Assembly (NCBI RefSeq): GCF_000242915.1
Contig: NZ_AFRZ01000001.1
Coordinates: forward strand, 1,674,001 to 1,738,000
Source of the DNA: Sulfurimonas gotlandica GD1
Lineage (GTDB): Bacteria > Campylobacterota > Campylobacteria > Campylobacterales > Sulfurimonadaceae
Direction of reading: 5' to 3'
Length of the DNA stretch: 64,000 nt
The notes below the pieces were generated by a model, which saw nothing but the letters and a program-made list of their open reading frames with translations, was not told the DNA's origin and did not search any database. This document shows positions 1 through 64,000 of the stretch, in pieces (the first letter of the stretch is position 1; every line of letters starts with the position of its first letter). The position numbers and the translations under genes are program-made.

Positions 1-1
1 T

Positions 2-1249
2 GCAGTAGCTGATATGAATCTCCCAGATGCACCAAATGGCGAAATTATCGCTCTGTTAAACAAACATAATGTTGCTCCAATAGTCTTTACTGCCATATTT
101 GATGAATCTTTTAGAGAGGGTTTTGAAACCGCTAGAATTGTAGACTATGTACTAAAAGAGCGTTTTGAAAACGTTATATATGTAATTGAAAAGCTTAAAC
201 AGCTAGAAGCCAACAAGAAAAAAACAGTACTTGTAGTTGATGACTCAGCTCTTTATGCAAATTATTTAAAACAGAATTTTATGCTTCATCATTTTAAAGT
301 CATAAGTGCTTCTAACGGTAAAGAGGCTCTAGAAAAGTTAGAACTTCATCCAGAGATAGATTTAGTAATCACTGACTATCATATGCCAGTTATGGATGGT
401 TTAGAGTTTGTACGAGCGATTCGTAAAAAAAGAACCAAAAAAGATCTCAGCATCATTATCTTAACCTCAGATACAAACTCCTACACAACAAGCCGTTTTT
501 TAAAAGATGGTGCAAATGACTATATTACCAAACCTTTCTCTCGAGATGAGTTCTATTCTAGGATATATCAAAACGTAGAGACGGTAGAACTTTTTGAATC
601 TATGCGCTCAGAGTTTAATGAAGATATAATCGCATTACTCGCAGAGGTAACAGAGTTTAAAAGTTCAGAGACTTCATCTCACATAAAACGAATCAGTGAG
701 TATGTATATCTTCTAGCAAAGTTGCTTGGTATGTTTGATGAAGAGGCAAAGATGATATCCAAAATGTCGGTTCTTCATGACATAGGAAAAGTCACAATAG
801 CTGATAATGTTCTATGTAAACCGGGTAAATTAACTCAAGAAGAGTTTGAACATATGAAAGCTCACACTGCTAATGGTAAAAAACTACTAGAGAGAGCATT
901 TAACAGTGATCCTAAAGTTAGTAAAGTTGCACAGGAAATAGCGATGCACCATCATGAAAAATGGGATGGAAGCGGTTACCCTGATGGACTAAAAGGAGAA
1001 GAGATACCTGTTCATGCGAGGATAGTTGGTTTGGTTGATGTCTTTGATGCTTTAGTTAATAGAAGAGTATATAAGGACCCATGGACATTAGACGACACTC
1101 TCTCATATATTGAAAATAATGCAGGTACACATTTTGATCCTAAAATCGTAAAGCTATTTCTTTTAAATATAGGATGTTTTATAAATGTTGTAAATAAGTA
1201 TGAAGATGAAGAATCCAAAGCTACATTTTGTAAAGTTAGCCCTATCTAG
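2..1249 (+). CDS. Two-receiver response regulator with HD-GYP output domain (5' end cut by window)
   Basis: Likely a response regulator that hydrolyses cyclic di-GMP. The frame is open to the left edge, so the ATG at 14 is probably internal. The first about 55 residues look like the end of a receiver domain. A second receiver follows (about residues 68-195 counted from position 14): acidic pair DD at 76-77, phosphoacceptor D121 in the ITDYHMP context, and a conserved KPF lysine. The C-terminal half is an HD-GYP phosphodiesterase with HDIGKV and the paired HHHEKWDGSGYP signature. The tandem-receiver HD-GYP layout is common in environmental Campylobacterota. The partner kinase is not visible. 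The domain call is firm; the complete N-terminus is outside the window. Confidence 0.9.
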   Translation, partial: AVADMNLPDAPNGEIIALLNKHNVAPIVFTAIFDESFREGFETARIVDYVLKERFENVIYVIEKLKQLEANKKKTVLVVDDSALYANYLKQNFMLHHFKVISASNGKEALEKLELHPEIDLVITDYHMPVMDGLEFVRAIRKKRTKKDLSIIILTSDTNSYTTSRFLKDGANDYITKPFSRDEFYSRIYQNVETVELFESMRSEFNEDIIALLAEVTEFKSSETSSHIKRISEYVYLLAKLLGMFDEEAKMISKMSVLHDIGKVTIADNVLCKPGKLTQEEFEHMKAHTANGKKLLERAFNSDPKVSKVAQEIAMHHHEKWDGSGYPDGLKGEEIPVHARIVGLVDVFDALVNRRVYKDPWTLDDTLSYIENNAGTHFDPKIVKLFLLNIGCFINVVNKYEDEESKATFCKVSPI

Positions 1250-1262
1250 TAATTTAGTGTAG

Positions 1263-1268
1263 TATAAT
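1263..1268 (+). promoter_or_regulatory. -10 box (TATAAT) placed for a leaderless transcript
   Basis: A perfect TATAAT ends six bases before the ATG at 1275, and no Shine-Dalgarno lies between. With the usual 6-7 base discriminator, transcription would start at or next to the A of the ATG. One of several cases in this window. Confidence 0.5.
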
Positions 1269-1274
1269 AATCCC

Positions 1275-1778
1275 ATGTTTTTAAATACCAGACGTACTTT
1301 TTTAAAATGTACTGCCTTTAGCACTACTGCCCTTATTCTTCCTCACACAAAACTCTTTGCATCTGCAACCATACTCGATACTCTAGCCTTGGCTCAAAGA
1401 GATTTGTATGGAGACTTAGAGAGTGCTCCAGGCTTTAAAGAGATAAATTCTAGAGCATATTTGAGTCTCATCTTAACTCACTCTCGCATTGGTGAAGATT
1501 CAAAAAAGTTCATAACAAATGGTGCTACTTGGTTAGAAGAAGAAGCGCAAACACTTTATAAAACCCCATATACTTCTCTAAGCTATGATGAACGTCAAAA
1601 AACTCTAGAGTCTACAGCTACATACAAGTGGGGAGAATCATGGATAGATGCGATGCTTAGGTTTATATACGAAGCAGTTTTAGGTGATCCTATCTATGGT
1701 ATTAACAAAGACTCAAGCGGATGGAAGTGGTTAAATCATGTCTCAGGTCTGCCTCGTCCAAAGGAGCCTCTACTATGA
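1275..1778 (+). CDS. Gluconate 2-dehydrogenase subunit 3-family protein (Tat-exported small subunit)
   Basis: Small subunit of a membrane-associated, periplasm-facing GMC-type dehydrogenase. The N-terminus carries a twin-arginine signal (TRRTFLK) followed by a hydrophobic stretch. The remainder matches the gluconate_2-dh3 type, including the WKWLNHVSGLPRP-like end. At 167 residues it is normal for the family. It overlaps the next gene by four bases (ATGA), so the two are translationally coupled; the flavin subunit lacks its own signal and presumably rides out with this one. No cytochrome c subunit follows, unlike classical gluconate dehydrogenases. The substrate cannot be read from the sequence. 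The start lacks an SD and fits a leaderless mRNA. Confidence 0.85.
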   Translation: MFLNTRRTFLKCTAFSTTALILPHTKLFASATILDTLALAQRDLYGDLESAPGFKEINSRAYLSLILTHSRIGEDSKKFITNGATWLEEEAQTLYKTPYTSLSYDERQKTLESTATYKWGESWIDAMLRFIYEAVLGDPIYGINKDSSGWKWLNHVSGLPRPKEPLL

Positions 1779-3388
1779 AGTATGATGTCTGTATAGTCGG
1801 AAGCGGAGCAGGTGCATCTCCCATAGCGTATGAGTTGTCAAACGCTGGATTTAATGTAGTAGTTTTAGAAAAAGGAAAGTACTACAAAGAAGAAGACTTC
1901 TCAAAAGATGAACTTGCAGTCTCACGTAGAGATAAGTTTACGCCTCTGCTTAAAGATGAACAGCATGTTATAAACACTAGGGAAGAAGATGGAAGCATGG
2001 AGAGATATGAAGGTGCTAAAAGCGGTTGGAACTTTTGGAATGGTTCTATGGTCGGAGGCTCATCAAATCTTATGAGTGGATATTTTCATAAGATGCAAAA
2101 AAATGACTTTAGACTCAAAAGTGCTTATGGAGAGATAGAGGGAGCAAATGTTGTTGACTGGCCAATCTCACTTGAAGATTTAGATCCATACTATGAGAAA
2201 GTTAAAATGGTTGTTGGAGTATCAGGTGATGAGATGCCATACAGACCATTGGAAGTAAATGGTGCAACAAAATGGTTTGACAAGAGCTGTAAAGAGTTAG
2301 GTTATAAAAGTTTTGCAACTCCTAGAGCCATACTTTCAAGCCCAGCATTAGGTAGGAACAGTTGTTCATATAGTGATTTTTGTGGAAGTTACGGCTGTGC
2401 AACTGGGGCGAAGGGAAGTGCAAGAGCAGCTCTGCTTCAAAAGTGTGATGCCAAGATAATCAGCGAAGCATTTGTATACAGACTAGATAGTGATGAGAGT
2501 AAAATCACTAAAGCACACTACTATGACAAAGATATGAAAAGCCACTCTATAGATGCTAAAATATTTGTAGTAGCTTCTCAGGCTATAGAGAGTTCAAGAC
2601 TACTTTTAAACTCTAAAAATAAGCACTTTCCTAATGGTCTGGCAAATAGCTCAGGGCAAGTTGGAAAGAACTTGATTTTCTCAGGTGGTGGTGCAGGAAC
2701 AGGTCGTCTAAACAAAGAAGACTTTAGCGAAGAAGAGTTTAAAGAACTTATGACTCCCGGACTCTTTTTTAACCGCTCACTTCAAGATTGGTATGAGTAT
2801 GAAAAGGGTGGTAAAAAGTATAAGGGTGGAACCATAGACTTTTTGTTTGAACACTCAAATATTATCTCGCGTGCATCTAGAGAGTTCTACGATAATGATG
2901 GCAATATCATGTGGGGTAAAAAACTCCAAGAGAAGATTCACAACACCCTTACAACTTCAAGAGTTTTGACATTTGAAGTATTTAACGACTGGCTGCCGAC
3001 TGACTACACATATGTGAGCATCGATGATAAGGTAAAAGATAAATACGGTGTAGCAGTTGGAGCTATAAATCTTTATGGACATAAAAGAGATGTTGAGGTT
3101 GGAGAGCATCTGGCATCTATGGCTGAGAAGATTTTAGAGAAAATGGGAGCTACCGAGATATCTATCGGAATCTCAAGTTCACCACCACCAAACTTAGTCG
3201 CAGGTGGTTGTCGTTTTGGTCGTGATGCTAAGAACTCAGTGCTTGACAAAAACTGTAAGGCACATGACTTAGAGAACCTCTACGTCACAGATGCCAGCTT
3301 TATGCCAACGGGTGGAAGCGTCCCATACACATGGACAATCTATGCAAACTCATTTAGAGTTGCAGATCATCTTCTTAAAATAATGTAA
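1775..3388 (+). CDS. GMC-family FAD-dependent oxidoreductase (large subunit)
   Basis: Flavin subunit of the dehydrogenase begun by the previous gene; it oxidises an alcohol or sugar. The start at 1775 is chosen over an upstream ATG at 1721 because AAGGAG lies at 1761-1766 and the FAD-binding GSGAGASPIA motif then falls at residues 9-18. The C-terminus has the GMC signature with VTDASFMPTGGSVPYTW. At 537 residues it is a normal length. A cysteine-rich stretch near residue 200 (CSYSDFCGSYGC) resembles a feature of gluconate-dehydrogenase-type large subunits. Its 3' end overlaps the convergent DUF302 gene by 14 bases. The family is certain, the substrate unknown. Confidence 0.88.
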   Translation: MKYDVCIVGSGAGASPIAYELSNAGFNVVVLEKGKYYKEEDFSKDELAVSRRDKFTPLLKDEQHVINTREEDGSMERYEGAKSGWNFWNGSMVGGSSNLMSGYFHKMQKNDFRLKSAYGEIEGANVVDWPISLEDLDPYYEKVKMVVGVSGDEMPYRPLEVNGATKWFDKSCKELGYKSFATPRAILSSPALGRNSCSYSDFCGSYGCATGAKGSARAALLQKCDAKIISEAFVYRLDSDESKITKAHYYDKDMKSHSIDAKIFVVASQAIESSRLLLNSKNKHFPNGLANSSGQVGKNLIFSGGGAGTGRLNKEDFSEEEFKELMTPGLFFNRSLQDWYEYEKGGKKYKGGTIDFLFEHSNIISRASREFYDNDGNIMWGKKLQEKIHNTLTTSRVLTFEVFNDWLPTDYTYVSIDDKVKDKYGVAVGAINLYGHKRDVEVGEHLASMAEKILEKMGATEISIGISSSPPPNLVAGGCRFGRDAKNSVLDKNCKAHDLENLYVTDASFMPTGGSVPYTWTIYANSFRVADHLLKIM

Positions 3389-3881
3389 ATCTAAAGTGTG
3401 TAAAGCTTAAAACCTCTTCCATATCTTTTATGACTTTCTCCATTATAACGCCTTCTCTTCTTCCAGAGAAGAGTCTAGCCATAACATAACCGTTACTTAG
3501 TCCGATGATAACACGACCGTCACTCTTTTCATAAACTGAGATGCTAAGAGGCATTTTAGTAGCCATTATTTTACTTTCATCTGCACTTAGCATCTCTGCA
3601 GCGTATTTAGCATTACAGAACTTGATAATCTTTACTTTGCCAATATCAGCTGCGCCATGGTTGATAATCTCTTCTTGCTGATTTATAACGTTTGTTACAT
3701 GCCAGCCATCTTGTTTGTTGATTCTACTTTTAATAAGTTCAACTGTTTTGTCAAACTCGTATGAAGATTTTACTTCTTTTAAAAGCATAGTCGGAGCAGC
3801 AATTTTAAAGCCTATGCCCATAACAAATATACTAAAAACTAAACCTAAGATTGCGCCTACTAAAATTGATAACTTATTCAT
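3375..3881 (-). CDS. DUF302-domain protein with N-terminal membrane anchor
   Basis: 168 residues: an N-terminal hydrophobic segment (about 5-28) then a DUF302-like domain (SSYEFDKTVELIKSRI at its start). DUF302 proteins are small folds of unsettled function, often near redox or sulfur genes. The start overlaps the stop of the upstream membrane gene as TAATG, so it is the second gene of a two-gene minus-strand operon. An uncleaved anchor is as plausible as a signal peptide. Confidence 0.75.
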   Translation of the reverse strand: MNKLSILVGAILGLVFSIFVMGIGFKIAAPTMLLKEVKSSYEFDKTVELIKSRINKQDGWHVTNVINQQEEIINHGAADIGKVKIIKFCNAKYAAEMLSADESKIMATKMPLSISVYEKSDGRVIIGLSNGYVMARLFSGRREGVIMEKVIKDMEEVLSFTHFRFTLF

Positions 3882-4858
3882 TATTCTTCCTCTGAAATAC
3901 AGATGCTTTTAGCTCTGTATGCTTGTATAGTTTTGAAGGCAACAAAGCCAACGACCAACGTTGTAAGAGCTATTAAACTCATAGATGCCAGATATGTAAA
4001 GGTGTTGTGAAATATCATCTGCATCATAAGTGTTGCTATTGTTATGGCTGCAAGTGGAAAGGCGTATGCCCACCATGAGATGTAAAAAACCTTTGTGTCA
4101 TACATCCTCATCATAAACAAAAGCAGTAAAAGCGTAAAGAGTGCAATGAAATATAAAAACATTGCAAACATATCTATAGAGCCGTTAGTGATTCTGAGAT
4201 AACTAACAAACCCAACAGCAGGTGGTGCTATAAATATGAAAAAAGTCGGTACAAGCTTTTGTGCTAGTGGATGATGAAAGATGATTCTATTCATAGTGAT
4301 AGTAAAAAGAACTATCCAAAAAAACATCCCAAGTGAGAAGAAAAACAGCGATACATAAACAGGTGCGGCTTCAACTCCTATAATGGGAACTAAAACATTA
4401 CCTACGATAGGGATGAACCACGCAGGATTACTGTGTACTACTTTTAGCTCGTTGTGTATCCAGTATCTGATAACTATCAGTGTAAATGCTAACTGAAGAG
4501 GTGCACCGATGTACCATAGAAGAATGGATAGTGTCGGAGCAAAATCATAGTAGGCAATTGATAGTAGTAAAAAACTAATAGAGATTGCAGCCATGAAAGA
4601 ACTTTTAATGGGATGGTAAAACTCTTTTTTTACTGCATCTGTATAGTGAAGTAGTTTAAGCATGTAGGCTGTAAAGATTGCTAAAAACACAACTGTATCT
4701 ATGAAAAGTATAGTCGCATATAACCAGTAAGAGAAGTCTAGAAGATGATAGGCTTTTGCAAAAACTATTGCAAAGCCTGAAAGCCCCATAACTATAGCAA
4801 AGAGCTGTACAGGAAAATGTTCTAGTGATCTTTTGTTAAATGGCATTGCAGTTTCCAT
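3881..4858 (-). CDS. SLAC1/TehA-family membrane transporter
   Basis: 325 residues with about ten predicted transmembrane segments in the TehA/SLAC1 (voltage-dependent anion channel, C4-dicarboxylate/tellurite-resistance) pattern, starting with a cytosolic FPVQLFAIVMGLSGFA segment typical of the family. Such proteins pass small anions, or in some bacteria sulfite. The start is set by AAAGGA eight bases upstream. It forms an operon with the downstream DUF302 gene through a TAATG overlap. The ion carried is unknown. Confidence 0.78.
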   Translation of the reverse strand: METAMPFNKRSLEHFPVQLFAIVMGLSGFAIVFAKAYHLLDFSYWLYATILFIDTVVFLAIFTAYMLKLLHYTDAVKKEFYHPIKSSFMAAISISFLLLSIAYYDFAPTLSILLWYIGAPLQLAFTLIVIRYWIHNELKVVHSNPAWFIPIVGNVLVPIIGVEAAPVYVSLFFFSLGMFFWIVLFTITMNRIIFHHPLAQKLVPTFFIFIAPPAVGFVSYLRITNGSIDMFAMFLYFIALFTLLLLLFMMRMYDTKVFYISWWAYAFPLAAITIATLMMQMIFHNTFTYLASMSLIALTTLVVGFVAFKTIQAYRAKSICISEEE

Positions 4859-4886
4859 TTTATTCCTTTGGCAAAAATTTGATTGA

Positions 4887-4892
4887 ATTATA
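4887..4892 (-). promoter_or_regulatory. Candidate -10 box for the TehA-like/DUF302 operon
   Basis: TATAAT on the minus strand, 28 bases before the ATG at 4858, inside an AT-rich divergent region. This is the ordinary arrangement with a short leader and an SD. Confidence 0.4.
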
Positions 4893-4963
4893 ATATATAT
4901 ATTGTTAAGTTATAATAAATATAGCAGAGAGCATAGATTTAAAAACTATTATAAAAATTATTG

Positions 4964-4969
4964 TAGAAT
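4964..4969 (+). promoter_or_regulatory. Candidate -10 box for the parvulin gene
   Basis: TAGAAT preceded by an AT-rich run and followed by GC-richer bases, about 28 bases upstream of the ATG at 4998. The AAAAGGA Shine-Dalgarno lies in between. Confidence 0.4.
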
Positions 4970-4997
4970 TGCGCTATTAAAACAAAAAAGGATATTT

Positions 4998-5276
4998 ATG
5001 GCTTACGCAACAGCAAGACATATTTTAGTAGCAAGTGAAGACGAGTGTAATACTTTAAAAGCAGAAATAGAAAATGGAGCTTCATTTGAAAGCGTAGCGC
5101 AAGCTCATTCTCAGTGTCCATCTGGTGCGCAAGGTGGAGATTTAGGTCAGTTTGGTCCAGGTCAAATGGTTCCTGAATTTGATAAAGCTGTATTTAGCGG
5201 TGATGTTGGTGTTCTTTATGGCCCTATCCAGACACAGTTTGGTTACCACCTTCTAGAAGTAACAAGCAGAGGTTAA
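4998..5276 (+). CDS. Parvulin-type peptidyl-prolyl cis-trans isomerase
   Basis: A 92-residue stand-alone rotamase domain with no signal peptide, hence cytoplasmic. Motifs: RHILVAS at the start, GGDLGQFGPGQMVPEFDKA in the middle, and TQFGYHLLEV at the end; all are parvulin landmarks. The ATG at 4998 follows AAAAGGA; an in-frame upstream ATG at 4902 has no SD and would add non-homologous residues. The stop overlaps the next start as TAATG. It resembles E. coli PpiC (parvulin) in size. Confidence 0.88.
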   Translation: MAYATARHILVASEDECNTLKAEIENGASFESVAQAHSQCPSGAQGGDLGQFGPGQMVPEFDKAVFSGDVGVLYGPIQTQFGYHLLEVTSRG

Positions 5277-6127
5277 TGATTATGGTAAAAGTAAGTGCTA
5301 TCCAGATGCAAATGAGTGATGACAGAGATTCTAATGTCTCAAAGGCAGAAGCCCTAGTTCGTGAGTCTCACGCAAACGGTGCACAAATCATACTTTTACC
5401 AGAACTTTTTTCATCCCTTTACTTTTGTAAAGATATGGATGAAAAGTACTTTTCTTTAGCTCAAGAGTTAAAAAACAACTCACTAATAGAACGCTTTTCA
5501 CAACTTGCTAAAGAGTTAAGTGTGGTTATATTAGTAAGTTATTTTGAAAAGAGCGAAGAAGATTATTTTAACTCTTTAGTAGTCGTAGATGCATCTGGAA
5601 AAATTATGGATAATTACCGTAAAACTCACATACCTGACGGTCCAGGATATGAAGAAAAATTCTACTTCAAACCTGGAGATACAGGCTTTAAAGTTTATGA
5701 CACAGCTTATGGGAAAATTGGTATTGGCATCTGCTGGGATCAGTGGTTTTGTGAAACAGCTAGAGCTTTGACACTTATGGGCGCTGAGATTATTTTCTAT
5801 CCTACTGCCATAGGAAGTGAGCCTGAGATTCATCTTGACTCAAAAGAGCATTGGCAACGTGTTCAGATGGGACATGCAGCAACAAATACAGTTCCAGTTG
5901 TAGTAGCAAACAGAATAGGAGAAGAAGTTGGCGAGAGTTGCTCTTTGACTTTTTACGGTTCATCATTTATAACTGACTATACTGGTACAAAAATCGCCGA
6001 AGCATCTAGAGATAAAGAAGAGATCATTTACGCTGACTTTGATTTGGAAGATAACGCCAAACAAAGAGAGTATTGGGGACTTATAAGAGATAGAAAACCA
6101 AAAGCGTATAAGATTTTATGCGAATAA
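5276..6127 (+). CDS. aguB: Carbon-nitrogen hydrolase, probable N-carbamoylputrescine amidase
   Basis: Nitrilase-superfamily enzyme expected to cleave N-carbamoylputrescine to putrescine, CO2 and ammonia in polyamine synthesis. The catalytic triad is visible: E43 in LPELF, K116 in YRKTHIPD and C153 in GICWDQWF. The GPGYEEKFYF and HWQRVQMGHAA regions match the AguB subgroup closely. 283 residues is typical. It starts in a TAATG overlap with the parvulin gene; an alternative ATG six bases later is equally possible. No agmatine deiminase gene is nearby, so the pathway is inferred from family membership. Confidence 0.85.
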   Translation: MIMVKVSAIQMQMSDDRDSNVSKAEALVRESHANGAQIILLPELFSSLYFCKDMDEKYFSLAQELKNNSLIERFSQLAKELSVVILVSYFEKSEEDYFNSLVVVDASGKIMDNYRKTHIPDGPGYEEKFYFKPGDTGFKVYDTAYGKIGIGICWDQWFCETARALTLMGAEIIFYPTAIGSEPEIHLDSKEHWQRVQMGHAATNTVPVVVANRIGEEVGESCSLTFYGSSFITDYTGTKIAEASRDKEEIIYADFDLEDNAKQREYWGLIRDRKPKAYKILCE

Positions 6128-6130
6128 TTA

Positions 6131-6382
6131 CTACTTTTTAGAGTTTAGCTTATCTAGTTTTTTAGTGGCTTTTTCTATGTACAAAGAGATTATGTCAAGC
6201 TCTTCTTGGAGCTGAATAAGTTTTTCACTATCTGACTCTTTCTCAATATCTTCAGTAAGTTTTATTTCTCGTAATTCTAATTTTTCAATTAGATGTTTTA
6301 TAGACTTCTTCTTTCCAGAAGCTTCGTGATTCTCGAGGTTCAGAGACTTTACTACATTAGCGATAAATTTTTTAACACCCAT
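6131..6382 (-). CDS. Small coiled-coil protein, unknown function
   Basis: 83 residues, about half of them charged. From about residue 25 to the end it forms an uninterrupted helical, heptad-like stretch rich in E, K and L, which suggests a coiled coil. No signal peptide and no family recognised. AGGA lies about six bases before the ATG. It is convergent with the amidase gene, with only three bases between the stops. Likely real because of the SD and tight packing, but the function is unknown. Confidence 0.6.
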   Translation of the reverse strand: MGVKKFIANVVKSLNLENHEASGKKKSIKHLIEKLELREIKLTEDIEKESDSEKLIQLQEELDIISLYIEKATKKLDKLNSKK

Positions 6383-6522
6383 TGTAAATCCTATTATGAA
6401 TATTTTGAACTTGCATCTTAACCTATGATGATGACAAGAGTATTACACTTTTATTATTAAATAATATTAATTGGAACTTTTTTTGCTTTTAAATGTGAAA
6501 ATATCTCAATAAAGGTAGGTCT

Positions 6523-7326
6523 ATGGAAATTGTACTTCGCAATAATCTTATTCTTATCACTACAGGATTTGATACTTTAAATACTTCCTGGATGAAAGAT
6601 TTTCTAAATCATCACGCAAGAGGTATGCTCTTTTTACCAAAGGCAGTACTAGTATTTAGAAATGAAACTCTCACTGAAGTAAGAGAAGAATTTTTACACG
6701 AACTCTCTCAACACCATGCAAAAACGCATGACTTTGACCATAAATTTTTTCTTCGTTCAATGCTAAAGTATGGAACACAACCCATAAAAATAGAACTAGA
6801 AAAACTTGAAGACCCCCAAACTATAAAAGTAAATCTTTATGCTTATGATAAAAATACCGTTTTGATTTCGCTTGATCAGCCTAATCTATGGGTACTAAAC
6901 TATTTGCGTTCACAGTTAGAAGTTTATGTGGAGAGAGGAACTGATATCTCCTTAGTTGTAGATGTTAGTGACTATAAAGCAAAGTCCAGATTAGAACGCG
7001 CACTCAACAAAAGACATATTTTGCATTACCAGATTCAGTATAGTTATGACAATCGTTTTATGAGTAAACTTTACAGTGATTTTGCTAATTATAGTTTTGG
7101 CGACCTTTGTAAAGATCAAGATGACAATAGCAATACGCATCTTTATACAGTTCTAGAATGTCCGGTTGGAGCAAGTCAAGATGCACTCAAAAAGAGTTAT
7201 AAAAAACTAGCAAAAGTCTATCATCCTGACAAGATTATACACGAGAATCCAAATATGATAAAGCACTACACGCAAAAGTTTCAACTTCTGCAAGAGGCAT
7301 ATACGGCACTTCGAATAGTAAGTTAA
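6523..7326 (+). CDS. J-domain (DnaJ-like) protein
   Basis: 267 residues. The last about 65 form a J-domain with helix II KKSYKKLAKVY followed by H234-P235-D236, the triad that stimulates DnaK ATPase. The N-terminal about 200 residues match no family I recognise and lack the G/F and zinc regions of DnaJ, so this is a specialised co-chaperone (type III). SD AAAGGTAGG precedes the ATG. The C-terminal J-domain recalls DjlA-type proteins but there is no membrane anchor. Its stop overlaps the convergent next gene. Confidence 0.82.
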   Translation: MEIVLRNNLILITTGFDTLNTSWMKDFLNHHARGMLFLPKAVLVFRNETLTEVREEFLHELSQHHAKTHDFDHKFFLRSMLKYGTQPIKIELEKLEDPQTIKVNLYAYDKNTVLISLDQPNLWVLNYLRSQLEVYVERGTDISLVVDVSDYKAKSRLERALNKRHILHYQIQYSYDNRFMSKLYSDFANYSFGDLCKDQDDNSNTHLYTVLECPVGASQDALKKSYKKLAKVYHPDKIIHENPNMIKHYTQKFQLLQEAYTALRIVS

Positions 7327-8273
7327 TGATTGGAGCTAAACAAGTTATCTAAAAGTTCACTGTTTGAAGTATTTTTTACAAGTGCTTTAAAGTCCTCGCA
7401 ACTATAGAGTGCTAAGTCTTTACCTTCCATTTGTTTCAACTCTTTTGAGAACCCTCTTTTTGAAAATAAAATCACTTGAGAAGGCTCAATATCGAGCTTT
7501 TCGCACTTTTCTTCAAGTTTATGTAACTCACTTTTGTTTACTTGATGGTTAGTCCATTTACATTCAGCTACATAAACTCTCTCATCGTCCGTAACAGTAA
7601 GTATATCTATCTCTACGTTAGCATCCCAGTAACTTCCAGAACTTAAAATCTGGGCATCTCTTAGGTTGTAGTTTAAGAGTACTTCTGAGAGTTCTTCAAA
7701 AACTAAGCTTGTATAACTGTTTTGCTTACTCTCAAAGTTTTTAAATAATTTATCATAATCACCATTTCTAATCTCTCTAATATGAGGGTAGATAAAATAA
7801 AACCAGAATCTTATAAACGGATATGTAAAAAGAACTTTATGAGAGATTCTATGACGTGCTATTTCTTTTTTTAGTTTACCTTTAGGGTTTAGACTTTTGG
7901 CAGGTTCTTCTCTTGAGTATTCTATTTGTATGAGACCTTTTTCCTGTAGAAAATTTAGTGCGCCTCCACCATTTCCATTGTTTAGTCCTGCACGTTTAAA
8001 AGCAGAAAATATTCTTCTATCTCCAACAGCAAGGGCAGTTAAGAGCCTTTTGTTATTTGTATCATTCAGTGTCAGTTGTTCTATTTTTTCATTGAGTGAA
8101 TCAAAATTTTGAAGTATATGCTCTTCTATAAGAAAGGTTGTTGGTTTGGCCGTGTCTATCTCTAAGCCGAGACCACCGAAGATGGCAAAGTACTCGATTT
8201 GAATCTCCATATCATCAGGAAAGTTTCTAAAATAAAATGAACGAAATTGTTCTAATAGTTTTGTATTTGTCAT
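7323..8273 (-). CDS. DUF234-type protein with PD-(D/E)xK nuclease-like core
   Basis: 316 residues. The C-terminal half resembles DUF234, usually the tail of archaeal-type ATPases, here without the ATPase. D223 in the EID context and E237-x-K239 in VAECKW sit on neighbouring strands as in PD-(D/E)xK nucleases, and a helix with conserved FEE precedes them. Residues about 85-125 look like a winged helix. This suggests a DNA-binding, possibly cleaving, protein of unknown role. No restriction or defence partner is adjacent. It shares its last bases with the convergent J-domain gene. The start has no SD and lies just after a -10 box. Confidence 0.65.
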   Translation of the reverse strand: MTNTKLLEQFRSFYFRNFPDDMEIQIEYFAIFGGLGLEIDTAKPTTFLIEEHILQNFDSLNEKIEQLTLNDTNNKRLLTALAVGDRRIFSAFKRAGLNNGNGGGALNFLQEKGLIQIEYSREEPAKSLNPKGKLKKEIARHRISHKVLFTYPFIRFWFYFIYPHIREIRNGDYDKLFKNFESKQNSYTSLVFEELSEVLLNYNLRDAQILSSGSYWDANVEIDILTVTDDERVYVAECKWTNHQVNKSELHKLEEKCEKLDIEPSQVILFSKRGFSKELKQMEGKDLALYSCEDFKALVKNTSNSELLDNLFSSNH

Positions 8274-8280
8274 TAAGTAT

Positions 8281-8289
8281 ATTTTATCA
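8281..8289 (-). promoter_or_regulatory. Extended -10 (TGA-TAAAAT) placed for a leaderless transcript
   Basis: On the minus strand TGATAAAAT ends seven bases before the ATG at 8273, with no Shine-Dalgarno between. The TG one base upstream of the hexamer gives an extended -10. Confidence 0.4.
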
Positions 8290-8301
8290 TAAAATTATTA
8301 C

Positions 8302-9573
8302 CTAAAGTTCACTCCCCCATTTGAGTGCATCTATGCCATACTTTTCTCTTAGGATTTGTGTATTTTCTGTTAGTCTTTTCATTTTCTGTTCATCAGCAAA
8401 GCCTATGAGTGACAGCTCTTTTTTAGTGTCTCTTGTGAAGCTTGAGCAGTTTATGCTCAGTCTTATGACATGTAGTCTTCTTTGGTTGTCTGCTTCATTA
8501 AAAAGGCTAAGACAAAGAGAGTCAAACTTTTTCTCTGTAAAAATCTCAGCTAGAGAGATGTTTTTATGTGAGCTTTGGCTCATCTCATAAGAGATGCTAA
8601 GATGAAAAACTGTCGGAATGACATTTAGTTTTAAAATGGCAAAACTAAGATGGCGCGCGAGTATGTGAACTCTTCGTCTAAGTTCAGCTCTGTCATGAAG
8701 TGCATCAAAGGTACGAGAGATGCCAATAGACTTCCTTCTGTGAGTTGTCTCAATGGGAGCATCTGCAAGCCCACTTACTCTTTTGTATAACTCTTTTGCA
8801 TATGGACTCCATGATTCAACTGTTCCACGTCTTTTCTTTAAATCTCCTAATGTGTGAATCTGTGCCGAGCGCAGTCTCTCCCTCATACTTCGTCCGATTC
8901 CTGCAAACTCTCCAACAGGAATATTTTGTATGAACGCGTCTAGTTCGTATGGATAAATTGTTTTGCATCCAAAAGGTTTAGCGGCAGTTGTTGCCAGCTT
9001 TGCAATGTAGCGAGTTTTTGCAGCTCCTATGGATACCGGAAGTTTTATAACTCGTTTTATTTCATGTCTCAGGTTGTCTATGAATTGCTCTACTTCATCA
9101 TCTTCCACCCAGCCAGATAAATCTCCATAAAACTCATCAATGCTTGCCTGTTCTACAAGAGGGATGCGAGATTGTAAAAACTCATGAAGTTCATGTGAGA
9201 GCTTTTGATACAGAGACATATTTGGTGCTTTTATGATTAAGTGAGGGCAAAGTCCAAGAGCATCTTTTATATTCATGGCAGTCTTCACTCCATAAGCTCT
9301 GGCTTCATAAGAAGAGGTTGTAAGGATACCTCGAACTCTCCCGTCATCATCTTTAAATGCATCTAAATCATCATCACTCTCTTCATAAGCTTTGTAAAAA
9401 GTCGGTACAAAAGAGCCTGAATTTTCAAAGTTTACAGTCTGCTTTTTAGCGTCATTGTTGAAGATTTTAGTATCACTTCTTCCTCCAATGGCAACTGCTT
9501 TATGCTCAAGTGATGGATCTTTTATGCGTGCAGCACTTACAAAAAAGCAATCTATATCTATATGGATTTTCAT
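8302..9573 (-). CDS. Y-family (DinB/Pol IV-like) DNA polymerase with an inserted acidic segment
   Basis: Translesion DNA polymerase. Metal-binding residues are visible: D6/D8 in HIDIDCFF and D146-E147 in SIDEFYGD. The SYEARAYGVKTAM finger motif and the GIGRSMRERL helix-hairpin-helix follow, then the little-finger domain. At 423 residues it is longer than the about 350 of Pol IV, mainly because residues about 32-80 insert an acidic, low-homology segment between the IGG and RGI strands. No C-terminal beta-clamp motif was confidently seen. It is transcribed alone. The gene lacks an SD and starts six bases after TATAAT. Confidence 0.85.
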   Translation of the reverse strand: MKIHIDIDCFFVSAARIKDPSLEHKAVAIGGRSDTKIFNNDAKKQTVNFENSGSFVPTFYKAYEESDDDLDAFKDDDGRVRGILTTSSYEARAYGVKTAMNIKDALGLCPHLIIKAPNMSLYQKLSHELHEFLQSRIPLVEQASIDEFYGDLSGWVEDDEVEQFIDNLRHEIKRVIKLPVSIGAAKTRYIAKLATTAAKPFGCKTIYPYELDAFIQNIPVGEFAGIGRSMRERLRSAQIHTLGDLKKRRGTVESWSPYAKELYKRVSGLADAPIETTHRRKSIGISRTFDALHDRAELRRRVHILARHLSFAILKLNVIPTVFHLSISYEMSQSSHKNISLAEIFTEKKFDSLCLSLFNEADNQRRLHVIRLSINCSSFTRDTKKELSLIGFADEQKMKRLTENTQILREKYGIDALKWGSEL

Positions 9574-9579
9574 TTTTTA

Positions 9580-9585
9580 ATTATA
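9580..9585 (-). promoter_or_regulatory. -10 box (TATAAT) placed for a leaderless transcript of the Y-family polymerase
   Basis: Perfect minus-strand TATAAT followed by six A/T bases and then the ATG at 9573. No SD-like sequence fits between. Confidence 0.5.
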
Positions 9586-9637
9586 TATAAATTTTATTGC
9601 ATCTATAAAAAGTATGACAGATTGAAAATAAATTTCT

Positions 9638-9646
9638 TGCTATAAT
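9638..9646 (+). promoter_or_regulatory. Extended -10 (TGC-TATAAT) for the lipoprotein gene
   Basis: TGCTATAAT, a full extended -10, ends seven bases before the ATG at 9654. The upstream ATG at 9648 lies only one base after the hexamer and could not be in a transcript starting at the normal distance. Confidence 0.5.
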
Positions 9647-9653
9647 CATGTTC

Positions 9654-10121
9654 ATGAAATATTTACTAATAGCATTAGCTCTTTTATTAACTGCTTGTAG
9701 TACAAAAAACTATGAAGTAACACAGACAAAAATCATCATCATAAAGTCACCAAAACTAAAATTTGCAGATGTTGGTTACATTAGAAACTCCGAAAAATCA
9801 ATTGAGTTGGAACTTTTTGTCGCTGGAAAAGCAATAGAGAAAATAACTATAAACCATCTTATTTGCACAGGTGAAGGCTGTATGACAAAGGGCAGTTTTA
9901 ATAAAGACTATCTAAATGATGCATACCCATCGGAAATACTACAAAATATACTTCTTGGGCGTGAGATATATAATGGTAAAAATAGAGTTCAGACTTCTGA
10001 AGGTTTTGAGCAAAATATAGAAGACGAAAATGTAAATATAACTTATAGAGTGAGTACAAACGTAACATTTTTTAAAGATAGAAAAAACAAAATAATATTT
10101 AAAATCAAGGATACAAAATGA
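9654..10121 (+). CDS. Conserved Campylobacterota-type lipoprotein, unknown function
   Basis: 155 residues beginning with a lipoprotein signal: a short basic start, hydrophobic core LIALALLL, then the lipobox LTAC with Cys about 15. The body is a small soluble domain with one CxxxxC pair (CTGEGC). It resembles an uncharacterised lipoprotein family seen in Campylobacter and Helicobacter relatives, from memory. The start at 9654 is preferred over 9648 because of the promoter position. The 3' end overlaps nfo by ATGA, so the two are co-transcribed. The function is unknown. Confidence 0.7.
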
Positions 10122-10966
10122 GTAATAAATTTGTAGGAGCACACTGTTCAGCTAGCGGAGGTGTTTACAATGCCGTAGCAAACGCTCAAAAGATAGGGGC
10201 TAAGGCTTTTGCACTATTTACAAAAAACCAAAGACAATGGGTTGCAAAAGATCTAGATTCTGAGACTATAGATAAGTTTAAAAGAGCACTTGATGATAGT
10301 GGCATACTTCCAAAGCATGTGTTACCACATGACTCATATCTTATAAATCTTGGTCATCCTGAAGCTGATAAACTTGAAAAATCAAGAGAAGCATTTGTAG
10401 ATGAGCTTCAAAGATGTGAACAGCTTGGACTTGATAGACTAAACTTCCACCCGGGAAGCCATCTTAAGCTCATAAGTGAAGATGAGTGTCTCAGTATAAT
10501 CTCTGAGTCAATCAATATGGCTCTTGATAAAACAAGCGGAGTTAAAGCTGTTATAGAAAATACAGCGGGACAGGGAAGTAACCTTGGATATACTTTTGAG
10601 CAATTAGCACAAATAATAGATAAAGTAGAAGACAAAAGTAGAGTCGGCATCTGTATAGACACTTGTCACATGTTTGTAGCAGGTTATGATATAAGAACAA
10701 GAGAAGCTTATGATAAAACATGGGATGATTTTGGAAAGATTGTAGGTTTTAACTACCTAATGGGTATGCATATTAACGATTCAAAGCCGCCACTGGGTTC
10801 AAAAAAAGATAGGCACCATTCAATTGGAGAAGGTGAGATTGGTCTAGATGCTTTTAGATTTTTGATGAATGATGAGAGAATGAATGATATCCCCCTAGTG
10901 CTTGAAACAATTGATGAAAGCATCTGGAAACAGGAGATAGAACTTCTTTACTCTTTTGAAAATTAA
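10118..10966 (+). CDS. nfo: Endonuclease IV (AP endonuclease)
   Basis: Cleaves the phosphodiester 5' of abasic sites in base-excision repair, using three zinc ions. 282 residues, as is usual. The family signatures are all present: GAHCSASGG at the start, [25 protein letters not shown], and [11 protein letters not shown] with metal-binding His and Glu. It follows the lipoprotein gene with a four-base overlap. Confidence 0.96.
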
Positions 10967-11010
10967 GCTAAATTTATGTAACATTGAGCAGACATTTAAG
11001 GAAAAAATAA

Positions 11011-12228
11011 ATGAAAAGAGTACTTTCATTATCGTTAATCGCAAGCTCAATGTTGATGGCTGGTGGATATAAAATCCCAGAGACTTCACTTAATGGAGTT
11101 GCTCTAAGTGCTGCAAACATTGCACATAACAAGAGTGCAGATGCAGCTTACTACAATCCTGCCAATATGGTTTTTATGGAAGATAAAAACAACATTGAGC
11201 TTGACTTGACTTATATTGGGCTTGATCCAGTTAGCTATAATGGAAAAGTTACTGCTACAAATGTTGATTTAGATTCAGAACGTGAATCATTTATTGTCCC
11301 TACAATTCACTATGTATCAGGTAAGGCAGGTGAAGCTCGTATAGGACTTAGCATAGTTTCTCCTGGTGGATTATCCAAGAGATGGACAGAGTCTCCTGCA
11401 AGCAAAAGTGCTGAAGAATTTACTCTCAAAGTTATAGAGATTAATCCAACATTTGCTATTCCTGTGGGTGAGAAAGTAGCACTAGCATTTGGATTTAGAA
11501 TCGTTCATTCTGAGGGTGTAGTAAAAGCTACTCCTTCTCCTGGAGCAGTTTATCAAGATATGACAGGTGATTCTATAGATTATGGTTATAATTTAGCACT
11601 AGCTTATAAGCCGACTTCAGATATTGATGTAGCGTTAACTTACCGCTCACAAGTTAACTTAACTGTAGAGGGAAGTGCAGACTTATATTATGCTCCAGGT
11701 GGATTAGTACCAAAAGGTAATTATGAAGCAAGTGTTAACATACCGCTTCCAGCAACAGCCTCAGCAGCATTAGCATATACGCTTCCTTCAAAAACAACAG
11801 TTGAGTTTGTGTATGAAAGAAATATGTGGTCTGCATATAAGAATCTTGATTTTGATTATACAAATGCTTCAGCAGAAGCTGTATTTGGTACTTCAAAATC
11901 TAAAGATTGGAAAGATACAAACGCATTTCGTTTAGGTTTGACTCAAGAGCTAGACAATATGACTCTAATGGCTGGTATGGTGTATGACGAGTCTCCTGTC
12001 CCAAGTAAAACATTAGGTTTTGAGCTTCCTGATTCAAATAGTCTTTCTGTATCGCTAGGTGGACGTTATGAAATAAACGATAAAATAGAGGTTGGTTTAT
12101 CAGCCCTTTACTCTATGCGTGAAACAAGAAAAATAGAAACAAACGACGCTAATGATAATAATTTAGTAGGTGAATTCACAAATGCAAATGTATTGATGAT
12201 TTCTACTGGTGTTAGCTACAAATTTTAA
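11011..12228 (+). CDS. FadL/TodX-family outer-membrane channel
   Basis: Outer-membrane beta-barrel for hydrophobic compounds such as long-chain fatty acids or hydrocarbons. A Sec signal peptide covers about residues 1-18. The mature start has the family NPA hatch region (ADAAYYNPANM), then alternating amphipathic strands up to a terminal SYKF ending in aromatic F. 405 residues is typical. AAGGA lies ahead of the ATG. The stop is nine bases from the next gene, a possible operon. The substrate is unknown. Confidence 0.88.
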   Translation: MKRVLSLSLIASSMLMAGGYKIPETSLNGVALSAANIAHNKSADAAYYNPANMVFMEDKNNIELDLTYIGLDPVSYNGKVTATNVDLDSERESFIVPTIHYVSGKAGEARIGLSIVSPGGLSKRWTESPASKSAEEFTLKVIEINPTFAIPVGEKVALAFGFRIVHSEGVVKATPSPGAVYQDMTGDSIDYGYNLALAYKPTSDIDVALTYRSQVNLTVEGSADLYYAPGGLVPKGNYEASVNIPLPATASAALAYTLPSKTTVEFVYERNMWSAYKNLDFDYTNASAEAVFGTSKSKDWKDTNAFRLGLTQELDNMTLMAGMVYDESPVPSKTLGFELPDSNSLSVSLGGRYEINDKIEVGLSALYSMRETRKIETNDANDNNLVGEFTNANVLMISTGVSYKF

Positions 12229-12236
12229 GGATAATA

Positions 12237-13973
12237 TTGAAAATATTAATTAATTTTTTACAAACAAAAAAAATAGAAGAGTCTCAAATATTTGCACAAC
12301 TAAAGTGTAGTGTAAATGAAGCTTTAATGCTTCAAAATCTAGCAAAAAAGTATCTTGAAGGACAAGACGATGTCTTAGTTCTTGAGTTACTTGCTGAGCT
12401 TTATGAAGGTGATAGTTTTGAGCATCTATCTCACCTTCAAGAAGTAAAGATTTTGCTAGAACTTGGCTGGTTGCACCAGCAAAGTTTTACTCCTGTTAAA
12501 ATCTCAGAGGTTACTCCTCTTGAACTTTTAAATACTGCAGTTGGTCTTACTCCGTCATTTTTGAAACTACTTCAAGATGGTGCAGCAGATATTGAACTGC
12601 CAGATATTAAGCCTTATACTGACCATCTTGAGTATCTTCAAGATCAGTTTTTCAGAATAGAGCTTTATCAAAAGATGAGTACGATTCGTCAGAATGTTCA
12701 TGAACACTCTCTTGGTATTGATAGAGTTCAGCATAAGTTACAACTATTAGAGCAAAGAATTACTCAAAGAGTCGAACAGACTGCAGAGAAGTTAGTCTTA
12801 GATAAGTTTTTTAAGCAAAAAAAGCTTCAGCCAAAAGAAGAAGTTATCTTTTTGGCACTTCTTCGTGAGGAGTATAGTGCTACAGATTCTTCTCTTCGTG
12901 AGATGAATACTTTGATAGATTTAATATCTTTAGACGAATATGATCGTATTAAAAATCGTTCACTTTTAGAAGATGGTTCAAATTTGCTTAATGAAAATAT
13001 TATTGATTATGAAGAGATGCTGAATCCTTTTGGTGGAATTTCAAGAGCATTTTATATTGTAGATGATGTTCTTCAAAGTATTATTCATCCACAAAAGAAC
13101 AAAAAAGTTCGTCGCTTAAAACTGAATGCTCTTATAGAAGAGCAGGATATTTTTGAGCTTATAGAACCAGAAACATCTTTAGAAGATGTGGTACTTGCAA
13201 AAGAGACTCAGACTACACTTGAAAACCTGATGCGTCAAGTTGATAAAGAGGTAATAAGTCGTCTTGTCGAGTGGGGCATAAAAGATAAAAAAAGCGGTAT
13301 AGATGCCAGAATAATCTTTTACGGGCATGCAGGTACTGGTAAGACGATGACAGCATATTCACTTGCAAAATCACTAAAACGTCAAGTTCTAGCATTTGAC
13401 TGTTCAAAGATTCTTTCTATGTATGTTGGTGAGAGTGAGAAAAATGTTCGTAAGATTTTTGATACATTTTATGATCTTTGTGAAAAAACAAAATCTGAAC
13501 CTATCCTCCTTCTAAATGAAGCAGACCAATTTTTGAGTGCCCGTTCTAGTGGTGCAACAAGTGGATCAGAGCAGATGCATAACCAAATGCAAAATATATT
13601 TTTAGAACAGATTGAGAAGTTTAGAGGTATGTTAATAGCGACAACAAATCTGTTGGAAAATATAGATAAAGCATTCTCAAGACGCTTTAATTACAAGATA
13701 GAGTTTAAAAAACCTGATGAAGCGCAGAGACAACAGCTTTGGGAAATGATGCTACCTTCTGTAGCTCCGTATGATGAAAAGTTTGATGTTAAAGAACTTG
13801 CTAAATACTCTCTTACAGGCGGACAGATTAATCTAATCATAAAAAATACAGCATATAAAGTAGCTGTTACAGAAGAACCACTTTTTACTCTGGATGACTT
13901 CATAAGCGAGATAAAAAGAGAAAAAGATGCAAACTTCGACAGTGAAAAATCAATGGGGTTTTTAAATAAGTAA
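12237..13973 (+). CDS. AAA-family ATPase (FtsH/CDC48-like module), unknown role
   Basis: 578 residues with a TTG start preceded by AAGGATAA. The N-terminal about 330 residues are helical and unrecognised. The AAA module has Walker A GHAGTGKT at 363-370. Walker B is LLLNEAD, with N427 where Asp is usual and E428 kept. The pore-like segment is SMYVGESEKN, and the arginine-finger region is AFSRRFNYKIEF. Similar AAA proteins with LLxNEAD occur in many Campylobacterota, from memory. No zinc protease motif (HExxH) follows, so it is not FtsH. Probably a stand-alone remodelling ATPase. Confidence 0.82.
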   Translation: MKILINFLQTKKIEESQIFAQLKCSVNEALMLQNLAKKYLEGQDDVLVLELLAELYEGDSFEHLSHLQEVKILLELGWLHQQSFTPVKISEVTPLELLNTAVGLTPSFLKLLQDGAADIELPDIKPYTDHLEYLQDQFFRIELYQKMSTIRQNVHEHSLGIDRVQHKLQLLEQRITQRVEQTAEKLVLDKFFKQKKLQPKEEVIFLALLREEYSATDSSLREMNTLIDLISLDEYDRIKNRSLLEDGSNLLNENIIDYEEMLNPFGGISRAFYIVDDVLQSIIHPQKNKKVRRLKLNALIEEQDIFELIEPETSLEDVVLAKETQTTLENLMRQVDKEVISRLVEWGIKDKKSGIDARIIFYGHAGTGKTMTAYSLAKSLKRQVLAFDCSKILSMYVGESEKNVRKIFDTFYDLCEKTKSEPILLLNEADQFLSARSSGATSGSEQMHNQMQNIFLEQIEKFRGMLIATTNLLENIDKAFSRRFNYKIEFKKPDEAQRQQLWEMMLPSVAPYDEKFDVKELAKYSLTGGQINLIIKNTAYKVAVTEEPLFTLDDFISEIKREKDANFDSEKSMGFLNK

Positions 13974-13996
13974 GAATTAAAATTAAGGTTGATATT

Positions 13997-15223
13997 ATGC
14001 ACAAAATATTAAATTTATATATTAAATTATTGAGTATAGTGTTTCTAACTTTCTTTTCTTTATTTGCAAATGACATAACGACCAAAGAAACAGTAAAAAT
14101 TCAAAATACTAAACTTTTGCCTGTTATGCAGGAGTTTAAAAAATTTGTTAGTGAAGATGCAATTGCACGAATGTATTTTACTCAAATGATAGAACAAGTT
14201 CCTCAGTATTATAAAAAAAATCCTCTGCCAAACGTATATTTAGAAAATATTGACCATATGATTTATTTGATAAACGATGCTTTAAGAATGGCACCAGAAT
14301 ATAATGACACTGATTTAGTAGGATGCAGAATTAACAGCATTTTAAATTGGACAATGAATGTTCCGGCAGGATATGCAGCTTTTCGCAATGATAATGTAAA
14401 CACAATGTTTAAAAAGATATTAGATGATTATTCATCTTACTTGAACAGTGAAGCTTCATTGTCTTCGCTAAATGATGGACCCACAGGCTGGAAATCTGAG
14501 ACCGCTAAGAAAAAACTGCATATGGAAGAATATAAATATAATAAAAATGACAAGTATTGGGGATTTAAGTCTTGGAATGATTTTTTCACAAGGGAATTAA
14601 AAGATGGTATGCGCCCAATTGAAGAAAAAGAGAATCCAAAAGCTATAGTTAGTGCCTGCGACTCAGAAGTTTTTGCTATAAAACATAAGGTAAAAAAAAC
14701 GGACAGTTTTTGGATAAAAACTCAGCCATATTCCTTAAATGATATGTTGAATAATGATAAATTGGCCGAATCTTTTGTTGGAGGGGATGTTTATCAGGCA
14801 TTTTTGTCTGCCTTTAAATATCATCGTTGGCATAGCCCTGTGTCTGGAACAATTAAAAAGGCATATATAAAACAAGGAACCTACTACTCTGGTTTAGAGT
14901 CTCAAGGTATTGACCCTGGGAGTCCAAATTATTCACAAGGGTATATAAGCCACGTAGCAACACGGGCAATTATCTTCATAGAAGCAGATGATCCAATCGG
15001 ATTGATGGTTGTTATGCCCGTTGGCATGGCAGAAATTTCTTCTTGTGTGCTAAATGAAAAAATTAAGCCCGGGTATAAAATCAAAAAGGGAGAAGAGCTT
15101 GGATATTTCCAATTTGGAGGATCATCATATTGTCTTATTTTCAGACCTGATGTCATCAAAGAATTTTCCGTAAAAAAAGGTGATGATGTAAAGATTGGAC
15201 AAAATATTGGTTTTGCAAAATAA
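13997..15223 (+). CDS. Exported phosphatidylserine-decarboxylase-like enzyme (PsiD-like subgroup)
   Basis: 408 residues: a hydrophobic N-terminal signal (about 8-24), a PSDC-type N-terminal domain (LNDGPTGW, WGFKSWNDFFTREL), then the PSD core with HRWHSPVSGTI. FGGSS at about 373-377 is where PSD proenzymes carry LGST and self-cleave at Gly-Ser to make the pyruvoyl group. The PsiD-like subgroup includes amino-acid decarboxylases as well as lipid enzymes, so the substrate is open: phosphatidylserine, tryptophan or another amino acid. A signal peptide is unusual, because ordinary PSD faces the cytoplasm. A separate housekeeping psd is not in the window. AAGG precedes the ATG. Confidence 0.78.
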   Translation: MHKILNLYIKLLSIVFLTFFSLFANDITTKETVKIQNTKLLPVMQEFKKFVSEDAIARMYFTQMIEQVPQYYKKNPLPNVYLENIDHMIYLINDALRMAPEYNDTDLVGCRINSILNWTMNVPAGYAAFRNDNVNTMFKKILDDYSSYLNSEASLSSLNDGPTGWKSETAKKKLHMEEYKYNKNDKYWGFKSWNDFFTRELKDGMRPIEEKENPKAIVSACDSEVFAIKHKVKKTDSFWIKTQPYSLNDMLNNDKLAESFVGGDVYQAFLSAFKYHRWHSPVSGTIKKAYIKQGTYYSGLESQGIDPGSPNYSQGYISHVATRAIIFIEADDPIGLMVVMPVGMAEISSCVLNEKIKPGYKIKKGEELGYFQFGGSSYCLIFRPDVIKEFSVKKGDDVKIGQNIGFAK

Positions 15224-15262
15224 CCAAGAATAAGCCAGTTTACATATTGTCATATCTTGGTT
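15222..15262. terminator. Candidate stem-loop after the PSD-like gene
   Basis: AACCAAGA at 15222-15229 pairs with TCTTGGTT at 15255-15262, with two more pairs beyond a one-base bulge and a 20-base loop. The following bases are pyrimidine-rich but not a clean T-run, so terminator activity is uncertain. Confidence 0.35.
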
Positions 15263-15392
15263 GACTCTTCTCTTGTTCCGTAGAGTTATTCCACACTCTT
15301 ATAATAAATTACACAAAATCTAATCTAATTATTAAGCAGTTATTTAGTTCTTTTTCACTCTTAATAAATCAGTATGTTACAATTTTACACCT

Positions 15393-15433
15393 ATGTTACC
15401 AACTGCTAAAAATCATGTAGCGTTTGGTGACAT
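15393..15433 (+). promoter_or_regulatory. Long hairpin in the nuo upstream region (leader element or small RNA)
   Basis: Arms 15393-15408 and 15418-15433 pair at 15 of 16 positions (two G-U wobbles, one C-T mismatch) around a 9-base loop. A TACAAT at 15378-15383 would start a transcript about three bases before it. There is no T-run after it, so it does not look like a terminator. It could be a leader structure or small RNA. Confidence 0.4.
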
Positions 15434-15507
15434 TATAAAATTCTTCACCTTCTAGCCTCGTAAATTTAATACTCTTTTTGATATAGTGCATTAACTGTTT
15501 TTTCTAG

Positions 15508-15513
15508 GATAAT
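15508..15513 (+). promoter_or_regulatory. Candidate -10 box for nuoA
   Basis: GATAAT about 40 bases upstream of nuoA, with a T-rich run just before it, as in epsilonproteobacterial promoters that lack a -35 box. Weak match, and the only clear candidate close to the start codon. Confidence 0.25.
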
Positions 15514-15552
15514 GCTTGAAAACAATGAAAAAATTATTTAAAGGTAGGTTAT

Positions 15553-15942
15553 ATGGAGCATATTAGCACTGCAAATCCGTATTTTGGGGTATTCGTACTA
15601 TTTGTTGTAACATTTGGTGCATTCACAGCTACGACTATCATTGCTCGTTTAGCGAGTCGCGCTTTGGCAGCAAAAGATAGTGAAAAGATTAGACTCTCAG
15701 TTTACGAATGTGGACCAGAGGTAACTAGACAACCAAATAGAATATCACCACAGTTTTATCTATTTGCGTTACTTTTTCTACTATTTGATGTAGAGATTAT
15801 TTTTATGTTTCCATGGGCGGTAGACTTTAAGCTATTAGGTTGGTTTGGTTTTGCTGAGATGTTAATGTTTATATTACTGTTAACAATTGGATTCGTATAT
15901 GCATGGAAAAAAGGAGCACTTGAATGGCACAACATAAAGTAA
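15553..15942 (+). CDS. nuoA: NADH-quinone oxidoreductase subunit A
   Basis: Small membrane subunit of the proton-pumping arm of complex I, near the quinone cavity. 129 residues with three transmembrane helices. The conserved loop YECGPEV and the [14 protein letters not shown] helix are both present. First gene of the operon, with SD AAAGGTAGG. It overlaps nuoB by 19 bases, a sign of tight coupling. Confidence 0.96.
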
Positions 15943-16433
15943 ATTATACACAAAACGCCGGCTTACCTGTAGCACTTACAAGTATAGACAAAATCGTTAA
16001 CTGGGGTCGTTCAAACTCACTTTGGGCACTTACTTACGGTCTTGCTTGTTGTGGTATTGAGATGATGGCATCTGGTGCGTCAAGATATGACTTTGACCGT
16101 TTTGGAACAATCTTTAGAGCATCTCCTCGTCAAGCAGATGTTATGATCGTTGCTGGAACTCTTACAAAGAAACATGCAGAATTTATCAAAAGACTTTACG
16201 ACCAAATGACTGAGCCTAGATGGGTTATATCTATGGGTTCATGTGCAAATACGGGCGGTATGTTTAACACTTATGCAACTGTTCAAGGTGTTGATAGAAT
16301 TATTCCTGTTGATTTATATCTTCCTGGTTGTGCACCTCGTCCTGAGACACTTCAGTACGGAGTTATGTTATTACAGCAAAAGATTCGTGCTAACCACGCG
16401 TCTAAAGCACAAAAAGCAAAAAGGTTAATGTAA
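15924..16433 (+). CDS. nuoB: NADH-quinone oxidoreductase subunit B (cluster N2)
   Basis: Peripheral-arm subunit carrying the terminal [4Fe-4S] cluster N2, which reduces quinone. The ligand cysteines are visible: the tandem pair in ACCGIEMM, one in GSCANTGG and one in PGCAPRPE. 169 residues, typical. The start at 15924 has AAGGAG seven bases upstream inside nuoA. It ends overlapping nuoC by one base. Confidence 0.97.
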
Positions 16434-17239
16434 TGAGAGCATATACACCTAAAGATGATGTACAGGCAAAGCCGTATTACACAGACAGATTCTATAAATC
16501 TCCTCAAGTTGCTAAACATGCACCTGAGAGTGATGAAGTATTTAATGCTGATTTAGAGGCTATTAAAGCAAAATTTGAAGTACTAGATGCTTACATCCAA
16601 GTAGAGCAAATGGTAGTTTATATCAACGCTAAAGACAACTATGGTGTTTTAGAGCTTATGAGAGATGAACTAGGTTATTCTCAGCTTTCTGAGATGAGTG
16701 CTATAGACTGGCTAGCAGATAGAGGTGGATTTGAAATTTTCTACCAAATGTTAAGCATGGCTAAACGCAAGCGTATCCGTATTAAGCTTTTCATAGAAAA
16801 TGGACAGGCTGTAAACTCTGTAGAGAAACTTTTCCGTTCTGCTGATTGGTCTGAAAGAGAGATGTTTGACATGTTCGGCATCGAAGCTAACGGACACCCA
16901 TTTATGAAAAGAATCCTTATGCCTTATGATTGGCAAGGACATCCTCTTCTTAAAACTTACCCACTTCAAGGTGATGAGTTTGCTGCTTGGTATGAAGTTG
17001 ATAAGATCTATGGAAAAGAAGCTAGAGAAGAGATTGGACCTGAAATTCGTGACACTGCAAGAATTGACCGTTATGACTCACAAAGATTTGCTCGTTTAGG
17101 ACATGAAGTACCTAAAGGAACAGAGATTACAGGAAATGAGCCAAGAGTAGAGAAAAACTACCAAGAAGATAGTGGTGTGTTCTTGATTAAAAAATTAGAT
17201 AAAAAGTCATCAGTTGTTATTGATGATCCGCAAAGATAA
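16433..17239 (+). CDS. nuoC: NADH-quinone oxidoreductase subunit C
   Basis: 30-kDa-type subunit linking the hydrogenase-like module to the rest of complex I. The signature is clear in SEREMFDMFGIEANGHP and LMPYDWQGHPLLKTYP. 268 residues; the N-terminal about 60 and the tail after residue 200 extend beyond the core domain, as commonly seen in this phylum. Separate from nuoD, unlike the fused nuoCD of E. coli. Starts on the last base of nuoB. Confidence 0.95.
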   Translation: MRAYTPKDDVQAKPYYTDRFYKSPQVAKHAPESDEVFNADLEAIKAKFEVLDAYIQVEQMVVYINAKDNYGVLELMRDELGYSQLSEMSAIDWLADRGGFEIFYQMLSMAKRKRIRIKLFIENGQAVNSVEKLFRSADWSEREMFDMFGIEANGHPFMKRILMPYDWQGHPLLKTYPLQGDEFAAWYEVDKIYGKEAREEIGPEIRDTARIDRYDSQRFARLGHEVPKGTEITGNEPRVEKNYQEDSGVFLIKKLDKKSSVVIDDPQR

Positions 17240-17250
17240 GGTGGTAAAAT

Positions 17251-18492
17251 ATGGCACAAATAAAAAATAGATTAACACCGTTTTTTGAAAATATCACTTT
17301 TGATAGAGATGACAATGAACTTATCCTAAACTTTGGTCCTCAGCATCCATCTGCTCACGGTCAGTTACGTTTAATGCTTCACCTTCAACAAGAGCAAATA
17401 GTAAAGGCTCATCCTGATATTGGGTACCTTCACCGTGGTATGGAGAAGATGGCTGAGAACATGATTTACAATGAATTTATGCCGACAACTGACCGTATGG
17501 ATTATATTGCTTCATCTTCAAACAACTATGGATTTGCTCTATCAGTTGAGAAGCTTATCGGTTTAGAAGTTCCTCGTCGTGCAAAAGTTATTCGTATGAT
17601 GCTTCTAGAGATTAACCGTCTTATGTCTCACCTTTTCTGGTTAGCAACTACTGCTCTGGATATCGGTGCGATGACAGTTTTTCTATTCGCATTCCGTGAA
17701 AGAGAATATCTGATGGACATAATCGAAGGTTATTGTGGAGCTAGACTTACACATGCTGCTATTCGCATCGGTGGTGTACCTTTAGATGTCCAAGACAGTT
17801 TTATCTCTCAGTTGAAAACTTTCTTAGACAAGTTACCTCAAAACATTAAAGATTATGAAGATCTTCTTGACACTAACCGTATTTGGTTAATGAGAATGGA
17901 AGAGGTTGGTACTATCTCTACTGAGATGGCACTATCATGGGGCTGTACTGGTCCTATGCTTCGTGCATCTGGTGTAGCTTGGGATATTCGTAAAGAAGAG
18001 CCGTATGAGTTATATGATGAAGTAGAGTTCAATGTTCCTTGGTCAGACAAGGGCGATAACTTCGCTCGTTACCGTATCTATATGGAAGAGATGAGAGAAA
18101 CTGCGAAGATTCTTTATCAAACAATAGATATGTATCAAGAGTGTGTTAAAAATGGAGAAACTGAGCTAATGGCTCACGCTCCAAAATATGTATCAGCTCC
18201 AAAGCTTGATATCATGACACAAAATTACTCTTTAATGCAGCACTTTGTACTTGTAACACAAGGTATGAGACCTCCTGTTGGAGAAGTTTATGTAGCAACT
18301 GAATCACCAAAAGGTGAGCTAGGTTTCTTTATTAACTCTCAAGGTGGACCATACCCATACAGACTGAAGCTTCGCGCTCCGTCTTTCTGGCATACAGGTA
18401 TTTTAACTGACTTACTTCCTGGACACTATATCCCGGATGTTGTATCGATTATTGGTACTACAAATATTGTATTTGGTGAGGTAGATAGATAA
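17251..18492 (+). CDS. nuoD: NADH-quinone oxidoreductase subunit D
   Basis: 49-kDa subunit forming the quinone-binding pocket with NuoB. It has [14 protein letters not shown] near residue 29, with the quinone-head His, GYLHRGMEK and the C-terminal GEVDR end. 413 residues, normal. The SD-like AAGGTGG precedes the ATG. It overlaps the next small gene by one base. Confidence 0.97.
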
Positions 18493-18716
18493 TGAAAAGA
18501 TATGATTTAAGACACTTAAAAACTGAGTTCGAACCTAGAATGAAAGAAATTCTTGGAACTCACAGTGCAGGCGAAGTAGCAATCTTTTTATTTGAAATTG
18601 GAGATTTTACTCCGATTCAAAAATCAGCAGATTTAGTAAAAGAGTGTGGTTATGAGTTGATGAACTCTTTAAAGTTTAACGAAGTCGATTGGACTATCGT
18701 AGCAAAAAAAGGTTAG
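18492..18716 (+). CDS. Small NuoE-replacement subunit of Campylobacterota complex I
   Basis: 74 residues in the nuoE position but unrelated to NuoE: no cysteines of a [2Fe-2S] thioredoxin-like domain and less than half the usual length. It resembles the short protein at the same operon position in Helicobacter and Campylobacter (HP1264/Cj1575c type, recalled, not searched), which begins similarly and ends in a DWTIV stretch. It overlaps nuoD by one base and precedes the flavoprotein by nine. Probably couples the electron-input protein to NuoG; the exact role is unknown. Confidence 0.75.
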   Translation: MKRYDLRHLKTEFEPRMKEILGTHSAGEVAIFLFEIGDFTPIQKSADLVKECGYELMNSLKFNEVDWTIVAKKG

Positions 18717-18725
18717 GAATTAATT

Positions 18726-20720
18726 TTGAGTAAAGTATATTTTTCTACTTGGAATGGTGAGCTGGTCAATAACGTCGGCAAACCTCAAGAAGAGTGGGAA
18801 GAATCAGCTTATAATCTACCTGCAACTTACGATGATCATCGTGACTCAAAAGCCTTTATCGGCTGGGATGGTGTTTCACTGTTCAATGAGGACGTTGACG
18901 TAATCCGTTTAGCTATGGAATATGCTGCGCAGTACCAAGTGTACTCAGAAGCTTGTGGAAGATGTGCACCTGGAAGATGGGGTGGACGTATTCTATATGA
19001 CCAACTAGATAAGATTGCTCGTGGTGAAGGTGCTATAGCTGATATGGACCACTTAAAAGAGATCGGTAAAAGTATGCAAATCACTTCAAAATGTGAGATT
19101 GGTAAAACTGTTCCAAATCCTATTATTGATTTAATGACTCATTTTGAAGATGAGTTTATGGATTGTATAAACAATCAAAAACCGTCTAAACACTATAACG
19201 ATGAAGTTGGTTATATTGCAAAAATTACAGCACCTTGTACTGATATGTGTCCTGCACATGTTGACATCCCAGGATATATAGAGGGTGTAAGAGATTTAAG
19301 ATTTGATGATTCTCTTCAAGCAACTCGTCAAACAATGCCTTTAGCTCATGTTTGTGGACGTGTTTGTCCTCACCCATGTGAAGATGCTTGTAGAAGAACA
19401 AATCTTGATGAGCCTATTGCTATCATGGAGCTTAAGCGTCTTGGTGCAGATTATGAAACAGATCATGGTTTTGGTTTTTTTCATCCAATGGAAAAACAAC
19501 CAAGCAATGGTAAAAAAGTTGCAGTTATCGGTGCAGGTCCTGCAGGTTTAACTACAGCTTATTATCTTGCTGCTGAGGGGACTCAGGTTGATGTTTTTGA
19601 AGAGCTTCCAGTTCTTGGCGGTGAAGTTGCAGTTGGAGTTCCTGAATATAGAATGCCGATTGACAAATACAATCAAGACATAGAATGTGTAAGAGATATG
19701 GGTGTTAATTTTATAACTAACACTAAAATCAATGCAGATGATATGAGAAGATTTGAAGCTGAGTATGATGCAACTATGGTTGCAACAGGTACTCGTATCT
19801 CAAAAAAAGTTCATTGTGATAATGAAAGACCTGAAATCGAAGGTTACTGGTCAGCTATCGAGATGTTAGATCAGATCAATCTTTGGGATAAGTATGAAAT
19901 TGGTGAAGCAGTAGACTTAACAGGTAAGACAGTTGTTTGTGTTGGTGGAGGATTTACATCTATGGATGTTGTTCGTTGTTCAATTAGAGCAAATGCTAAA
20001 AAAGTTTATATGATTTACCGTCGTGATGAGCAAACAATCATCAGAAATACGACCTATGAAGAGTATCATGAAGCAGTAGAAGAGGGTGTTGAATTCCTTT
20101 TCCACTCAGCTGTAAATACTATGGTTGATGAAAATAATGTTTTAAAATCACTTCTTATTGATAAATTTGAATTAGTACCAGATCCAGATGGTGGACGTCC
20201 TAGTTTAGAAAAAGTCGAAGGTGCTTCTTATACTATAGAAACGGATTTCTTAATACCGGCAGTTTCTCAGTCAGCAGATCTTGCTCTTTTGCCTAAAGAG
20301 TGGGAAATGGAAATGACATCTTGGGGAACTATTAAGACAAATGGTAAAGACTATATGACATCTCGCAGAGGTATTTTTGCATCTGGAGATTGTGAATATG
20401 GTCCGATGACTATTGTTAATGCAGTTGGTCAAGCTAAGCGTGGCGCATCTGTTATGTCAAGATTCATGCAAACTGGTGAAATATCTCTTACTGATGATGA
20501 GATTATGGAAGATCATCTTCGTAAACTAAAGGTTTATGATAAGAAAGAGAAAGTTGAAGGTTGGCTACCTGGCTTGCCAAGACAAGAGAGTGAGAAACTT
20601 GGGGTTGATGTTCGTAAAGATAACAACAGAGAAGTTAACTTAGGTTTCACACAAGAAGAAGCGATGAATGAAGCTGATCGCTGTATGCGTTGTTACTACA
20701 TCGCAATGATAGCAACATAA
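18726..20720 (+). CDS. GltD-like FAD/NAD(P)H oxidoreductase fused to a NuoF-type cluster domain (replaces NuoF)
   Basis: 664 residues, TTG start seven bases after AGGA. Residues about 45-145 align with the C-terminal cluster domain of NuoF: C77 and C80, but G83 where the third ligand Cys should be, then C123. The FMN/NADH-binding domain of NuoF is absent. Residues about 165-240 are the GltD N-terminal iron-sulfur domain (C171, C175, C210, C214, C218, C222). The FAD motif GAGPAG is at 269-274, a second dinucleotide motif GGGFTSMD at 407-414 followed by an IYRRDE stretch as in NADPH enzymes, and a terminal CMRC at 653-656. By position it is the electron-input module; the donor may be NADPH or a ferredoxin-type carrier. 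It resembles SfrB/GltD/NfnB-type flavoproteins. Confidence 0.85.
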   Translation: MSKVYFSTWNGELVNNVGKPQEEWEESAYNLPATYDDHRDSKAFIGWDGVSLFNEDVDVIRLAMEYAAQYQVYSEACGRCAPGRWGGRILYDQLDKIARGEGAIADMDHLKEIGKSMQITSKCEIGKTVPNPIIDLMTHFEDEFMDCINNQKPSKHYNDEVGYIAKITAPCTDMCPAHVDIPGYIEGVRDLRFDDSLQATRQTMPLAHVCGRVCPHPCEDACRRTNLDEPIAIMELKRLGADYETDHGFGFFHPMEKQPSNGKKVAVIGAGPAGLTTAYYLAAEGTQVDVFEELPVLGGEVAVGVPEYRMPIDKYNQDIECVRDMGVNFITNTKINADDMRRFEAEYDATMVATGTRISKKVHCDNERPEIEGYWSAIEMLDQINLWDKYEIGEAVDLTGKTVVCVGGGFTSMDVVRCSIRANAKKVYMIYRRDEQTIIRNTTYEEYHEAVEEGVEFLFHSAVNTMVDENNVLKSLLIDKFELVPDPDGGRPSLEKVEGASYTIETDFLIPAVSQSADLALLPKEWEMEMTSWGTIKTNGKDYMTSRRGIFASGDCEYGPMTIVNAVGQAKRGASVMSRFMQTGEISLTDDEIMEDHLRKLKVYDKKEKVEGWLPGLPRQESEKLGVDVRKDNNREVNLGFTQEEAMNEADRCMRCYYIAMIAT

Positions 20721-20733
20721 GGGAGGGGGATAT

Positions 20734-22977
20734 ATGAGTGATTTAATTAGTTTTAAAATTGACGGTATCTCTGTAGAAGCTAAAAAAGGCGAGACTATTT
20801 TAACAGTAGCTCGTAAAAATGATATCTACATCCCGACAATGTGTTATATCTCTAAAACTACACCATGTGCATCTTGTCGTATGTGTGTGGTAGAGGCTGA
20901 GGGAGTTGAAGGTTTTGTACTTTCTTGTAATACTCCTCCAACTGAGGGTATAGAGATTACAACTAATACAGCAGAGTTAGAGGCTGAACGTACAAATATT
21001 ATGAAGCTTTATGATGTTAATCATCCATTAGAGTGTGGTGTTTGTGACAAGTCTGGTGAGTGTGATCTACAAAATAAAACTTTAGAGTTTAATGTTGGCA
21101 GACAAAACTTTTCTGCTCGTGATCAATCACGTGAGATTAAAGATTGGGGATTGATTAATTATGACCCATCTCTATGTATTCTATGTGAGAAGTGTGTTCA
21201 TGTATGTAATGAAGTAATCGGTGACGATGCTATTGATGTTCAATTTGGTGGATATAGTTCAACAATAATTCCTAAAAATTCGGATGTTCTTGATTGTACT
21301 TTCTGTGGAGAGTGTATTGCGGTATGTCCGGTTGGTGCATTAGTGAGTTCAAACTTTAAATATAGTGCAAATGCTTGGGAGCTTAGTCGTGTACCTGCTA
21401 CATGTGCTCACTGTTCTGCAGGTTGTTCTTTAGAGTATGAAACAAGACATTCAGGAATCAATGGTAATGATGCTATTTATAGAGTAAAAAATAACTTTGA
21501 GTATACATCGCTTTGTGGCGCGGGTCGTTTTGGTTTTGACTTTGATAACAAAGAGACTAGAGATGAATCAGCATTTCATAAAGCTGTTGAAGCCCTAAAA
21601 GAAGCAAAAGCTATTCGTTTTTCTTCAATGATTACAAATGAAGAAGCTCATATCTTACAACTTTTAAAAAAGAAGTTTGATATTAAGTTATTTAACGAAG
21701 ATGCAAGAAAATTTCAAGAGTTTATGAAATCATATAGCAGTGTAAGTGGAAAATTACACCATAGTGGTTCTCTAGATGCAATCAAGCAATCAGATGCTGC
21801 AATAGTGATTGGAAGTAGAATTTCTACTGACAATCCTGCTGTGAGATATGCTCTTACAACAGCAGCTAAACATAATGGTGCTAGAATAGTTTATGCTCAT
21901 CCGATGGAAGATGCCCTAATGCAAAACACTGTTACTCAACTTATGAAATATGAAGTTGGTACAGAAGAAGGTGTAATGGCACTTTTAGCAAACGCAATTA
22001 TTGGTAGTGCTGATCTTTCTGATGATGAGAGAGCATTTTTTAACGACTTAGATTTAGGTTATCTTGCTGCTGAGAGTAATATCGGTGATGAAGAGATAGC
22101 TCAAATGATGAAGTCATTTTCGAGAGCAAAAAATCATGTATTGATAGTAGGTAATGACCTAATAGCGCATGATCGTTCAGAAAATATTGCAAAACTTGCA
22201 GCTATGATAGAGAAATATAGTTCGTTTTCTTTGGTAGTTGTTCCAAGTGAAGTAAATACTCTTGGTGCATCTCTGATATGTGATTTAGATATTGATGAAG
22301 ATATAATTGATGTAGTAGGTTACAACGCAAAAGGTAATTTTATTATCTCATCACTGCCATTTGCAAATTTAGCAGTACCATCTCTAAACCAGCAAGAGGG
22401 AACTTTTGTTAATGTAGATAACAAAGTACTTCCAACAAATGTTGCTGTTAGCTTTGATGGTTACTCACTAAATGATGTTGCTTCAGCTTGTGGAGTTAGT
22501 AGTGCTAACACAATTGATTATACTAAAGAGTTAAAGCAAAGTGCTGGTTTTAAAAATATAGGTTTTGATGACTTAGAAAACTATCTATCTCCTTATGGTG
22601 ATGATAATAGAGGTTACTTACTTGATGAAGTAACATGCGATACTAATGGTAAACTTGATGAAATTGATGATTTACCAGAATTCAATGGTACAATTATATA
22701 TCATGCAAACCCAGTTCTACAGTTTAACGCTTACACAAATCAGGCTGCACAACTAGAGCGTGACTGTACACTTAGAGGTTCAGCTCAATTCGCAGCAGCT
22801 GCAAAAATCTCTGATGGAGACAAAATTGAAATTACTTTTGGATCTAAGTCTGTAATAAGAGAGTTTAAACTTGATAGTGAGCTAAAAGGGACAATAGCAT
22901 TAAATCCTACATTTGATGATGTGGTAGATGCTAGTAGATATAGATTTGAAAAATCCAAAATAGTGAGAGTAGTATAA
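20734..22977 (+). CDS. nuoG: NADH-quinone oxidoreductase subunit G, first copy
   Basis: 747 residues. The N-terminal [2Fe-2S] region has C37, C45, C48 and C65. Cluster N5 is seen as H97, C101, C104, C110. Two four-cysteine motifs follow (C148/C151/C154/C158, then CTFCGECIAVCP). Next comes the molybdopterin-fold domain with its own cluster motif CAHCSAGC plus LCGAGRFG (N7 type). The C-terminus ends in a beta-rich segment near LKGTIALNPTFDD. Preceded by AGGGAGGGG. Its stop overlaps the next nuoG as TAATG. It carries electrons from the input module to NuoI. Confidence 0.92.
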   Translation: MSDLISFKIDGISVEAKKGETILTVARKNDIYIPTMCYISKTTPCASCRMCVVEAEGVEGFVLSCNTPPTEGIEITTNTAELEAERTNIMKLYDVNHPLECGVCDKSGECDLQNKTLEFNVGRQNFSARDQSREIKDWGLINYDPSLCILCEKCVHVCNEVIGDDAIDVQFGGYSSTIIPKNSDVLDCTFCGECIAVCPVGALVSSNFKYSANAWELSRVPATCAHCSAGCSLEYETRHSGINGNDAIYRVKNNFEYTSLCGAGRFGFDFDNKETRDESAFHKAVEALKEAKAIRFSSMITNEEAHILQLLKKKFDIKLFNEDARKFQEFMKSYSSVSGKLHHSGSLDAIKQSDAAIVIGSRISTDNPAVRYALTTAAKHNGARIVYAHPMEDALMQNTVTQLMKYEVGTEEGVMALLANAIIGSADLSDDERAFFNDLDLGYLAAESNIGDEEIAQMMKSFSRAKNHVLIVGNDLIAHDRSENIAKLAAMIEKYSSFSLVVVPSEVNTLGASLICDLDIDEDIIDVVGYNAKGNFIISSLPFANLAVPSLNQQEGTFVNVDNKVLPTNVAVSFDGYSLNDVASACGVSSANTIDYTKELKQSAGFKNIGFDDLENYLSPYGDDNRGYLLDEVTCDTNGKLDEIDDLPEFNGTIIYHANPVLQFNAYTNQAAQLERDCTLRGSAQFAAAAKISDGDKIEITFGSKSVIREFKLDSELKGTIALNPTFDDVVDASRYRFEKSKIVRVV

Positions 22978-25025
22978 TGAGTAAAATTACTATAAATATT
23001 GATGGTAAAGATGTCGAAACACAAGAGGGTGAGTTTATTCTCAACGCTGCTCGTGCTAACGATATCTTCATACCAGCCATATGTTACTTAACAAGATGTA
23101 GTCCGACACTTGCTTGTCGTATATGTCTTGTTGAAGCTGATGGCAAACAGGTTTATGCTTGTAATGCGAAAAGCAAAGATGGTATGAATATAACAACTAA
23201 AACTGAAAATATTGAAAAAGAACGCCGTGCTATCATGGAAGTGTATGATGTAAATCATCCTCTTCAATGTGGTGTTTGTGATCAATCTGGTGAGTGTGAA
23301 TTACAAAACTATACGCTAGAAATGGGTGTAGATTCACAGAGCTATACAGTTAAAGATGTAAATAGAAGTTCTCATGACTGGGGTCATCTTCACTACGATC
23401 CAGGCTTATGTATAGTTTGTGAAAGATGTGCTACTGCATGTAAAGATATGATAGGTGACAACTCTTTAAAAACTATTCCTCGTGGAGCAGATGCACTAGA
23501 CGAAGAGTTTAAAAACACAATGCCTAAAGATGCTTATGCAATGTGGAATAAGCTTAACAAGTCAGTAATCGGTTTAACTAATGGAACTGATGTTCTTGAT
23601 TGTACAAGTTGTGGTGAGTGTGCTGCTGTTTGTCCAGTTGGTGCTTTAGTTGATACTCACTTTATGTATAAATCAAATGCATGGGAGCTTAATCAAGTTC
23701 CTGCAACTTGTGGTCACTGTTCTGCTGGATGTCAAATCTCTTACGATGTTAAACACACAAGCGTATCTGATGACACAGATAAAATCTACCGTGTTATGAA
23801 TGAATGGAACTACGTTTCACTCTGTGGTGCAGGAAGATATGGATTTGATTATGAGAATAGAGTTGAAGCTAAAGATGAAGTTGCATTTGCATCTGCGATA
23901 GAAGCTTTCAAAAAGGCTGATACAATTGAATTTACTTCAACTATTACAAATGAAGAAGCGTATGTACTTCAAACTTTGAAAGAGAAGCATGGTTATAAAC
24001 TTATAAATAACGAGGCTAAGTCTTTTCAAACATTCTTGAGTAACTATAGTGAAATAAGTGGAACTATGCTTTACGGAAATGACCTAAAAGCAACTCATAA
24101 TTCAAACTTTGTTATATCTTTAGGAACTGCACTAAAAAGTGACAACCCAAATGCTAGGTATGCACTAAATAACTCAATGACTGTAAACAAAGGTGCTGGT
24201 CTTTACTTCCACCCTTTACAAGACCCAATTATTGAAGGTCTTGGTAAAAGCATCATAACAGTTAAACATGCACCACTTCAAGAAGAAGCTGCTCTGTATC
24301 TTATATTGGACCTGTTTGCAGATAAAGAAAAACTACCTAAGAAAGTAGTTGAGTACTTAGAGACTTTTCACTCCCAGAAAACTATAACAGTTGAAGAGAC
24401 TATTAAAGAGACAATAGTTGAAATTGTTAAAGAGATGAAAGTAAATGAAGAAACTGGTGAAGAAGAAGAAGTTGAAGTAGAAAAATCTAAAGTAGTTCCT
24501 AAAAAAGTTTCTAAAGAGGTTCAAGTTGATGACAACCGTCTTTTAGAAATTTTAGGTGCGGATGACGATTTTATGGACGCATTAAACAAAAATCTAAGTA
24601 AAAAAGATACTTTTGCAATGGTAGTTGGAGCGGACCTTTACAACCATCCAAATGCTAAAAATATTGCAAGATTAGTTGGTCTTGTTGAAAAATGTAGTGA
24701 TATCGAACTTACTATGATTCCTCCACTAACTAACTCTTTAGGTGTGGCACTTATCTGTGAACTAGATGATGAAAAAGGCTCATATAGTATAGGTTACAAC
24801 ACAAAGGGAGATTTTACTCTATCTGCTTTAGGTGATTGTGACTTAGATATGCCGGCTATTAATCAGCAAGAGGGAACTTTAACTTCTATCAATAAGAGAG
24901 TTAATCCTACAAATGCTGCATTAGTGTATAAAGGTTATGAGTTAAATGACATAGCTAACGAGCTTGGAATGAATGCTGAGAATGTAATGATTATACATCA
25001 TCTCTCCCAACTGCAGTGGGCTTAA
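22977..25025 (+). CDS. nuoG: NADH-quinone oxidoreductase subunit G, second copy (reading frame broken near the 3' end)
   Basis: A paralogue of the preceding gene with the same order of motifs: N-terminal [2Fe-2S] cysteines, the H-x3-C-x2-C-x5-C N5 motif (HPLQCGVCDQSGEC), CIVCERCATAC, CTSCGECAAVCP, and the N7-type CGHCSAGC with LCGAGRYG. Two inserts differ from copy one: about 35 residues between the two ferredoxin-like motifs, and a K/E-rich stretch at about 466-516. The frame ends at 25025 after residues unlike copy one. Homology resumes in another frame and continues to 25461, so the true gene is about 2.49 kb with two frameshifts. Starts in a TAATG overlap. Confidence 0.88.
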   Translation: MSKITINIDGKDVETQEGEFILNAARANDIFIPAICYLTRCSPTLACRICLVEADGKQVYACNAKSKDGMNITTKTENIEKERRAIMEVYDVNHPLQCGVCDQSGECELQNYTLEMGVDSQSYTVKDVNRSSHDWGHLHYDPGLCIVCERCATACKDMIGDNSLKTIPRGADALDEEFKNTMPKDAYAMWNKLNKSVIGLTNGTDVLDCTSCGECAAVCPVGALVDTHFMYKSNAWELNQVPATCGHCSAGCQISYDVKHTSVSDDTDKIYRVMNEWNYVSLCGAGRYGFDYENRVEAKDEVAFASAIEAFKKADTIEFTSTITNEEAYVLQTLKEKHGYKLINNEAKSFQTFLSNYSEISGTMLYGNDLKATHNSNFVISLGTALKSDNPNARYALNNSMTVNKGAGLYFHPLQDPIIEGLGKSIITVKHAPLQEEAALYLILDLFADKEKLPKKVVEYLETFHSQKTITVEETIKETIVEIVKEMKVNEETGEEEEVEVEKSKVVPKKVSKEVQVDDNRLLEILGADDDFMDALNKNLSKKDTFAMVVGADLYNHPNAKNIARLVGLVEKCSDIELTMIPPLTNSLGVALICELDDEKGSYSIGYNTKGDFTLSALGDCDLDMPAINQQEGTLTSINKRVNPTNAALVYKGYELNDIANELGMNAENVMIIHHLSQLQWA

Positions 25026-25044
25026 AGCAGAAAAATTTGACAAC

Positions 25045-25461
25045 TTGCCAAATCGTTATGAAAATGATGGAACAGAAGTTAGAGGATACCTTCTTGAAAA
25101 TGTAAAAATTAAAAGAAGTACTAATCAAAATGTAGAACCATTTAGTGAAGATAAATTAGAGGGAACAATAATTTATCTTGCAAATCCTGTAAGACAGTTT
25201 ACAGATTTTACAAATAAAGCTACTAATCTTGATGAGATTGCCGGTCTTTATATGAGTGAAGAATTCTTAGCAGAATCAGAACTAAATGAAGGGGATAGTG
25301 TGAGAGTGAAGAGTAGTAATGGAGAAATTGTTGTTAATATAGTGAGTGATAATAAAATTGCTGGCAATATAGCAGTTCTACCAACATTTGATTCTAAAAT
25401 AAATTCAGAGGCTCTGTTTAGCGGTTACCGCTTTGCTACAGCTTCGATTGAAAAGGTGTAA
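25045..25461 (+). pseudogene. nuoG: C-terminal part of the second NuoG, separated by frameshift
   Basis: Not an independent gene. The frame is open from about 24991 and homology to copy one resumes at about 25021 (GLKAEKFDNL against GFKNIGFDDL), then RGYLLENV, GTIIYLANPVRQF and AGNIAVLPTFDS match RGYLLDEV, GTIIYHANPVLQF and KGTIALNPTFDD. The TTG at 25045 is only the first start-like codon. Between the upstream frame and this one, a short piece in the third frame (DYTSSLPTAVG) also matches copy one (IDYTKELKQSAG). Two single-base losses explain everything. Whether this is a real mutation or a sequencing error cannot be told here. Confidence 0.8.
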
Positions 25462-25464
25462 TAT

Positions 25465-26451
25465 ATGGAAACAGCATATTTAATTGAAACGGTTATAAAA
25501 ATCGTTGTAGTTTTACTTGTATTTTCTGCACTTGCGGGGATAGGAACTTACTTTGAACGTAAAATTCTTGCATTTATGCAGCGTCGTCTTGGACCAATGT
25601 ATGTCGGTCCTTATGGATTATTACAAGTTGCGGCAGATGGTGTAAAACTATTTACAAAAGAGGATATTATCCCAACTAACGTAGTAGCTCCTATCTTTAA
25701 GATAGCACCGGTTATCACTGCTGCTACAGCATTTATGGCTGCTGCTGCGATTCCATTTTTACCATCGTTCACGATTTTTGGATATGAAGTTCATCCAATA
25801 GTTGCGGACATTAATATTGGTATATTATATATTCTTGGAATCATGGGTGTTGGTCTTTATGGTCCTTTACTTGGTGGTATGGCTTCAGCTAATAAGTTCG
25901 CTTTACTATCTTCTGCTCGTGCTGCTGCTGTATTTATCTCTTATGAGGTTGTTACAGGATTATCTATCTTAGCTCCGATTATGATGGTTGGCTCATTATC
26001 ACTTATTGATTTTAATGAGTATCAAGCAGGTGGAATTACAGATTGGATTGTATGGACTCAACCAGTTGCATTTGTTCTATTTTGGATAGCTGCTTTTGCT
26101 GAGACAGGTCGTACTCCATTCCATTTAATTGCTAATGATCATGAGATTATTGATGGTTTTGGTACTGAGTATTCTGGTATGAGATGGGGACTTTTCTTCA
26201 TTGGTGAGTATGCAAATATGTTCTTTATATCATTTGTAATACCTTTATTATTCTTAGGTGGTTACGGTGATGGAAGTCTTCTTGGTGCACTAGGATTACT
26301 TGGAAAAATGGCATTTTTCTTCTTCTTTTTCTTATGGACAAGAGCTGCTTGGCCAGATGTTAGACCGGATCAACTGATGTGGTTATGTTGGAAAGTATTA
26401 ATGCCAATCGCAGTTTTAAACATCTTAATTACTGCAATAGTATTGATGTAA
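25465..26451 (+). CDS. nuoH: NADH-quinone oxidoreductase subunit H
   Basis: Membrane subunit joining the peripheral and membrane arms and forming the quinone tunnel mouth. 328 residues, about eight transmembrane helices. ERKILAFMQRRLGP near the N-terminus and EYSGMRWGLFFIGEYANM are diagnostic. The loop that normally reads PFDLPEaEsEL is here PFHLIANDHEI, with several of the acidic positions changed. It begins three bases after the stop of the second nuoG remnant. Confidence 0.95.
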   Translation: METAYLIETVIKIVVVLLVFSALAGIGTYFERKILAFMQRRLGPMYVGPYGLLQVAADGVKLFTKEDIIPTNVVAPIFKIAPVITAATAFMAAAAIPFLPSFTIFGYEVHPIVADINIGILYILGIMGVGLYGPLLGGMASANKFALLSSARAAAVFISYEVVTGLSILAPIMMVGSLSLIDFNEYQAGGITDWIVWTQPVAFVLFWIAAFAETGRTPFHLIANDHEIIDGFGTEYSGMRWGLFFIGEYANMFFISFVIPLLFLGGYGDGSLLGALGLLGKMAFFFFFFLWTRAAWPDVRPDQLMWLCWKVLMPIAVLNILITAIVLM

Positions 26452-26458
26452 GGGGGTA

Positions 26459-27076
26459 ATGATGAAAAATGAACAATTTAATAACAGAGATTTTTCTAAT
26501 GAATACTTTTTAGTAGGCATTGAAGATTATCCGACTGACCCATGGGGTAAGTTTAAGAGAGCAGTTAAGAGAACATTCAGAGGCGAGCTATTTGTTGGTC
26601 TTTGGGTTGTTATGCGTGAAATGATTAGATTTGATATTCACACTGTACAGTACCCAGAAGAGAAGATGCCAATAGGTCCAAGATATCGTGCAGTGCATGA
26701 GATGAAAAGACTATGGGAATCAGATGCTGAAAGATGTATCGGTTGTGGACTTTGTGAGAAGATCTGTATTTCTAACTGTATAAGAATGGAAACAAAAATT
26801 GATGAAAATTCTCGTAAAGAAGTTAGTGAATATACAATTAACCTTGGTCGTTGTATTTTTTGTGGCTATTGTGCTGAAGTTTGTCCTGAGTTAGCGATTA
26901 CTCATGGTGGCGAGTATGAAAACGCATCTGATCAAAGAGAGCATTTTGTTGACTATGCAGCAATGTTAACACCACTGGATAAAATGAAGGCCGGAACTCA
27001 AGTTGAGTTTGAAGGTTTTGGTGCTATCACACCACATGAAGATGAGCGTGTTAAAAAAACACCTCTCTCATATTAA
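26459..27076 (+). CDS. nuoI: NADH-quinone oxidoreductase subunit I (clusters N6a/N6b)
   Basis: Eight-iron ferredoxin subunit passing electrons to NuoB. The two motifs are CIGCGLCEKICISNC and CIFCGYCAEVCPELA. 205 residues; a longer N-terminal arm and acidic C-terminus than E. coli NuoI. The ATG at 26459 is followed by another at 26462; the SD AGGGGG at 26451-26456 leaves 2 or 5 bases, so 26462 may be the real start. Confidence 0.95.
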   Translation: MMKNEQFNNRDFSNEYFLVGIEDYPTDPWGKFKRAVKRTFRGELFVGLWVVMREMIRFDIHTVQYPEEKMPIGPRYRAVHEMKRLWESDAERCIGCGLCEKICISNCIRMETKIDENSRKEVSEYTINLGRCIFCGYCAEVCPELAITHGGEYENASDQREHFVDYAAMLTPLDKMKAGTQVEFEGFGAITPHEDERVKKTPLSY

Positions 27077-27087
27077 GGAGTTTGGGT

Positions 27088-27663
27088 ATGTTTGAAGCGA
27101 TTGCTTTTTATTTGTTTGCTTTTCTGACTATAGCGATGTTTTACATTACTGTAACAACATCACAGGCGTTATATGCTCTTACAGCATTAGCAGCAGGGAT
27201 GATTTTTATATCAGCATTTTTCTTTATTCTGGGTGCTGACTTTTTAGGTGCGGTACAGATCGTAGTTTACTCTGGTGCTGTAATGGCCCTTTATGCATTT
27301 GGTATGATGTTTTTTGATACAACTAGAGAAGTTAAAGAGAAAAATGGAAATAAGTATCTTGTTACTGGTTTAGCTACTATCTCTGCAATTTTAGTTGTTT
27401 TAATTTTTGCCGCTCCAATTGTTGGAGACAATATTACAGCTCTTTATCCTGTGACTGAAGGTGCTGGAAATACTCAAGAAATAGGTATAGTCCTTTTCAC
27501 CAAGTACTTAGTTCCTTTTGAACTTGCAGCAGTTATGTTACTTGTAGCTATGGTTTCAGGTATTGTTTTAGCTGGTAAGAAAATGGATCTATCTCTTACT
27601 CTTATGAGTGATGCTGAGATTACAGATATGAAAAAAGAAATAAATAAAAAGGTACTTTCATGA
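27088..27663 (+). CDS. nuoJ: NADH-quinone oxidoreductase subunit J
   Basis: Membrane-arm subunit with five transmembrane helices. GADFLGAVQIVVYSGAVMAL contains the TMH3 segment known for its pi-bulge in complex I structures. 191 residues. The start is taken as ATG at 27088, seven bases after AAGGAG; the in-frame TTG at 27082 would overlap the SD. Its stop overlaps nuoK. Confidence 0.95.
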   Translation: MFEAIAFYLFAFLTIAMFYITVTTSQALYALTALAAGMIFISAFFFILGADFLGAVQIVVYSGAVMALYAFGMMFFDTTREVKEKNGNKYLVTGLATISAILVVLIFAAPIVGDNITALYPVTEGAGNTQEIGIVLFTKYLVPFELAAVMLLVAMVSGIVLAGKKMDLSLTLMSDAEITDMKKEINKKVLS

Positions 27664-27968
27664 TGGAAATAGGACTTAACCACTATCTTGTACTTTCTAC
27701 AATTTTATTCGCTATTGGTTTAATAGGTGTAATGAGAAGAAAGAACCTTCTAATGCTGTTTTTCGCAACTGAGATATTACTAAACTCTGTAAATATTGCT
27801 TTTGCTGCGATTTCACATTATTACGGTGACCTTACTGGTCAGATGTTTGCATTCTTTGTAATTGCAATCGCTGCTTCAGAAGTTGCTGTAGGACTTGGTT
27901 TATTAGTTGTTTGGCATAAACGCCACAATAATATTGACCTAGATTCAATGTCAACGATGAGAGGATAG
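27660..27968 (+). CDS. nuoK: NADH-quinone oxidoreductase subunit K
   Basis: 102 residues, three transmembrane helices. The MFFATEILLNSVNIAF-like helix holds the conserved membrane Glu, and a second Glu lies in AASEVAVGLGLLV; both are proton-channel residues. It starts inside the end of nuoJ (ATGATG; either ATG possible) and is followed by nuoL after four bases. Confidence 0.96.
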   Translation: MMEIGLNHYLVLSTILFAIGLIGVMRRKNLLMLFFATEILLNSVNIAFAAISHYYGDLTGQMFAFFVIAIAASEVAVGLGLLVVWHKRHNNIDLDSMSTMRG

Positions 27969-27972
27969 AAAT

Positions 27973-29895
27973 ATGGAAATATTACTATATACAGCACTAT
28001 TTTCACCACTAGTAGGCTCTATGTTTGCTGCACTGTTTGGTGCATCTCCAAAGACACTTGTTACTGGTGTAGTTACAAGTGCTCTGCTTGGTTTATCACT
28101 TATAGCTAGTACAATACTTTTAGTTTTTGTACTTACAAGTGGGCAACATGTACAAGTAGAAATGATGACATGGATGGCTACTGGTGATCTTTATATCCCT
28201 TTTGGTTTTATAGTTGATCAGGTAAGTGTAACTATGATGATGGTTGTTACATTAGTTTCGACTGTCGTACACGTTTACGCTATAGGTTATATGGATCACG
28301 ATAAAGGGTTTAACCGTTTCTTTGCTTGGTTATCAGCATTCGTTTTTTCAATGATGGTTCTTGTAATGAGTGATAACTTTGCTGGTCTTTTTATTGGTTG
28401 GGAAGGTGTTGGTCTATGTTCATGGGGACTAATCGGTTTCTGGTACCACAAAGAGAGTGCTACTTGGGCAGCTAATGAAGCGTTCATTATGAACCGTATT
28501 GCTGACCTTGGTATGCTTATCGGTATCTTTCTTGTTTATTGGAACACTGGTACACTTCAGTACCACGAAGCTTTTGCAGCAATGCCAGGTTTAGATACTG
28601 ATGTACTTACTTGGATGGGTATCTTCTTATTTATTGGTGCAATGGGTAAATCAGCTCAGTTTCCACTTCATACTTGGCTTGCAGATGCGATGGAAGGTCC
28701 TACTCCAGTATCGGCACTTATTCACGCAGCAACAATGGTAACAGCTGGTGTATACTTGGTTGTACGTTCAAACGAGTTATACAGTCTTATTCCAAATGTT
28801 GGTCTTTTTATCGCTAGCCTTGGAGCATTTGTTGCAATCTTTGCAGCGACAATGGCCCTTGTTAATCGTGATATAAAAAGAGTTATCGCTTACTCTACTC
28901 TATCTCAGTTAGGTTATATGTTCGCAGCAGCTGGTCTTGGTGCTTACTGGGTTGCACTTTTCCACCTTATGGCTCACGCATTCTTTAAAGCACTACTATT
29001 TCTTGGTGGTGGTAATGTTATGCATGCAATGCATGATGAGCTTGATCCGTTTAAGATGGGTGGTCTTGGTAAGACTATGAAGGGTACAATGGTTCTTATG
29101 ACTCTTGCTTCTGTTGCACTTGCAGGTATTTTTCCTCTTGCAGGTTTCTTCTCAAAAGATTTAATCTTAGAGGTTGCATTTGTAGATCATCACTTTATCA
29201 TTTACACAGTTTTACTACTTACTGCCGGTTTAACAGCATTTTATTCATTTAGAATTATTGCTCTAATCTTCCATGGTGAAGATCGTCACACAGCTTTAGG
29301 TTTTCATCCACATGAAGCTTATAAGTTTATGCTTGTTGCAATGACTCCACTGTTAATCTTAGCAATAATCGCAGGTTCATTCAAAGGAACTTATTTTGAT
29401 TATGTAACAATGATTCTTCCAGGAACAGAGTATCACGTACATTCAGCAGCAACATACTGGATTATGACAATAGGTACTCAACTATTTGTTATTCTTTCTA
29501 TTGCGTTTGCATATAAAAAATACATGAGCAAAGATATCAAAGTCCCAGACGGAACAAGTAAAATGGAAAATAGCTTTAAATATAAGTTACTAATTAACCA
29601 GTACTATATTCCATATTTTTATGAAGAATATCTTACGAAGCCATATAGAGAACTATCTACAGTTTTATGGAAACAGGTTGACCAGAAAGTTGTAGATGCA
29701 ACTGTAGATGGAATAGCAAATATATTCTATGCAACAGGTGAAAGTACAAGAACAATGCAGAGTGGTAACTTATCTACAATGCTTAAGTGGATGGTAGCAG
29801 GTGCTGTTGCCTTGTTATCACTAGCTGTTGTTTTTGGACTAGCAGTTAGACATTCTGATGAAATTAAAGCAATTTTATCAGGTTTAGGAGTTTAA
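27973..29895 (+). CDS. nuoL: NADH-quinone oxidoreductase subunit L
   Basis: Distal antiporter-like proton-pumping subunit with the long lateral helix at its C-terminus. 640 residues. Conserved stretches: GWEGVGLCSWGLIGFWYH, PTPVSALIHAATMVTAGVYL, and KRVIAYSTLSQLGYMF with the pumping Lys. C-terminal residues after about 520 form the extended arm. Standard order within the operon. Confidence 0.97.
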   Translation: MEILLYTALFSPLVGSMFAALFGASPKTLVTGVVTSALLGLSLIASTILLVFVLTSGQHVQVEMMTWMATGDLYIPFGFIVDQVSVTMMMVVTLVSTVVHVYAIGYMDHDKGFNRFFAWLSAFVFSMMVLVMSDNFAGLFIGWEGVGLCSWGLIGFWYHKESATWAANEAFIMNRIADLGMLIGIFLVYWNTGTLQYHEAFAAMPGLDTDVLTWMGIFLFIGAMGKSAQFPLHTWLADAMEGPTPVSALIHAATMVTAGVYLVVRSNELYSLIPNVGLFIASLGAFVAIFAATMALVNRDIKRVIAYSTLSQLGYMFAAAGLGAYWVALFHLMAHAFFKALLFLGGGNVMHAMHDELDPFKMGGLGKTMKGTMVLMTLASVALAGIFPLAGFFSKDLILEVAFVDHHFIIYTVLLLTAGLTAFYSFRIIALIFHGEDRHTALGFHPHEAYKFMLVAMTPLLILAIIAGSFKGTYFDYVTMILPGTEYHVHSAATYWIMTIGTQLFVILSIAFAYKKYMSKDIKVPDGTSKMENSFKYKLLINQYYIPYFYEEYLTKPYRELSTVLWKQVDQKVVDATVDGIANIFYATGESTRTMQSGNLSTMLKWMVAGAVALLSLAVVFGLAVRHSDEIKAILSGLGV

Positions 29896-29898
29896 TAG

Positions 29899-31452
29899 AT
29901 GTTAGATAATATTTTATCGATTTTAATTTTCTTTCCAGCTGTAGCAGGTATATTTGGCTTCGCAGTTCAAAAAGACAGTATCCGTGCTTATGGTGTTTCT
30001 GTAGCATTCATTGAGTTTGCTTTATCTTTAATGTTATGGTTCTCATTTGATTCAAATGTATCTGGGATGCAGTTTATAGAAACACTTCCACTGATTCCGT
30101 CATTTGGAATTAACTATATTTTAGGTGTAGATGGTATTTCACTATTTATTATTATACTAGCAGCATTCTTTACATTAATCGGTATAGCTTCACTTACTGA
30201 TACTAAAGATGTAAAAAATATGATTATCACACTTCTGTTTTTACAGATGACTATGGTAGGTGTATTTGTTGCTTTAGATGCTATCGTGTTTTATGTGTTT
30301 TGGGAGTTATCTCTTGTACCGATGTTATATATCATTGGTGCGTGGGGCGGACCACTTAGAATTTACGCTTCAGTAAAATTCTTCCTATATACATTTACAG
30401 GTTCTCTAGTAATGCTAGTTGGTATGCTTTTTATGGCATATTTCTACTACCAAGCAACTGGTACTTGGAGTTTCGCAATCTTAGATTGGTATCGTCTGAT
30501 TTTACCTGAGACTTTCCAATTATGGTTATTCGTAGCATTTTTCTTTGGTTTTGCAATCAAAGTACCAATGTTTCCATTCCATACATGGTTACCATATGCT
30601 CACGGTCAAGCACCGACTATCGGTTCTGTAATACTAGCGGCGATTTTACTTAAAATGGGTACGTATGCGTTTATCCGTTTTTCACTGCCAATGTTCCCGG
30701 ATGCTGCAGTGTTTTTCATGTTCCCAATAGCAGTTCTTGCTATTATCATGATTGTTTACACAGCAATGGTTGCATACGCACAAGAAGATGTAAAACAAGT
30801 TGTTGCTTACTCTTCAGTATCACACATGGGTGTTATCATTCTTGGTACATTCGCTCTTAACGTTGAAGGTATCACAGGTTCAATCTTTTTAATGATTGCT
30901 CACGGAGTTGTATCTGGGGCACTGTTCTTACTTGTAGGTGTTATCTATGACAGAAGACATACTAAGATGATGAGTGAGTTTGGAGGTCTAGCATCTGTTA
31001 TGCCAAGATTTGCAACTATCTTTGGAATAATGATGATGGCTTCAGTTGGTCTTCCACTTACAATCAACTTTGTTGGTGAGTTTTTAAGTCTTCTTGGATT
31101 CTATCAGCAATCACACATCTTAACTCTTCTAGCAGGTCTTGCTATTATTGTTGGTGCTATTTATATGTTAGCAGCTTATAAAAAGATGTTTTTTGGTGAA
31201 GTTACAAATGAGAAAAATAGAAATCTTCCAGATGTAAACAAAAGAGAACTTATCGCATTGGTTCCTTTAGTGATTATTACAGTTTGGTTAGGTATTTATC
31301 CTAAACCATTATTAGGACCGATTAACAACTCAGTAGAGTCAGTTGTTCAACTAATGCACGATAAATCTATAACTGATGAAGCTAAATCTAGAATTCCTAA
31401 CCTTATAGACGGTGTTAAGATTACTAGAACTTCAGCGCAGGAGGCACACTAA
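29899..31452 (+). CDS. nuoM: NADH-quinone oxidoreductase subunit M
   Basis: Middle antiporter-like proton-pumping subunit. 517 residues. Contains [18 protein letters not shown], with the conserved Glu of TMH5, [20 protein letters not shown], and [14 protein letters not shown]. It begins three bases after nuoL and shares its last base with nuoN. Confidence 0.97.
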
Positions 31453-32960
31453 TGTTAGAGCCAGTAAATGTTTCATTGGAGTCATTAAATTTAATGACTC
31501 TTGCACCAATGTTGATTCCTATCATCGGTGCGTTATTAATCTTAGTTATTGATATTATCAAAGGTGGCTTAGATAAAACTCTGTATGTAATGATAAGTAT
31601 TCTTTTCTTACTACTAGACTTAGGTGCTATTGCAGAGACTGCAGGTCAGTTTACTGCAGGTGGCACTATTATGGGTGTGTTTGATGTAATGTTAATAGAT
31701 GGTTTAGCGATACTTTCACAATTAATTATTGTTGGAGCATCTTTACTATTTATTCCATTAGCATTAACTCATAAAAGATTCCATGAATTCTCTTATCCAG
31801 AGTTTTTCGCACTATTCTTATTTATGCTTGGTGGTTTCCAGTTTATGGTTGCAACAGACAACCTGATCTTAATCTTTGTTGGATTAGAAACAGCATCTTT
31901 AGCACTATACACAATGATTGCAATGCATAACCGCGATAAATCATTTGAAGCAGCAGTAAAGTACTTTACAATGGGTGCATTAGCAGCTGGTTTCTTTAGT
32001 TTCGGTGCAATGGTATTTTATGCACTGACTGGTTCTGTAGAGATTAATCAAATCGCTGCAGTATTAGGAGGAAATGGTTTTGCTGATATGGGCTTTGTTC
32101 TTGTAGGTGTTGTATTTGTTTTAGCTGCACTTGGGTTTAAACTTTCACTAGTGCCGTTTCATACTTGGGCGCCTGATGTTTATGAAGGTTCTTCTGCATC
32201 ACTAGCTGGATTTATGTCTATTGTCCCTAAAATAGCAGTATTTATTGTTGCTATGAGAATGTTTGAATTTTTAATTCACAGTGGCGTAGTTTGGTTAGAG
32301 ATAGTTCTTTATATAGTTGTTGTTGTAACAATGACAATGGCTAATATTTGGGCACTTGTTCAAACAGATGTAAAGAGAATGCTAGCTTATAGTTCGATTT
32401 CACACGCTGGTTTTGTAATGGCTGCTATTTTAATAGGTACCACTCAATCAAACAGTGCACTTTTTCTCTACTGGATTGTATTTAGCTTTACTAACTTAGG
32501 TGCATTTAGTATGCTTTGGATTTCTCGTCAGAAGCATCTTCCAGACCACCAAAGTTCAGACCATAGTTATAATAAATTTTCTGGAATGATTCAAACAGCA
32601 CCTGTTGCTGCAACAATCATGGGACTTTTCATGCTAAGTTTAGCTGGTCTTCCTCCATTTGCACTGTTTTGGGGTAAACTATATATGATATCTTCTGCTG
32701 TAACAGGTGGATATACAGTATTAGCTCTTATTATGGCACTTAACTCTGCAATAGCAGGTTACTACTACTTAAAACTTATAGTTTATATGTTTATGAGAGA
32801 GCCTGTAATCAATAAAGACGGCCATGTATTTGTAGCAAATGCAACAACTCCACTGAGAACTATCATTGGTTTTGCTGCTGTGGGAACTATTTTTGCTTTT
32901 CTAGCTATAAACCCTGTACTAGAGTTTATTACTGCTTTAGTATTTAAAAGTGGATATTAA
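31452..32960 (+). CDS. nuoN: NADH-quinone oxidoreductase subunit N
   Basis: Third antiporter-like proton-pumping subunit. 502 residues, about 14 transmembrane helices. [34 protein letters not shown] and [17 protein letters not shown] mark the family. Last nuo gene. Only 38 bases separate it from the TPR gene and no terminator stem is seen there, so the operon may continue. Confidence 0.97.
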
Positions 32961-32998
32961 TAACACCTTATAAATTTAGGGAGAAAAAGGAAGAGAAC

Positions 32999-35374
32999 TT
33001 GTTTAAATGGATGCTCTCGTTCCTGCTTCTCACTAGTGTTTCTACTACATCTCTTTTAGCACTTGATATTTCACTTCAAGGGGCTAAAGAGAACTTCGAA
33101 AATTACTCAACACTTCATATAAAAGATAAAGATAAATTTTTATGCCAAGAGATGAGCAATGACTTTGATGTTATAACACAGATTATCTGTGCATTTTCAA
33201 AATCTCCATCTAAAAAACTTAAAACACTACAAAACGATTTTTTTAAAATAGAGACTCAAATAAAGAATAAAACATTTTTTATTATAATAACTCCATATAA
33301 AAACATGAAACTATATCCTGTTGTATTTAATCTAAGTGCAGATGACAGCGTATATGAAGCTAATGCAAAGCTTGCACTACACTGGATGATAGTAGGATAC
33401 AACAAAGAATTACCATACATTAAAAAGCATGAAGTATCAGATGTAGCAATAAACTTTCCATTTATGCTTGATAAAGATAAGCTGCCGTATGTTGGGAGCT
33501 TGGATATGCAGGGTAACCCTGTTTACATTCAGGAAGTAAATGACGTAAGTGACTATTTAAAGATAAAACGTTATTACGATGAGAAAAACTACGAGAAATG
33601 TTTAGAACTTATTGACGAGGTAATGCTAGAGTACCCATCATCACTCTTTAACGCAGAATTACTCTACTATAAAATAAGAGTGAACTCTAAACTTGAAGAA
33701 AAAAACGATGAAGTAATTGAACTATCAAAAGTATACCTCAGAGAGTATTCAGCAGATGACAATGTGGCCGAAGTTTTATCACTGATAGCTAGAGCATACT
33801 CTCTTTCAGGGATCAGCGGGCAGGCAGATTACTTTTTTGACAGATTATTTAGTGAACATGAAGATTCCCCATACGCTAAGTGGGGTTATATATACAAGGG
33901 TGAGATGCTAGAAGAATCAGGTCTCGCATCTAAGGCATTGGACTACTATTTAAAAGCTCTTAATGAAACTGCCGACATAGATATTGCAGCTACTGCAGCA
34001 TATAGATTGGCATTTTACAAGATAAATACAGCAAATAAAGCAGAAGCTAGTATGTATGCTATGAAGATAATTAAGGCAAAACCAAGCTTTTTTGCTTCTA
34101 AATATAAAAAATCATTAGAGCTGATAGAAACTTTTGTAGATGAGGGTGAATATGAAACTGCTGCAGCTATTGCTCAAGCAATTGTAAATGAAACTGATGA
34201 AGAATATGAAGAGTATGAATCATTAGTTAAAAATATAGGTATATGGCTTGCAAAAACACCAAAAAAACAAGAAGCTTTAGCATCTTTAAATGAGTATTTG
34301 AAAAAATTTCCTGATGGACTTTATGATGCAGAGGTACAAGTTGCAAAAGACTCACTCTTCTTTTATGTGAGTGATTCAAATGTATCTACAAAAATAGTTG
34401 ACTATAATAAGCTTATAGATACTTATGCCGAAGATAGTATAGGTAAAAGAGCAATATATGAAAAAGCAAAACTTATGTGTGATAATGGCATGTACAATGA
34501 TGTTTTAGAATTTAAGGATTCACTTCTTGCTCTTGATGCCACCACCTACCCTGATACGCAAACTATAGTTAATGATGCTGCATTAGGGGCAATGGAACTT
34601 GCGCTAAAAAATAAAGAGTGTAATAGTGTTTTAAAAATATCTAGTGAGTACTCTATTAAACTATCTGACAAGTGGGATGATGGTGTTTATGCATGTGCGA
34701 TGAAAGGTGCAGACTTTTCACTTGCAAAAGAAACAGCAAGTAAAAACCTTAAGTCAGATAATATAGATATGAGAAAAAAATGGCTATATCGTTATATAAA
34801 AGTTGATTTTGCGACTGGAAATTATAGTGATGTTGTTAAAGCTTCTGAGGAGCTTATTTCTCTGATAGCTGATGATAAGGGTTTTGAGTATAAAGATGTT
34901 TATCGAGTTCTTTTTGATACTTATAGCAGATTGGAAAATGCAGATAAGATGATTGAAGCTATTGCAAACGTTCAAAAGGTATATGAAAACAGCTATAAAG
35001 ACATAGAGAGATATGTTGCTGTTATGGCTATTGGAAGTGATAGAAATGATGATAATCTTGTACTTCAATATGGACAGGAAATTATGAATATACAAAAATC
35101 TTCATCTTCTAATGCACAAAGTCCATTTGTAGAGTTCTCTGTGTACCAGGCATACATCAATAAAGAGGATTTTAATAAAGCACTGGAAGTTATAAAATCA
35201 CTAGATAGTGTTGAACTTTCTAAAGCTAACAGATCTAGACAGAAATATCTTTTAGGATCAATTTATGAGAAACTTTGGAGAGGTGAAGAGTCTCAAGCTG
35301 CGTATAACGAGTCGATAGAAGCAGATCCAAGCTCGGCATGGGCAAAATTAGCAGAGGGTGCAAAAGAAGACTAG
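32999..35374 (+). CDS. Exported TPR-repeat protein
   Basis: 791 residues with a Sec signal (about 5-23, ending near LLALD). The body has tetratricopeptide-like helical repeats, clearest at about 195-340 (YYDEKNYEKCLELIDEVMLEYP; YYLKALNE) and about 690-785. Periplasmic TPR scaffold; the partner is unknown. The TTG at 32999 is chosen because AAAAAGGAAG lies about six bases before it; an ATG at 33011 would leave a shorter signal. It overlaps the convergent PLD-type gene by four bases. Whether it has any link to complex I beyond position is unknown. Confidence 0.8.
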   Translation: MFKWMLSFLLLTSVSTTSLLALDISLQGAKENFENYSTLHIKDKDKFLCQEMSNDFDVITQIICAFSKSPSKKLKTLQNDFFKIETQIKNKTFFIIITPYKNMKLYPVVFNLSADDSVYEANAKLALHWMIVGYNKELPYIKKHEVSDVAINFPFMLDKDKLPYVGSLDMQGNPVYIQEVNDVSDYLKIKRYYDEKNYEKCLELIDEVMLEYPSSLFNAELLYYKIRVNSKLEEKNDEVIELSKVYLREYSADDNVAEVLSLIARAYSLSGISGQADYFFDRLFSEHEDSPYAKWGYIYKGEMLEESGLASKALDYYLKALNETADIDIAATAAYRLAFYKINTANKAEASMYAMKIIKAKPSFFASKYKKSLELIETFVDEGEYETAAAIAQAIVNETDEEYEEYESLVKNIGIWLAKTPKKQEALASLNEYLKKFPDGLYDAEVQVAKDSLFFYVSDSNVSTKIVDYNKLIDTYAEDSIGKRAIYEKAKLMCDNGMYNDVLEFKDSLLALDATTYPDTQTIVNDAALGAMELALKNKECNSVLKISSEYSIKLSDKWDDGVYACAMKGADFSLAKETASKNLKSDNIDMRKKWLYRYIKVDFATGNYSDVVKASEELISLIADDKGFEYKDVYRVLFDTYSRLENADKMIEAIANVQKVYENSYKDIERYVAVMAIGSDRNDDNLVLQYGQEIMNIQKSSSSNAQSPFVEFSVYQAYINKEDFNKALEVIKSLDSVELSKANRSRQKYLLGSIYEKLWRGEESQAAYNESIEADPSSAWAKLAEGAKED

Positions 35375-35805
35375 TCTAAAGTTTTAAAAAATTCATTGAA
35401 TTTAGAGACTAGCTTCTTGTCATCGGTAATATATAAAACTTCATAGTTATTGTTAAAGCTTTTTTTAGTCCAATTTGGACTTCCAAAAACTACAATTCTT
35501 TTATCAAAAATTGCTATTTTGGTGTGGAGTTTTTTGTCTACTTTTTTGCTCTTAATATCTTTAAAATCTACATCTTTTTTATCATAAAAAACATTTACAT
35601 TAACTCCTCTTTTTTGTGCTTCATTTAAAAGTTTAGCAAATTTTTTATGTCCAAAATTGTACATTGCAATATCTATATTTTCTTTGGAATTTGTAATTAA
35701 TTTTTCAATATCTTTTGTAGCTTCTAGTGAATCTTGAGGAAAAAAATAGAGAGTGTTTTGGGCATATATATTAATGCTTAGCAGTAGGATAAAAAATAGT
35801 TTCAT
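35371..35805 (-). CDS. Exported phospholipase D-superfamily nuclease (Nuc-like)
   Basis: 144 residues with a signal peptide (about 1-15). One HxKxxxxD motif: H94, K96, D101, followed by FGSPNWT, as in the small Nuc endonucleases that dimerise to build one active site. Probably a periplasmic DNase; Helicobacter relatives have a similar exported Nuc. Its ATG overlaps the stop of miaA by four bases, so it is expressed from the miaA transcript. Confidence 0.85.
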   Translation of the reverse strand: MKLFFILLLSINIYAQNTLYFFPQDSLEATKDIEKLITNSKENIDIAMYNFGHKKFAKLLNEAQKRGVNVNVFYDKKDVDFKDIKSKKVDKKLHTKIAIFDKRIVVFGSPNWTKKSFNNNYEVLYITDDKKLVSKFNEFFKTLD

Positions 35806-36695
35806 GTGAGTATTCTTTCTAGATCTTCTAATTTGGCAGAGCTTATATTTTCAAACTGTGTACGGTTGAAAGTTTGCTGTCTCTTTGCTAGTTGTGCTGT
35901 ATGAGTTGAGATGAGCTCACACATCTGTTCCTGTGTAGTCTTTCCATCTAGATACTCTAAAACTTCAACTATCCCTATAGAACCCATTGAATGAGGAAGT
36001 CTTGTATATTTTTGTTCTAAGTAGCATATTTCATCGATTAAACCCATATTTAGCATCTTGTGAGTTCTTTTTGAGATTCTGTCTCTAAGTACATCTCTAT
36101 CAACATCGATATTATATATATCAAGATTTTCAATGATTGGTTTTGGAGGATTTTGTTTGAACCATTTAGTTGGAGTAAGTGATGAAGCTCTGTAAATTAG
36201 CAGCGCTTTTTCTATCCTGTAAGCATCGTTTTGGCTTATATTTTGCATATACTCAGGGTCTGCATCAGACAATAACTTATAGCACTCTTGAAGGTTTTGT
36301 AGCTCTTTTTTTACTTTTAAAGTTACATTGGCATCTATATTTGGTATAGATGATAGTCCACTTAGAAGTGACTTTAGATAAAAAGAAGTTCCGCCTACAA
36401 TGATTAGATTTTTACCATCTTTTTCACACAGTTTTTTTATATCTCTGTATAAATCAATAAAAATATCTACACTAAAATAATCATCTGGATTTAGTACATC
36501 AATGCCAAAATGTTTGACTTGATTTAGCTCTTCTTTTGAAGGTTTTGCAGAGACGATATCAATCTCTTTATAGATGCTTAGAGAGTCTATTGAAAGTATA
36601 TATGCATCTGTTTTTAGAGCAGTTTTTATAGCTAAATCACTCTTCCCAGATGCTGTCGGTCCTATTATAGCAAGTTGCTTTATAGCTTTATTCAT
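35802..36695 (-). CDS. miaA: tRNA dimethylallyltransferase
   Basis: Transfers a dimethylallyl group to N6 of A37 in tRNAs reading UNN codons. P-loop GPTASGKS at 12-19, then SIDSLSIYKEIDI, where the canonical motif is DSMQVYrgmdIgTAKP, KPSKEE and VGGTSFYLKSLLSG. 297 residues. No Shine-Dalgarno; the ATG lies six bases after an extended -10. The PLD-like gene follows in overlap. Confidence 0.93.
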   Translation of the reverse strand: MNKAIKQLAIIGPTASGKSDLAIKTALKTDAYILSIDSLSIYKEIDIVSAKPSKEELNQVKHFGIDVLNPDDYFSVDIFIDLYRDIKKLCEKDGKNLIIVGGTSFYLKSLLSGLSSIPNIDANVTLKVKKELQNLQECYKLLSDADPEYMQNISQNDAYRIEKALLIYRASSLTPTKWFKQNPPKPIIENLDIYNIDVDRDVLRDRISKRTHKMLNMGLIDEICYLEQKYTRLPHSMGSIGIVEVLEYLDGKTTQEQMCELISTHTAQLAKRQQTFNRTQFENISSAKLEDLERILT

Positions 36696-36701
36696 AGCAA
36701 A

Positions 36702-36710
36702 ATTATATCA
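36702..36710 (-). promoter_or_regulatory. Extended -10 (TGA-TATAAT) placed for a leaderless miaA transcript
   Basis: Minus-strand TGATATAAT ends six bases before the miaA ATG at 36695. The same nine-base sequence precedes lolD at the same distance. Confidence 0.55.
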
Positions 36711-36762
36711 TTTTAAATCAACTTTAGATAAAATAAGACCAATTATAAAATAAGGTGTAAAG

Positions 36763-37623
36763 TTGCAAAGATATATCAGTAAAATAAAAGACTTTAACGA
36801 GCTTGTAATGTTCGAACACTCTATCTTTTCACTTCCTTTTATATTCATAGCTATGATTGTTGCAGCAGATGGATGGTTTGGCTTTTGGTTATTGATAATG
36901 GGTGCTCTAGCGGCTGTGAGTGCAAGAAATTTTGCAATGGGTCTTAACCGATATGCGGACAGAGATATAGATGCAGCGAACCCAAGAACCGAGTCTCGTC
37001 CAAATGTAGATGGTAGATTAGACGCTACAAGTATTATGATTTTTGTGCTTGTAAATGCTTTTGTATTTATAGCTATAGCATACATGATAAATGATTTAGC
37101 GCTCTATCTTAGTGTTCCTATTCTTTTTGTTCTTGGATCTTACTCATACTTTAAAAGATTTTCACATCTTGCACATATTGTGCTAGGTGTATCTCTTGGT
37201 CTCGCTCCTATTGCCGGAGTTGTTGCAGTTCAGGCGAGCATTCCTGCTTGGTCTGTAATATTAAGTCTTGGAGTAATCTTTTGGGTTGCCGGATTTGATT
37301 TGTTATATTCCCTGCAAGATATAGATTTTGACAAAGAGAATAACCTTTACTCTATTCCCTCTCGTTATGGGGCAGATGCTACACTTTTTATATCATCTTT
37401 GTTTCATATGTTAAGTGTTATCTTTTGGGCGCTGTTTGTCTGGATAGCAGGACTTGGTATATTCGCTTATGCAGCTGTAATACTAAGTGCTGTGATGCTT
37501 GGATATGAACATAAAATAGTTAGAAAAGATTTTACTCAGATTGACCGTGCTTTTTTCACAGTAAATGGTTATCTTGGAGTGGCATTCTTCGTATTTATAA
37601 TTTTAGATAAGGTGCTCGCGTGA
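36763..37623 (+). CDS. mqnP: UbiA-family prenyltransferase, probable MqnP (menaquinone biosynthesis)
   Basis: Membrane prenyltransferase expected to attach the polyprenyl chain to the naphthoate ring in the futalosine menaquinone route used by Campylobacterota. 286 residues, about eight transmembrane helices. The first Asp-rich motif is NRYADRDIDAANPRTESRP and the second is YSLQDIDFDKENNLYSIP. TTG start after AAGGTG. The last four bases overlap the next gene. Choice of MqnP over UbiA rests on phylum knowledge. Confidence 0.85.
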   Translation: MQRYISKIKDFNELVMFEHSIFSLPFIFIAMIVAADGWFGFWLLIMGALAAVSARNFAMGLNRYADRDIDAANPRTESRPNVDGRLDATSIMIFVLVNAFVFIAIAYMINDLALYLSVPILFVLGSYSYFKRFSHLAHIVLGVSLGLAPIAGVVAVQASIPAWSVILSLGVIFWVAGFDLLYSLQDIDFDKENNLYSIPSRYGADATLFISSLFHMLSVIFWALFVWIAGLGIFAYAAVILSAVMLGYEHKIVRKDFTQIDRAFFTVNGYLGVAFFVFIILDKVLA

Positions 37624-38135
37624 GTACTCGCTTAGTCTCAGCACATATCAGTTTAGTCTACAGCGAAACCGATATTGATAAAGAGGCATATTTGAAAGAG
37701 TATTCTCAGTTGAGTGAGAGCGATGATGATCCAATCAGCCAATGGCTTAAACTTGCAAAGGGCAGAGGAGAGACTTCAGATACGGACCCTGTCTTACTAA
37801 ACTTGGTTGTTGAGCTTCACAGAAAAATAGATGCATTAGAGATGTTTTTAAAAAACGAAGTTCCAAAAAGATTGTCACTTACAAATAAAGCAGAGATAGA
37901 GTCTATTGGTTTTGAGCATTTTAAGCTTAGTGAAGATGTTTTGCAAGAAGGCAAGGAATATTACGCGAGAGTAGAGATGCCCGTTCATCCAAAAAGAGAT
38001 GTTCCAATATTTTTTATGGCGGTTGATAAGTCCTTAGCAAAGATTATAAAAATACATGAACGTGATGAGAAAGAGTGGGGTGTTTATTTGACGGCAAGAG
38101 AGAGAGTCCTTATTCGTGAGGCAAAAGCTAAATGA
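37620..38135 (+). CDS. Conserved hypothetical protein, possibly PilZ-like
   Basis: 171 residues, GTG start in a four-base overlap with mqnP. An N-terminal part has a helical hairpin (LVVELHRKIDALEMFL), followed by a beta-rich domain (LSLTNKAEIESIGFEHFKL; EYYARVEMPVHP). The layout recalls atypical PilZ (tPilZ) proteins, but I see no RxxxR/DxSxxG c-di-GMP site. It ends overlapping the next gene by four bases. Function unknown. Confidence 0.6.
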   Translation: MSTRLVSAHISLVYSETDIDKEAYLKEYSQLSESDDDPISQWLKLAKGRGETSDTDPVLLNLVVELHRKIDALEMFLKNEVPKRLSLTNKAEIESIGFEHFKLSEDVLQEGKEYYARVEMPVHPKRDVPIFFMAVDKSLAKIIKIHERDEKEWGVYLTARERVLIREAKAK

Positions 38136-38653
38136 TAGACATTAAACTAATAAATATAGAGTACATTGTAGTTGCAATGGCGGCTATGATTTTGTATCTG
38201 CTTTATTATGTTTTTACAAAAGACTCAGAGTTTAACAAAAATATTCGTTCCGTAGCATCTGTAGTTGAAGATTTAAATAGAGAGATTTTTTACTTAAAAA
38301 AAGAACTAACAGAGACTAAGAAAAGTATCAAAAGTAACAGCAGTCGTATGAGTGATGAAGAGATATATGAAGAGGTAGAGAGAACTACATACGATATGGT
38401 TAAGCCTTTATCTCTAGGGGTTAAGAGACTTGAAGAGACTCTAATAACAATAGATGAGCAGATGAATTCAAGAATTGCATCTCTAGAGAGTGGTGTTAAG
38501 CAGATATCTATTCCAACATCAGTTCATGGCAATGATGATGAAAAAATTATCTCACTCTTTAAACAAGGAGTTTCGCTGGAGACTATCTCAAAAGAGTTGC
38601 ATATCTCAAAAGCAGAAGTTGAGTTTGTTCTAAAAATAAATAAAATCAAATAG
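38132..38653 (+). CDS. Membrane-anchored coiled-coil protein with C-terminal HTH-like segment
   Basis: 173 residues. One transmembrane helix at about 10-28 is followed by a coiled coil (about 40-115), then a short C-terminal segment with a helix-turn-helix look (LFKQGVSLETISKELHISKAEVEFVL). Similar short single-pass proteins with this tail exist in other bacteria (DUF6115-like), of unknown role. It lies between the PilZ-like gene (four-base overlap) and ftsW, so a cell-envelope role is possible by context only. Confidence 0.6.
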   Translation: MIDIKLINIEYIVVAMAAMILYLLYYVFTKDSEFNKNIRSVASVVEDLNREIFYLKKELTETKKSIKSNSSRMSDEEIYEEVERTTYDMVKPLSLGVKRLEETLITIDEQMNSRIASLESGVKQISIPTSVHGNDDEKIISLFKQGVSLETISKELHISKAEVEFVLKINKIK

Positions 38654-38664
38654 GATCTTTTGTA

Positions 38665-39834
38665 ATGGCAGATAGAAAACTCTTTACATTAGTAGCTATA
38701 TTGATTTTAGTAAGTACAGTTCTTACTTATTCACTATCTGCATATACAACTCTGCTTTTTGGAGTAAGTGAGTTTCATTTTGCAATCAGACAAGCTGCAT
38801 TTGGTTTTATTGGAATAATAATTATGTGGTCTTTAGCACAACTAGACCCTGATGAATGGCTAAATACAATTGGTTTTACACTCTTTATAGGTTCAACTAT
38901 CCTGATGATCGCAATGCCTTTTTTACCGGAATTTTTAGTATCAGCGGTTGGTGGAGCAAAAAGATGGATAAAAGTATTTGGTTTTTCATTAGCTCCTGTT
39001 GAGTTTTTTAAAGTTGGTTTTGTATATTTTCTAGCTTGGAGTTTTTCTAGAAAATTAGGTCATCACGCCGGTATGGGGATTGGTGCAGAGTTTAAACGTT
39101 TTATCCCATATGCGCTCGTTTTCGTCGGAGCTATGTTTATGATAGCTTTTATTCAAAATGATTTAGGGCAGGTTGTTGTTCTTGGGATGACACTTCTTTT
39201 TATGCTTATGTTTGCAGGTAGCAGTTTTAGATTTTTCCTCTCACTATTATCAATTACGTTGCTATTCTTTATATTTTTTATAATGACAGCAGAACATAGA
39301 ATTATACGTATAAAATCTTGGTGGGCACTGGCACAAAATAGTGTATTAGAGCTTTTTCCTGCAGCTATAGCAGAGAAATTAAGAGTTCCAACAGAGATTG
39401 AACCTTATCAGATAGGTCACTCACTAAATGCTATCAATAATGGTGGAATGTTTGGTACAGGACTAGCAAGTGGAACTTTTAAACTAGGGTTCTTAAGTGA
39501 AGTTCACACGGATTTTGTTTTAGCAGGATTAGCTGAAGAGTTTGGTTTTGTAGGTGTATTGCTTGTTGTTGGACTATTTATGTGGATACTCCAAAGAATT
39601 TTTAAAATTGCAAATCGCTCAGATGATACAAGTATGTACCTCTTTTCTTTAGGCGTAGGATTACTTCTGGCATTTGCCTTTTTGATTAACGCTTATGGGA
39701 TAAGTGGGATTACACCTATTAAAGGTATTTCAGTTCCATTTCTTAGTTATGGAGGGTCTGCGATTATAGCAGCATCTATCGCTATTGGAATGGTGCTAAT
39801 GGCTTCAAAAAAAGCGAAGATGGAGCAAGTATAG
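38665..39834 (+). CDS. ftsW: SEDS-family septal peptidoglycan polymerase FtsW
   Basis: Glycan-chain polymerase of the divisome. 389 residues, about ten transmembrane helices. GGAKRWIKVFGFSLAPVEFFK, FIQNDLGQVVV and the near-terminal KGISVPFLSYGGSA are SEDS landmarks. FtsW rather than RodA is chosen because murG follows directly, 12 bases downstream. SD AGGATC. Confidence 0.9.
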   Translation: MADRKLFTLVAILILVSTVLTYSLSAYTTLLFGVSEFHFAIRQAAFGFIGIIIMWSLAQLDPDEWLNTIGFTLFIGSTILMIAMPFLPEFLVSAVGGAKRWIKVFGFSLAPVEFFKVGFVYFLAWSFSRKLGHHAGMGIGAEFKRFIPYALVFVGAMFMIAFIQNDLGQVVVLGMTLLFMLMFAGSSFRFFLSLLSITLLFFIFFIMTAEHRIIRIKSWWALAQNSVLELFPAAIAEKLRVPTEIEPYQIGHSLNAINNGGMFGTGLASGTFKLGFLSEVHTDFVLAGLAEEFGFVGVLLVVGLFMWILQRIFKIANRSDDTSMYLFSLGVGLLLAFAFLINAYGISGITPIKGISVPFLSYGGSAIIAASIAIGMVLMASKKAKMEQV

Positions 39835-39846
39835 GATGGTGTTGAG

Positions 39847-40866
39847 TTGAAATTATGCATAACTGGCGGTGGAACTGGCGGGCATCTGATGATAGCACAG
39901 GCATTAGTAGAAGCCGCAGTAAAAGAAGGGCATGAAGCTATTTTCATTGGTTCAATAAGTGGTCAGGATAGAAAATATTTTGAAGATAGAAGTTCCTTTT
40001 CTCATGTTTATTTTTTAGAGACTACCGGTGTTGTGAACCAAAAAAGATTTGGCAAGTTAAAAGCTCTTTGGAGAGTTTTTCGAGCTTTTTTAAAATCAAG
40101 AGAAATTTTAAAAAAGCATAAAATTCAAGCTACATACAGTGTAGGTGGATTCTCAGCAGCTCCTGCATCTTTTGCATCTCTAAGTAAAAGAATTCCACTC
40201 TTTATACATGAGCAAAATGCTGTTACAGGAAGACTGAATTCTATACTTAAACCTTATGCTAAAAGATTTATCTGTGCCTATGACAAAAATTCTTATATAA
40301 AAGGCTATCCAGTAAAAGAAGTTTTTTATAAAAATGCCAGAATTCGTGAAAGTATTAAAACATTGATTTTTCTTGGTGGATCTCACGGTGCAAAAGCTAT
40401 AAATGATTTGGCTTTAAGTGTAGCTGGAAAATTAAAAGAGAGAGATATAAAGATAGTCCACCAAGCTGGTGAGAGTGATTATGAGAGAGTAAAACAAGAG
40501 TACGAAGTTTTAGGTGTTGAAGTTGAACTATATGGTTTTACAAAAGATTTGGAATCTCTTATTCAAAGAGCAGATTTAGCAGTGAGTCGCTCAGGAGCTA
40601 GTACACTTTGGGAAGCAACTTCAAATGCTTTACCAGCTTTTTATATACCATATCCACATGCAGCAGGTGACCATCAATACCATAATGCTAGATTTATAGT
40701 TGAGAATGAACTTGGATGGTGTGAGAGAGAGAGTGAAGACTTAAGAAGTAAATTGTTACATATATTAGATGAGTCTATAATAGAAAAAAGTAAAAAACTT
40801 ATGGAGTATTCAAATAGTGATGTTGCACAGAAAATGATAAAAGATGTACAAGAGAGTATTAAATGA
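39847..40866 (+). CDS. murG: UDP-GlcNAc:lipid I N-acetylglucosaminyltransferase
   Basis: Makes lipid II on the inner face of the membrane. 339 residues. G-loop 1 is TGGGTGGHLMIA at about residues 6-17; HEQNAVTGRLN, FLGGSHGAKAIND (G-loop 2), SRSGASTLWE and PYPHAAGDHQYHNA are all MurG hallmarks. TTG start, because the first glycine motif begins five residues later. The last four bases overlap the next gene. Confidence 0.95.
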   Translation: MKLCITGGGTGGHLMIAQALVEAAVKEGHEAIFIGSISGQDRKYFEDRSSFSHVYFLETTGVVNQKRFGKLKALWRVFRAFLKSREILKKHKIQATYSVGGFSAAPASFASLSKRIPLFIHEQNAVTGRLNSILKPYAKRFICAYDKNSYIKGYPVKEVFYKNARIRESIKTLIFLGGSHGAKAINDLALSVAGKLKERDIKIVHQAGESDYERVKQEYEVLGVEVELYGFTKDLESLIQRADLAVSRSGASTLWEATSNALPAFYIPYPHAAGDHQYHNARFIVENELGWCERESEDLRSKLLHILDESIIEKSKKLMEYSNSDVAQKMIKDVQESIK

Positions 40867-41474
40867 TAAGAGAGTTAGCGCAAGATTTAGTAGACCTTAT
40901 TTTTGACTGGGGATATGTTGGTATCTTTTGTCTTATGGCAGTAGAGAGTTCATTTATACCTTTTCCTAGTGAAATAATTCTGATTCCTGCTGGTTATCTA
41001 GCTTCGCAGGAGAAGATGAGCATAACTATGATAATGATTAGTGGATTGGGAGGCTCAATGGTAGGAGCATTCATCAACTACTATCTTGCTCTTAGTCTGG
41101 GTAGAAAAATACTAAAGAAGTATGGAAAATACTTTTTTATAAAAGAGAATGCTTTAGATAAAATGGATAGTTTTTTTGAGAAGCATGGTCATATTTCTAC
41201 ATTTACAGGAAGGCTTATACCTGGCATACGTCAGCTTATATCTATACCTGCGGGTATTGCTCGTATGAACTTGGTAGTATTTTCAACATATACAGCGCTT
41301 GGTGCTGGCATCTGGGCATTGATATTAACAATGTTAGGTTATTTTATTGGAGAAAATCAGGAGTTGATTGACACATATTTAAAACAAATCACAATGAGTG
41401 TTTTAGTAATGTTAGTTTTATTGGGTTCTTGGTATATTTATTATCAAAAAAATAGAGGAGTTAAGAGTGAGTAA
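40863..41474 (+). CDS. DedA-family membrane protein
   Basis: 203 residues, several membrane segments. MAVESSFIPFPSEIILIPAGY and the FTGRLIPGIRQLISIPAGIA re-entrant motif define the DedA/VTT family. Some members flip undecaprenyl phosphate or phosphatidylethanolamine, which would fit its place after murG; that link is inference. Overlaps murG by four bases and the next gene by eight. Confidence 0.88.
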   Translation: MIRELAQDLVDLIFDWGYVGIFCLMAVESSFIPFPSEIILIPAGYLASQEKMSITMIMISGLGGSMVGAFINYYLALSLGRKILKKYGKYFFIKENALDKMDSFFEKHGHISTFTGRLIPGIRQLISIPAGIARMNLVVFSTYTALGAGIWALILTMLGYFIGENQELIDTYLKQITMSVLVMLVLLGSWYIYYQKNRGVKSE

Positions 41475-41931
41475 TTTAGATTATATGTTTCATCCAGGTT
41501 TTTTCGGTACGCGTGCACCATTTTTTATGGATTTGGTTACTTTAATTGTTGCACTTTTACCTCTGCTAGTAGCGAGTGCTATCTATTTTGCTAAGACAAA
41601 AAGATATAAAACTCATGCGTACACACAGATATTTATTTTTGCATTTTCTGTTATAGTACTTGGTTACTTTGAGACTGGTGTTAGAATGATTGGTGGATTT
41701 GACTATTTTATGAAAGAGAGCGGGGTGTCACATAACTACGCTTTTATAGTACTTATTTTTCACATAGCTATATCAGTAATCACACTTATAATCTGGGCTA
41801 CTACAATTTTCATGGCAAAAAAACAGATACAACTTAAAAAGCATAAAAAAGCAGGACTTATGACATTCAGCGGAGTTGTGCTGACTTCACTTACTGGCAT
41901 CTGGGTTTACTTTTTGATGTTTGTCTATTAA
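41467..41931 (+). CDS. DUF420-like four-helix membrane protein
   Basis: 154 residues with four transmembrane helices and conserved His residues (HNYAFIVLIFHIAIS; KHKKAGLMT), a pattern of the DUF420/CtaM group. CtaM proteins assist terminal oxidase assembly in Firmicutes; no oxidase genes are nearby here. GTG start inside the dedA end. The function is uncertain. Confidence 0.65.
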   Translation: MSNLDYMFHPGFFGTRAPFFMDLVTLIVALLPLLVASAIYFAKTKRYKTHAYTQIFIFAFSVIVLGYFETGVRMIGGFDYFMKESGVSHNYAFIVLIFHIAISVITLIIWATTIFMAKKQIQLKKHKKAGLMTFSGVVLTSLTGIWVYFLMFVY

Positions 41932-41958
41932 ATCTACTATAAAATCAAAGGAATATAT

Positions 41959-42429
41959 ATGTTAAAAATTGAGACACAAGCCCCTGCATTTTGCTTACCA
42001 AACCAAGATGATATCGAGATATGTTTAAGAGATTTAAGGGGAAAATGGATAGTCCTTTATTTTTACCCAAGAGATAATACTCCAGGTTGTACGACAGAAG
42101 CTTGTGAGTTTACAGAGGCAGCACCGGATTTTTCTGAGCTAGATGCTATTATAATTGGGGTAAGCGCAGACACTACTAAAAAACACCGTAGTTTTATAGA
42201 GAAGCAAGATTTGGGTATTACACTTTTAAGTGATGAAGACACATCTATGATGCAAGAATATGGAGTTTGGCAGCTAAAGAAAAACTATGGAAAAGAGTAT
42301 ATGGGGATTGTTCGTACTACTTTTATAATTAATCCTGAAGGAGTTGTAAAAGCTCTTTTTGAAAATGTAAAAGTGAAGGATCATGTTGCTAAAGTTCAAG
42401 CTGAGTTAGAGAGGTTACAATCTCTCTAA
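41959..42429 (+). CDS. bcp: Thioredoxin-dependent thiol peroxidase (Bcp/PrxQ)
   Basis: Cytoplasmic peroxiredoxin reducing hydrogen and organic peroxides. 156 residues. Peroxidatic C44 in PRDNTPGCTTEACEF with the resolving C49 five residues later, the PrxQ arrangement. SD AAAGGA precedes the ATG. Confidence 0.94.
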   Translation: MLKIETQAPAFCLPNQDDIEICLRDLRGKWIVLYFYPRDNTPGCTTEACEFTEAAPDFSELDAIIIGVSADTTKKHRSFIEKQDLGITLLSDEDTSMMQEYGVWQLKKNYGKEYMGIVRTTFIINPEGVVKALFENVKVKDHVAKVQAELERLQSL

Positions 42430-42442
42430 GCCTGAATAACTA

Positions 42443-44050
42443 CTAATATTTATAACGAAGGTAGAAGCGGATATCTTGAGCCGTGTCTACTACGTTAGCA
42501 CCTTGACCAAATGCTATAGCAGTATTCATATTCATAGAAGCTCCTGAAGTTCCTCCAAAGAAACCGTTACTTCCACTATGAGAATAATCAATATATGTAT
42601 AGCGGATTTGCATAGACAAGATATCTTCAATTAAATACTCTGTTAAGTAAGCTTCATAAGCATCACCGCGAGCTGCTACTTTAGAACCTATGTTTGTATC
42701 TTCACCATAAGTAATACTTCTCCAGTATTCAGAACCGTGATTATATTCTAGTCCCCATCTTCCGTAATCTGTAATAAGTGAAGGAAATTGTGTCCCAATC
42801 CAGTAAGAGTAACCAGTTTTTGACTCTCCAGTAGCAGTGGCAACCATATTCGAATCCATTGCACCATAAAGCATACGTTGATCAGAGTTGGGATTTGTAA
42901 TACTCATCGCACCACTTACAAAGAATGTAGTGTCATCAAGAAAATCACTTATCTCATGTCCTATGCCATTTATAACAAAGTTTGCTGTCATACTGTGTAA
43001 ACCACCCACCGTGTCAAAACCTTGCGTATAATCAGCAGTGTTTTTTACATCTATTAGATTGTTCGCATAGTAGTACTGTGTAGATACGGAATATTGACCA
43101 TTATTATATGGAGCGAAGATTAGACCTATTAGATCAATATTAGTGTTATCACTTGTAACACTAGTGTAAGGTGTAGAGTTAAACTTTGGCGCTGCATTAC
43201 TCATACCGCGACCGGCACAGAGTTTAACGTACATGCCATCTACCCATTTATCAAAACTAAATTTTGAACTAAGGCCATCAAATTCAACATTTATAGTATG
43301 ACCCATTGGAGATGAGGGTTTATCATCATCACGAAGACTAATAAGGTGACCATTTGTTGATGGGCGACGACCAACACTAAACGTCCATGGAACTGAAGTT
43401 CCAATGAACGTGCTATTTCTGTATAGAAAATATGCTGATCGAACTCTCAATGTATCATCGTATGCATTTTCATTTGAGATCCAGTCAAATCCTTCAAATG
43501 ATGCGTTTGCAGGAGTGCTTGCCCCTGAACGTTGACCAAAAGCTTTGTTATACGCTAGTTGGCCATTAAAACTAAGGTTTTTAGTAGCCAACCAGTCCAT
43601 GTTTAACCATAAACGGTTTGTCATAAAAGCATCATTATTCGCCTCAGAACCATCAGCCATTTTGTAGTTAAGATTTTCCAGTGTAAATCTATAATCAACA
43701 CCAAATTTTAAATGGTTGCCAGAAGTAGCTTTGTTTAGTTCAGAGATACTCTCTTGAATCTCAGCTATCTCTTCTTCAACATCCATCTCCTCTTTCTCTT
43801 CTTTCTCATCATCAGCTTCAGATTTCTCTTTATCTGCTACTTCATCTTTATCTTCAGAATCTTCTTTTTCATCAGCTTTTTCTGAATCTTCTGTTTCACC
43901 TTTTTGAGCTTTGAGTTTAGATATCTCTTTTTTTAGCTTAGCCATCTCGTTTTCCATTGCTTGAAATCTTTCAAACATAGACTCTGCACTTACGTTAGTT
44001 GTAGTAAGAAGTGCAGCAGCTGCTAAAGATAATAGGAGTGGTTTGTTCAT
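42443..44050 (-). CDS. DUF3373-type porin-like outer-membrane protein
   Basis: 535 residues. Signal peptide about 1-22 (ending near VSA), then a coiled coil (about 25-48), a highly acidic linker (about 49-95, nearly all E, D and K), and a beta-barrel ending in FYLRYKY with a terminal aromatic. Matches the DUF3373 group common in Campylobacterota. The coiled coil at the periplasmic end recalls porins anchored to peptidoglycan. SD AAGGGAAA on the minus strand. The substrate is unknown. Confidence 0.8.
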   Translation of the reverse strand: MNKPLLLSLAAAALLTTTNVSAESMFERFQAMENEMAKLKKEISKLKAQKGETEDSEKADEKEDSEDKDEVADKEKSEADDEKEEKEEMDVEEEIAEIQESISELNKATSGNHLKFGVDYRFTLENLNYKMADGSEANNDAFMTNRLWLNMDWLATKNLSFNGQLAYNKAFGQRSGASTPANASFEGFDWISNENAYDDTLRVRSAYFLYRNSTFIGTSVPWTFSVGRRPSTNGHLISLRDDDKPSSPMGHTINVEFDGLSSKFSFDKWVDGMYVKLCAGRGMSNAAPKFNSTPYTSVTSDNTNIDLIGLIFAPYNNGQYSVSTQYYYANNLIDVKNTADYTQGFDTVGGLHSMTANFVINGIGHEISDFLDDTTFFVSGAMSITNPNSDQRMLYGAMDSNMVATATGESKTGYSYWIGTQFPSLITDYGRWGLEYNHGSEYWRSITYGEDTNIGSKVAARGDAYEAYLTEYLIEDILSMQIRYTYIDYSHSGSNGFFGGTSGASMNMNTAIAFGQGANVVDTAQDIRFYLRYKY

Positions 44051-44278
44051 GCTATTTCCCTTTTTTTATATAAATAGTTGTTACAAATATAACACTTTTT
44101 TATAATATATTTGTGATACTATACAGTAGATAAGATAAATTTTTTTTGAAGTTACACATTTAATAGTATAAAAAATTATTATATTGTTACCTGACAAGAC
44201 AATAAACAACTTTAAGCATAGAATCTTTTAATATTGTCTAAAAAGACGTGTAAAAGCTATTTTTAAAAATATTTTGAG

Positions 44279-44284
44279 TATAAT
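44279..44284 (+). promoter_or_regulatory. -10 box of the rpsB-tsf operon
   Basis: Perfect TATAAT preceded by ATTTTGAG and A/T tracts in about 10-base period, and followed by GC-rich bases. This is the classic epsilonproteobacterial housekeeping promoter, with no clear -35. Confidence 0.6.
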
Positions 44285-44350
44285 TCGCGGATTTTTCTTC
44301 TACAAAGTACAAGAAAACATTAACAGGTATGTGTCAAAAGTTAGTGCAAC

Positions 44351-44407
44351 CTCTTTTTTAAGAGAAAATTGTTCGACATTGCCAAAGCTAACTAACAAAA
44401 CTCTGGC
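44351..44407 (+). promoter_or_regulatory. Structured rpsB leader, possible S2 autoregulatory element
   Basis: Two hairpins lie in the predicted leader: CTCTT-TTTT-AAGAG (44351-44364), and GCCAAAG (44381-44387) with CTCTGGC (44401-44407) pairing except for one mismatch. Ribosomal protein S2 controls its own operon through leader structures in other proteobacteria; this assignment is inference. Confidence 0.3.
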
Positions 44408-44435
44408 TTGAAATAATAGCCTTTAAGGATTACCT

Positions 44436-45200
44436 ATGGTAACTATGAAAGACCTTTTAGAATGTGGTGTACACTTCGGACACCAAACTCGTCGTTGGAA
44501 CCCGAAAATGAAAAAATATATATTCGGTGTTCGTAAAAATATCTATATTATAGATTTACAAAAAACTCTTCGTTATTTCCGTAATACATATACAATCGTT
44601 ATGGATGCTGCTGCTGAAGGGCAAACAGTTCTTTTCGTTGGTACTAAAAAACAAGCTCGTAGCTCTGTAAGAGATGCAGCAATCGCTTGTGGTATGCCAT
44701 ACGTAGATAACAGATGGTTAGGTGGTATGCTTACTAACTTCCCAACTATTCAAAAATCTATCCGTAAACTTGACGTAATTACTGAAATGCAAGAAAATGG
44801 TCAAATTGATCTTTTAACTAAAAAAGAAGCTTTAATGCTTTCTCGTAAAAAAGAAAAGCTACAAGAATATTTCGGTGGTATCCGTAATATGAAAAAACTT
44901 CCAGATATGTTATTTGTTGTAGATGCAGTAAAAGAGCACATCGCTATTTTAGAAGCTAGATGTCTTGGTATTCCAGTTGTAGCTCCACTTGATACTAACT
45001 GTGATCCGGATTTAATCACTTATCCAATTCCTGGTAATGATGATGCAATTCGTTCAATTCAACTTTTTTGTCGTGAAATGACTGAAGCTATTAATGAAGG
45101 TAAAGCTCTTAGAGATGCACCTGCTGAAGAAGAAGTTGCTGAAGAAGTAGTAGTAGCAGAAACTGTTGAGGCAACTGAAGCATCAGCAGAGGAAGTATAA
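44436..45200 (+). CDS. rpsB: 30S ribosomal protein S2
   Basis: 254 residues. [22 protein letters not shown] at the start and [27 protein letters not shown] and [13 protein letters not shown] are typical. The C-terminal tail is E/V/A-rich. Followed by tsf after two bases, the standard bacterial pair. Confidence 0.98.
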
Positions 45201-45202
45201 TT

Positions 45203-46255
45203 ATGGCGGAAATTACAGCAACAATGGTAAAAGAGTTGCGTGCAGCAACTGATGCGCCGATGATGGATTGTAAAAAAGTTCTTGTTGAGGCTGATGGAGA
45301 CATGGCTAAGGCAACTGAGCTTTTAAAAGAACGTGGTATTGCTAAAGCAGCTAAAAAAGCTGACAGAGTTGCTGCTGAAGGTCTTGCAGGTTTCAAAATC
45401 GCTGATGACTTTTCTAAAGCTACTGTAGTTGAAATCAATTCTGAAACAGACTTCGTTGCACAAAATGAAAGTTTCCAAAAATTAGTTAAAGCTACAACAG
45501 AAGAGATTTACAATAATCAACCTGCTGATGTAGAAGCTTTAATGGCTTCTTCTTTTGGAGAAACTTTTACAGCTGCTGTTGCTAAAATCGGTGAGAAGAT
45601 AGAAATTCGTCGTTTTTCTACATTAACTGCAGATGCTACAACGGCACTAAATGGTTATATTCACTCAAATAACCGTATAGCTGTTATTGTTATTGCTAAA
45701 TGTGACAGTGAAAAAACTGCAGAAGGTATGAGAGCTGTACTTAAGCAAGTTGCTATGCATGCATCTGCAATGAAACCAACTACACTTAGCTATAAAGATT
45801 TTGATGCTGATTATGTTACTTCTGAGACTGTAGGTAGAATCGAAGTTATTAAAAAAGATAACGAAGAGCTATCTCGTCTTAAAAAACCTCTTAAAAATGT
45901 ACCTCAGTATATTTCTATGAGTCAATTAACTCCTGAGGTTATGGCTGCTGCTGAGGAAAATATCAAAGCAGAGTTAAAAGCTCAAGGTAAACCAGAACAA
46001 ATTTGGGACAAAATTGTTCCTGGTCAATTAGCTCGTTTTGTTGATGACAATACGACTCTTGACAAAGAGCAAGCTCTATTAGACCAAACTTATGTTTTAG
46101 ATGACAAATTAACAGTTGCGCAAGCTGTTGAAGCGCACGCTAAAGCATTAGGTGGTACTGCAACAATTACTGAATTTATTCGCCTAGAAGTAGGTGAAGG
46201 AATTGAGAAAGTTGTAGGCGACTTCGCTGCTGAAGTTGCGGCACAAATGGCTTAA
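45203..46255 (+). CDS. tsf: Elongation factor Ts
   Basis: GDP-GTP exchange factor for EF-Tu. 350 residues, longer than the 283 of E. coli, mainly in the C-terminal dimerisation region, as usual in this phylum. UBA-like start with [16 protein letters not shown], and the EF-Tu contact [20 protein letters not shown] lies inside the rpsB end. Confidence 0.97.
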
Positions 46256-46276
46256 GGATTTTTCCTTAGCCAATTT
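46249..46276 (+). terminator. Candidate terminator after tsf
   Basis: GGCT-AAGGA (with one bulged T) pairs with TCCTTAGCC around a TTTT loop, 46249-46271. The stem includes the tsf stop codon and is followed by only a short T run, so it may be weak. Confidence 0.45.
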
Positions 46277-46434
46277 GCATAACAAAACACTTCTCTTCAT
46301 CTTTCTCATTACACCATTCTTTCAAAAAAACTTATAATAATAACAAAATACATATTCTTCTCATATAACTAATATTAATATTAATACTATTGCATATATT
46401 AAAAAAAATTATGCTAGTATAAAAAATAATAATT

Positions 46435-46440
46435 TATAAT
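46435..46440 (+). promoter_or_regulatory. Candidate -10 box of the formate dehydrogenase operon
   Basis: TATAAT in a very AT-rich stretch, 32 bases before the ATG at 46473, with AAAGGAG between. A second possible box (TAGTATAAA) lies about 18 bases upstream. Confidence 0.4.
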
Positions 46441-46472
46441 CAAATGTCCCTGAAATATAAAGGAGCTAGAAG

Positions 46473-48173
46473 ATGAAAGAATTTGTATACTATTCGCATG
46501 AAACCCCTAATTTCCCATTAGATGAAAGCATCTATATTGTCAACAGTTCCTCAAATATAATTGAAGAAAAATTTATTGTCTCAAATTCAAATAGTATTTC
46601 TTCAGAAATATTAGCCAACGAAATTGATTTCTACATCAACAATACAGAAGATTCAATAGCAAATAAAATTAAAAACATCCAAAAGCTCTATGAAGTAAAT
46701 GCGATTCGTTTTGATTTAGCTCAAGATATAACTTATTCACAAGAAGTGTCTAAAGAAGTTTTACTAGTAGCGACTCAAGAGCAAAAAGAAGCATTTCTAA
46801 GAGCAATACTTCCTGATGAGTTTAATCTTTTTCATGTATATCCAGATGCTGTTAAGTCTATTATCGGACATATTGGAAACTTAAAAGTTATAGCAAATGA
46901 CAACTTCAAAGATATAACACTAAATGTTTCTCAAATAGTATGGTTTGACCAAGAAGCAATAGCCATCACTCAGAGTGGTTCGTTTGATCCGCAGGAGAGC
47001 TCAATTGATGATGTTCTTGCAACACTGCGTAACAATATAGACAACTATGAATATAAAAAGTTTACAGTATATGATAAGACTATATGTCAATACCACGAAA
47101 GACGTGAAGAGATATGTTCTAAGTGTGAAGAGGTATGTCCAACTGTAGCAATCATCAAGATTGATGAAGAGAAACATTTGGAGTTTTCTCAAATCGATTG
47201 TCACGGATGCGGTGGCTGTATCTCGGTATGTCCATCAGGGGCACTTGATTATGCACCTTCAAACAGAGAGACAATTTTTGAAATGGCAAGATTTTATAAT
47301 GGTCATATGCCTCTTATCATTCCTAGAAATATGGATATGAAAACTCTAAATGTATCACTAAAAGAAAATGTTTTACCATTTGCAGTAGAAGGTGAAAAGT
47401 TTCTACATGAAGGAACATTTCTAACTATACTACAAGAGTCTGGCTCACAGCTAATCTTCTATTCTGATTTTATCTCTAAAGGCAGCGGAGATGCTATCTC
47501 TATTCTTAATCAGATTTATCAAAGTAAATACGGCATAGATGCAATCTTGGTTGCTATGAATGAAGAAGAACTTGTTAAAGTTCTTGAAGAAGTAAGATTT
47601 GTTGATGACTCTCGTTATACATTTAATGAACCAGGTTCTAAAAAAAGAGAAATCTTCTCTCTACGTCTAAGAAATATAGTAGGAGAAGATGATCTTGGAG
47701 AAGTTACAACAGGTGAACACATTCACTATGCTCAAGTCAAGGTTAATGAGGCGAACTGTACTCTTTGTTTAGCTTGTGTAGGTGCTTGTAATGTAAATGC
47801 ACTTGTTGCAAACATAGATGACAACTCTTTGAGAATCAATCCTAGCATCTGTACAGCATGTGGCTACTGTGAAGTATCTTGTCCTGAAGCTGATTGTTTA
47901 ACAATAGAGCAAAATGTAATCAAACTAAATCCTACTTGGTTCAAAGAGTCACTGCTTGCAAAAGACACTCTCTTTGCATGTGTGGAATGCGGTAAAGAGT
48001 TTGCCACTACAAAAGCAGTAGAAAAAATCGCCACTCTAATGGCTCCTATTTTTTCCAAAGATCCAATCAAAGAAAGAACTCTCTACTGTTGTGCTGATTG
48101 TAAACCAAAAATTATGATGCAATCATATTCAGATAATAAAGCTTTATACAATAATCAAGGACAAACTTTATGA
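46473..48173 (+). CDS. Polyferredoxin of the formate dehydrogenase locus
   Basis: 566 residues, no signal peptide, hence cytoplasmic. The N-terminal about 190 residues are unrecognised. Cysteine motifs then follow: CSKCEEVCP, CHGCGGCISVCPSGAL, and later CTLCLACVGACN and CTACGYCEVSCPEADC, giving up to four [4Fe-4S] sites. A C-terminal CVEC...CCADC set may bind metal. First gene of the fdh operon, overlapping the chaperone gene by four bases. Similar proteins sit beside fdhA in Campylobacter; the role is unproven, perhaps electron transfer or enzyme maturation. Confidence 0.75.
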   Translation: MKEFVYYSHETPNFPLDESIYIVNSSSNIIEEKFIVSNSNSISSEILANEIDFYINNTEDSIANKIKNIQKLYEVNAIRFDLAQDITYSQEVSKEVLLVATQEQKEAFLRAILPDEFNLFHVYPDAVKSIIGHIGNLKVIANDNFKDITLNVSQIVWFDQEAIAITQSGSFDPQESSIDDVLATLRNNIDNYEYKKFTVYDKTICQYHERREEICSKCEEVCPTVAIIKIDEEKHLEFSQIDCHGCGGCISVCPSGALDYAPSNRETIFEMARFYNGHMPLIIPRNMDMKTLNVSLKENVLPFAVEGEKFLHEGTFLTILQESGSQLIFYSDFISKGSGDAISILNQIYQSKYGIDAILVAMNEEELVKVLEEVRFVDDSRYTFNEPGSKKREIFSLRLRNIVGEDDLGEVTTGEHIHYAQVKVNEANCTLCLACVGACNVNALVANIDDNSLRINPSICTACGYCEVSCPEADCLTIEQNVIKLNPTWFKESLLAKDTLFACVECGKEFATTKAVEKIATLMAPIFSKDPIKERTLYCCADCKPKIMMQSYSDNKALYNNQGQTL

Positions 48174-48943
48174 ATGAAAAAAATATAAATAAAGCCAGGG
48201 CTTTATACTATGGAATGTTTTCAAGATGTTTTGTGTTTACAACTGATACTTCAAGATATTTTGAACTAGTGAATTTTATTGATATCTTAAAAGAAAACCC
48301 GTTGGATAAGATGTCCCAAGAAGCCTTGTTAAATATAAGAGAGCTAATAAAATCTGACTCAAATATAGCTTTTATGCGTGAATATGATGAAATATTCCAC
48401 TCACCGGAGACAACAAATATAAGAAATACTGCTTCTTATTATGATGAACAAGTTGAAAGTGGCAAAAAAAGAGTTCAGATGCAAAACTTCTTAGCTAAAA
48501 CAAAAATCAGAAGAGATGAAAAAGCTTATTGTGACTATGAGGATAATGTTGGATTTATTTTTACAGTAATGAGTGAACTGTGTGAACTGATTGCAAATGG
48601 TGAAGATCAATATAAAAATACAGCACACTGTATTTTTGAGCAAGTTCTAAATGAATTTGTTGATGAGTTTTCTAGAGAACTATATGAACATGAAAGTGCA
48701 GTCATCTTTAAAAATATAGTTGTTTTACTGAAGTCTTTTGTTGAGTTTGAAAGAATTTATTTAGAAGTCTCTACTCCAGTTACTAAAGAAAGAATACTCA
48801 AAAGAGAGTCTCAAGAAGATGAGATTTCCCAAGAAGAGATTGCTAGAAGAGAGAGAAACAGACTCCTTAGAGAATCAGGCGCAAAAATAGAACAAGAGAG
48901 CTGTTCTGTAGATGTAGCTTCTGATGTAGAAGTGGATATCTAG
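48170..48943 (+). CDS. TorD/DmsD-like chaperone for formate dehydrogenase maturation
   Basis: 257 residues, all-helical. REYDEIFHSP, SYYDEQ and the EDNVGFIFTVMSELCELI region fit the TorD family (Y/F/W-x-x-L-F and E-P-x-D-H equivalents, the latter degraded here). These chaperones hold the Tat signal of molybdenum enzymes until the cofactor is inserted. The charged C-terminal tail (about 205-257) is extra. Overlaps the polyferredoxin by four bases. Confidence 0.78.
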   Translation: MNEKNINKARALYYGMFSRCFVFTTDTSRYFELVNFIDILKENPLDKMSQEALLNIRELIKSDSNIAFMREYDEIFHSPETTNIRNTASYYDEQVESGKKRVQMQNFLAKTKIRRDEKAYCDYEDNVGFIFTVMSELCELIANGEDQYKNTAHCIFEQVLNEFVDEFSRELYEHESAVIFKNIVVLLKSFVEFERIYLEVSTPVTKERILKRESQEDEISQEEIARRERNRLLRESGAKIEQESCSVDVASDVEVDI

Positions 48944-48952
48944 CCACGTTAG

Positions 48953-49001
48953 ATATGAGACTTAAATAAGATAATTTTTTTATTTTACTTAAGTCTCATA
49001 T
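48953..49001 (+). terminator. Perfect 13-bp stem-loop inside the formate dehydrogenase operon
   Basis: ATATGAGACTTAA (48953-48965) pairs completely with TTAAGTCTCATAT (48989-49001) around a 23-base AT-rich loop. No T-run follows (next bases include GGGG), so it may be an attenuator, a processing site or an mRNA stabiliser rather than a full terminator. Confidence 0.5.
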
Positions 49002-49035
49002 ATTTGGGGCTAATCACAAGTTAAAGGAGACAACT

Positions 49036-49242
49036 ATGCAAGAAAGTAGAAGAAATTTTCTAAAAAATAGTGCATTGGTTGTTGGTACCGCCGCTGTCGG
49101 TGCTACGGCGTTAGCTGCTAATAAAGAAGAAGTTTCTCTTGAAGCCAATTCGCATGGAGTAGTTGTAGGGAGCTCAACAAAAAAAGAGATTCTATATAAA
49201 AAAACACAAGCTTGGGAAGATTTCTATAAACAAGCTTTATAG
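49036..49242 (+). CDS. Small Tat-signal protein of the formate dehydrogenase region
   Basis: 68 residues: Tat signal ESRRNFLKNSALVVGTAAVG, then a short mature part with an AWEDFYKQAL end. Matches the short family known as formate dehydrogenase region TAT target (TIGR02811 type). Found next to fdhA in many proteobacteria; thought to be a small partner of the enzyme, role unproven. SD AAAGGAG. Sixteen bases separate its stop from the fdhA start. Confidence 0.85.
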   Translation: MQESRRNFLKNSALVVGTAAVGATALAANKEEVSLEANSHGVVVGSSTKKEILYKKTQAWEDFYKQAL

Positions 49243-49258
49243 TGAATAAGGAGTGAAA

Positions 49259-52084
49259 ATGAGTGCATTTGATATGTTAAAAGCTCAAATCGGTAGACGG
49301 TCATTTTTAAAAATGGCCGCTGTCGCTACAGCTTCAAGTGTTACAAATAGCTTCGCTAATGATGGTATAACAAGAGCTGCGACACAAGAGGAAGTGAAAA
49401 ATCCTTTTCCAGGCTCTAAAAATGTTAAATCTATTTGTACAGCATGTTCTGTAGGATGTGGTGTAATTGCTGAAGTTCAAAATGGCGTTTGGGTAAGACA
49501 AGATGTCGCACAAGATCATCCGGTCTCTCTTGGTGGTCACTGCGCTAAGGGTTCTGATATGATTGATATGGTCAGATCAGAAGTTAGACTAAAGTACCCG
49601 ATGGTAAAACAAGCCGGCCAATGGAAAAGAATTTCTTGGGATGAGGCTTTGGATGGTATATCTAAAAAATTAGAAAACCTAAGACAAACGGTTGGACCAG
49701 ATTCAACAATGTTTTTAGGATCAGCAAAATTTGGTAATGAACAATCGTACTATTATAGAAAATTTGCTGCAATGTTTGGAACTAATAATATAGATCACCA
49801 AGCAAGAATTTGACATAGCTCTACAGTTGCCGGTGTGGCAAATACATGGGGTTATGGTGCTATGACAAATTCACTTGGAGATATACAAAACGCTAAGGCA
49901 ATTATAATTTTTGGAGCGAATCCTGCGGTTAATCACCCAGTTGGTTTTCAACATTTTTTAAAAGCTAAAGAGAGAAACAATGCAAAGATAATTGTTATTG
50001 ATCCTAGGTATACAAAGACTGCTGCAAAATCAGATTTATATGCACAGATTAGACCTGGTACAGATATTCCTTTTATGTATGGAATGTTAAACATTATTTT
50101 TGAAAACGGCTGGCATGACAAAGGTTTTATCAAAGATAGAGTTTTTGGAATGGAAGACATAATGAAAGAGGCTAAAAATTGGCCTATTGAAAGAGTTGCG
50201 GATGTTACAGGAGTAGATGCCAGTTTGATTATTCAAATTACTAAGGCGTATGCGAAAGAAACTCCAGGTACTTTAATCTGGGCTATGGGACTTACGCAAC
50301 ACAGTAATGGTTCATCTAACACTAGAATGGCTCCAATCCTACAACTTGCTCTTGGAAATATGGGTATCGAAGGTGGCGGATGTAATATTCTTAGAGGTCA
50401 TGATAATGTTCAAGGTGCTACTGATATGGCATGTTTATCTGACACACTTCCTGGTTACTATGGCTTAAGTGATGGTTCGTGGAAATATTTTGCTAAGTCA
50501 TGGGGTGTTGATTATGATTGGTTAGCCGGAAGATTCAAATCTAAAGAGTGGATGGGCAAAAAAGGCTTTACATTAGCTAGATGGTGGGCAGGTGTTCTTG
50601 CTGGTAAAGAAGGTGAAGATGCTATTCATAATAATGGCACAAATCTAAAAGCACTGTTTGTTATGGGCAATGGTATAACATCAACAGCTCAAACTAAAAA
50701 AGTAAAAGAAGCCTTAGACAATCTAGAATTAGCAGTATTTTGTGACCCTTTTGTTAATGAAGGTGCAATTCTTACTGATAAGCAAGATGATGTTTATATT
50801 TTACCGGCTGCTACTCAATTTGAAACAGCAGGTTCAGTTACTGCAACAAATAGATCTGCTCAGTGGAGAAGTAAAATCATTGAACCGATGTATGAGTCTA
50901 AAACTGACCAAGATATTATGTTTGCGTTGGCTAAAAGATTAGGTTTTTATGATGAACTTACGGCAGGTATGAAAATTAAAGAGAATAAAAAAGATTTCAC
51001 TTGGCCAGAAGATGCGACTGATGAAATAGCAAGAATAATTAAAACTATCGGTTTAACTGGTTGGACTGCTAAAAGATTAAAGAAACACCAAGAAAATTGG
51101 CATATGTTTGATCAGATTTCTGGTCGTGGATATGGCGAGATGAAAGGTGAATATTATGGCTTGCCATGGCCATGTTGGACTGAAAAACATTCAGGGTCAG
51201 CAGTACTATACAACATCAACAGAAGTGTTGCTGAGGGCGGTATGGGATTTAGAAACAGATTTGGGCTAGAGCATGAAGGGCATGATTTATTATCAGGCAA
51301 AGGTTCTGCACCTAAAGATTCTGCTAATAAAGACGGTTACCCAGAGATTACTGCAGAAAATATTGAAAAAGTTCTTGGCATTACGCTAAGTGCTGATGAG
51401 AAGAGTAAAATTGGTAAAAACTGGAAAGTTGATACTTCTAATATTATTGCTGAGAAATGTATGCAACGCGGTATAGCTCCTTATGGAAATGCTAAAGCGA
51501 GAGCTAAAGTTTGGACATTCCCTGACCAGATTCCAATGCACAGAGAGCCTTTACACTCCCCAAGACAAGACTTAGTGAAGAAGTATCCAAGTTTTGCAGA
51601 TAAACCTAACCACTTTAGAGTTGATACAAGATATATTTCTGAACAGAGCAAGCAGGATTGGTCTAAAGACTTCCCTATTAATCTAATTACAGGAAGACTT
51701 GTAAATTTAAATGGTGCAGGTATGGAAAATAGAGCTTCTAAATATTTAGCAGCGCTTACTCCTGAAATGTTTTGTGATATTAACCCTAATTTAGCTGGGA
51801 TGCATGGAATTCGTGATGGAGATATGATGTGGATACATTCACCACAAGGTACAAAGATTAAAGTAAAGGCCAAATTCTCTTATTCGGTTTCTGAAGATAG
51901 AGTATTTATACCTATTCACTTTGCAGGTGTATTAGAAGGTGAAGATTTATCTCACAAATATCCAAAAGGTACTAAACCTTACGCAACTGGTGAGAGTGCG
52001 AATACAGTAACAAACTACGGCTATGACATAGTTACCCAAATTCCTGAGACTAAGGGTGGTTTATGTCGAGTTGAGCGAGCATAG
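49259..52084 (+). CDS. fdhA: Formate dehydrogenase, selenocysteine-containing catalytic subunit
   Basis: Periplasmic molybdenum or tungsten enzyme oxidising formate to CO2. The reading frame runs through TGA at 49811-49813, read as selenocysteine U185: HQARI-U-HSSTVAG matches the active site of Sec formate dehydrogenases. 941 residues in total. Tat signal GRRSFLKMAAVATAS; a [4Fe-4S] site CTACSVGC plus a later Cys in GGHCAKG; molybdopterin-domain stretches through the rest. The ATG at 49259 is five bases after AAGGAG; an in-frame GTG six bases earlier overlaps the SD and is rejected. An annotation that stops at TGA would split it into two pieces. Confidence 0.95.
49811..49841 (+). promoter_or_regulatory. 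Selenocysteine codon and bacterial SECIS hairpin
   Basis: TGA at 49811-49813, then 13 bases, then a stem TTGCC (49827-49831) and GGCAA (49837-49841) around the loop GGTGT. In E. coli fdhF the stem starts 11 bases after UGA and the apical loop holds GGU, the SelB contact. Spacing and loop agree here. Confidence 0.8.
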
Positions 52085-52093
52085 GAGAGCATG

Positions 52094-52702
52094 ATGAGTA
52101 AAATAGATGTTTCAAGAATGAAATTTTATTGTGATGAAAATCGATGTATTCATTGTGATGGCTGTTCCGTTGCATGTGCTGAAGCGCATGAATTACCGGT
52201 TGGAATCAATAGAAGAAAAGTTGTAACAATCAATGAAGGCATCCAAGGAATGGAGTTCTCTTTATCTGTTGCATGTATGCATTGTACAGATGCTCCTTGT
52301 GAGCAAGTATGTCCAGTTGATTGTTTCTATATTAGAGAAGACGGTATTGTCTTACATAATAAAGAGGTATGTATCGGTTGTGCTTATTGTCTATATGCCT
52401 GTCCTTTTGGAGCTCCACAGTTTCCTAAAGATGGTGCATTTGGAACCAAAGGTGTAATGGATAAGTGTACTATGTGTGCCGGTGGTCCAGAAGAGACTAA
52501 CTCTCATAAAGAGAGAGAACTTTATGGTCAAAATAGAATCGCTGAAGGCAAGGTCCCGGTATGTGCTTCTATGTGTTCAACAAAAGCACTGCTAGTCGGT
52601 GATTCTGCTGATGTTTCTAATATTTTTAGACAAAGAGTTATGTCTGCTGGACATGGGGTACAATCCGCGCCTTATGGTTGGGATAAAGCTTATGGAAAAT
52701 AA
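52094..52702 (+). CDS. fdhB: Formate dehydrogenase iron-sulfur (beta) subunit
   Basis: About 202 residues with four [4Fe-4S] motifs: CIHCDGCSVAC, CMHCTDAPCEQVCPVDC, CIGCAYCLYACP, and CTMC with CASMC. It carries electrons from the FdhA cluster to the cytochrome b. No transmembrane tail, unlike E. coli FdnH. The ATG at 52094 is six bases from AGGAG; the ATG at 52091 is only three away. Ends overlapping fdhC by 11 bases. Confidence 0.93.
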   Translation: MSKIDVSRMKFYCDENRCIHCDGCSVACAEAHELPVGINRRKVVTINEGIQGMEFSLSVACMHCTDAPCEQVCPVDCFYIREDGIVLHNKEVCIGCAYCLYACPFGAPQFPKDGAFGTKGVMDKCTMCAGGPEETNSHKERELYGQNRIAEGKVPVCASMCSTKALLVGDSADVSNIFRQRVMSAGHGVQSAPYGWDKAYGK

Positions 52703-53657
52703 AAGTTTTCTTAGCGAATATAAGGCCTATTTAATTATAGGTTTTTTATTCGTCCTTTTAACATATTGGTATTTTTTCTTAGCAACAATTGCTGATTTAG
52801 GTTATGTATTTAATTTTACTTTGCAAATTTTACAAGGAAATTTTACCGGACAATTAGTGCCATTTGATAGTTTAACTCACTATCAGCAGATGGAAGTAGG
52901 ACTTTTTGGACCAAACTATGATGCGATAGCACCTGAAGTTATTCGTGCATTCGAAGAGAGACAGCATCTATTGCCTTTAGTTTTTTTGGTAGAGTTCTTC
53001 CTATTTTTGACTATGTTTATTGTTGCTAAAGGAAGAAAACAAGCAAATATTACTAGAGGTAGTGAAAAAGTTCAAGTATATTCACTCTTTCAAAGAGTGG
53101 TTATTTTATTAAACATTATAGTTATGATTTATCTCTTTATAACAGGGTTTTCAATCACTTTTGGAAATGTAACCGGCGGTGGATTAATAGCTAGATATAT
53201 GAGAGCAACACATGAGATAGTTGGACTTGGCTGGATGCCAATCTGGCTTATTATGACAATAATTGCTTTTAAGGATCATAAGTATTTTGCAAGGCCAAGT
53301 GCAAAAACATGGAATAATTTTTTCCTTAGAGGAAAATATAAACCAATGGATAGAATAAACTACTATGCATATGTAGCTTTTGGAGCTACTCTAGTTTTTA
53401 GTGGATTTATTATTTGGTACATAGTACCAGATTCGGCAACACATGCCGAAGTTATTCAGTTCAAAAGATTTATACTGTTTTTTCATTTTTTAGGAAGTGC
53501 AATTATTTCTTTTTTTACATTTGAAACCGTTTACTCTATGTTTGCAGCTGTAAAAGGCTATATTCCAGGTGTTGTAACCGGTAAACTACCTATCGAATAT
53601 CTAGAACAGTTAAGACCAGATGTTTTAGAAGAAGAAGCTTTAGGAACACAAGTTTAG
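52692..53657 (+). CDS. fdhC: Formate dehydrogenase cytochrome b (gamma) subunit
   Basis: Membrane diheme cytochrome b that passes electrons to menaquinone. 321 residues with an additional N-terminal membrane segment (about 11-30) and periplasmic loop before the four-helix FdnI-like core. Candidate heme His are in RATHEIVGLGWMP and FHFLGSAIISF. The start at 52692 is chosen over an in-frame ATG at 52599, which would extend deep into fdhB without homology. Last gene of the operon. Confidence 0.9.
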   Translation: MENKSFLSEYKAYLIIGFLFVLLTYWYFFLATIADLGYVFNFTLQILQGNFTGQLVPFDSLTHYQQMEVGLFGPNYDAIAPEVIRAFEERQHLLPLVFLVEFFLFLTMFIVAKGRKQANITRGSEKVQVYSLFQRVVILLNIIVMIYLFITGFSITFGNVTGGGLIARYMRATHEIVGLGWMPIWLIMTIIAFKDHKYFARPSAKTWNNFFLRGKYKPMDRINYYAYVAFGATLVFSGFIIWYIVPDSATHAEVIQFKRFILFFHFLGSAIISFFTFETVYSMFAAVKGYIPGVVTGKLPIEYLEQLRPDVLEEEALGTQV

Positions 53658-53690
53658 CATTGTGCTCCCAAGGGAGCAAATGCTTTTCTT
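53657..53690 (+). terminator. Rho-independent terminator of the formate dehydrogenase operon
   Basis: GCATT-(G)-TGCTCCC pairs with GGGAGCA-AATGC, 12 pairs with one bulged G, followed by TTTTCTT. The stem begins within the fdhC stop codon. The best terminator in the window. Confidence 0.85.
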
Positions 53691-53725
53691 ATTAATTATA
53701 AAATATTTTGCTTTATAATAAAAAA

Positions 53726-53734
53726 TGATATACT
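53726..53734 (+). promoter_or_regulatory. Extended -10 (TGA-TATACT) placed for a leaderless transcript
   Basis: TGATATACT ends six bases before the ATG at 53741. A second, perfect TATAAT at 53714-53719 is an alternative that would give a leader of about 15 bases. No Shine-Dalgarno is seen for either. Confidence 0.45.
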
Positions 53735-53740
53735 TATCTT

Positions 53741-54946
53741 ATGTCAAATCAAAAAACAAATAAAATTATCGTCATTGGCGGTGGCTACGGTGGGCTGCGT
53801 ACAGTTGAAAAACTAGCTAAAAATCCAAATAATGAGATAACACTATTTGATAAAAATCCATACCATTTTATGCAAACAGATGTTTATGATCTCATAGCAA
53901 ATGAAGAAGATTTCGCACAAGTAACAGTAGACCTTTTTACATACTGTATGGGCTTTGATAGTAATGTGGTTTTTTACAAGCAAGAAGTTACTAATATTGA
54001 TTTTAAAAATAAAAAAATAATTACACAAATACAGAGATATACATATGATTATCTTGTGATAGCTGTTGGATCAAGAACAAAATTTATGCCCAGTATACCA
54101 GGACTTAGAGAGTATGCTTATGGCATAAAAGCACTTCATCGTGCTATGTACTTTAAGCAGAAATTTGAGATGTCCCTCTTTAACAAAGTTGATGAGAGTG
54201 GAACTGTATGTACTCCAATAAATATAATAATAGCTGGTGCAGGTCTTAGTGGTGTTGAAATTGCGGCTCAAATGGCATCATTTTCCAGAGAGTTTTATCG
54301 CAGAAATAATTTTATTTGCAGAAAGCTAAATATAGTTCTAATAAATTCTGGAAAAACAATACTCAAAGGGATGGATAAGCATTTAGTAAAGAAATCACAA
54401 GAGAGATTATTAGACTTAGAGATAGTTATTAAACATGAGAGAAAAGTAGTTCAACTCAGTAGTAATAGTGTAAAGTTGAGTGGTGGAGAAGAGCTACATA
54501 TGGACTTTATGATATTTGCAGGTGGAGTTGAACCAAATGGTTTGGTGTATGATTTAAATCTTGTAAAAAATGAAGATGGATATATAGTCACAAATGACTC
54601 TTTTCAAGTTCCCCAATACAATGAAGTATTTGCGATTGGAGACTGTACTACTATTTATAATAATGGTGAGAGAGTATCACCGACAGCAGATGTAGCAGAG
54701 CAAATGGCAGATATTTGTGCAAAAAATATAAGAAATTTAATCTTGGATAAACATCTTCTTAAACATAATATAAAATCTCGTGGTACATTAATTGCCTTAG
54801 GCAGAGGTTACGCTGTTTCTAAACTTTTTGGTTTGTATTTTAATGGTTATATTGCCCATATAGTTAAAAAAATAGTAGAGAAAGTTTATGCAAAAAGATT
54901 GGACTATAGATCAAACCGTGGATGCAAAAAAATCTTTAACTGTTAA
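53741..54946 (+). CDS. NDH-2-like NAD(P)/FAD-dependent oxidoreductase
   Basis: 401 residues. N-terminal FAD motif IGGGYGGLRTVEKL; second dinucleotide motif IAGAGLSGVEIA; FAIGDCT near the end binds the flavin. The fold is of type II NADH dehydrogenase or sulfide:quinone reductase relatives; the cysteine pair of SQR is not seen. The C-terminal amphipathic region (YIAHIVKKIVEKVYAKR) could bind the membrane. May provide non-pumping NADH oxidation, relevant since complex I here lacks NuoF. No SD. Confidence 0.82.
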   Translation: MSNQKTNKIIVIGGGYGGLRTVEKLAKNPNNEITLFDKNPYHFMQTDVYDLIANEEDFAQVTVDLFTYCMGFDSNVVFYKQEVTNIDFKNKKIITQIQRYTYDYLVIAVGSRTKFMPSIPGLREYAYGIKALHRAMYFKQKFEMSLFNKVDESGTVCTPINIIIAGAGLSGVEIAAQMASFSREFYRRNNFICRKLNIVLINSGKTILKGMDKHLVKKSQERLLDLEIVIKHERKVVQLSSNSVKLSGGEELHMDFMIFAGGVEPNGLVYDLNLVKNEDGYIVTNDSFQVPQYNEVFAIGDCTTIYNNGERVSPTADVAEQMADICAKNIRNLILDKHLLKHNIKSRGTLIALGRGYAVSKLFGLYFNGYIAHIVKKIVEKVYAKRLDYRSNRGCKKIFNC

Positions 54947-54967
54947 CAACTAATCTTTAGTTAGATT

Positions 54968-54976
54968 TGATATAAT
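54968..54976 (+). promoter_or_regulatory. Extended -10 (TGA-TATAAT) placed for a leaderless lolD transcript
   Basis: TGATATAAT ends six bases before the ATG at 54983, with no SD between. Identical in sequence and spacing to the miaA promoter. Confidence 0.55.
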
Positions 54977-54982
54977 CACTTC

Positions 54983-55627
54983 ATGAATTTATTATCAGCA
55001 AAAAACCTATCACACACATTTGAATATGAGCTCTTTAGCGATATATCTATGGATTTAGATGAAAAAGAATCAATAGCAATTATTGGAATAAGCGGAAGTG
55101 GTAAATCTACATTGCTTCATATATTATCAACCCTTTTAACCCCTGATAGCGGTAGTGTTAGTCTTTTTGCTGAAGATGTATCACAGATGAATAAAAAGAG
55201 ACTAGCAAAGATAAAAAGAGATTCTCTTGGTCTTGTGTTTCAGTCTCACTATCTTTTTAAAGGCTTTAGTGCATTAGAAAATTTAGAAGTAGCTGCAATT
55301 TTATCAGGCCAAGATATAGATAATGAAATATTAAAAAGACTTAACATATATGAGGCAATTAATCAAAAAGTTACAGAACTTTCCGGTGGTCAGCAGCAAA
55401 GAGTTTCAATAGCCAGGGTTTTGACAAAACAGCCTCGTATACTTTTTGTAGATGAGCCAACTGGGAACTTAGATAAGTTGACTGCACATGAAGTGATGGA
55501 GATATTCTTTGAATATATTGAAAAAAACAGTGCAGGTATGGTGCTAGTAACGCATGATGAAGAGTTGGCTTTTAAGTGTAAAAAAGTTTATAGATTGGAA
55601 AATAAAAAACTTGTAGCAGTTAAGTGA
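54983..55627 (+). CDS. lolD: ABC transporter ATP-binding protein, LolD-like
   Basis: 214 residues. Walker A GISGSGKST, Q-loop FQSHYLF, signature LSGGQQQRVSIARVL, Walker B ILFVDEPTGNLD, switch His VTHD. The LolD/MacB/FtsE group; LolD would release lipoproteins from the inner membrane with LolCE, not in this window. The symbol is therefore by family similarity. fliR begins 11 bases downstream. Confidence 0.82.
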   Translation: MNLLSAKNLSHTFEYELFSDISMDLDEKESIAIIGISGSGKSTLLHILSTLLTPDSGSVSLFAEDVSQMNKKRLAKIKRDSLGLVFQSHYLFKGFSALENLEVAAILSGQDIDNEILKRLNIYEAINQKVTELSGGQQQRVSIARVLTKQPRILFVDEPTGNLDKLTAHEVMEIFFEYIEKNSAGMVLVTHDEELAFKCKKVYRLENKKLVAVK

Positions 55628-55637
55628 GTAAAATGTA

Positions 55638-56405
55638 ATGGTATCTTGGGCAGAAGTTTTTAGCGACACTTATATAGTCGGCTTTATACTTCTGTTTTTT
55701 CGTTTTGCAGCACTCTTTATGGCAGCTCCAATATTCTCTCACAAAAATATTCCGATGACAATAAAAACTTCAATGGCATTTTTCTTTACAATAGTCTTTT
55801 ATTCCTCAATGCCACCGCTTCAGATAGATATAAATGTACCTACTGTTGTGCTGGCAATACTTAGTGAATTATTATTTGGTCTGGCAATAGGAGTAGTTTT
55901 ACTACTTGCTTATAATGTTATAACATTCGCTGGTGGACAAATATCTTTTATGATGGGTTTTTCTATGGCTAGTGCAATTGACCCTCAAACTGGTGTATCA
56001 ATGCCAATCATCTCACAATTTTTATCTCTCATGGGATTGATGATTCTCTTAGCTATTGATTTACATCACTGGTTATTGCTTTTTATAGACGGTTCATTAA
56101 GTGCTATACCATTAGGTGGATTTTTATTGACTGAAGATCTTTTTAACTATATGATTAAAGCCACATCAAATATGTTTATAGTTGGTTTTATGATAGCTTT
56201 TCCAATCATCGCACTATCATGGTTAGCAGATGTTATTTTTGGAATGCTTATGAAAACAATGCCTCAGTTTAACCTTCTTGTAATTGGTTTTCCTATTAAA
56301 ATCATGGTTGCATTTATGGTTCTCATTGCAACTTTTAGTGCGACAATGTTGATTTTAAAATCGCAAATGCTCGAAGCTTTTAATTATTTAGAGATGTTTT
56401 TTTAG
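55638..56405 (+). CDS. fliR: Flagellar type III export protein FliR
   Basis: Part of the FliPQR export gate. 255 residues, about six hydrophobic segments; FFRFAALFMAAPIFSHKNIP and GFSMASAIDPQTGVSMPIISQF are typical. Only a weak SD (GAGTAAAATG). No other flagellar gene is adjacent, as is usual in Campylobacterota, where flagellar genes are scattered. Confidence 0.93.
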   Translation: MVSWAEVFSDTYIVGFILLFFRFAALFMAAPIFSHKNIPMTIKTSMAFFFTIVFYSSMPPLQIDINVPTVVLAILSELLFGLAIGVVLLLAYNVITFAGGQISFMMGFSMASAIDPQTGVSMPIISQFLSLMGLMILLAIDLHHWLLLFIDGSLSAIPLGGFLLTEDLFNYMIKATSNMFIVGFMIAFPIIALSWLADVIFGMLMKTMPQFNLLVIGFPIKIMVAFMVLIATFSATMLILKSQMLEAFNYLEMFF

Positions 56406-56452
56406 TTTTTTTTTGATACAATGATAAAACTTATGCCCTCAAAGGAATAGAC

Positions 56453-58183
56453 GTGAATATATTACTTTTAAATGATAATCCAGTAGTTACAAAACTAGTA
56501 ACACTTAGTGCACAAAAAACTTCTGATGAACTAGATATTGTTAGCAGTGTTGAAGAAGTAGAAGCTGGAACTTACGAATTATTTGTATTAGATGATACTC
56601 TTTATAGTGAAGAAATACTAAATGAGATAAAAGAAAAAGTAAAATTTAGCAAGTCATTATATATATGTTCACGCGATGCCCAAGAAGTAGAGGGGTTTAC
56701 AGCGACATTAAGAAAACCATTTTTACCAACTGACCTAGTTGAACTTTTTGCTAGTTTAGGTAAAGACGCAACTACAATCGATTTAGGAACTGATGAAGAA
56801 GAATTAGACTTAACTGACTCCTTAGAAGAAGTAATAGATGATAGTGAACTTTTAGAGTTGGCTGATGATGATATTGAAGAGCTTGGTGAGTTAGGTGATA
56901 TTGATGATTTAGACGACCTTGATGACATGGATATGGACTTAGACTCTGAACTTGGGGAAGAATTAAATTTGGAAGAAGATGCAGAAGAGTTAGATGGACT
57001 TAGTCTAGATGATGAAGAAGAAGATCTTGACGACATGGATTTAGATTTAGGTGATATTTCACTTGAAGATGATGAAGAAATCGATGAGCTTTCTTTAGAT
57101 GATATCGATTTAGGTGAAAGTGTTTTAGACAAAGATGAATTACAAGAGGTGCAAGATCTTTTGGAAGAGACAGAAGACAACACGGAAGAGTTATTCTCAG
57201 ATAACATTAATGATGAAGAGCTTGATGATATGGACTTAGGGGACTTAGACTTAGAAGATGATTTAGATATTGACGACTTATCACTAGACGATGAGGATAA
57301 TAAAAAATCTGTTGACGATGCTATAAGTGATGAGTTAGAAAATATTGAAGAAGATTTGGACTTAGACATGGACTTAGGAGATGACACTGATCTTGATGAT
57401 CTATCTTTAGATGATGATTTAGATCTCGATGGCTTATCACTGGATGATGATGAGACTGAAGAAGAAGTTAAAAAAGCAAGTCCAGAAGAATTGCCTGAAG
57501 ATGAGATAAGTGATGAAGATGAAAGTCTTGATGAGATGGACTTAGGGGATTTAGACTTAGATGACGATGACGATGATTTAAATATTGACGACTTGTCATT
57601 GGATGATGAAGAAGAATCTCTTGAAGAAGTGAACACAGATGAGTTAGACGAAGCCGAAGAAAATAATGAAGAAGAAGAAAGTCTTGAATCAGAAGCGATT
57701 GCTGAAGAGTTGGATTTTGAAGATGAGCTAGACATTAGCGATGACTTAGAAGCAGAAGAAGAATTTAACATTGATGATATCAGCGATGAAGAATTAGAGA
57801 GTAAGATAGAAAGTGCTGTTCTTGAATTAAGTGATGAAGACTTAGAAAGTGAACTTGATGAGGATACACTTTTAGATATAGCTGTGAGTGATATTAATGG
57901 GCTAGAGTCATTAAATACAAGAGATATAAAACTTGCAATTGGTGAAGAAGTTGGAGATGAAGAAGTAAATACAGATGAATTGGATGAAGTTGAAATTACA
58001 GAAGATGTAGATCTTGAAGAGTTAGGTGAAGTAGAAACTATTTCAAAAGATACAGAAATCACGCCTGACAACGACGGTGTAGAATCATTGAAAAAATTAT
58101 TAGCAGCACTTTCAAATGAAGACGTGGTAGCTTCTATGAAGGGCATGAAGATAAATATAAATATAACATTAGGTGACAAATAG
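56453..58183 (+). CDS. Highly acidic repeat protein with receiver-like N-terminus
   Basis: 576 residues, GTG start after AAAGGA. Residues 1-105 look like a response-regulator receiver (NDN near the start, VLDDTLY at the Asp site, LRKPF lysine-proline). Residues about 110-500 are D/E/L/S low complexity with six LSLDD units, often inside a longer MDLGDLDL..DD..IDDLSLDD pattern. The last 35 residues form a distinct end (SLKKLLAALSNEDVVASMKG). Position before gmk-tatA-argS matches the poly-E-rich protein of Helicobacter pylori (HP0322, recalled). Function unknown; link to flagella by context only. Its stop overlaps gmk by one base. Confidence 0.75.
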   Translation: MNILLLNDNPVVTKLVTLSAQKTSDELDIVSSVEEVEAGTYELFVLDDTLYSEEILNEIKEKVKFSKSLYICSRDAQEVEGFTATLRKPFLPTDLVELFASLGKDATTIDLGTDEEELDLTDSLEEVIDDSELLELADDDIEELGELGDIDDLDDLDDMDMDLDSELGEELNLEEDAEELDGLSLDDEEEDLDDMDLDLGDISLEDDEEIDELSLDDIDLGESVLDKDELQEVQDLLEETEDNTEELFSDNINDEELDDMDLGDLDLEDDLDIDDLSLDDEDNKKSVDDAISDELENIEEDLDLDMDLGDDTDLDDLSLDDDLDLDGLSLDDDETEEEVKKASPEELPEDEISDEDESLDEMDLGDLDLDDDDDDLNIDDLSLDDEEESLEEVNTDELDEAEENNEEEESLESEAIAEELDFEDELDISDDLEAEEEFNIDDISDEELESKIESAVLELSDEDLESELDEDTLLDIAVSDINGLESLNTRDIKLAIGEEVGDEEVNTDELDEVEITEDVDLEELGEVETISKDTEITPDNDGVESLKKLLAALSNEDVVASMKGMKININITLGDK

Positions 58184-58806
58184 TGAATAAAAGCGGAGCA
58201 GTTTTAGTTCTCTCAGGCCCAAGTGGTGCCGGAAAAAGTTCTTTATTGAATAAAATAATAGATGATATTGGAGAGTGTTATTTTTCTATTTCTACAACAA
58301 CTCGTCCTATCAGAACGGGTGAAGAAGAAGGTGTACATTATCATTTTGTAAGCGTAGAAGAGTTTAAACAAGATATTGAAGATAACAATTTCTTAGAGTA
58401 TGCGCTTGTTCATGGAAATTACTACGGGACATCTATAAAACCAGTTCGTAAAGCATTGTCAGACGGTAAATTAGTTTTATTTGATATAGATGTTCAGGGA
58501 AATACAGCTGTAAATAACAGACTTGGCGATATTACTACTTCAGTTTTCATTACACCACCGACTCTCTCAGAGTTGAAGAAAAGACTTGCCGGTCGTTCAA
58601 CTGATTCACAAGAAGTTATGGACGGACGTTTAAAGATGGCTAAGAGAGAGATACAGAGAATAAGTGAATACGATTTTTTAATCATAAATGATGATTTACA
58701 AAGAGCCGCAAATTTATTAAGACAGATAGCTATAACTGCAAGAATGAAAACTCCAAATAATGAAATTAATGATTTCGTACAAAAATGGGAAGATATAGAA
58801 CAGTAG
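58183..58806 (+). CDS. gmk: Guanylate kinase
   Basis: Phosphorylates GMP to GDP. P-loop GPSGAGKS at 12-19, then TTRPIRTGEEEGVHYHF for GMP binding and NFLEYALVHGNYYGTS. 207 residues. GTG start overlapping the TAG of the acidic-protein gene. Confidence 0.96.
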   Translation: MNKSGAVLVLSGPSGAGKSSLLNKIIDDIGECYFSISTTTRPIRTGEEEGVHYHFVSVEEFKQDIEDNNFLEYALVHGNYYGTSIKPVRKALSDGKLVLFDIDVQGNTAVNNRLGDITTSVFITPPTLSELKKRLAGRSTDSQEVMDGRLKMAKREIQRISEYDFLIINDDLQRAANLLRQIAITARMKTPNNEINDFVQKWEDIEQ

Positions 58807-58890
58807 AGTTACAAAACAGTGATGATAAGAGTATTTACAGCAAAGTGTAGATATACTCTCGCATTAATTTTATAAAAAAAAGGAAAAATC

Positions 58891-59127
58891 ATGGGAATGC
58901 CTGGTGGAACAGAACTATTAATAATATTTGGAATTATCGTACTTTTATTTGGTGCTAAAAAGATACCTGACTTAGCAAAAGGTCTTGGTAAGGGAATCAA
59001 AAACTTTAAAAGTGAAATGAAAGAGACAGATGAGATTGAAACAGCATCTACTGAAGCTCCAAAAAAAGTAGAGAGTGGCGAAGAAGTTGCATCTACTGAA
59101 GCTCCAAAAACTACAACACAAGCATAA
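58891..59127 (+). CDS. tatA: Sec-independent translocase subunit TatA
   Basis: 78 residues: a short N-terminal membrane helix (about 7-21), hinge [21 protein letters not shown], and a charged tail with repeated STEAPK. Pore-forming element of the Tat system that exports the three Tat-signal proteins seen here. SD AAAGGAAAA. argS starts three bases later. Confidence 0.94.
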
Positions 59128-59130
59128 TAA

Positions 59131-60726
59131 TTGAAACAACGTGTATCGGCGCTCTTGCGCGAAAAGTTTGGTCGTGAAGTTGTTTTAGAAAAACCTAAAG
59201 ATCGTACTTTCGGTCATTTTGCTACACCAATTGCTTTTTCTTTAGCTAAAGAACTTAGGAAGTCTCCTATGGTCATAGCTGAAGATTTAGCCTCTTCATT
59301 TAATGAATCAGAAATTTTTTCTAGTGTCGAATCAGTAAAAGGTTACTTGAACTTTCGTCTTAGTGAAGACTTCTTAAATGAGTATGGAGATTGGGCACTG
59401 CAAAACCAGAGTGAGTTTGGTAAACAAGAGAAAAAAAGTAAAATACTTCTAGAATTTGTTAGTGCTAATCCTACTGGTCCTCTACATATTGGTCATGCAC
59501 GTGGTGCTGTTTATGGAGATACACTTTACAAGCTTGCAAAGCATTTAGGTTATGATATTACAGCTGAGTATTATGTAAATGATTCAGGAAATCAGATTGA
59601 TTTACTTGGTCTTTCTATCCAGCTTTATGGACGTGAAAATATACTTAAAGAGAGTGTTGAATATCCTGAGAGTTATTATCGCGGAGAATATCTAGAAGGT
59701 CTTGCAAAAGGTGCTGTTGAGAAGTTTGGTAAAGAGATTTTAAGTGATGAATCTCGTCAAAAAGAGCTTGCACTTTGGGCTAAAGACGGTGTTATGGATA
59801 TTGTAGTAAATACTTTAGCAGACACAAACATTCACTTTGACACTTTTGTAAATGAGTCATCTCTTTATAATGACTGGGAGAGAGTTATGAAAAAGATGGG
59901 TGATGGCATCTACAAAAAAGACGACAAAGTCTGGATAGCATCTGAGGCAAAAGGCGATGACAACGATAGAGTTGTTGTACGTGAAGATGGCCGACCAACT
60001 TATCTAGCTGGAGATATAGTGTATCACAATCAAAAATTTGAGCGCGGATATGATCACTATATTAACATCTGGGGAGCAGACCACCATGGTTACATCCCAA
60101 GAGTTAACGCAGCAGTGGAATATCTGGGATATGACTCAAGCAAGCTTGAAACACTGCTTTCTCAAATGGTAAGTCTACTTAAAGATGGTGAACCATATAA
60201 GATGAGTAAGCGTGCAGGTAATGTTATTCTTATGAGTGATATTGTTGAAGAGATAGGCTCAGATGCACTAAGATTTATCTTTGCATCTAAGAAGAGTGAT
60301 ACGGCTTTAGAATTTGACTTATCAGAGTTTAAGAAGCAAGATAGCTCAAACCCTATTTTTTATATTCAGTATGCTCACGCTAGAATTCAGACTATTCTCT
60401 CAAAAAGTAACTACTCGAGAGAAGAAATATCTGCGTCTTCATTAAAAGGACTTGATGAAAATGCGGATAGTCTTCTTTTTGATGCTCTTTTGCTCCCTGA
60501 GATAATAGAAGATGCATTTAGTTCTCGTCAAGTTCAAAAACTTACTGATTATTTAAAAGCACTTGCGGCTTCACTTCACAAGTTCTATTATGATTGCAGA
60601 ATCATTGGAACTGATGATGAAGCAAAACTTTTAAAACTTCTTTTAGTGGTTGCATTATCGTTAAAAACAGGTCTTTCACTTCTAGGCATCAAAGCTAAAG
60701 ACAGGATGGTTAAAGAGGAAGAGTAG
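59131..60726 (+). CDS. argS: Arginyl-tRNA synthetase
   Basis: 531 residues, class I. HIGH motif in NPTGPLHIGHARGA, KMSK motif in PYKMSKRAGNV, C-terminal anticodon-binding helices ending in GLSLLGIKAKDRM. TTG start directly behind tatA. Its 3' end overlaps the convergent L,D-transpeptidase gene by 17 bases. Confidence 0.96.
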   Translation: MKQRVSALLREKFGREVVLEKPKDRTFGHFATPIAFSLAKELRKSPMVIAEDLASSFNESEIFSSVESVKGYLNFRLSEDFLNEYGDWALQNQSEFGKQEKKSKILLEFVSANPTGPLHIGHARGAVYGDTLYKLAKHLGYDITAEYYVNDSGNQIDLLGLSIQLYGRENILKESVEYPESYYRGEYLEGLAKGAVEKFGKEILSDESRQKELALWAKDGVMDIVVNTLADTNIHFDTFVNESSLYNDWERVMKKMGDGIYKKDDKVWIASEAKGDDNDRVVVREDGRPTYLAGDIVYHNQKFERGYDHYINIWGADHHGYIPRVNAAVEYLGYDSSKLETLLSQMVSLLKDGEPYKMSKRAGNVILMSDIVEEIGSDALRFIFASKKSDTALEFDLSEFKKQDSSNPIFYIQYAHARIQTILSKSNYSREEISASSLKGLDENADSLLFDALLLPEIIEDAFSSRQVQKLTDYLKALAASLHKFYYDCRIIGTDDEAKLLKLLLVVALSLKTGLSLLGIKAKDRMVKEEE

Positions 60727-61390
60727 GGAAAAGTTCTTTTATCTCTTTTAGAGAACTTTTTGGAACCTGAATCAGGATGGGATTTTTACTCCCATCTAAC
60801 CATAAGTTTATCTCCCTCATCTGGGCTAAACTCATCGAAGTACATCCAGCTGTAGAAGCATCTTTTGATTTTTGAACATGTAAAAATATACATGAACCTG
60901 CTTGCTTTTTCTGATCTTTATTGTGTGCAACAACTACTCCCAATTCGTATTGATCATCCTTTCTTCTCATTTGCTCAAAACTTTTTGGCCGCAATTTTGG
61001 CATCTGGATTATTTTATTATAGTCTTTGGAATCAGAATCATCAACACAAATAAGTTTTTTTGATAGAAAAATGTAATTTAAGTTAAAAGTTTGTTTTTCG
61101 TAATAACCGAAAGTAGATACGAGTTTAAAGATGCCTGCAGGTGCTTTTTTATCACCTTCTTTTTTGATTGGATCGTTGTTTTTTTGCTTTAGTTTAAACT
61201 CTCCTATTCCCCATGCTAAGCCATTTGTACCTATGTTTACATCAATCGTATTTAATACTTTTTTCCCATCTTCATAACAGCTGAGTTTTGCTTTTGAAGA
61301 ATTAAAATTATCACTAACAACTAAGATTATTTGCTGTGAAGAATATAGGAAATTTTGCAAAATAAGGAGGATTAAGAAAGTTTTTATCAT
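60710..61390 (-). CDS. Exported L,D-transpeptidase (YkuD) family protein
   Basis: 226 residues with a signal peptide (about 1-17). Catalytic region H161 and STAGC with C173, the SxGC form of the YkuD motif. Could cross-link or trim peptidoglycan peptides, or attach proteins; Helicobacter Csd6, in the same fold family, is a carboxypeptidase affecting cell shape. The substrate is not predictable. No strong SD; GGTATGG lies further upstream on the opposite strand. Confidence 0.82.
   Translation of the reverse strand: MIKTFLILLILQNFLYSSQQIILVVSDNFNSSKAKLSCYEDGKKVLNTIDVNIGTNGLAWGIGEFKLKQKNNDPIKKEGDKKAPAGIFKLVSTFGYYEKQTFNLNYIFLSKKLICVDDSDSKDYNKIIQMPKLRPKSFEQMRRKDDQYELGVVVAHNKDQKKQAGSCIFLHVQKSKDASTAGCTSMSLAQMREINLWLDGSKNPILIQVPKSSLKEIKELFPTLPL
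60729..60761. terminator. Inverted repeat at the argS end, candidate bidirectional terminator
   Basis: AAAAGTTCT (60729-60737) pairs with AGAACTTTT (60752-60760), 9 pairs and a 14-base loop, ending in T on both strands. It begins three bases after the argS stop and lies inside the coding end of the opposite gene. Confidence 0.45.
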
Positions 61391-61443
61391 AAGGTATGGT
61401 ACTATTACTAAGATATGAATTTAATTAATTTTTGGAAAATATT

Positions 61444-62067
61444 ATGAGTATGAAAATAAGAAAAGCTTTAGGTACCGACGCCCATTTTTTGGCACAGATG
61501 ATTCTGCAAAGCTCTCGTGCGGACAAACAGATTTGTATGTTCGACTTGATTTTTGGATCAAAGAACAGTGAAGACACTTTAAGAAATATAGAAAAACTAA
61601 CAACAACAACAGCGAAAAATCATTGTCATTATAGTAATTTTTTGATTGCTGAGATTGATGGTGAAAGTGTTGGATCATTATGTAGTTATGAGCCAAGAAT
61701 AGCAACAAGAGAAGCATTTTTAGATGCACTTAAAGAGATAGATTGCGATGATAATGTAGAAGAGTTTTTAGAGGTTTTAAACTCTTGTGATTTTGAACTA
61801 AACAATAGAACTTTAGTATTTGATTTTATGGAAGAGATAGAAGGACATATGGATGTTGGAATATTAAAATCACTTATGCAAAAAAGTCTTCTAACTGCAA
61901 GGCTAAAAGGTTATCGTATAGCTCAAACAATGGTTGAGATAGGCTCACTAGAGACATTGCTTTACTATAAAAAACTAGGCTTTAAAGAAGTAAAACAAAA
62001 AGAGTGTGAACTCTACAAAGAAAAGTTTGGTAGAGCTGGTTTAGTACTTTTAGAATATGAGTTTTAA
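61444..62067 (+). CDS. GNAT-family N-acetyltransferase
   Basis: 207 residues. The C-terminal part has the GNAT landmarks IAQTMVEIGSLETLLYYKKLGFKEV, and FLIAEIDGESVGSLCSYEP forms the central strands. The acceptor is unknown. The ATG at 61444 is preferred over a TTG at 61432 because TGGAAAA lies between them. Its stop TAA lies at the position where the next reading frame should begin. Confidence 0.78.
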   Translation: MSMKIRKALGTDAHFLAQMILQSSRADKQICMFDLIFGSKNSEDTLRNIEKLTTTTAKNHCHYSNFLIAEIDGESVGSLCSYEPRIATREAFLDALKEIDCDDNVEEFLEVLNSCDFELNNRTLVFDFMEEIEGHMDVGILKSLMQKSLLTARLKGYRIAQTMVEIGSLETLLYYKKLGFKEVKQKECELYKEKFGRAGLVLLEYEF

Positions 62068-63446
62068 TCATAGAGACATCAGTCCTCTCTCTTCTTCCCT
62101 CACTCCTTGCGATTGCTTTAGCCCTTTATACTAGAAGTGTTCTTCTATCCCTCTTTAGTGGGATAGTCTTAGGTCTATTAATTCTGAATGACTTCGCTAT
62201 TTTTGCATCTGCGGAGGAAACTTTTGAACTATTTAGTTCATTGCTTATGCAGGCTTGGATAGTGAAAACTTTAGGTTTTGCTATTCTTGTTGGAAGTATT
62301 ATGGCTTTGATAGATAAGAGTGGTGGTATTGATGGTTTTGTAGATTTTATGCAAAACAGGGCAAAAGTTATTAGTTCAGCTAAATCAGCTCTGCTTCTAA
62401 GCTATATGATTGGTGTTGTTATTTTTATAGAGTCATCTATAACATCATTAATAGCAGGAGCAGTTGGAAGACCTTTTTGTGCTAGGTACAAAATACCACA
62501 GGCCAAACTTGCTTTTGTCTGTGACTCTACATCAGCACCTATTAGCTCCATAATAGTTTTAAATGCTTGGGGTGCACTTCTTCTTGGCCTTATCTCAACG
62601 CAGATAACACAAGGTGTTATAGAAGCAAATGCTATTGACTTACTGATAGACTCGATTTTTTATAATTTCTATGCGATGAGTGCTTTGGCTGTAACATTTA
62701 TTGCTGTATGGTTTAATATAGACATAGGACCAATGAAGCATAGTAAATATATTGCTGTTGACGCTAAAATAGACCTCCCTAATCCTCAAAGTATGTATTA
62801 TATGCTATTACCAATTTTATTGATGGTTTTTTTTGTATTTGTTTATTTATATATTACCGGTGATGGAAATATCTTAAAAGGAAGCGGTTCAAGTGCTATT
62901 TTCTACACAGTATTGACTACTCTTGTATTTACACTCTTTTATTATGTGGGCAAGAAAAATATGACTCTAAAGACTTGGAGCAAGACTACTGTCAAGGGAG
63001 CCAAAAATCTACTTCCTATTGCAGCGATTTTACTTTTTGCTTTTGCCATAGGGGAGGTTACAAGTGAACTTGGCACTGGTCAATATCTGGCTTCACTAGC
63101 GAGTGAAAATCTTAGCATCTATCTTACAGCAGCTGTGATATTTTTGCTTAGTTCACTTATATCTTTTTCTACGGGAACTAGTTGGGGAACATTTAGTATT
63201 ATGATTCCGATTGCTGTACCAATGGCAGTTGCAATGGATGCTGATGTCGCTCTTGCAATAGGTGCTGTGATATCAGGAGGAATTTTTGGAGACCATTGTT
63301 CACCTATCTCTGATACTACAATTATTTCATCAATGGCAAGTGAGTGTGAAGTCATTGAACATGTTAAAACTCAACTTCCGTATGCCTTGATTAGTGGACT
63401 TATTGCCCTTTTATTGTTTCTCTTAGTTGCATTCATCTCTAATTAA
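62067..63446 (+). CDS. NhaC-type Na+/H+ antiporter family protein with no canonical start at its homologous N-terminus
   Basis: Integral membrane transporter, about eleven helices. FIESSITSLIAGAVGRP, DSTSAPISSIIVLNAWG, STGTSWGTFSIMIP and GGIFGDHCSPISDTTIISS are hallmarks of the NhaC group. The first ATG/GTG/TTG is the TTG at 62241, but the 58 codons before it read SVLSLLPSLLAIALALYTRS and further membrane sequence typical of the family start. The open frame begins after TGA at 62058, and ATC at 62067 sits where TAATG would be expected behind the GNAT stop. Either ATC/ATA initiates, a G became C, or an extra T at 62062-62065 shifted the frame from the ATG at 62057. Confidence 0.8.
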   Translation: MIETSVLSLLPSLLAIALALYTRSVLLSLFSGIVLGLLILNDFAIFASAEETFELFSSLLMQAWIVKTLGFAILVGSIMALIDKSGGIDGFVDFMQNRAKVISSAKSALLLSYMIGVVIFIESSITSLIAGAVGRPFCARYKIPQAKLAFVCDSTSAPISSIIVLNAWGALLLGLISTQITQGVIEANAIDLLIDSIFYNFYAMSALAVTFIAVWFNIDIGPMKHSKYIAVDAKIDLPNPQSMYYMLLPILLMVFFVFVYLYITGDGNILKGSGSSAIFYTVLTTLVFTLFYYVGKKNMTLKTWSKTTVKGAKNLLPIAAILLFAFAIGEVTSELGTGQYLASLASENLSIYLTAAVIFLLSSLISFSTGTSWGTFSIMIPIAVPMAVAMDADVALAIGAVISGGIFGDHCSPISDTTIISSMASECEVIEHVKTQLPYALISGLIALLLFLLVAFISN

Positions 63447-63466
63447 TATTCATTCAAAATATAAAG

Positions 63467-63475
63467 TGATATAAT
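63467..63475 (+). promoter_or_regulatory. Extended -10 (TGA-TATAAT) of the final TPR gene
   Basis: TGATATAAT about 55 bases before the GTG at 63531. The same extended -10 as miaA and lolD, but here with a normal leader and a Shine-Dalgarno. Confidence 0.45.
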
Positions 63476-63530
63476 ATTTTAAAACAGTATTGACTTTCGT
63501 TAGTTGAAGATTAGATTAAGGGTGGATTAA

Positions 63531-64000
63531 GTGAGAAAGATTGTAATTTTATTGGTAGGGCTTAGTGTTTTTCTATTTGGAAGTGAGCTTATGGAGAGTA
63601 CAGATTCTAAGTATGAACAGGCTGTAAAATCTTATAAAGAAAAAGACTTTAAAAATAGTTATGAGATCTTGTCAAAGATATATATATCAAAACTCTCAGA
63701 TGCAAAACTTAACTTTTATCTTGGTCGTTCTGCATTTGAAACAGGGAACTATGAAGTAGCACTTGCTGCTTTTGAGAGAGTCGAGATGCTAGACCCTGCA
63801 AATCTTGGCAACAAGCTTGAAATGGCTAGAACATACTTTATGCTTAAGATGTATGAAGATTCTGAACTGGCATTTAAAGAGGTGCTGGAAAATCCAAATA
63901 TACCTCAAAATCTTAGAACAAATATAGAGCTGTATCTATCTAAAGTTACAAAGGTTCAGCAAAAATCATTTACCTATGCGACTGTAAACCTTGACTGGGT
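63531..64000 (+). CDS. Exported TPR protein, N-terminal part (cut by window end)
   Basis: The frame is open to the right edge, 156 codons visible. GTG start after AAGGGTGG. Signal peptide at about 1-17 (KIVILLVGLSVFLFGS). Then TPR-like repeats: SYKEKDFKNSYEILSKIY, YLGRSAFETGNYEVALAAFERV, MARTYFMLKMYEDSELAFKEVL. The last residues (FTYATVNLDW) look like the first beta strand of a barrel, so the full protein may be a TPR domain followed by an outer-membrane barrel; that part is outside the window. Confidence 0.75.
   Translation, partial: MRKIVILLVGLSVFLFGSELMESTDSKYEQAVKSYKEKDFKNSYEILSKIYISKLSDAKLNFYLGRSAFETGNYEVALAAFERVEMLDPANLGNKLEMARTYFMLKMYEDSELAFKEVLENPNIPQNLRTNIELYLSKVTKVQQKSFTYATVNLDW

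Follow-up and report, generated by a model that had tools for sequence, protein, structure and literature searches.

Gene content of the nuo locus

The stretch analyzed here (the window, 64,000 nucleotides of Sulfurimonas gotlandica GD1) carries a complex I operon in which the open reading frame list places frames of 74 and 664 codons between nuoD and nuoG, as the original prediction had described (Table 1). The genes on either side are those we take to be nuoA-D and nuoH-N from their order and from general knowledge of nuo genes. Canonical bacterial complex I (Escherichia coli, Thermus) comprises nuoABCD and nuoG-N, NuoE, and the FMN/NADH and C-terminal domains of NuoF. The present operon shares nuoABCD, nuoG-N and the NuoF C-terminal domain with it, but has no NuoE, no FMN/NADH domain, and two NuoG genes directly downstream of the 664-codon frame, hereafter the fusion. 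The order A-B-C-D-X-fusion-G1-G2-H is kept in mapped operons of relatives from several families, and this conservation of the nuoX/fusion arrangement rules out chance or an annotation artifact. In the window sequence, frame changes at roughly 24980 to 25045 split nuoG2 into two parts, while in three close relatives it is a single frame of 828 to 832 codons.

Table 1. Features of the nuo operon, with positions in the window.
Feature	Position	Strand	Basis
nuoA, B, C, D	15553..18492	+	ORFs; conserved in relatives
nuoX, 74 aa, one cysteine	18492..18716	+	PF16514 family; HP1264 / Cj1575c position
fusion, 664 aa, TTG start: NuoF C-terminal cluster domain plus GltD/NfnL-type Fe-S/FAD/NAD(P) enzyme	18726..20720	+	
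fusion residues 1-155, NuoF C-terminal (N3-type) domain	18726..19190	+	PF10589; HydB, NfnB, NuoF chains, best E 6e-18
modified N3 motif CGRCAPG, residues 77-83, with Gly83 in place of the third cysteine	18954..18974	+	
Cys123-Glu124, last N3 cysteine and invariant Glu	19092..19097	+	both 77/77
Fer4_20 domain, cysteines 171, 175, 210, 214, 218, 222	19227..19466	+	PF14691; each Cys in 77/77
FAD and NAD(P)H domains, residues 263-570	19512..20435	+	PF07992; structure matches Nfn-ABC, NfnI, GOGAT small subunit, DPD
nucleotide-site stretch with GGGFTSMD and YRR, residues 405-433	19938..20024	+	
C-terminal Cys653-x-x-Cys656	20682..20693	+	77/77 sequences
nuoG1, 747 aa, extra NuoG accompanying the fusion	20734..22977	+	NF006305, E 1.1e-278
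nuoG2 first part, 682 aa; the NuoG retained whether or not the fusion is present	22977..25025	+	NF006305
nuoG2 second part, 138 aa	25045..25461	+	gene broken by frame changes
nuoH, I, J, K, L, M, N	25465..32960	+	ORFs; conserved in relatives

The 74-residue protein matched PF16514 in the Pfam search (E 8.9e-37) and PDB entry 2lxr (HP1264; E 4.3e-20), so it belongs to the known NuoX/HP1264 family and a new family is ruled out. PF16514 is present in 242 of 298 Campylobacterota genomes, and such a protein after nuoD is a feature of the NuoX-type complex I of this phylum. It had been called cysteine-free, which is wrong: one cysteine stands in VKECGYEL, at a position not conserved in the NuoX alignment. 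A match to an NCBIfam type III effector model (E 0.0074, 15.3 of 715 bits) was ignored.

At E ≤ 0.001, the whole single-contig genome gave no match to the NuoF FMN/NADH domain (PF01512) or to the thioredoxin-like [2Fe-2S] protein NuoE (PF01257), whereas 9 and 7 of 14 control genomes, respectively, did. The operon lacks NuoE and NuoF as predicted, and no canonical nuoE/nuoF pair was found elsewhere in the genome at that threshold. Gene content and domain matches also agree with the claim that a GltD-like flavoprotein encoded within the operon stands in their place.

Domains, cluster ligands and nucleotide site of the fusion

Pfam searches confirmed the predicted joining of a NuoF C-terminal-type part to GltD-type iron-sulfur, FAD and NAD(P)H-type parts. 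The NuoF iron-sulfur region (PF10589) lies at residues 73 to 145 (E 6.7e-19, 68.0 bits versus a cut-off of 23.5) and matched 16/16 members of alignment A1; Fer4_20 (PF14691) at residues 168 to 247 (E 2.6e-24) and Pyr_redox_2 (PF07992; E 5.6e-26) are likewise above their Pfam cut-offs. The AF2 model (pLDDT 87.0, pTM 0.86) best matched the GltD-containing chains of Nfn-ABC and StnABC, followed by the small subunit of glutamate synthase (GOGAT), NfnI and dihydropyrimidine dehydrogenase (DPD), all with Z of about 33 to 44. By all three lines of evidence the fusion has the GltD/NfnL fold, Fer4_20 followed by an FAD/NAD(P) Rossmann pair, and it shares this Fe-S/FAD/NADPH body with GltD, NfnL and DPD. 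It differs from GltD in falling below the curated cut-offs (TIGR01316, 268.9 of 471.75 bits; TIGR01318, 242.5 of 482.95 bits), in its attached NuoF domain, and in that no GltB-like partner was recognized in the operon.

Conservation was followed in 77 sequences, the window's included, which are the non-identical ones among 89 fusion frames (G031, G036 and G284 were left out, and in G199 the contig truncates the frame). The N3 site has three and the GltD-type part eight cysteines that are invariant in 77/77, eleven in all. The pair Cys653-x-x-Cys656 aligns with a C-terminal motif in 9bov_A and 9n5u_A but with an N-terminal one in 4ylf_B, and probably completes the first GltD-type cluster. Instead of the four cysteine ligands of cluster N3, all 77 sequences have three (Cys77, Cys80 and Cys123), with an equally invariant Gly83 at the third position, which is Cys in three aligned solved chains of the HydB/NfnB type. 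The residue after the last N3 cysteine is Gly in the aligned solved chains versus Glu124 here. With the third cysteine gone, the GltD part may be linked to NuoG1 by a cluster of another kind or by a weaker one; Glu124 is a candidate for a non-Cys ligand at this site.

The nucleotide site contains two motifs, GGGFTSMD and YRR, each invariant in 77/77. YRR is common to the fusion, NADPH GOGAT and NfnL-type chains, whereas the Phe and Ser of GGGFTS are not shared: five aligned solved chains read GGG/GAG(N/D)TA in this loop and have Met-Pro after YRR, which is absent from the fusion. NADPH is the better guess for the nucleotide because NADPH glutamate synthase and NfnL chains have the same Tyr-Arg-Arg that is invariant here. 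A fusion that feeds complex I in the way set out below but uses NADH, the substrate of ordinary complex I, would fit the departure of the loop from the NADPH-type signature; against the invariant Tyr-Arg-Arg, we think it unlikely. Flavodoxin is the reported donor to Campylobacter jejuni complex I (excerpts of PMC4178425), whereas this genome gave no match to Flavodoxin_1 (PF00258, the sole flavodoxin family covered), nor to PntB or G6PD_N, so that the searches detected neither the Campylobacter-type donor nor either of two common sources of NADPH.

Distribution of the fusion and its linkage to NuoG1

When operon content was compared across Campylobacterota, as had been proposed, the fusion was found in 81 of 298 sampled genomes (E 2.5e-175 or lower). 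It is thus not unique to the window genome, and fusion-type complex I is a conserved Campylobacterota variant. The other 38 of 119 matching genomes (best E 6e-41 to 1e-54; weak rows listed 28-32% identical) were read as carrying GltD paralogs. The record titles of the best 80 of 589 loci from the contig scan are all Campylobacterota, and the relatives search gave, among the matches listed, only members of one order.

A NuoG1 of 668 aa or longer accompanies the fusion in 55/55 complete operons of relatives (75 of 110 loci were complete from X to H). In 20/20 fusion-less loci, hand-picked rather than random from NuoX-positive genomes without a strong fusion match, a NuoY-like protein of 231 to 339 aa replaces NuoG1. 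This protein aligns to the C-terminal part of NuoG1, that is, to NuoG1 minus its Fe-S half (of the 21 rows in the alignment set one, L090, is wrong, being a 181-aa fragment of NuoG1; the NuoY tree uses 20). In the window no NuoY adjoins NuoX, and the fusion with a full-length NuoG1 occupies that place. Nine further fusion-less loci, from eight of 12 genomes (G353 gave no match; G315, G331 and G335 were left out), fit the pattern with a stub, a shortened NuoG1 or none. A single deletion can take out the fusion together with the adjoining 5' portion of nuoG1, so the evidence from co-loss is not fully independent. Descent of NuoY from one inherited stub was disfavored as a single clade (p-AU 0.0154), a soft result given long branches.

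A GltD/NfnL main body would also suit a separate soluble oxidoreductase of the GOGAT or Nfn kind that is merely co-transcribed with nuo. We regard this as very unlikely, since the protein carries a NuoF-derived cluster domain, adjoins NuoX and precedes NuoG1 in the mapped fusion operons, and never occurs without a long NuoG1 in the 55 complete ones; the genome also has a second, weaker GltD-like match elsewhere.

The NuoB/D/H/I tree requires six changes of fusion state, five of them forced by starred branches, and a closer tree four (L198 and L199 were mapped but left out of the latter). The trees suggest that fusion and NuoG1 were lost repeatedly, although transfer may be the reading instead. 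Scattered lineages without the fusion, the missing N3 cysteine and the broken nuoG2 of the window could together mark the module as a decaying relic, but this is highly improbable: neither the ligand nor the nucleotide motifs vary among the 77 sequences, the window's fusion is 54-91% identical to the 61 others in alignment A2 (67 of 80 loci chosen, 64 open, 61 kept), and among the matches listed 61 of 72 same-genus genomes have a strong match to its NuoF C-terminal part.

That the arrangement would suit an autotroph held in part. ATP-citrate lyase (PF16114, E 1.3e-77 or lower, 76 of 81 matching genomes counted) occurs in 63 of 81 fusion genomes versus 13 of 217 others, but 18 genomes with the fusion gave no match to the lyase and five Sulfurimonas genomes without the fusion retain it, which rules out the fusion as a strict autotrophy marker.

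A proposed NAD(P)H module of complex I

Textbooks generally present complex I as an NADH enzyme. Here, its NADH-reading parts have probably been replaced by a flavoenzyme, a relative of glutamate synthase, that is wired in through an additional iron-sulfur subunit. On balance we favor, as reasonably probable, a Campylobacterota-type complex I in which the fusion, together with the Fe-S half of NuoG1, forms a detachable NAD(P)H module in place of NuoE and NuoF. Electrons would pass between NADP(H) and the FAD of the GltD domain, then through the two GltD-type [4Fe-4S] clusters and the altered three-cysteine N3 site to the clusters of NuoG1 and NuoG2, and by way of NuoI and NuoB to menaquinone; the whole path would be reversible and coupled to proton pumping by NuoL, NuoM and NuoN. 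Gene order, the invariant cysteines and Tyr-Arg-Arg, the fold, the several changes of state on the trees and the linkage of fusion and NuoG1 speak for this reading; the missing N3 cysteine, the deviating nucleotide loop, the lyase in fusion-less Sulfurimonas and the broken nuoG2 of the window speak against it.

NuoG1 (48-49 of 58 sequences) and NuoG2 (73/73) carry a further ferredoxin-like cysteine set, which would suit a complex fed by ferredoxin, with entry at NuoG1/NuoG2, exit to quinone or NADP+, and the fusion as an attached ferredoxin:NADP+ oxidoreductase arm. This resembles a proposal for Sulfurospirillum, ferredoxin or flavodoxin having been put forward as donor to Campylobacterota complex I (parts of PMC6682613 and PMC4585668), and an NfnL-type subunit has both NADP(H) and ferredoxin sites (parts of PMC7483475). 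However, fusion-less relatives retain a NuoG2 with these cysteines, so a ferredoxin route does not need the fusion, and the tests run here indicated no ferredoxin site on the latter; we consider a ferredoxin-fed complex rather improbable. More doubtful still is a proton-pumping, NADP-linked complex I working mainly from menaquinol to NADP+, in which the FAD would bifurcate or join electrons among quinone, NADP and ferredoxin through the tandem NuoG wires. In Nfn, the GltD-type FAD is the flavin that bifurcates electrons. The likelihoods given for the alternatives are not mutually exclusive.

If the NAD(P)H module is real, the respiratory complex I of this sulfur-oxidizing bacterium may exchange electrons with NADPH, a route by which vent and sulfur-oxidizing bacteria may make NADPH. 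The swap of the NADH unit for what looks like an NADPH-type flavoenzyme, with its seemingly repeated loss, would show the modularity of complex I, and would suggest that NuoY, a puzzle in Campylobacter and Helicobacter, is the stub of a reduced NuoG.

The open-access literature searched gave no earlier description of a fusion-type complex I. The original prediction had called it a different solution from that of Campylobacter and Helicobacter. This stands as far as the flavoprotein is concerned: their operons (Cj1575c/Cj1574c, HP1264) have none, and one NuoG with Fe-S cysteines, whereas here there are the fusion and two NuoG. The contrast is otherwise softened, for they also lack NuoE and NuoF and carry a protein of the NuoX family at the equivalent position, the protein at the NuoY place in the 20 loci shares homology with the C-terminal part of NuoG1, and one Helicobacter (L189) carries the fusion.

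The electron-bifurcating transhydrogenases Nfn-ABC and StnABC (9bov, 9n5u, 8oh5), the closest solved folds, likewise combine GltD-type, NuoF-like and NuoG-like parts. They are soluble and have NuoF-like and NuoE-like subunits, StnABC having been purified as a three-subunit enzyme (parts of PMC7483475). In contrast, the present genome has no NuoF-like FMN subunit by the PF01512 search, and only the NuoF C-terminal domain is found, fused to GltD within a complex I operon. The 11-subunit complex I of Desulfitobacterium is also a core without NuoEF input and takes electrons from another source (parts of PMC11238625), whereas here a dedicated input module would be encoded in the operon itself.

The fusion protein of the nuo operon

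The source genome (2.95 Mb, single contig) carries a nuo operon in the order A, B, C, D, a gene for a 74-residue protein, a gene for a 664-residue protein, two NuoG genes, and H to N. No nuoE/nuoF pair was found elsewhere: PF01512 and PF01257 had no match anywhere in the genome, and the same families matched 9 and 7, respectively, of 14 control genomes. Profile and structure-database searches assigned the 74-residue protein (NuoX) to PF16514 and matched it to Helicobacter pylori HP1264 (PDB 2lxr). According to a review (PMC6269979), HP1264 lacks conserved cysteines, and fluorescence and NMR identified it as a protein that binds FMN. The window copy, earlier described as cysteine-free, in fact holds one cysteine, which falls outside the conserved columns of the NuoX alignment.

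The 664-residue protein joins a NuoF C-terminal iron-sulfur domain to an enzyme of the GltD/NfnL type with iron-sulfur, FAD and NAD(P) parts. It scores under the curated cut-offs for both NuoF and GltD, and therefore neither name fits; we refer to it as the fusion. Cysteines 77, 80, 123, 171, 175, 210, 214, 218, 222, 653, and 656 are invariant among 77 non-identical sequences; since this includes the cysteines of the GltD-type part, the GltD-type set is kept, and Cys653 and Cys656 align to the C-terminal pair of Nfn-ABC chains. The N3-type site, which is the cluster site of the NuoF C-terminal domain, reads CGRCxPG, with Gly at the third-cysteine position in 77/77 sequences and an invariant Glu directly after the last cysteine of the site, whereas three aligned solved chains of the HydB/NfnB type have CxxCxxC and a Gly in place of that Glu. 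Because the remainder of the site is frozen, the N3-type cluster is probably altered, not lost. The nucleotide site retains the Tyr-Arg-Arg of NADPH enzymes; in DPD and Nfn, arginines at this place bind the 2'-phosphate. The fusion reads GGGFTS where five aligned solved chains read GGG(N/D)TA or GAG(N/D)TA. Cys405 lies on the nucleotide domain's first strand and Cys556 inside the motif GDCEYGP; both are also present in 77/77 sequences.

The best AlphaFold model of the fusion is of good quality, with a pLDDT of 87.0 and a pTM of 0.86 (the other four models, pLDDT 72.8-84.2). Among solved structures, it is closest to chains that contain GltD, those of Nfn-ABC (9bov_A, Z 44.4, rmsd 2.4, 468 aligned; 9n5v_A, Z 43.4, rmsd 3.5, 481 aligned) and StnABC (8oh5_C, Z 42.6, rmsd 2.5, 469 aligned); NfnI, DPD, and the small subunit of GOGAT come next.

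Coordinates of the features within the window
Feature	Positions	Strand	Remark
NuoX	18492-18716	+	74 aa, PF16514
Fusion	18726-20720	+	664 aa
Cys405 of the fusion	19938-19940		
Cys556 of the fusion	20391-20393		
NuoG1	20734-22977		
NuoG2	22977-25461		interrupted; pieces of 682 and 138 aa
Frame changes in nuoG2	about 24980 to 25045		two
Antisense ORF	56453-58183	+	576 aa
Antisense ORF	56602-58179	-	525 aa

NuoG1, NuoG2 and the NuoY-like protein

In NuoG1, eleven cysteines at N1b-, N5-, and N4-type positions are invariant in 58 sequences; another, ferredoxin-like set occurs in 48-49/58, and an N7-type set in 57-58/58. The corresponding sets of NuoG2 are invariant in 73 sequences save for the N7-type set (54/73), and the flanking Cys 41 is found in 71/73. 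We take these sets to be those of N1b, N4, N5, and N7. The window nuoG2 is broken by two frame changes, and three close relatives have a single intact ORF; the break may be an assembly error or a real lesion.

The linkage of NuoG1 to the fusion was counted over 75 loci with a complete NuoX-to-NuoH region, 20 of them picked as fusion-less. All 55 fusion loci had a long NuoG1 of at least 668 aa, and a protein of 231-339 aa replaced it in all 20 fusion-less ones. This shorter protein occupies the place of NuoY (in Campylobacter jejuni, Cj1574c follows Cj1575c, according to PMC4178425). By hhalign (21 rows, one wrong), it matched NuoG1 residues about 328-750 with probability 100 and E 4e-55, and NuoG2 with E 7e-21; as the alignment starts near residue 328, it is without the Fe-S half. 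Three distant examples (L091, L096, and L103) matched no Pfam family at cut-off.

Nine extra loci from seemingly fusion-less genomes had no fusion after NuoX (0/9). A NuoY-like stub follows NuoX in L192, L195, L196, L197, and L199, NuoG1 is missing from L191 and L198, and a truncated NuoG1 starting near residue 216-220 is found in L193 and L194, where the N1b, N5, N4, and ferredoxin-like cysteines are gone and the N7-type region is retained. L191, L193, L194, and L198 are same-genus operons in differing states, each retaining NuoX and NuoG2. One genome, G208, has two separate nuo loci (L197 and L199), each with NuoX and a stub.

No mapped locus combined loss of the fusion with a full NuoG1, and none showed the converse. 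This co-loss supports one functional module of fusion and NuoG1 but is short of proof, because the two adjoin and one deletion can remove both.

Distribution, history and autotrophy

The suggested comparison of operon content across Campylobacterota found the arrangement conserved, with strong matches to the fusion in 81/298 genomes (one, G199, cut by a contig end), PF16514 in 242, and PF01512 in 59, including 15 of the 81 fusion genomes. Among the best 80 of 589 loci, the closest named relatives by fusion are Sulfurimonas (91% identity to a Sulfurimonas MAG copy), and the carriers include Sulfurimonas, Sulfuricurvum, Sulfurovum, Nitratiruptor, Nitratifractor, Hydrogenimonas, and Helicobacter sp. 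11S02629-2. In seven loci of family f2, which appears to be Helicobacteraceae, the fusion is 724-962 aa long (L031-L036 and L081), with residues inserted between its two halves; in L031-L036, the insert separating NuoF-C from GltD is roughly 60-300 residues long.

On a quick NuoB/D/H/I tree, the fusion/NuoY label required six changes, five forced by starred branches; on a closer tree around Sulfurimonas, this label required four, all forced. Stubs as one clade were disfavoured (p-AU 0.0154; five changes, three forced), a result weakened by long branches. Most simply, the fusion was ancestral and has been lost several times, although transfer may explain the pattern instead.

The expectation that the fusion suits an autotroph held as a strong phylum-wide association but not genome by genome. 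ATP-citrate lyase was matched in 63/81 fusion genomes versus 13/217 others (Fisher p 8e-35, kinship ignored), but 18 fusion genomes, 15 of them in f2, had no lyase match, and of eight Sulfurimonas genomes picked as fusion-less, five were lyase-positive (G302, G305, G306, G321, and G322). The lyase was absent in G300 and G348 (81-82% complete) and in G335, whose operon lies outside the mapped set. Same-genus fusion carriers checked for the lyase were positive in 6/7 cases. G208 (family f4) has the lyase, and both its nuo operons are without the fusion.

Proposed electron path and precedents

We infer the following as the likeliest mechanism. The fusion and the Fe-S half of NuoG1 would form an input unit, with electrons passing between NADP(H), FAD, two GltD-type clusters, the altered N3, NuoG1, NuoG2, NuoI, NuoB, and menaquinone, possibly in either direction. 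Because NuoG2 is retained whether or not the fusion is present, we regard it as the core NuoG. ATP-citrate lyase is matched in the genome and PntB, G6PD_N, and Flavodoxin_1 are not, a pattern consistent with a requirement for NADP+ reduction driven by quinol; isocitrate dehydrogenase or ferredoxin-NADP reductases may, however, be other sources of NADPH.

Published work (PMC6682613, PMC4585668, PMC4178425, PMC11238625, and PMC4794192) already describes complex I of the NuoX/NuoY type with flavodoxin or ferredoxin as donor, and Nautilia is reported to lack NuoE, F, G, and K (PMC2628731). The GltD fusion, the paired NuoG, and NuoY as a NuoG stub are not mentioned in the portions of the literature searched, including those of a Sulfurimonas review (PMC4584964), Arcobacter papers (PMC4584990 and PMC2147049), Sulfurospirillum (PMC11406935) and Chloroflexi (PMC5736913) papers, a phylum comparison (PMC5401914), and a Sulfurovum transcriptome (PMC10045233). 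An earlier mention may exist outside the literature covered, for example in the S. denitrificans genome paper or a C. jejuni complex I paper. The complex I variant with the fusion is real and conserved and, as far as the literature covered shows, new.

Elsewhere in the window, two long ORFs overlap each other in antisense orientation, and no Pfam family matched either of them at E 1e-5.
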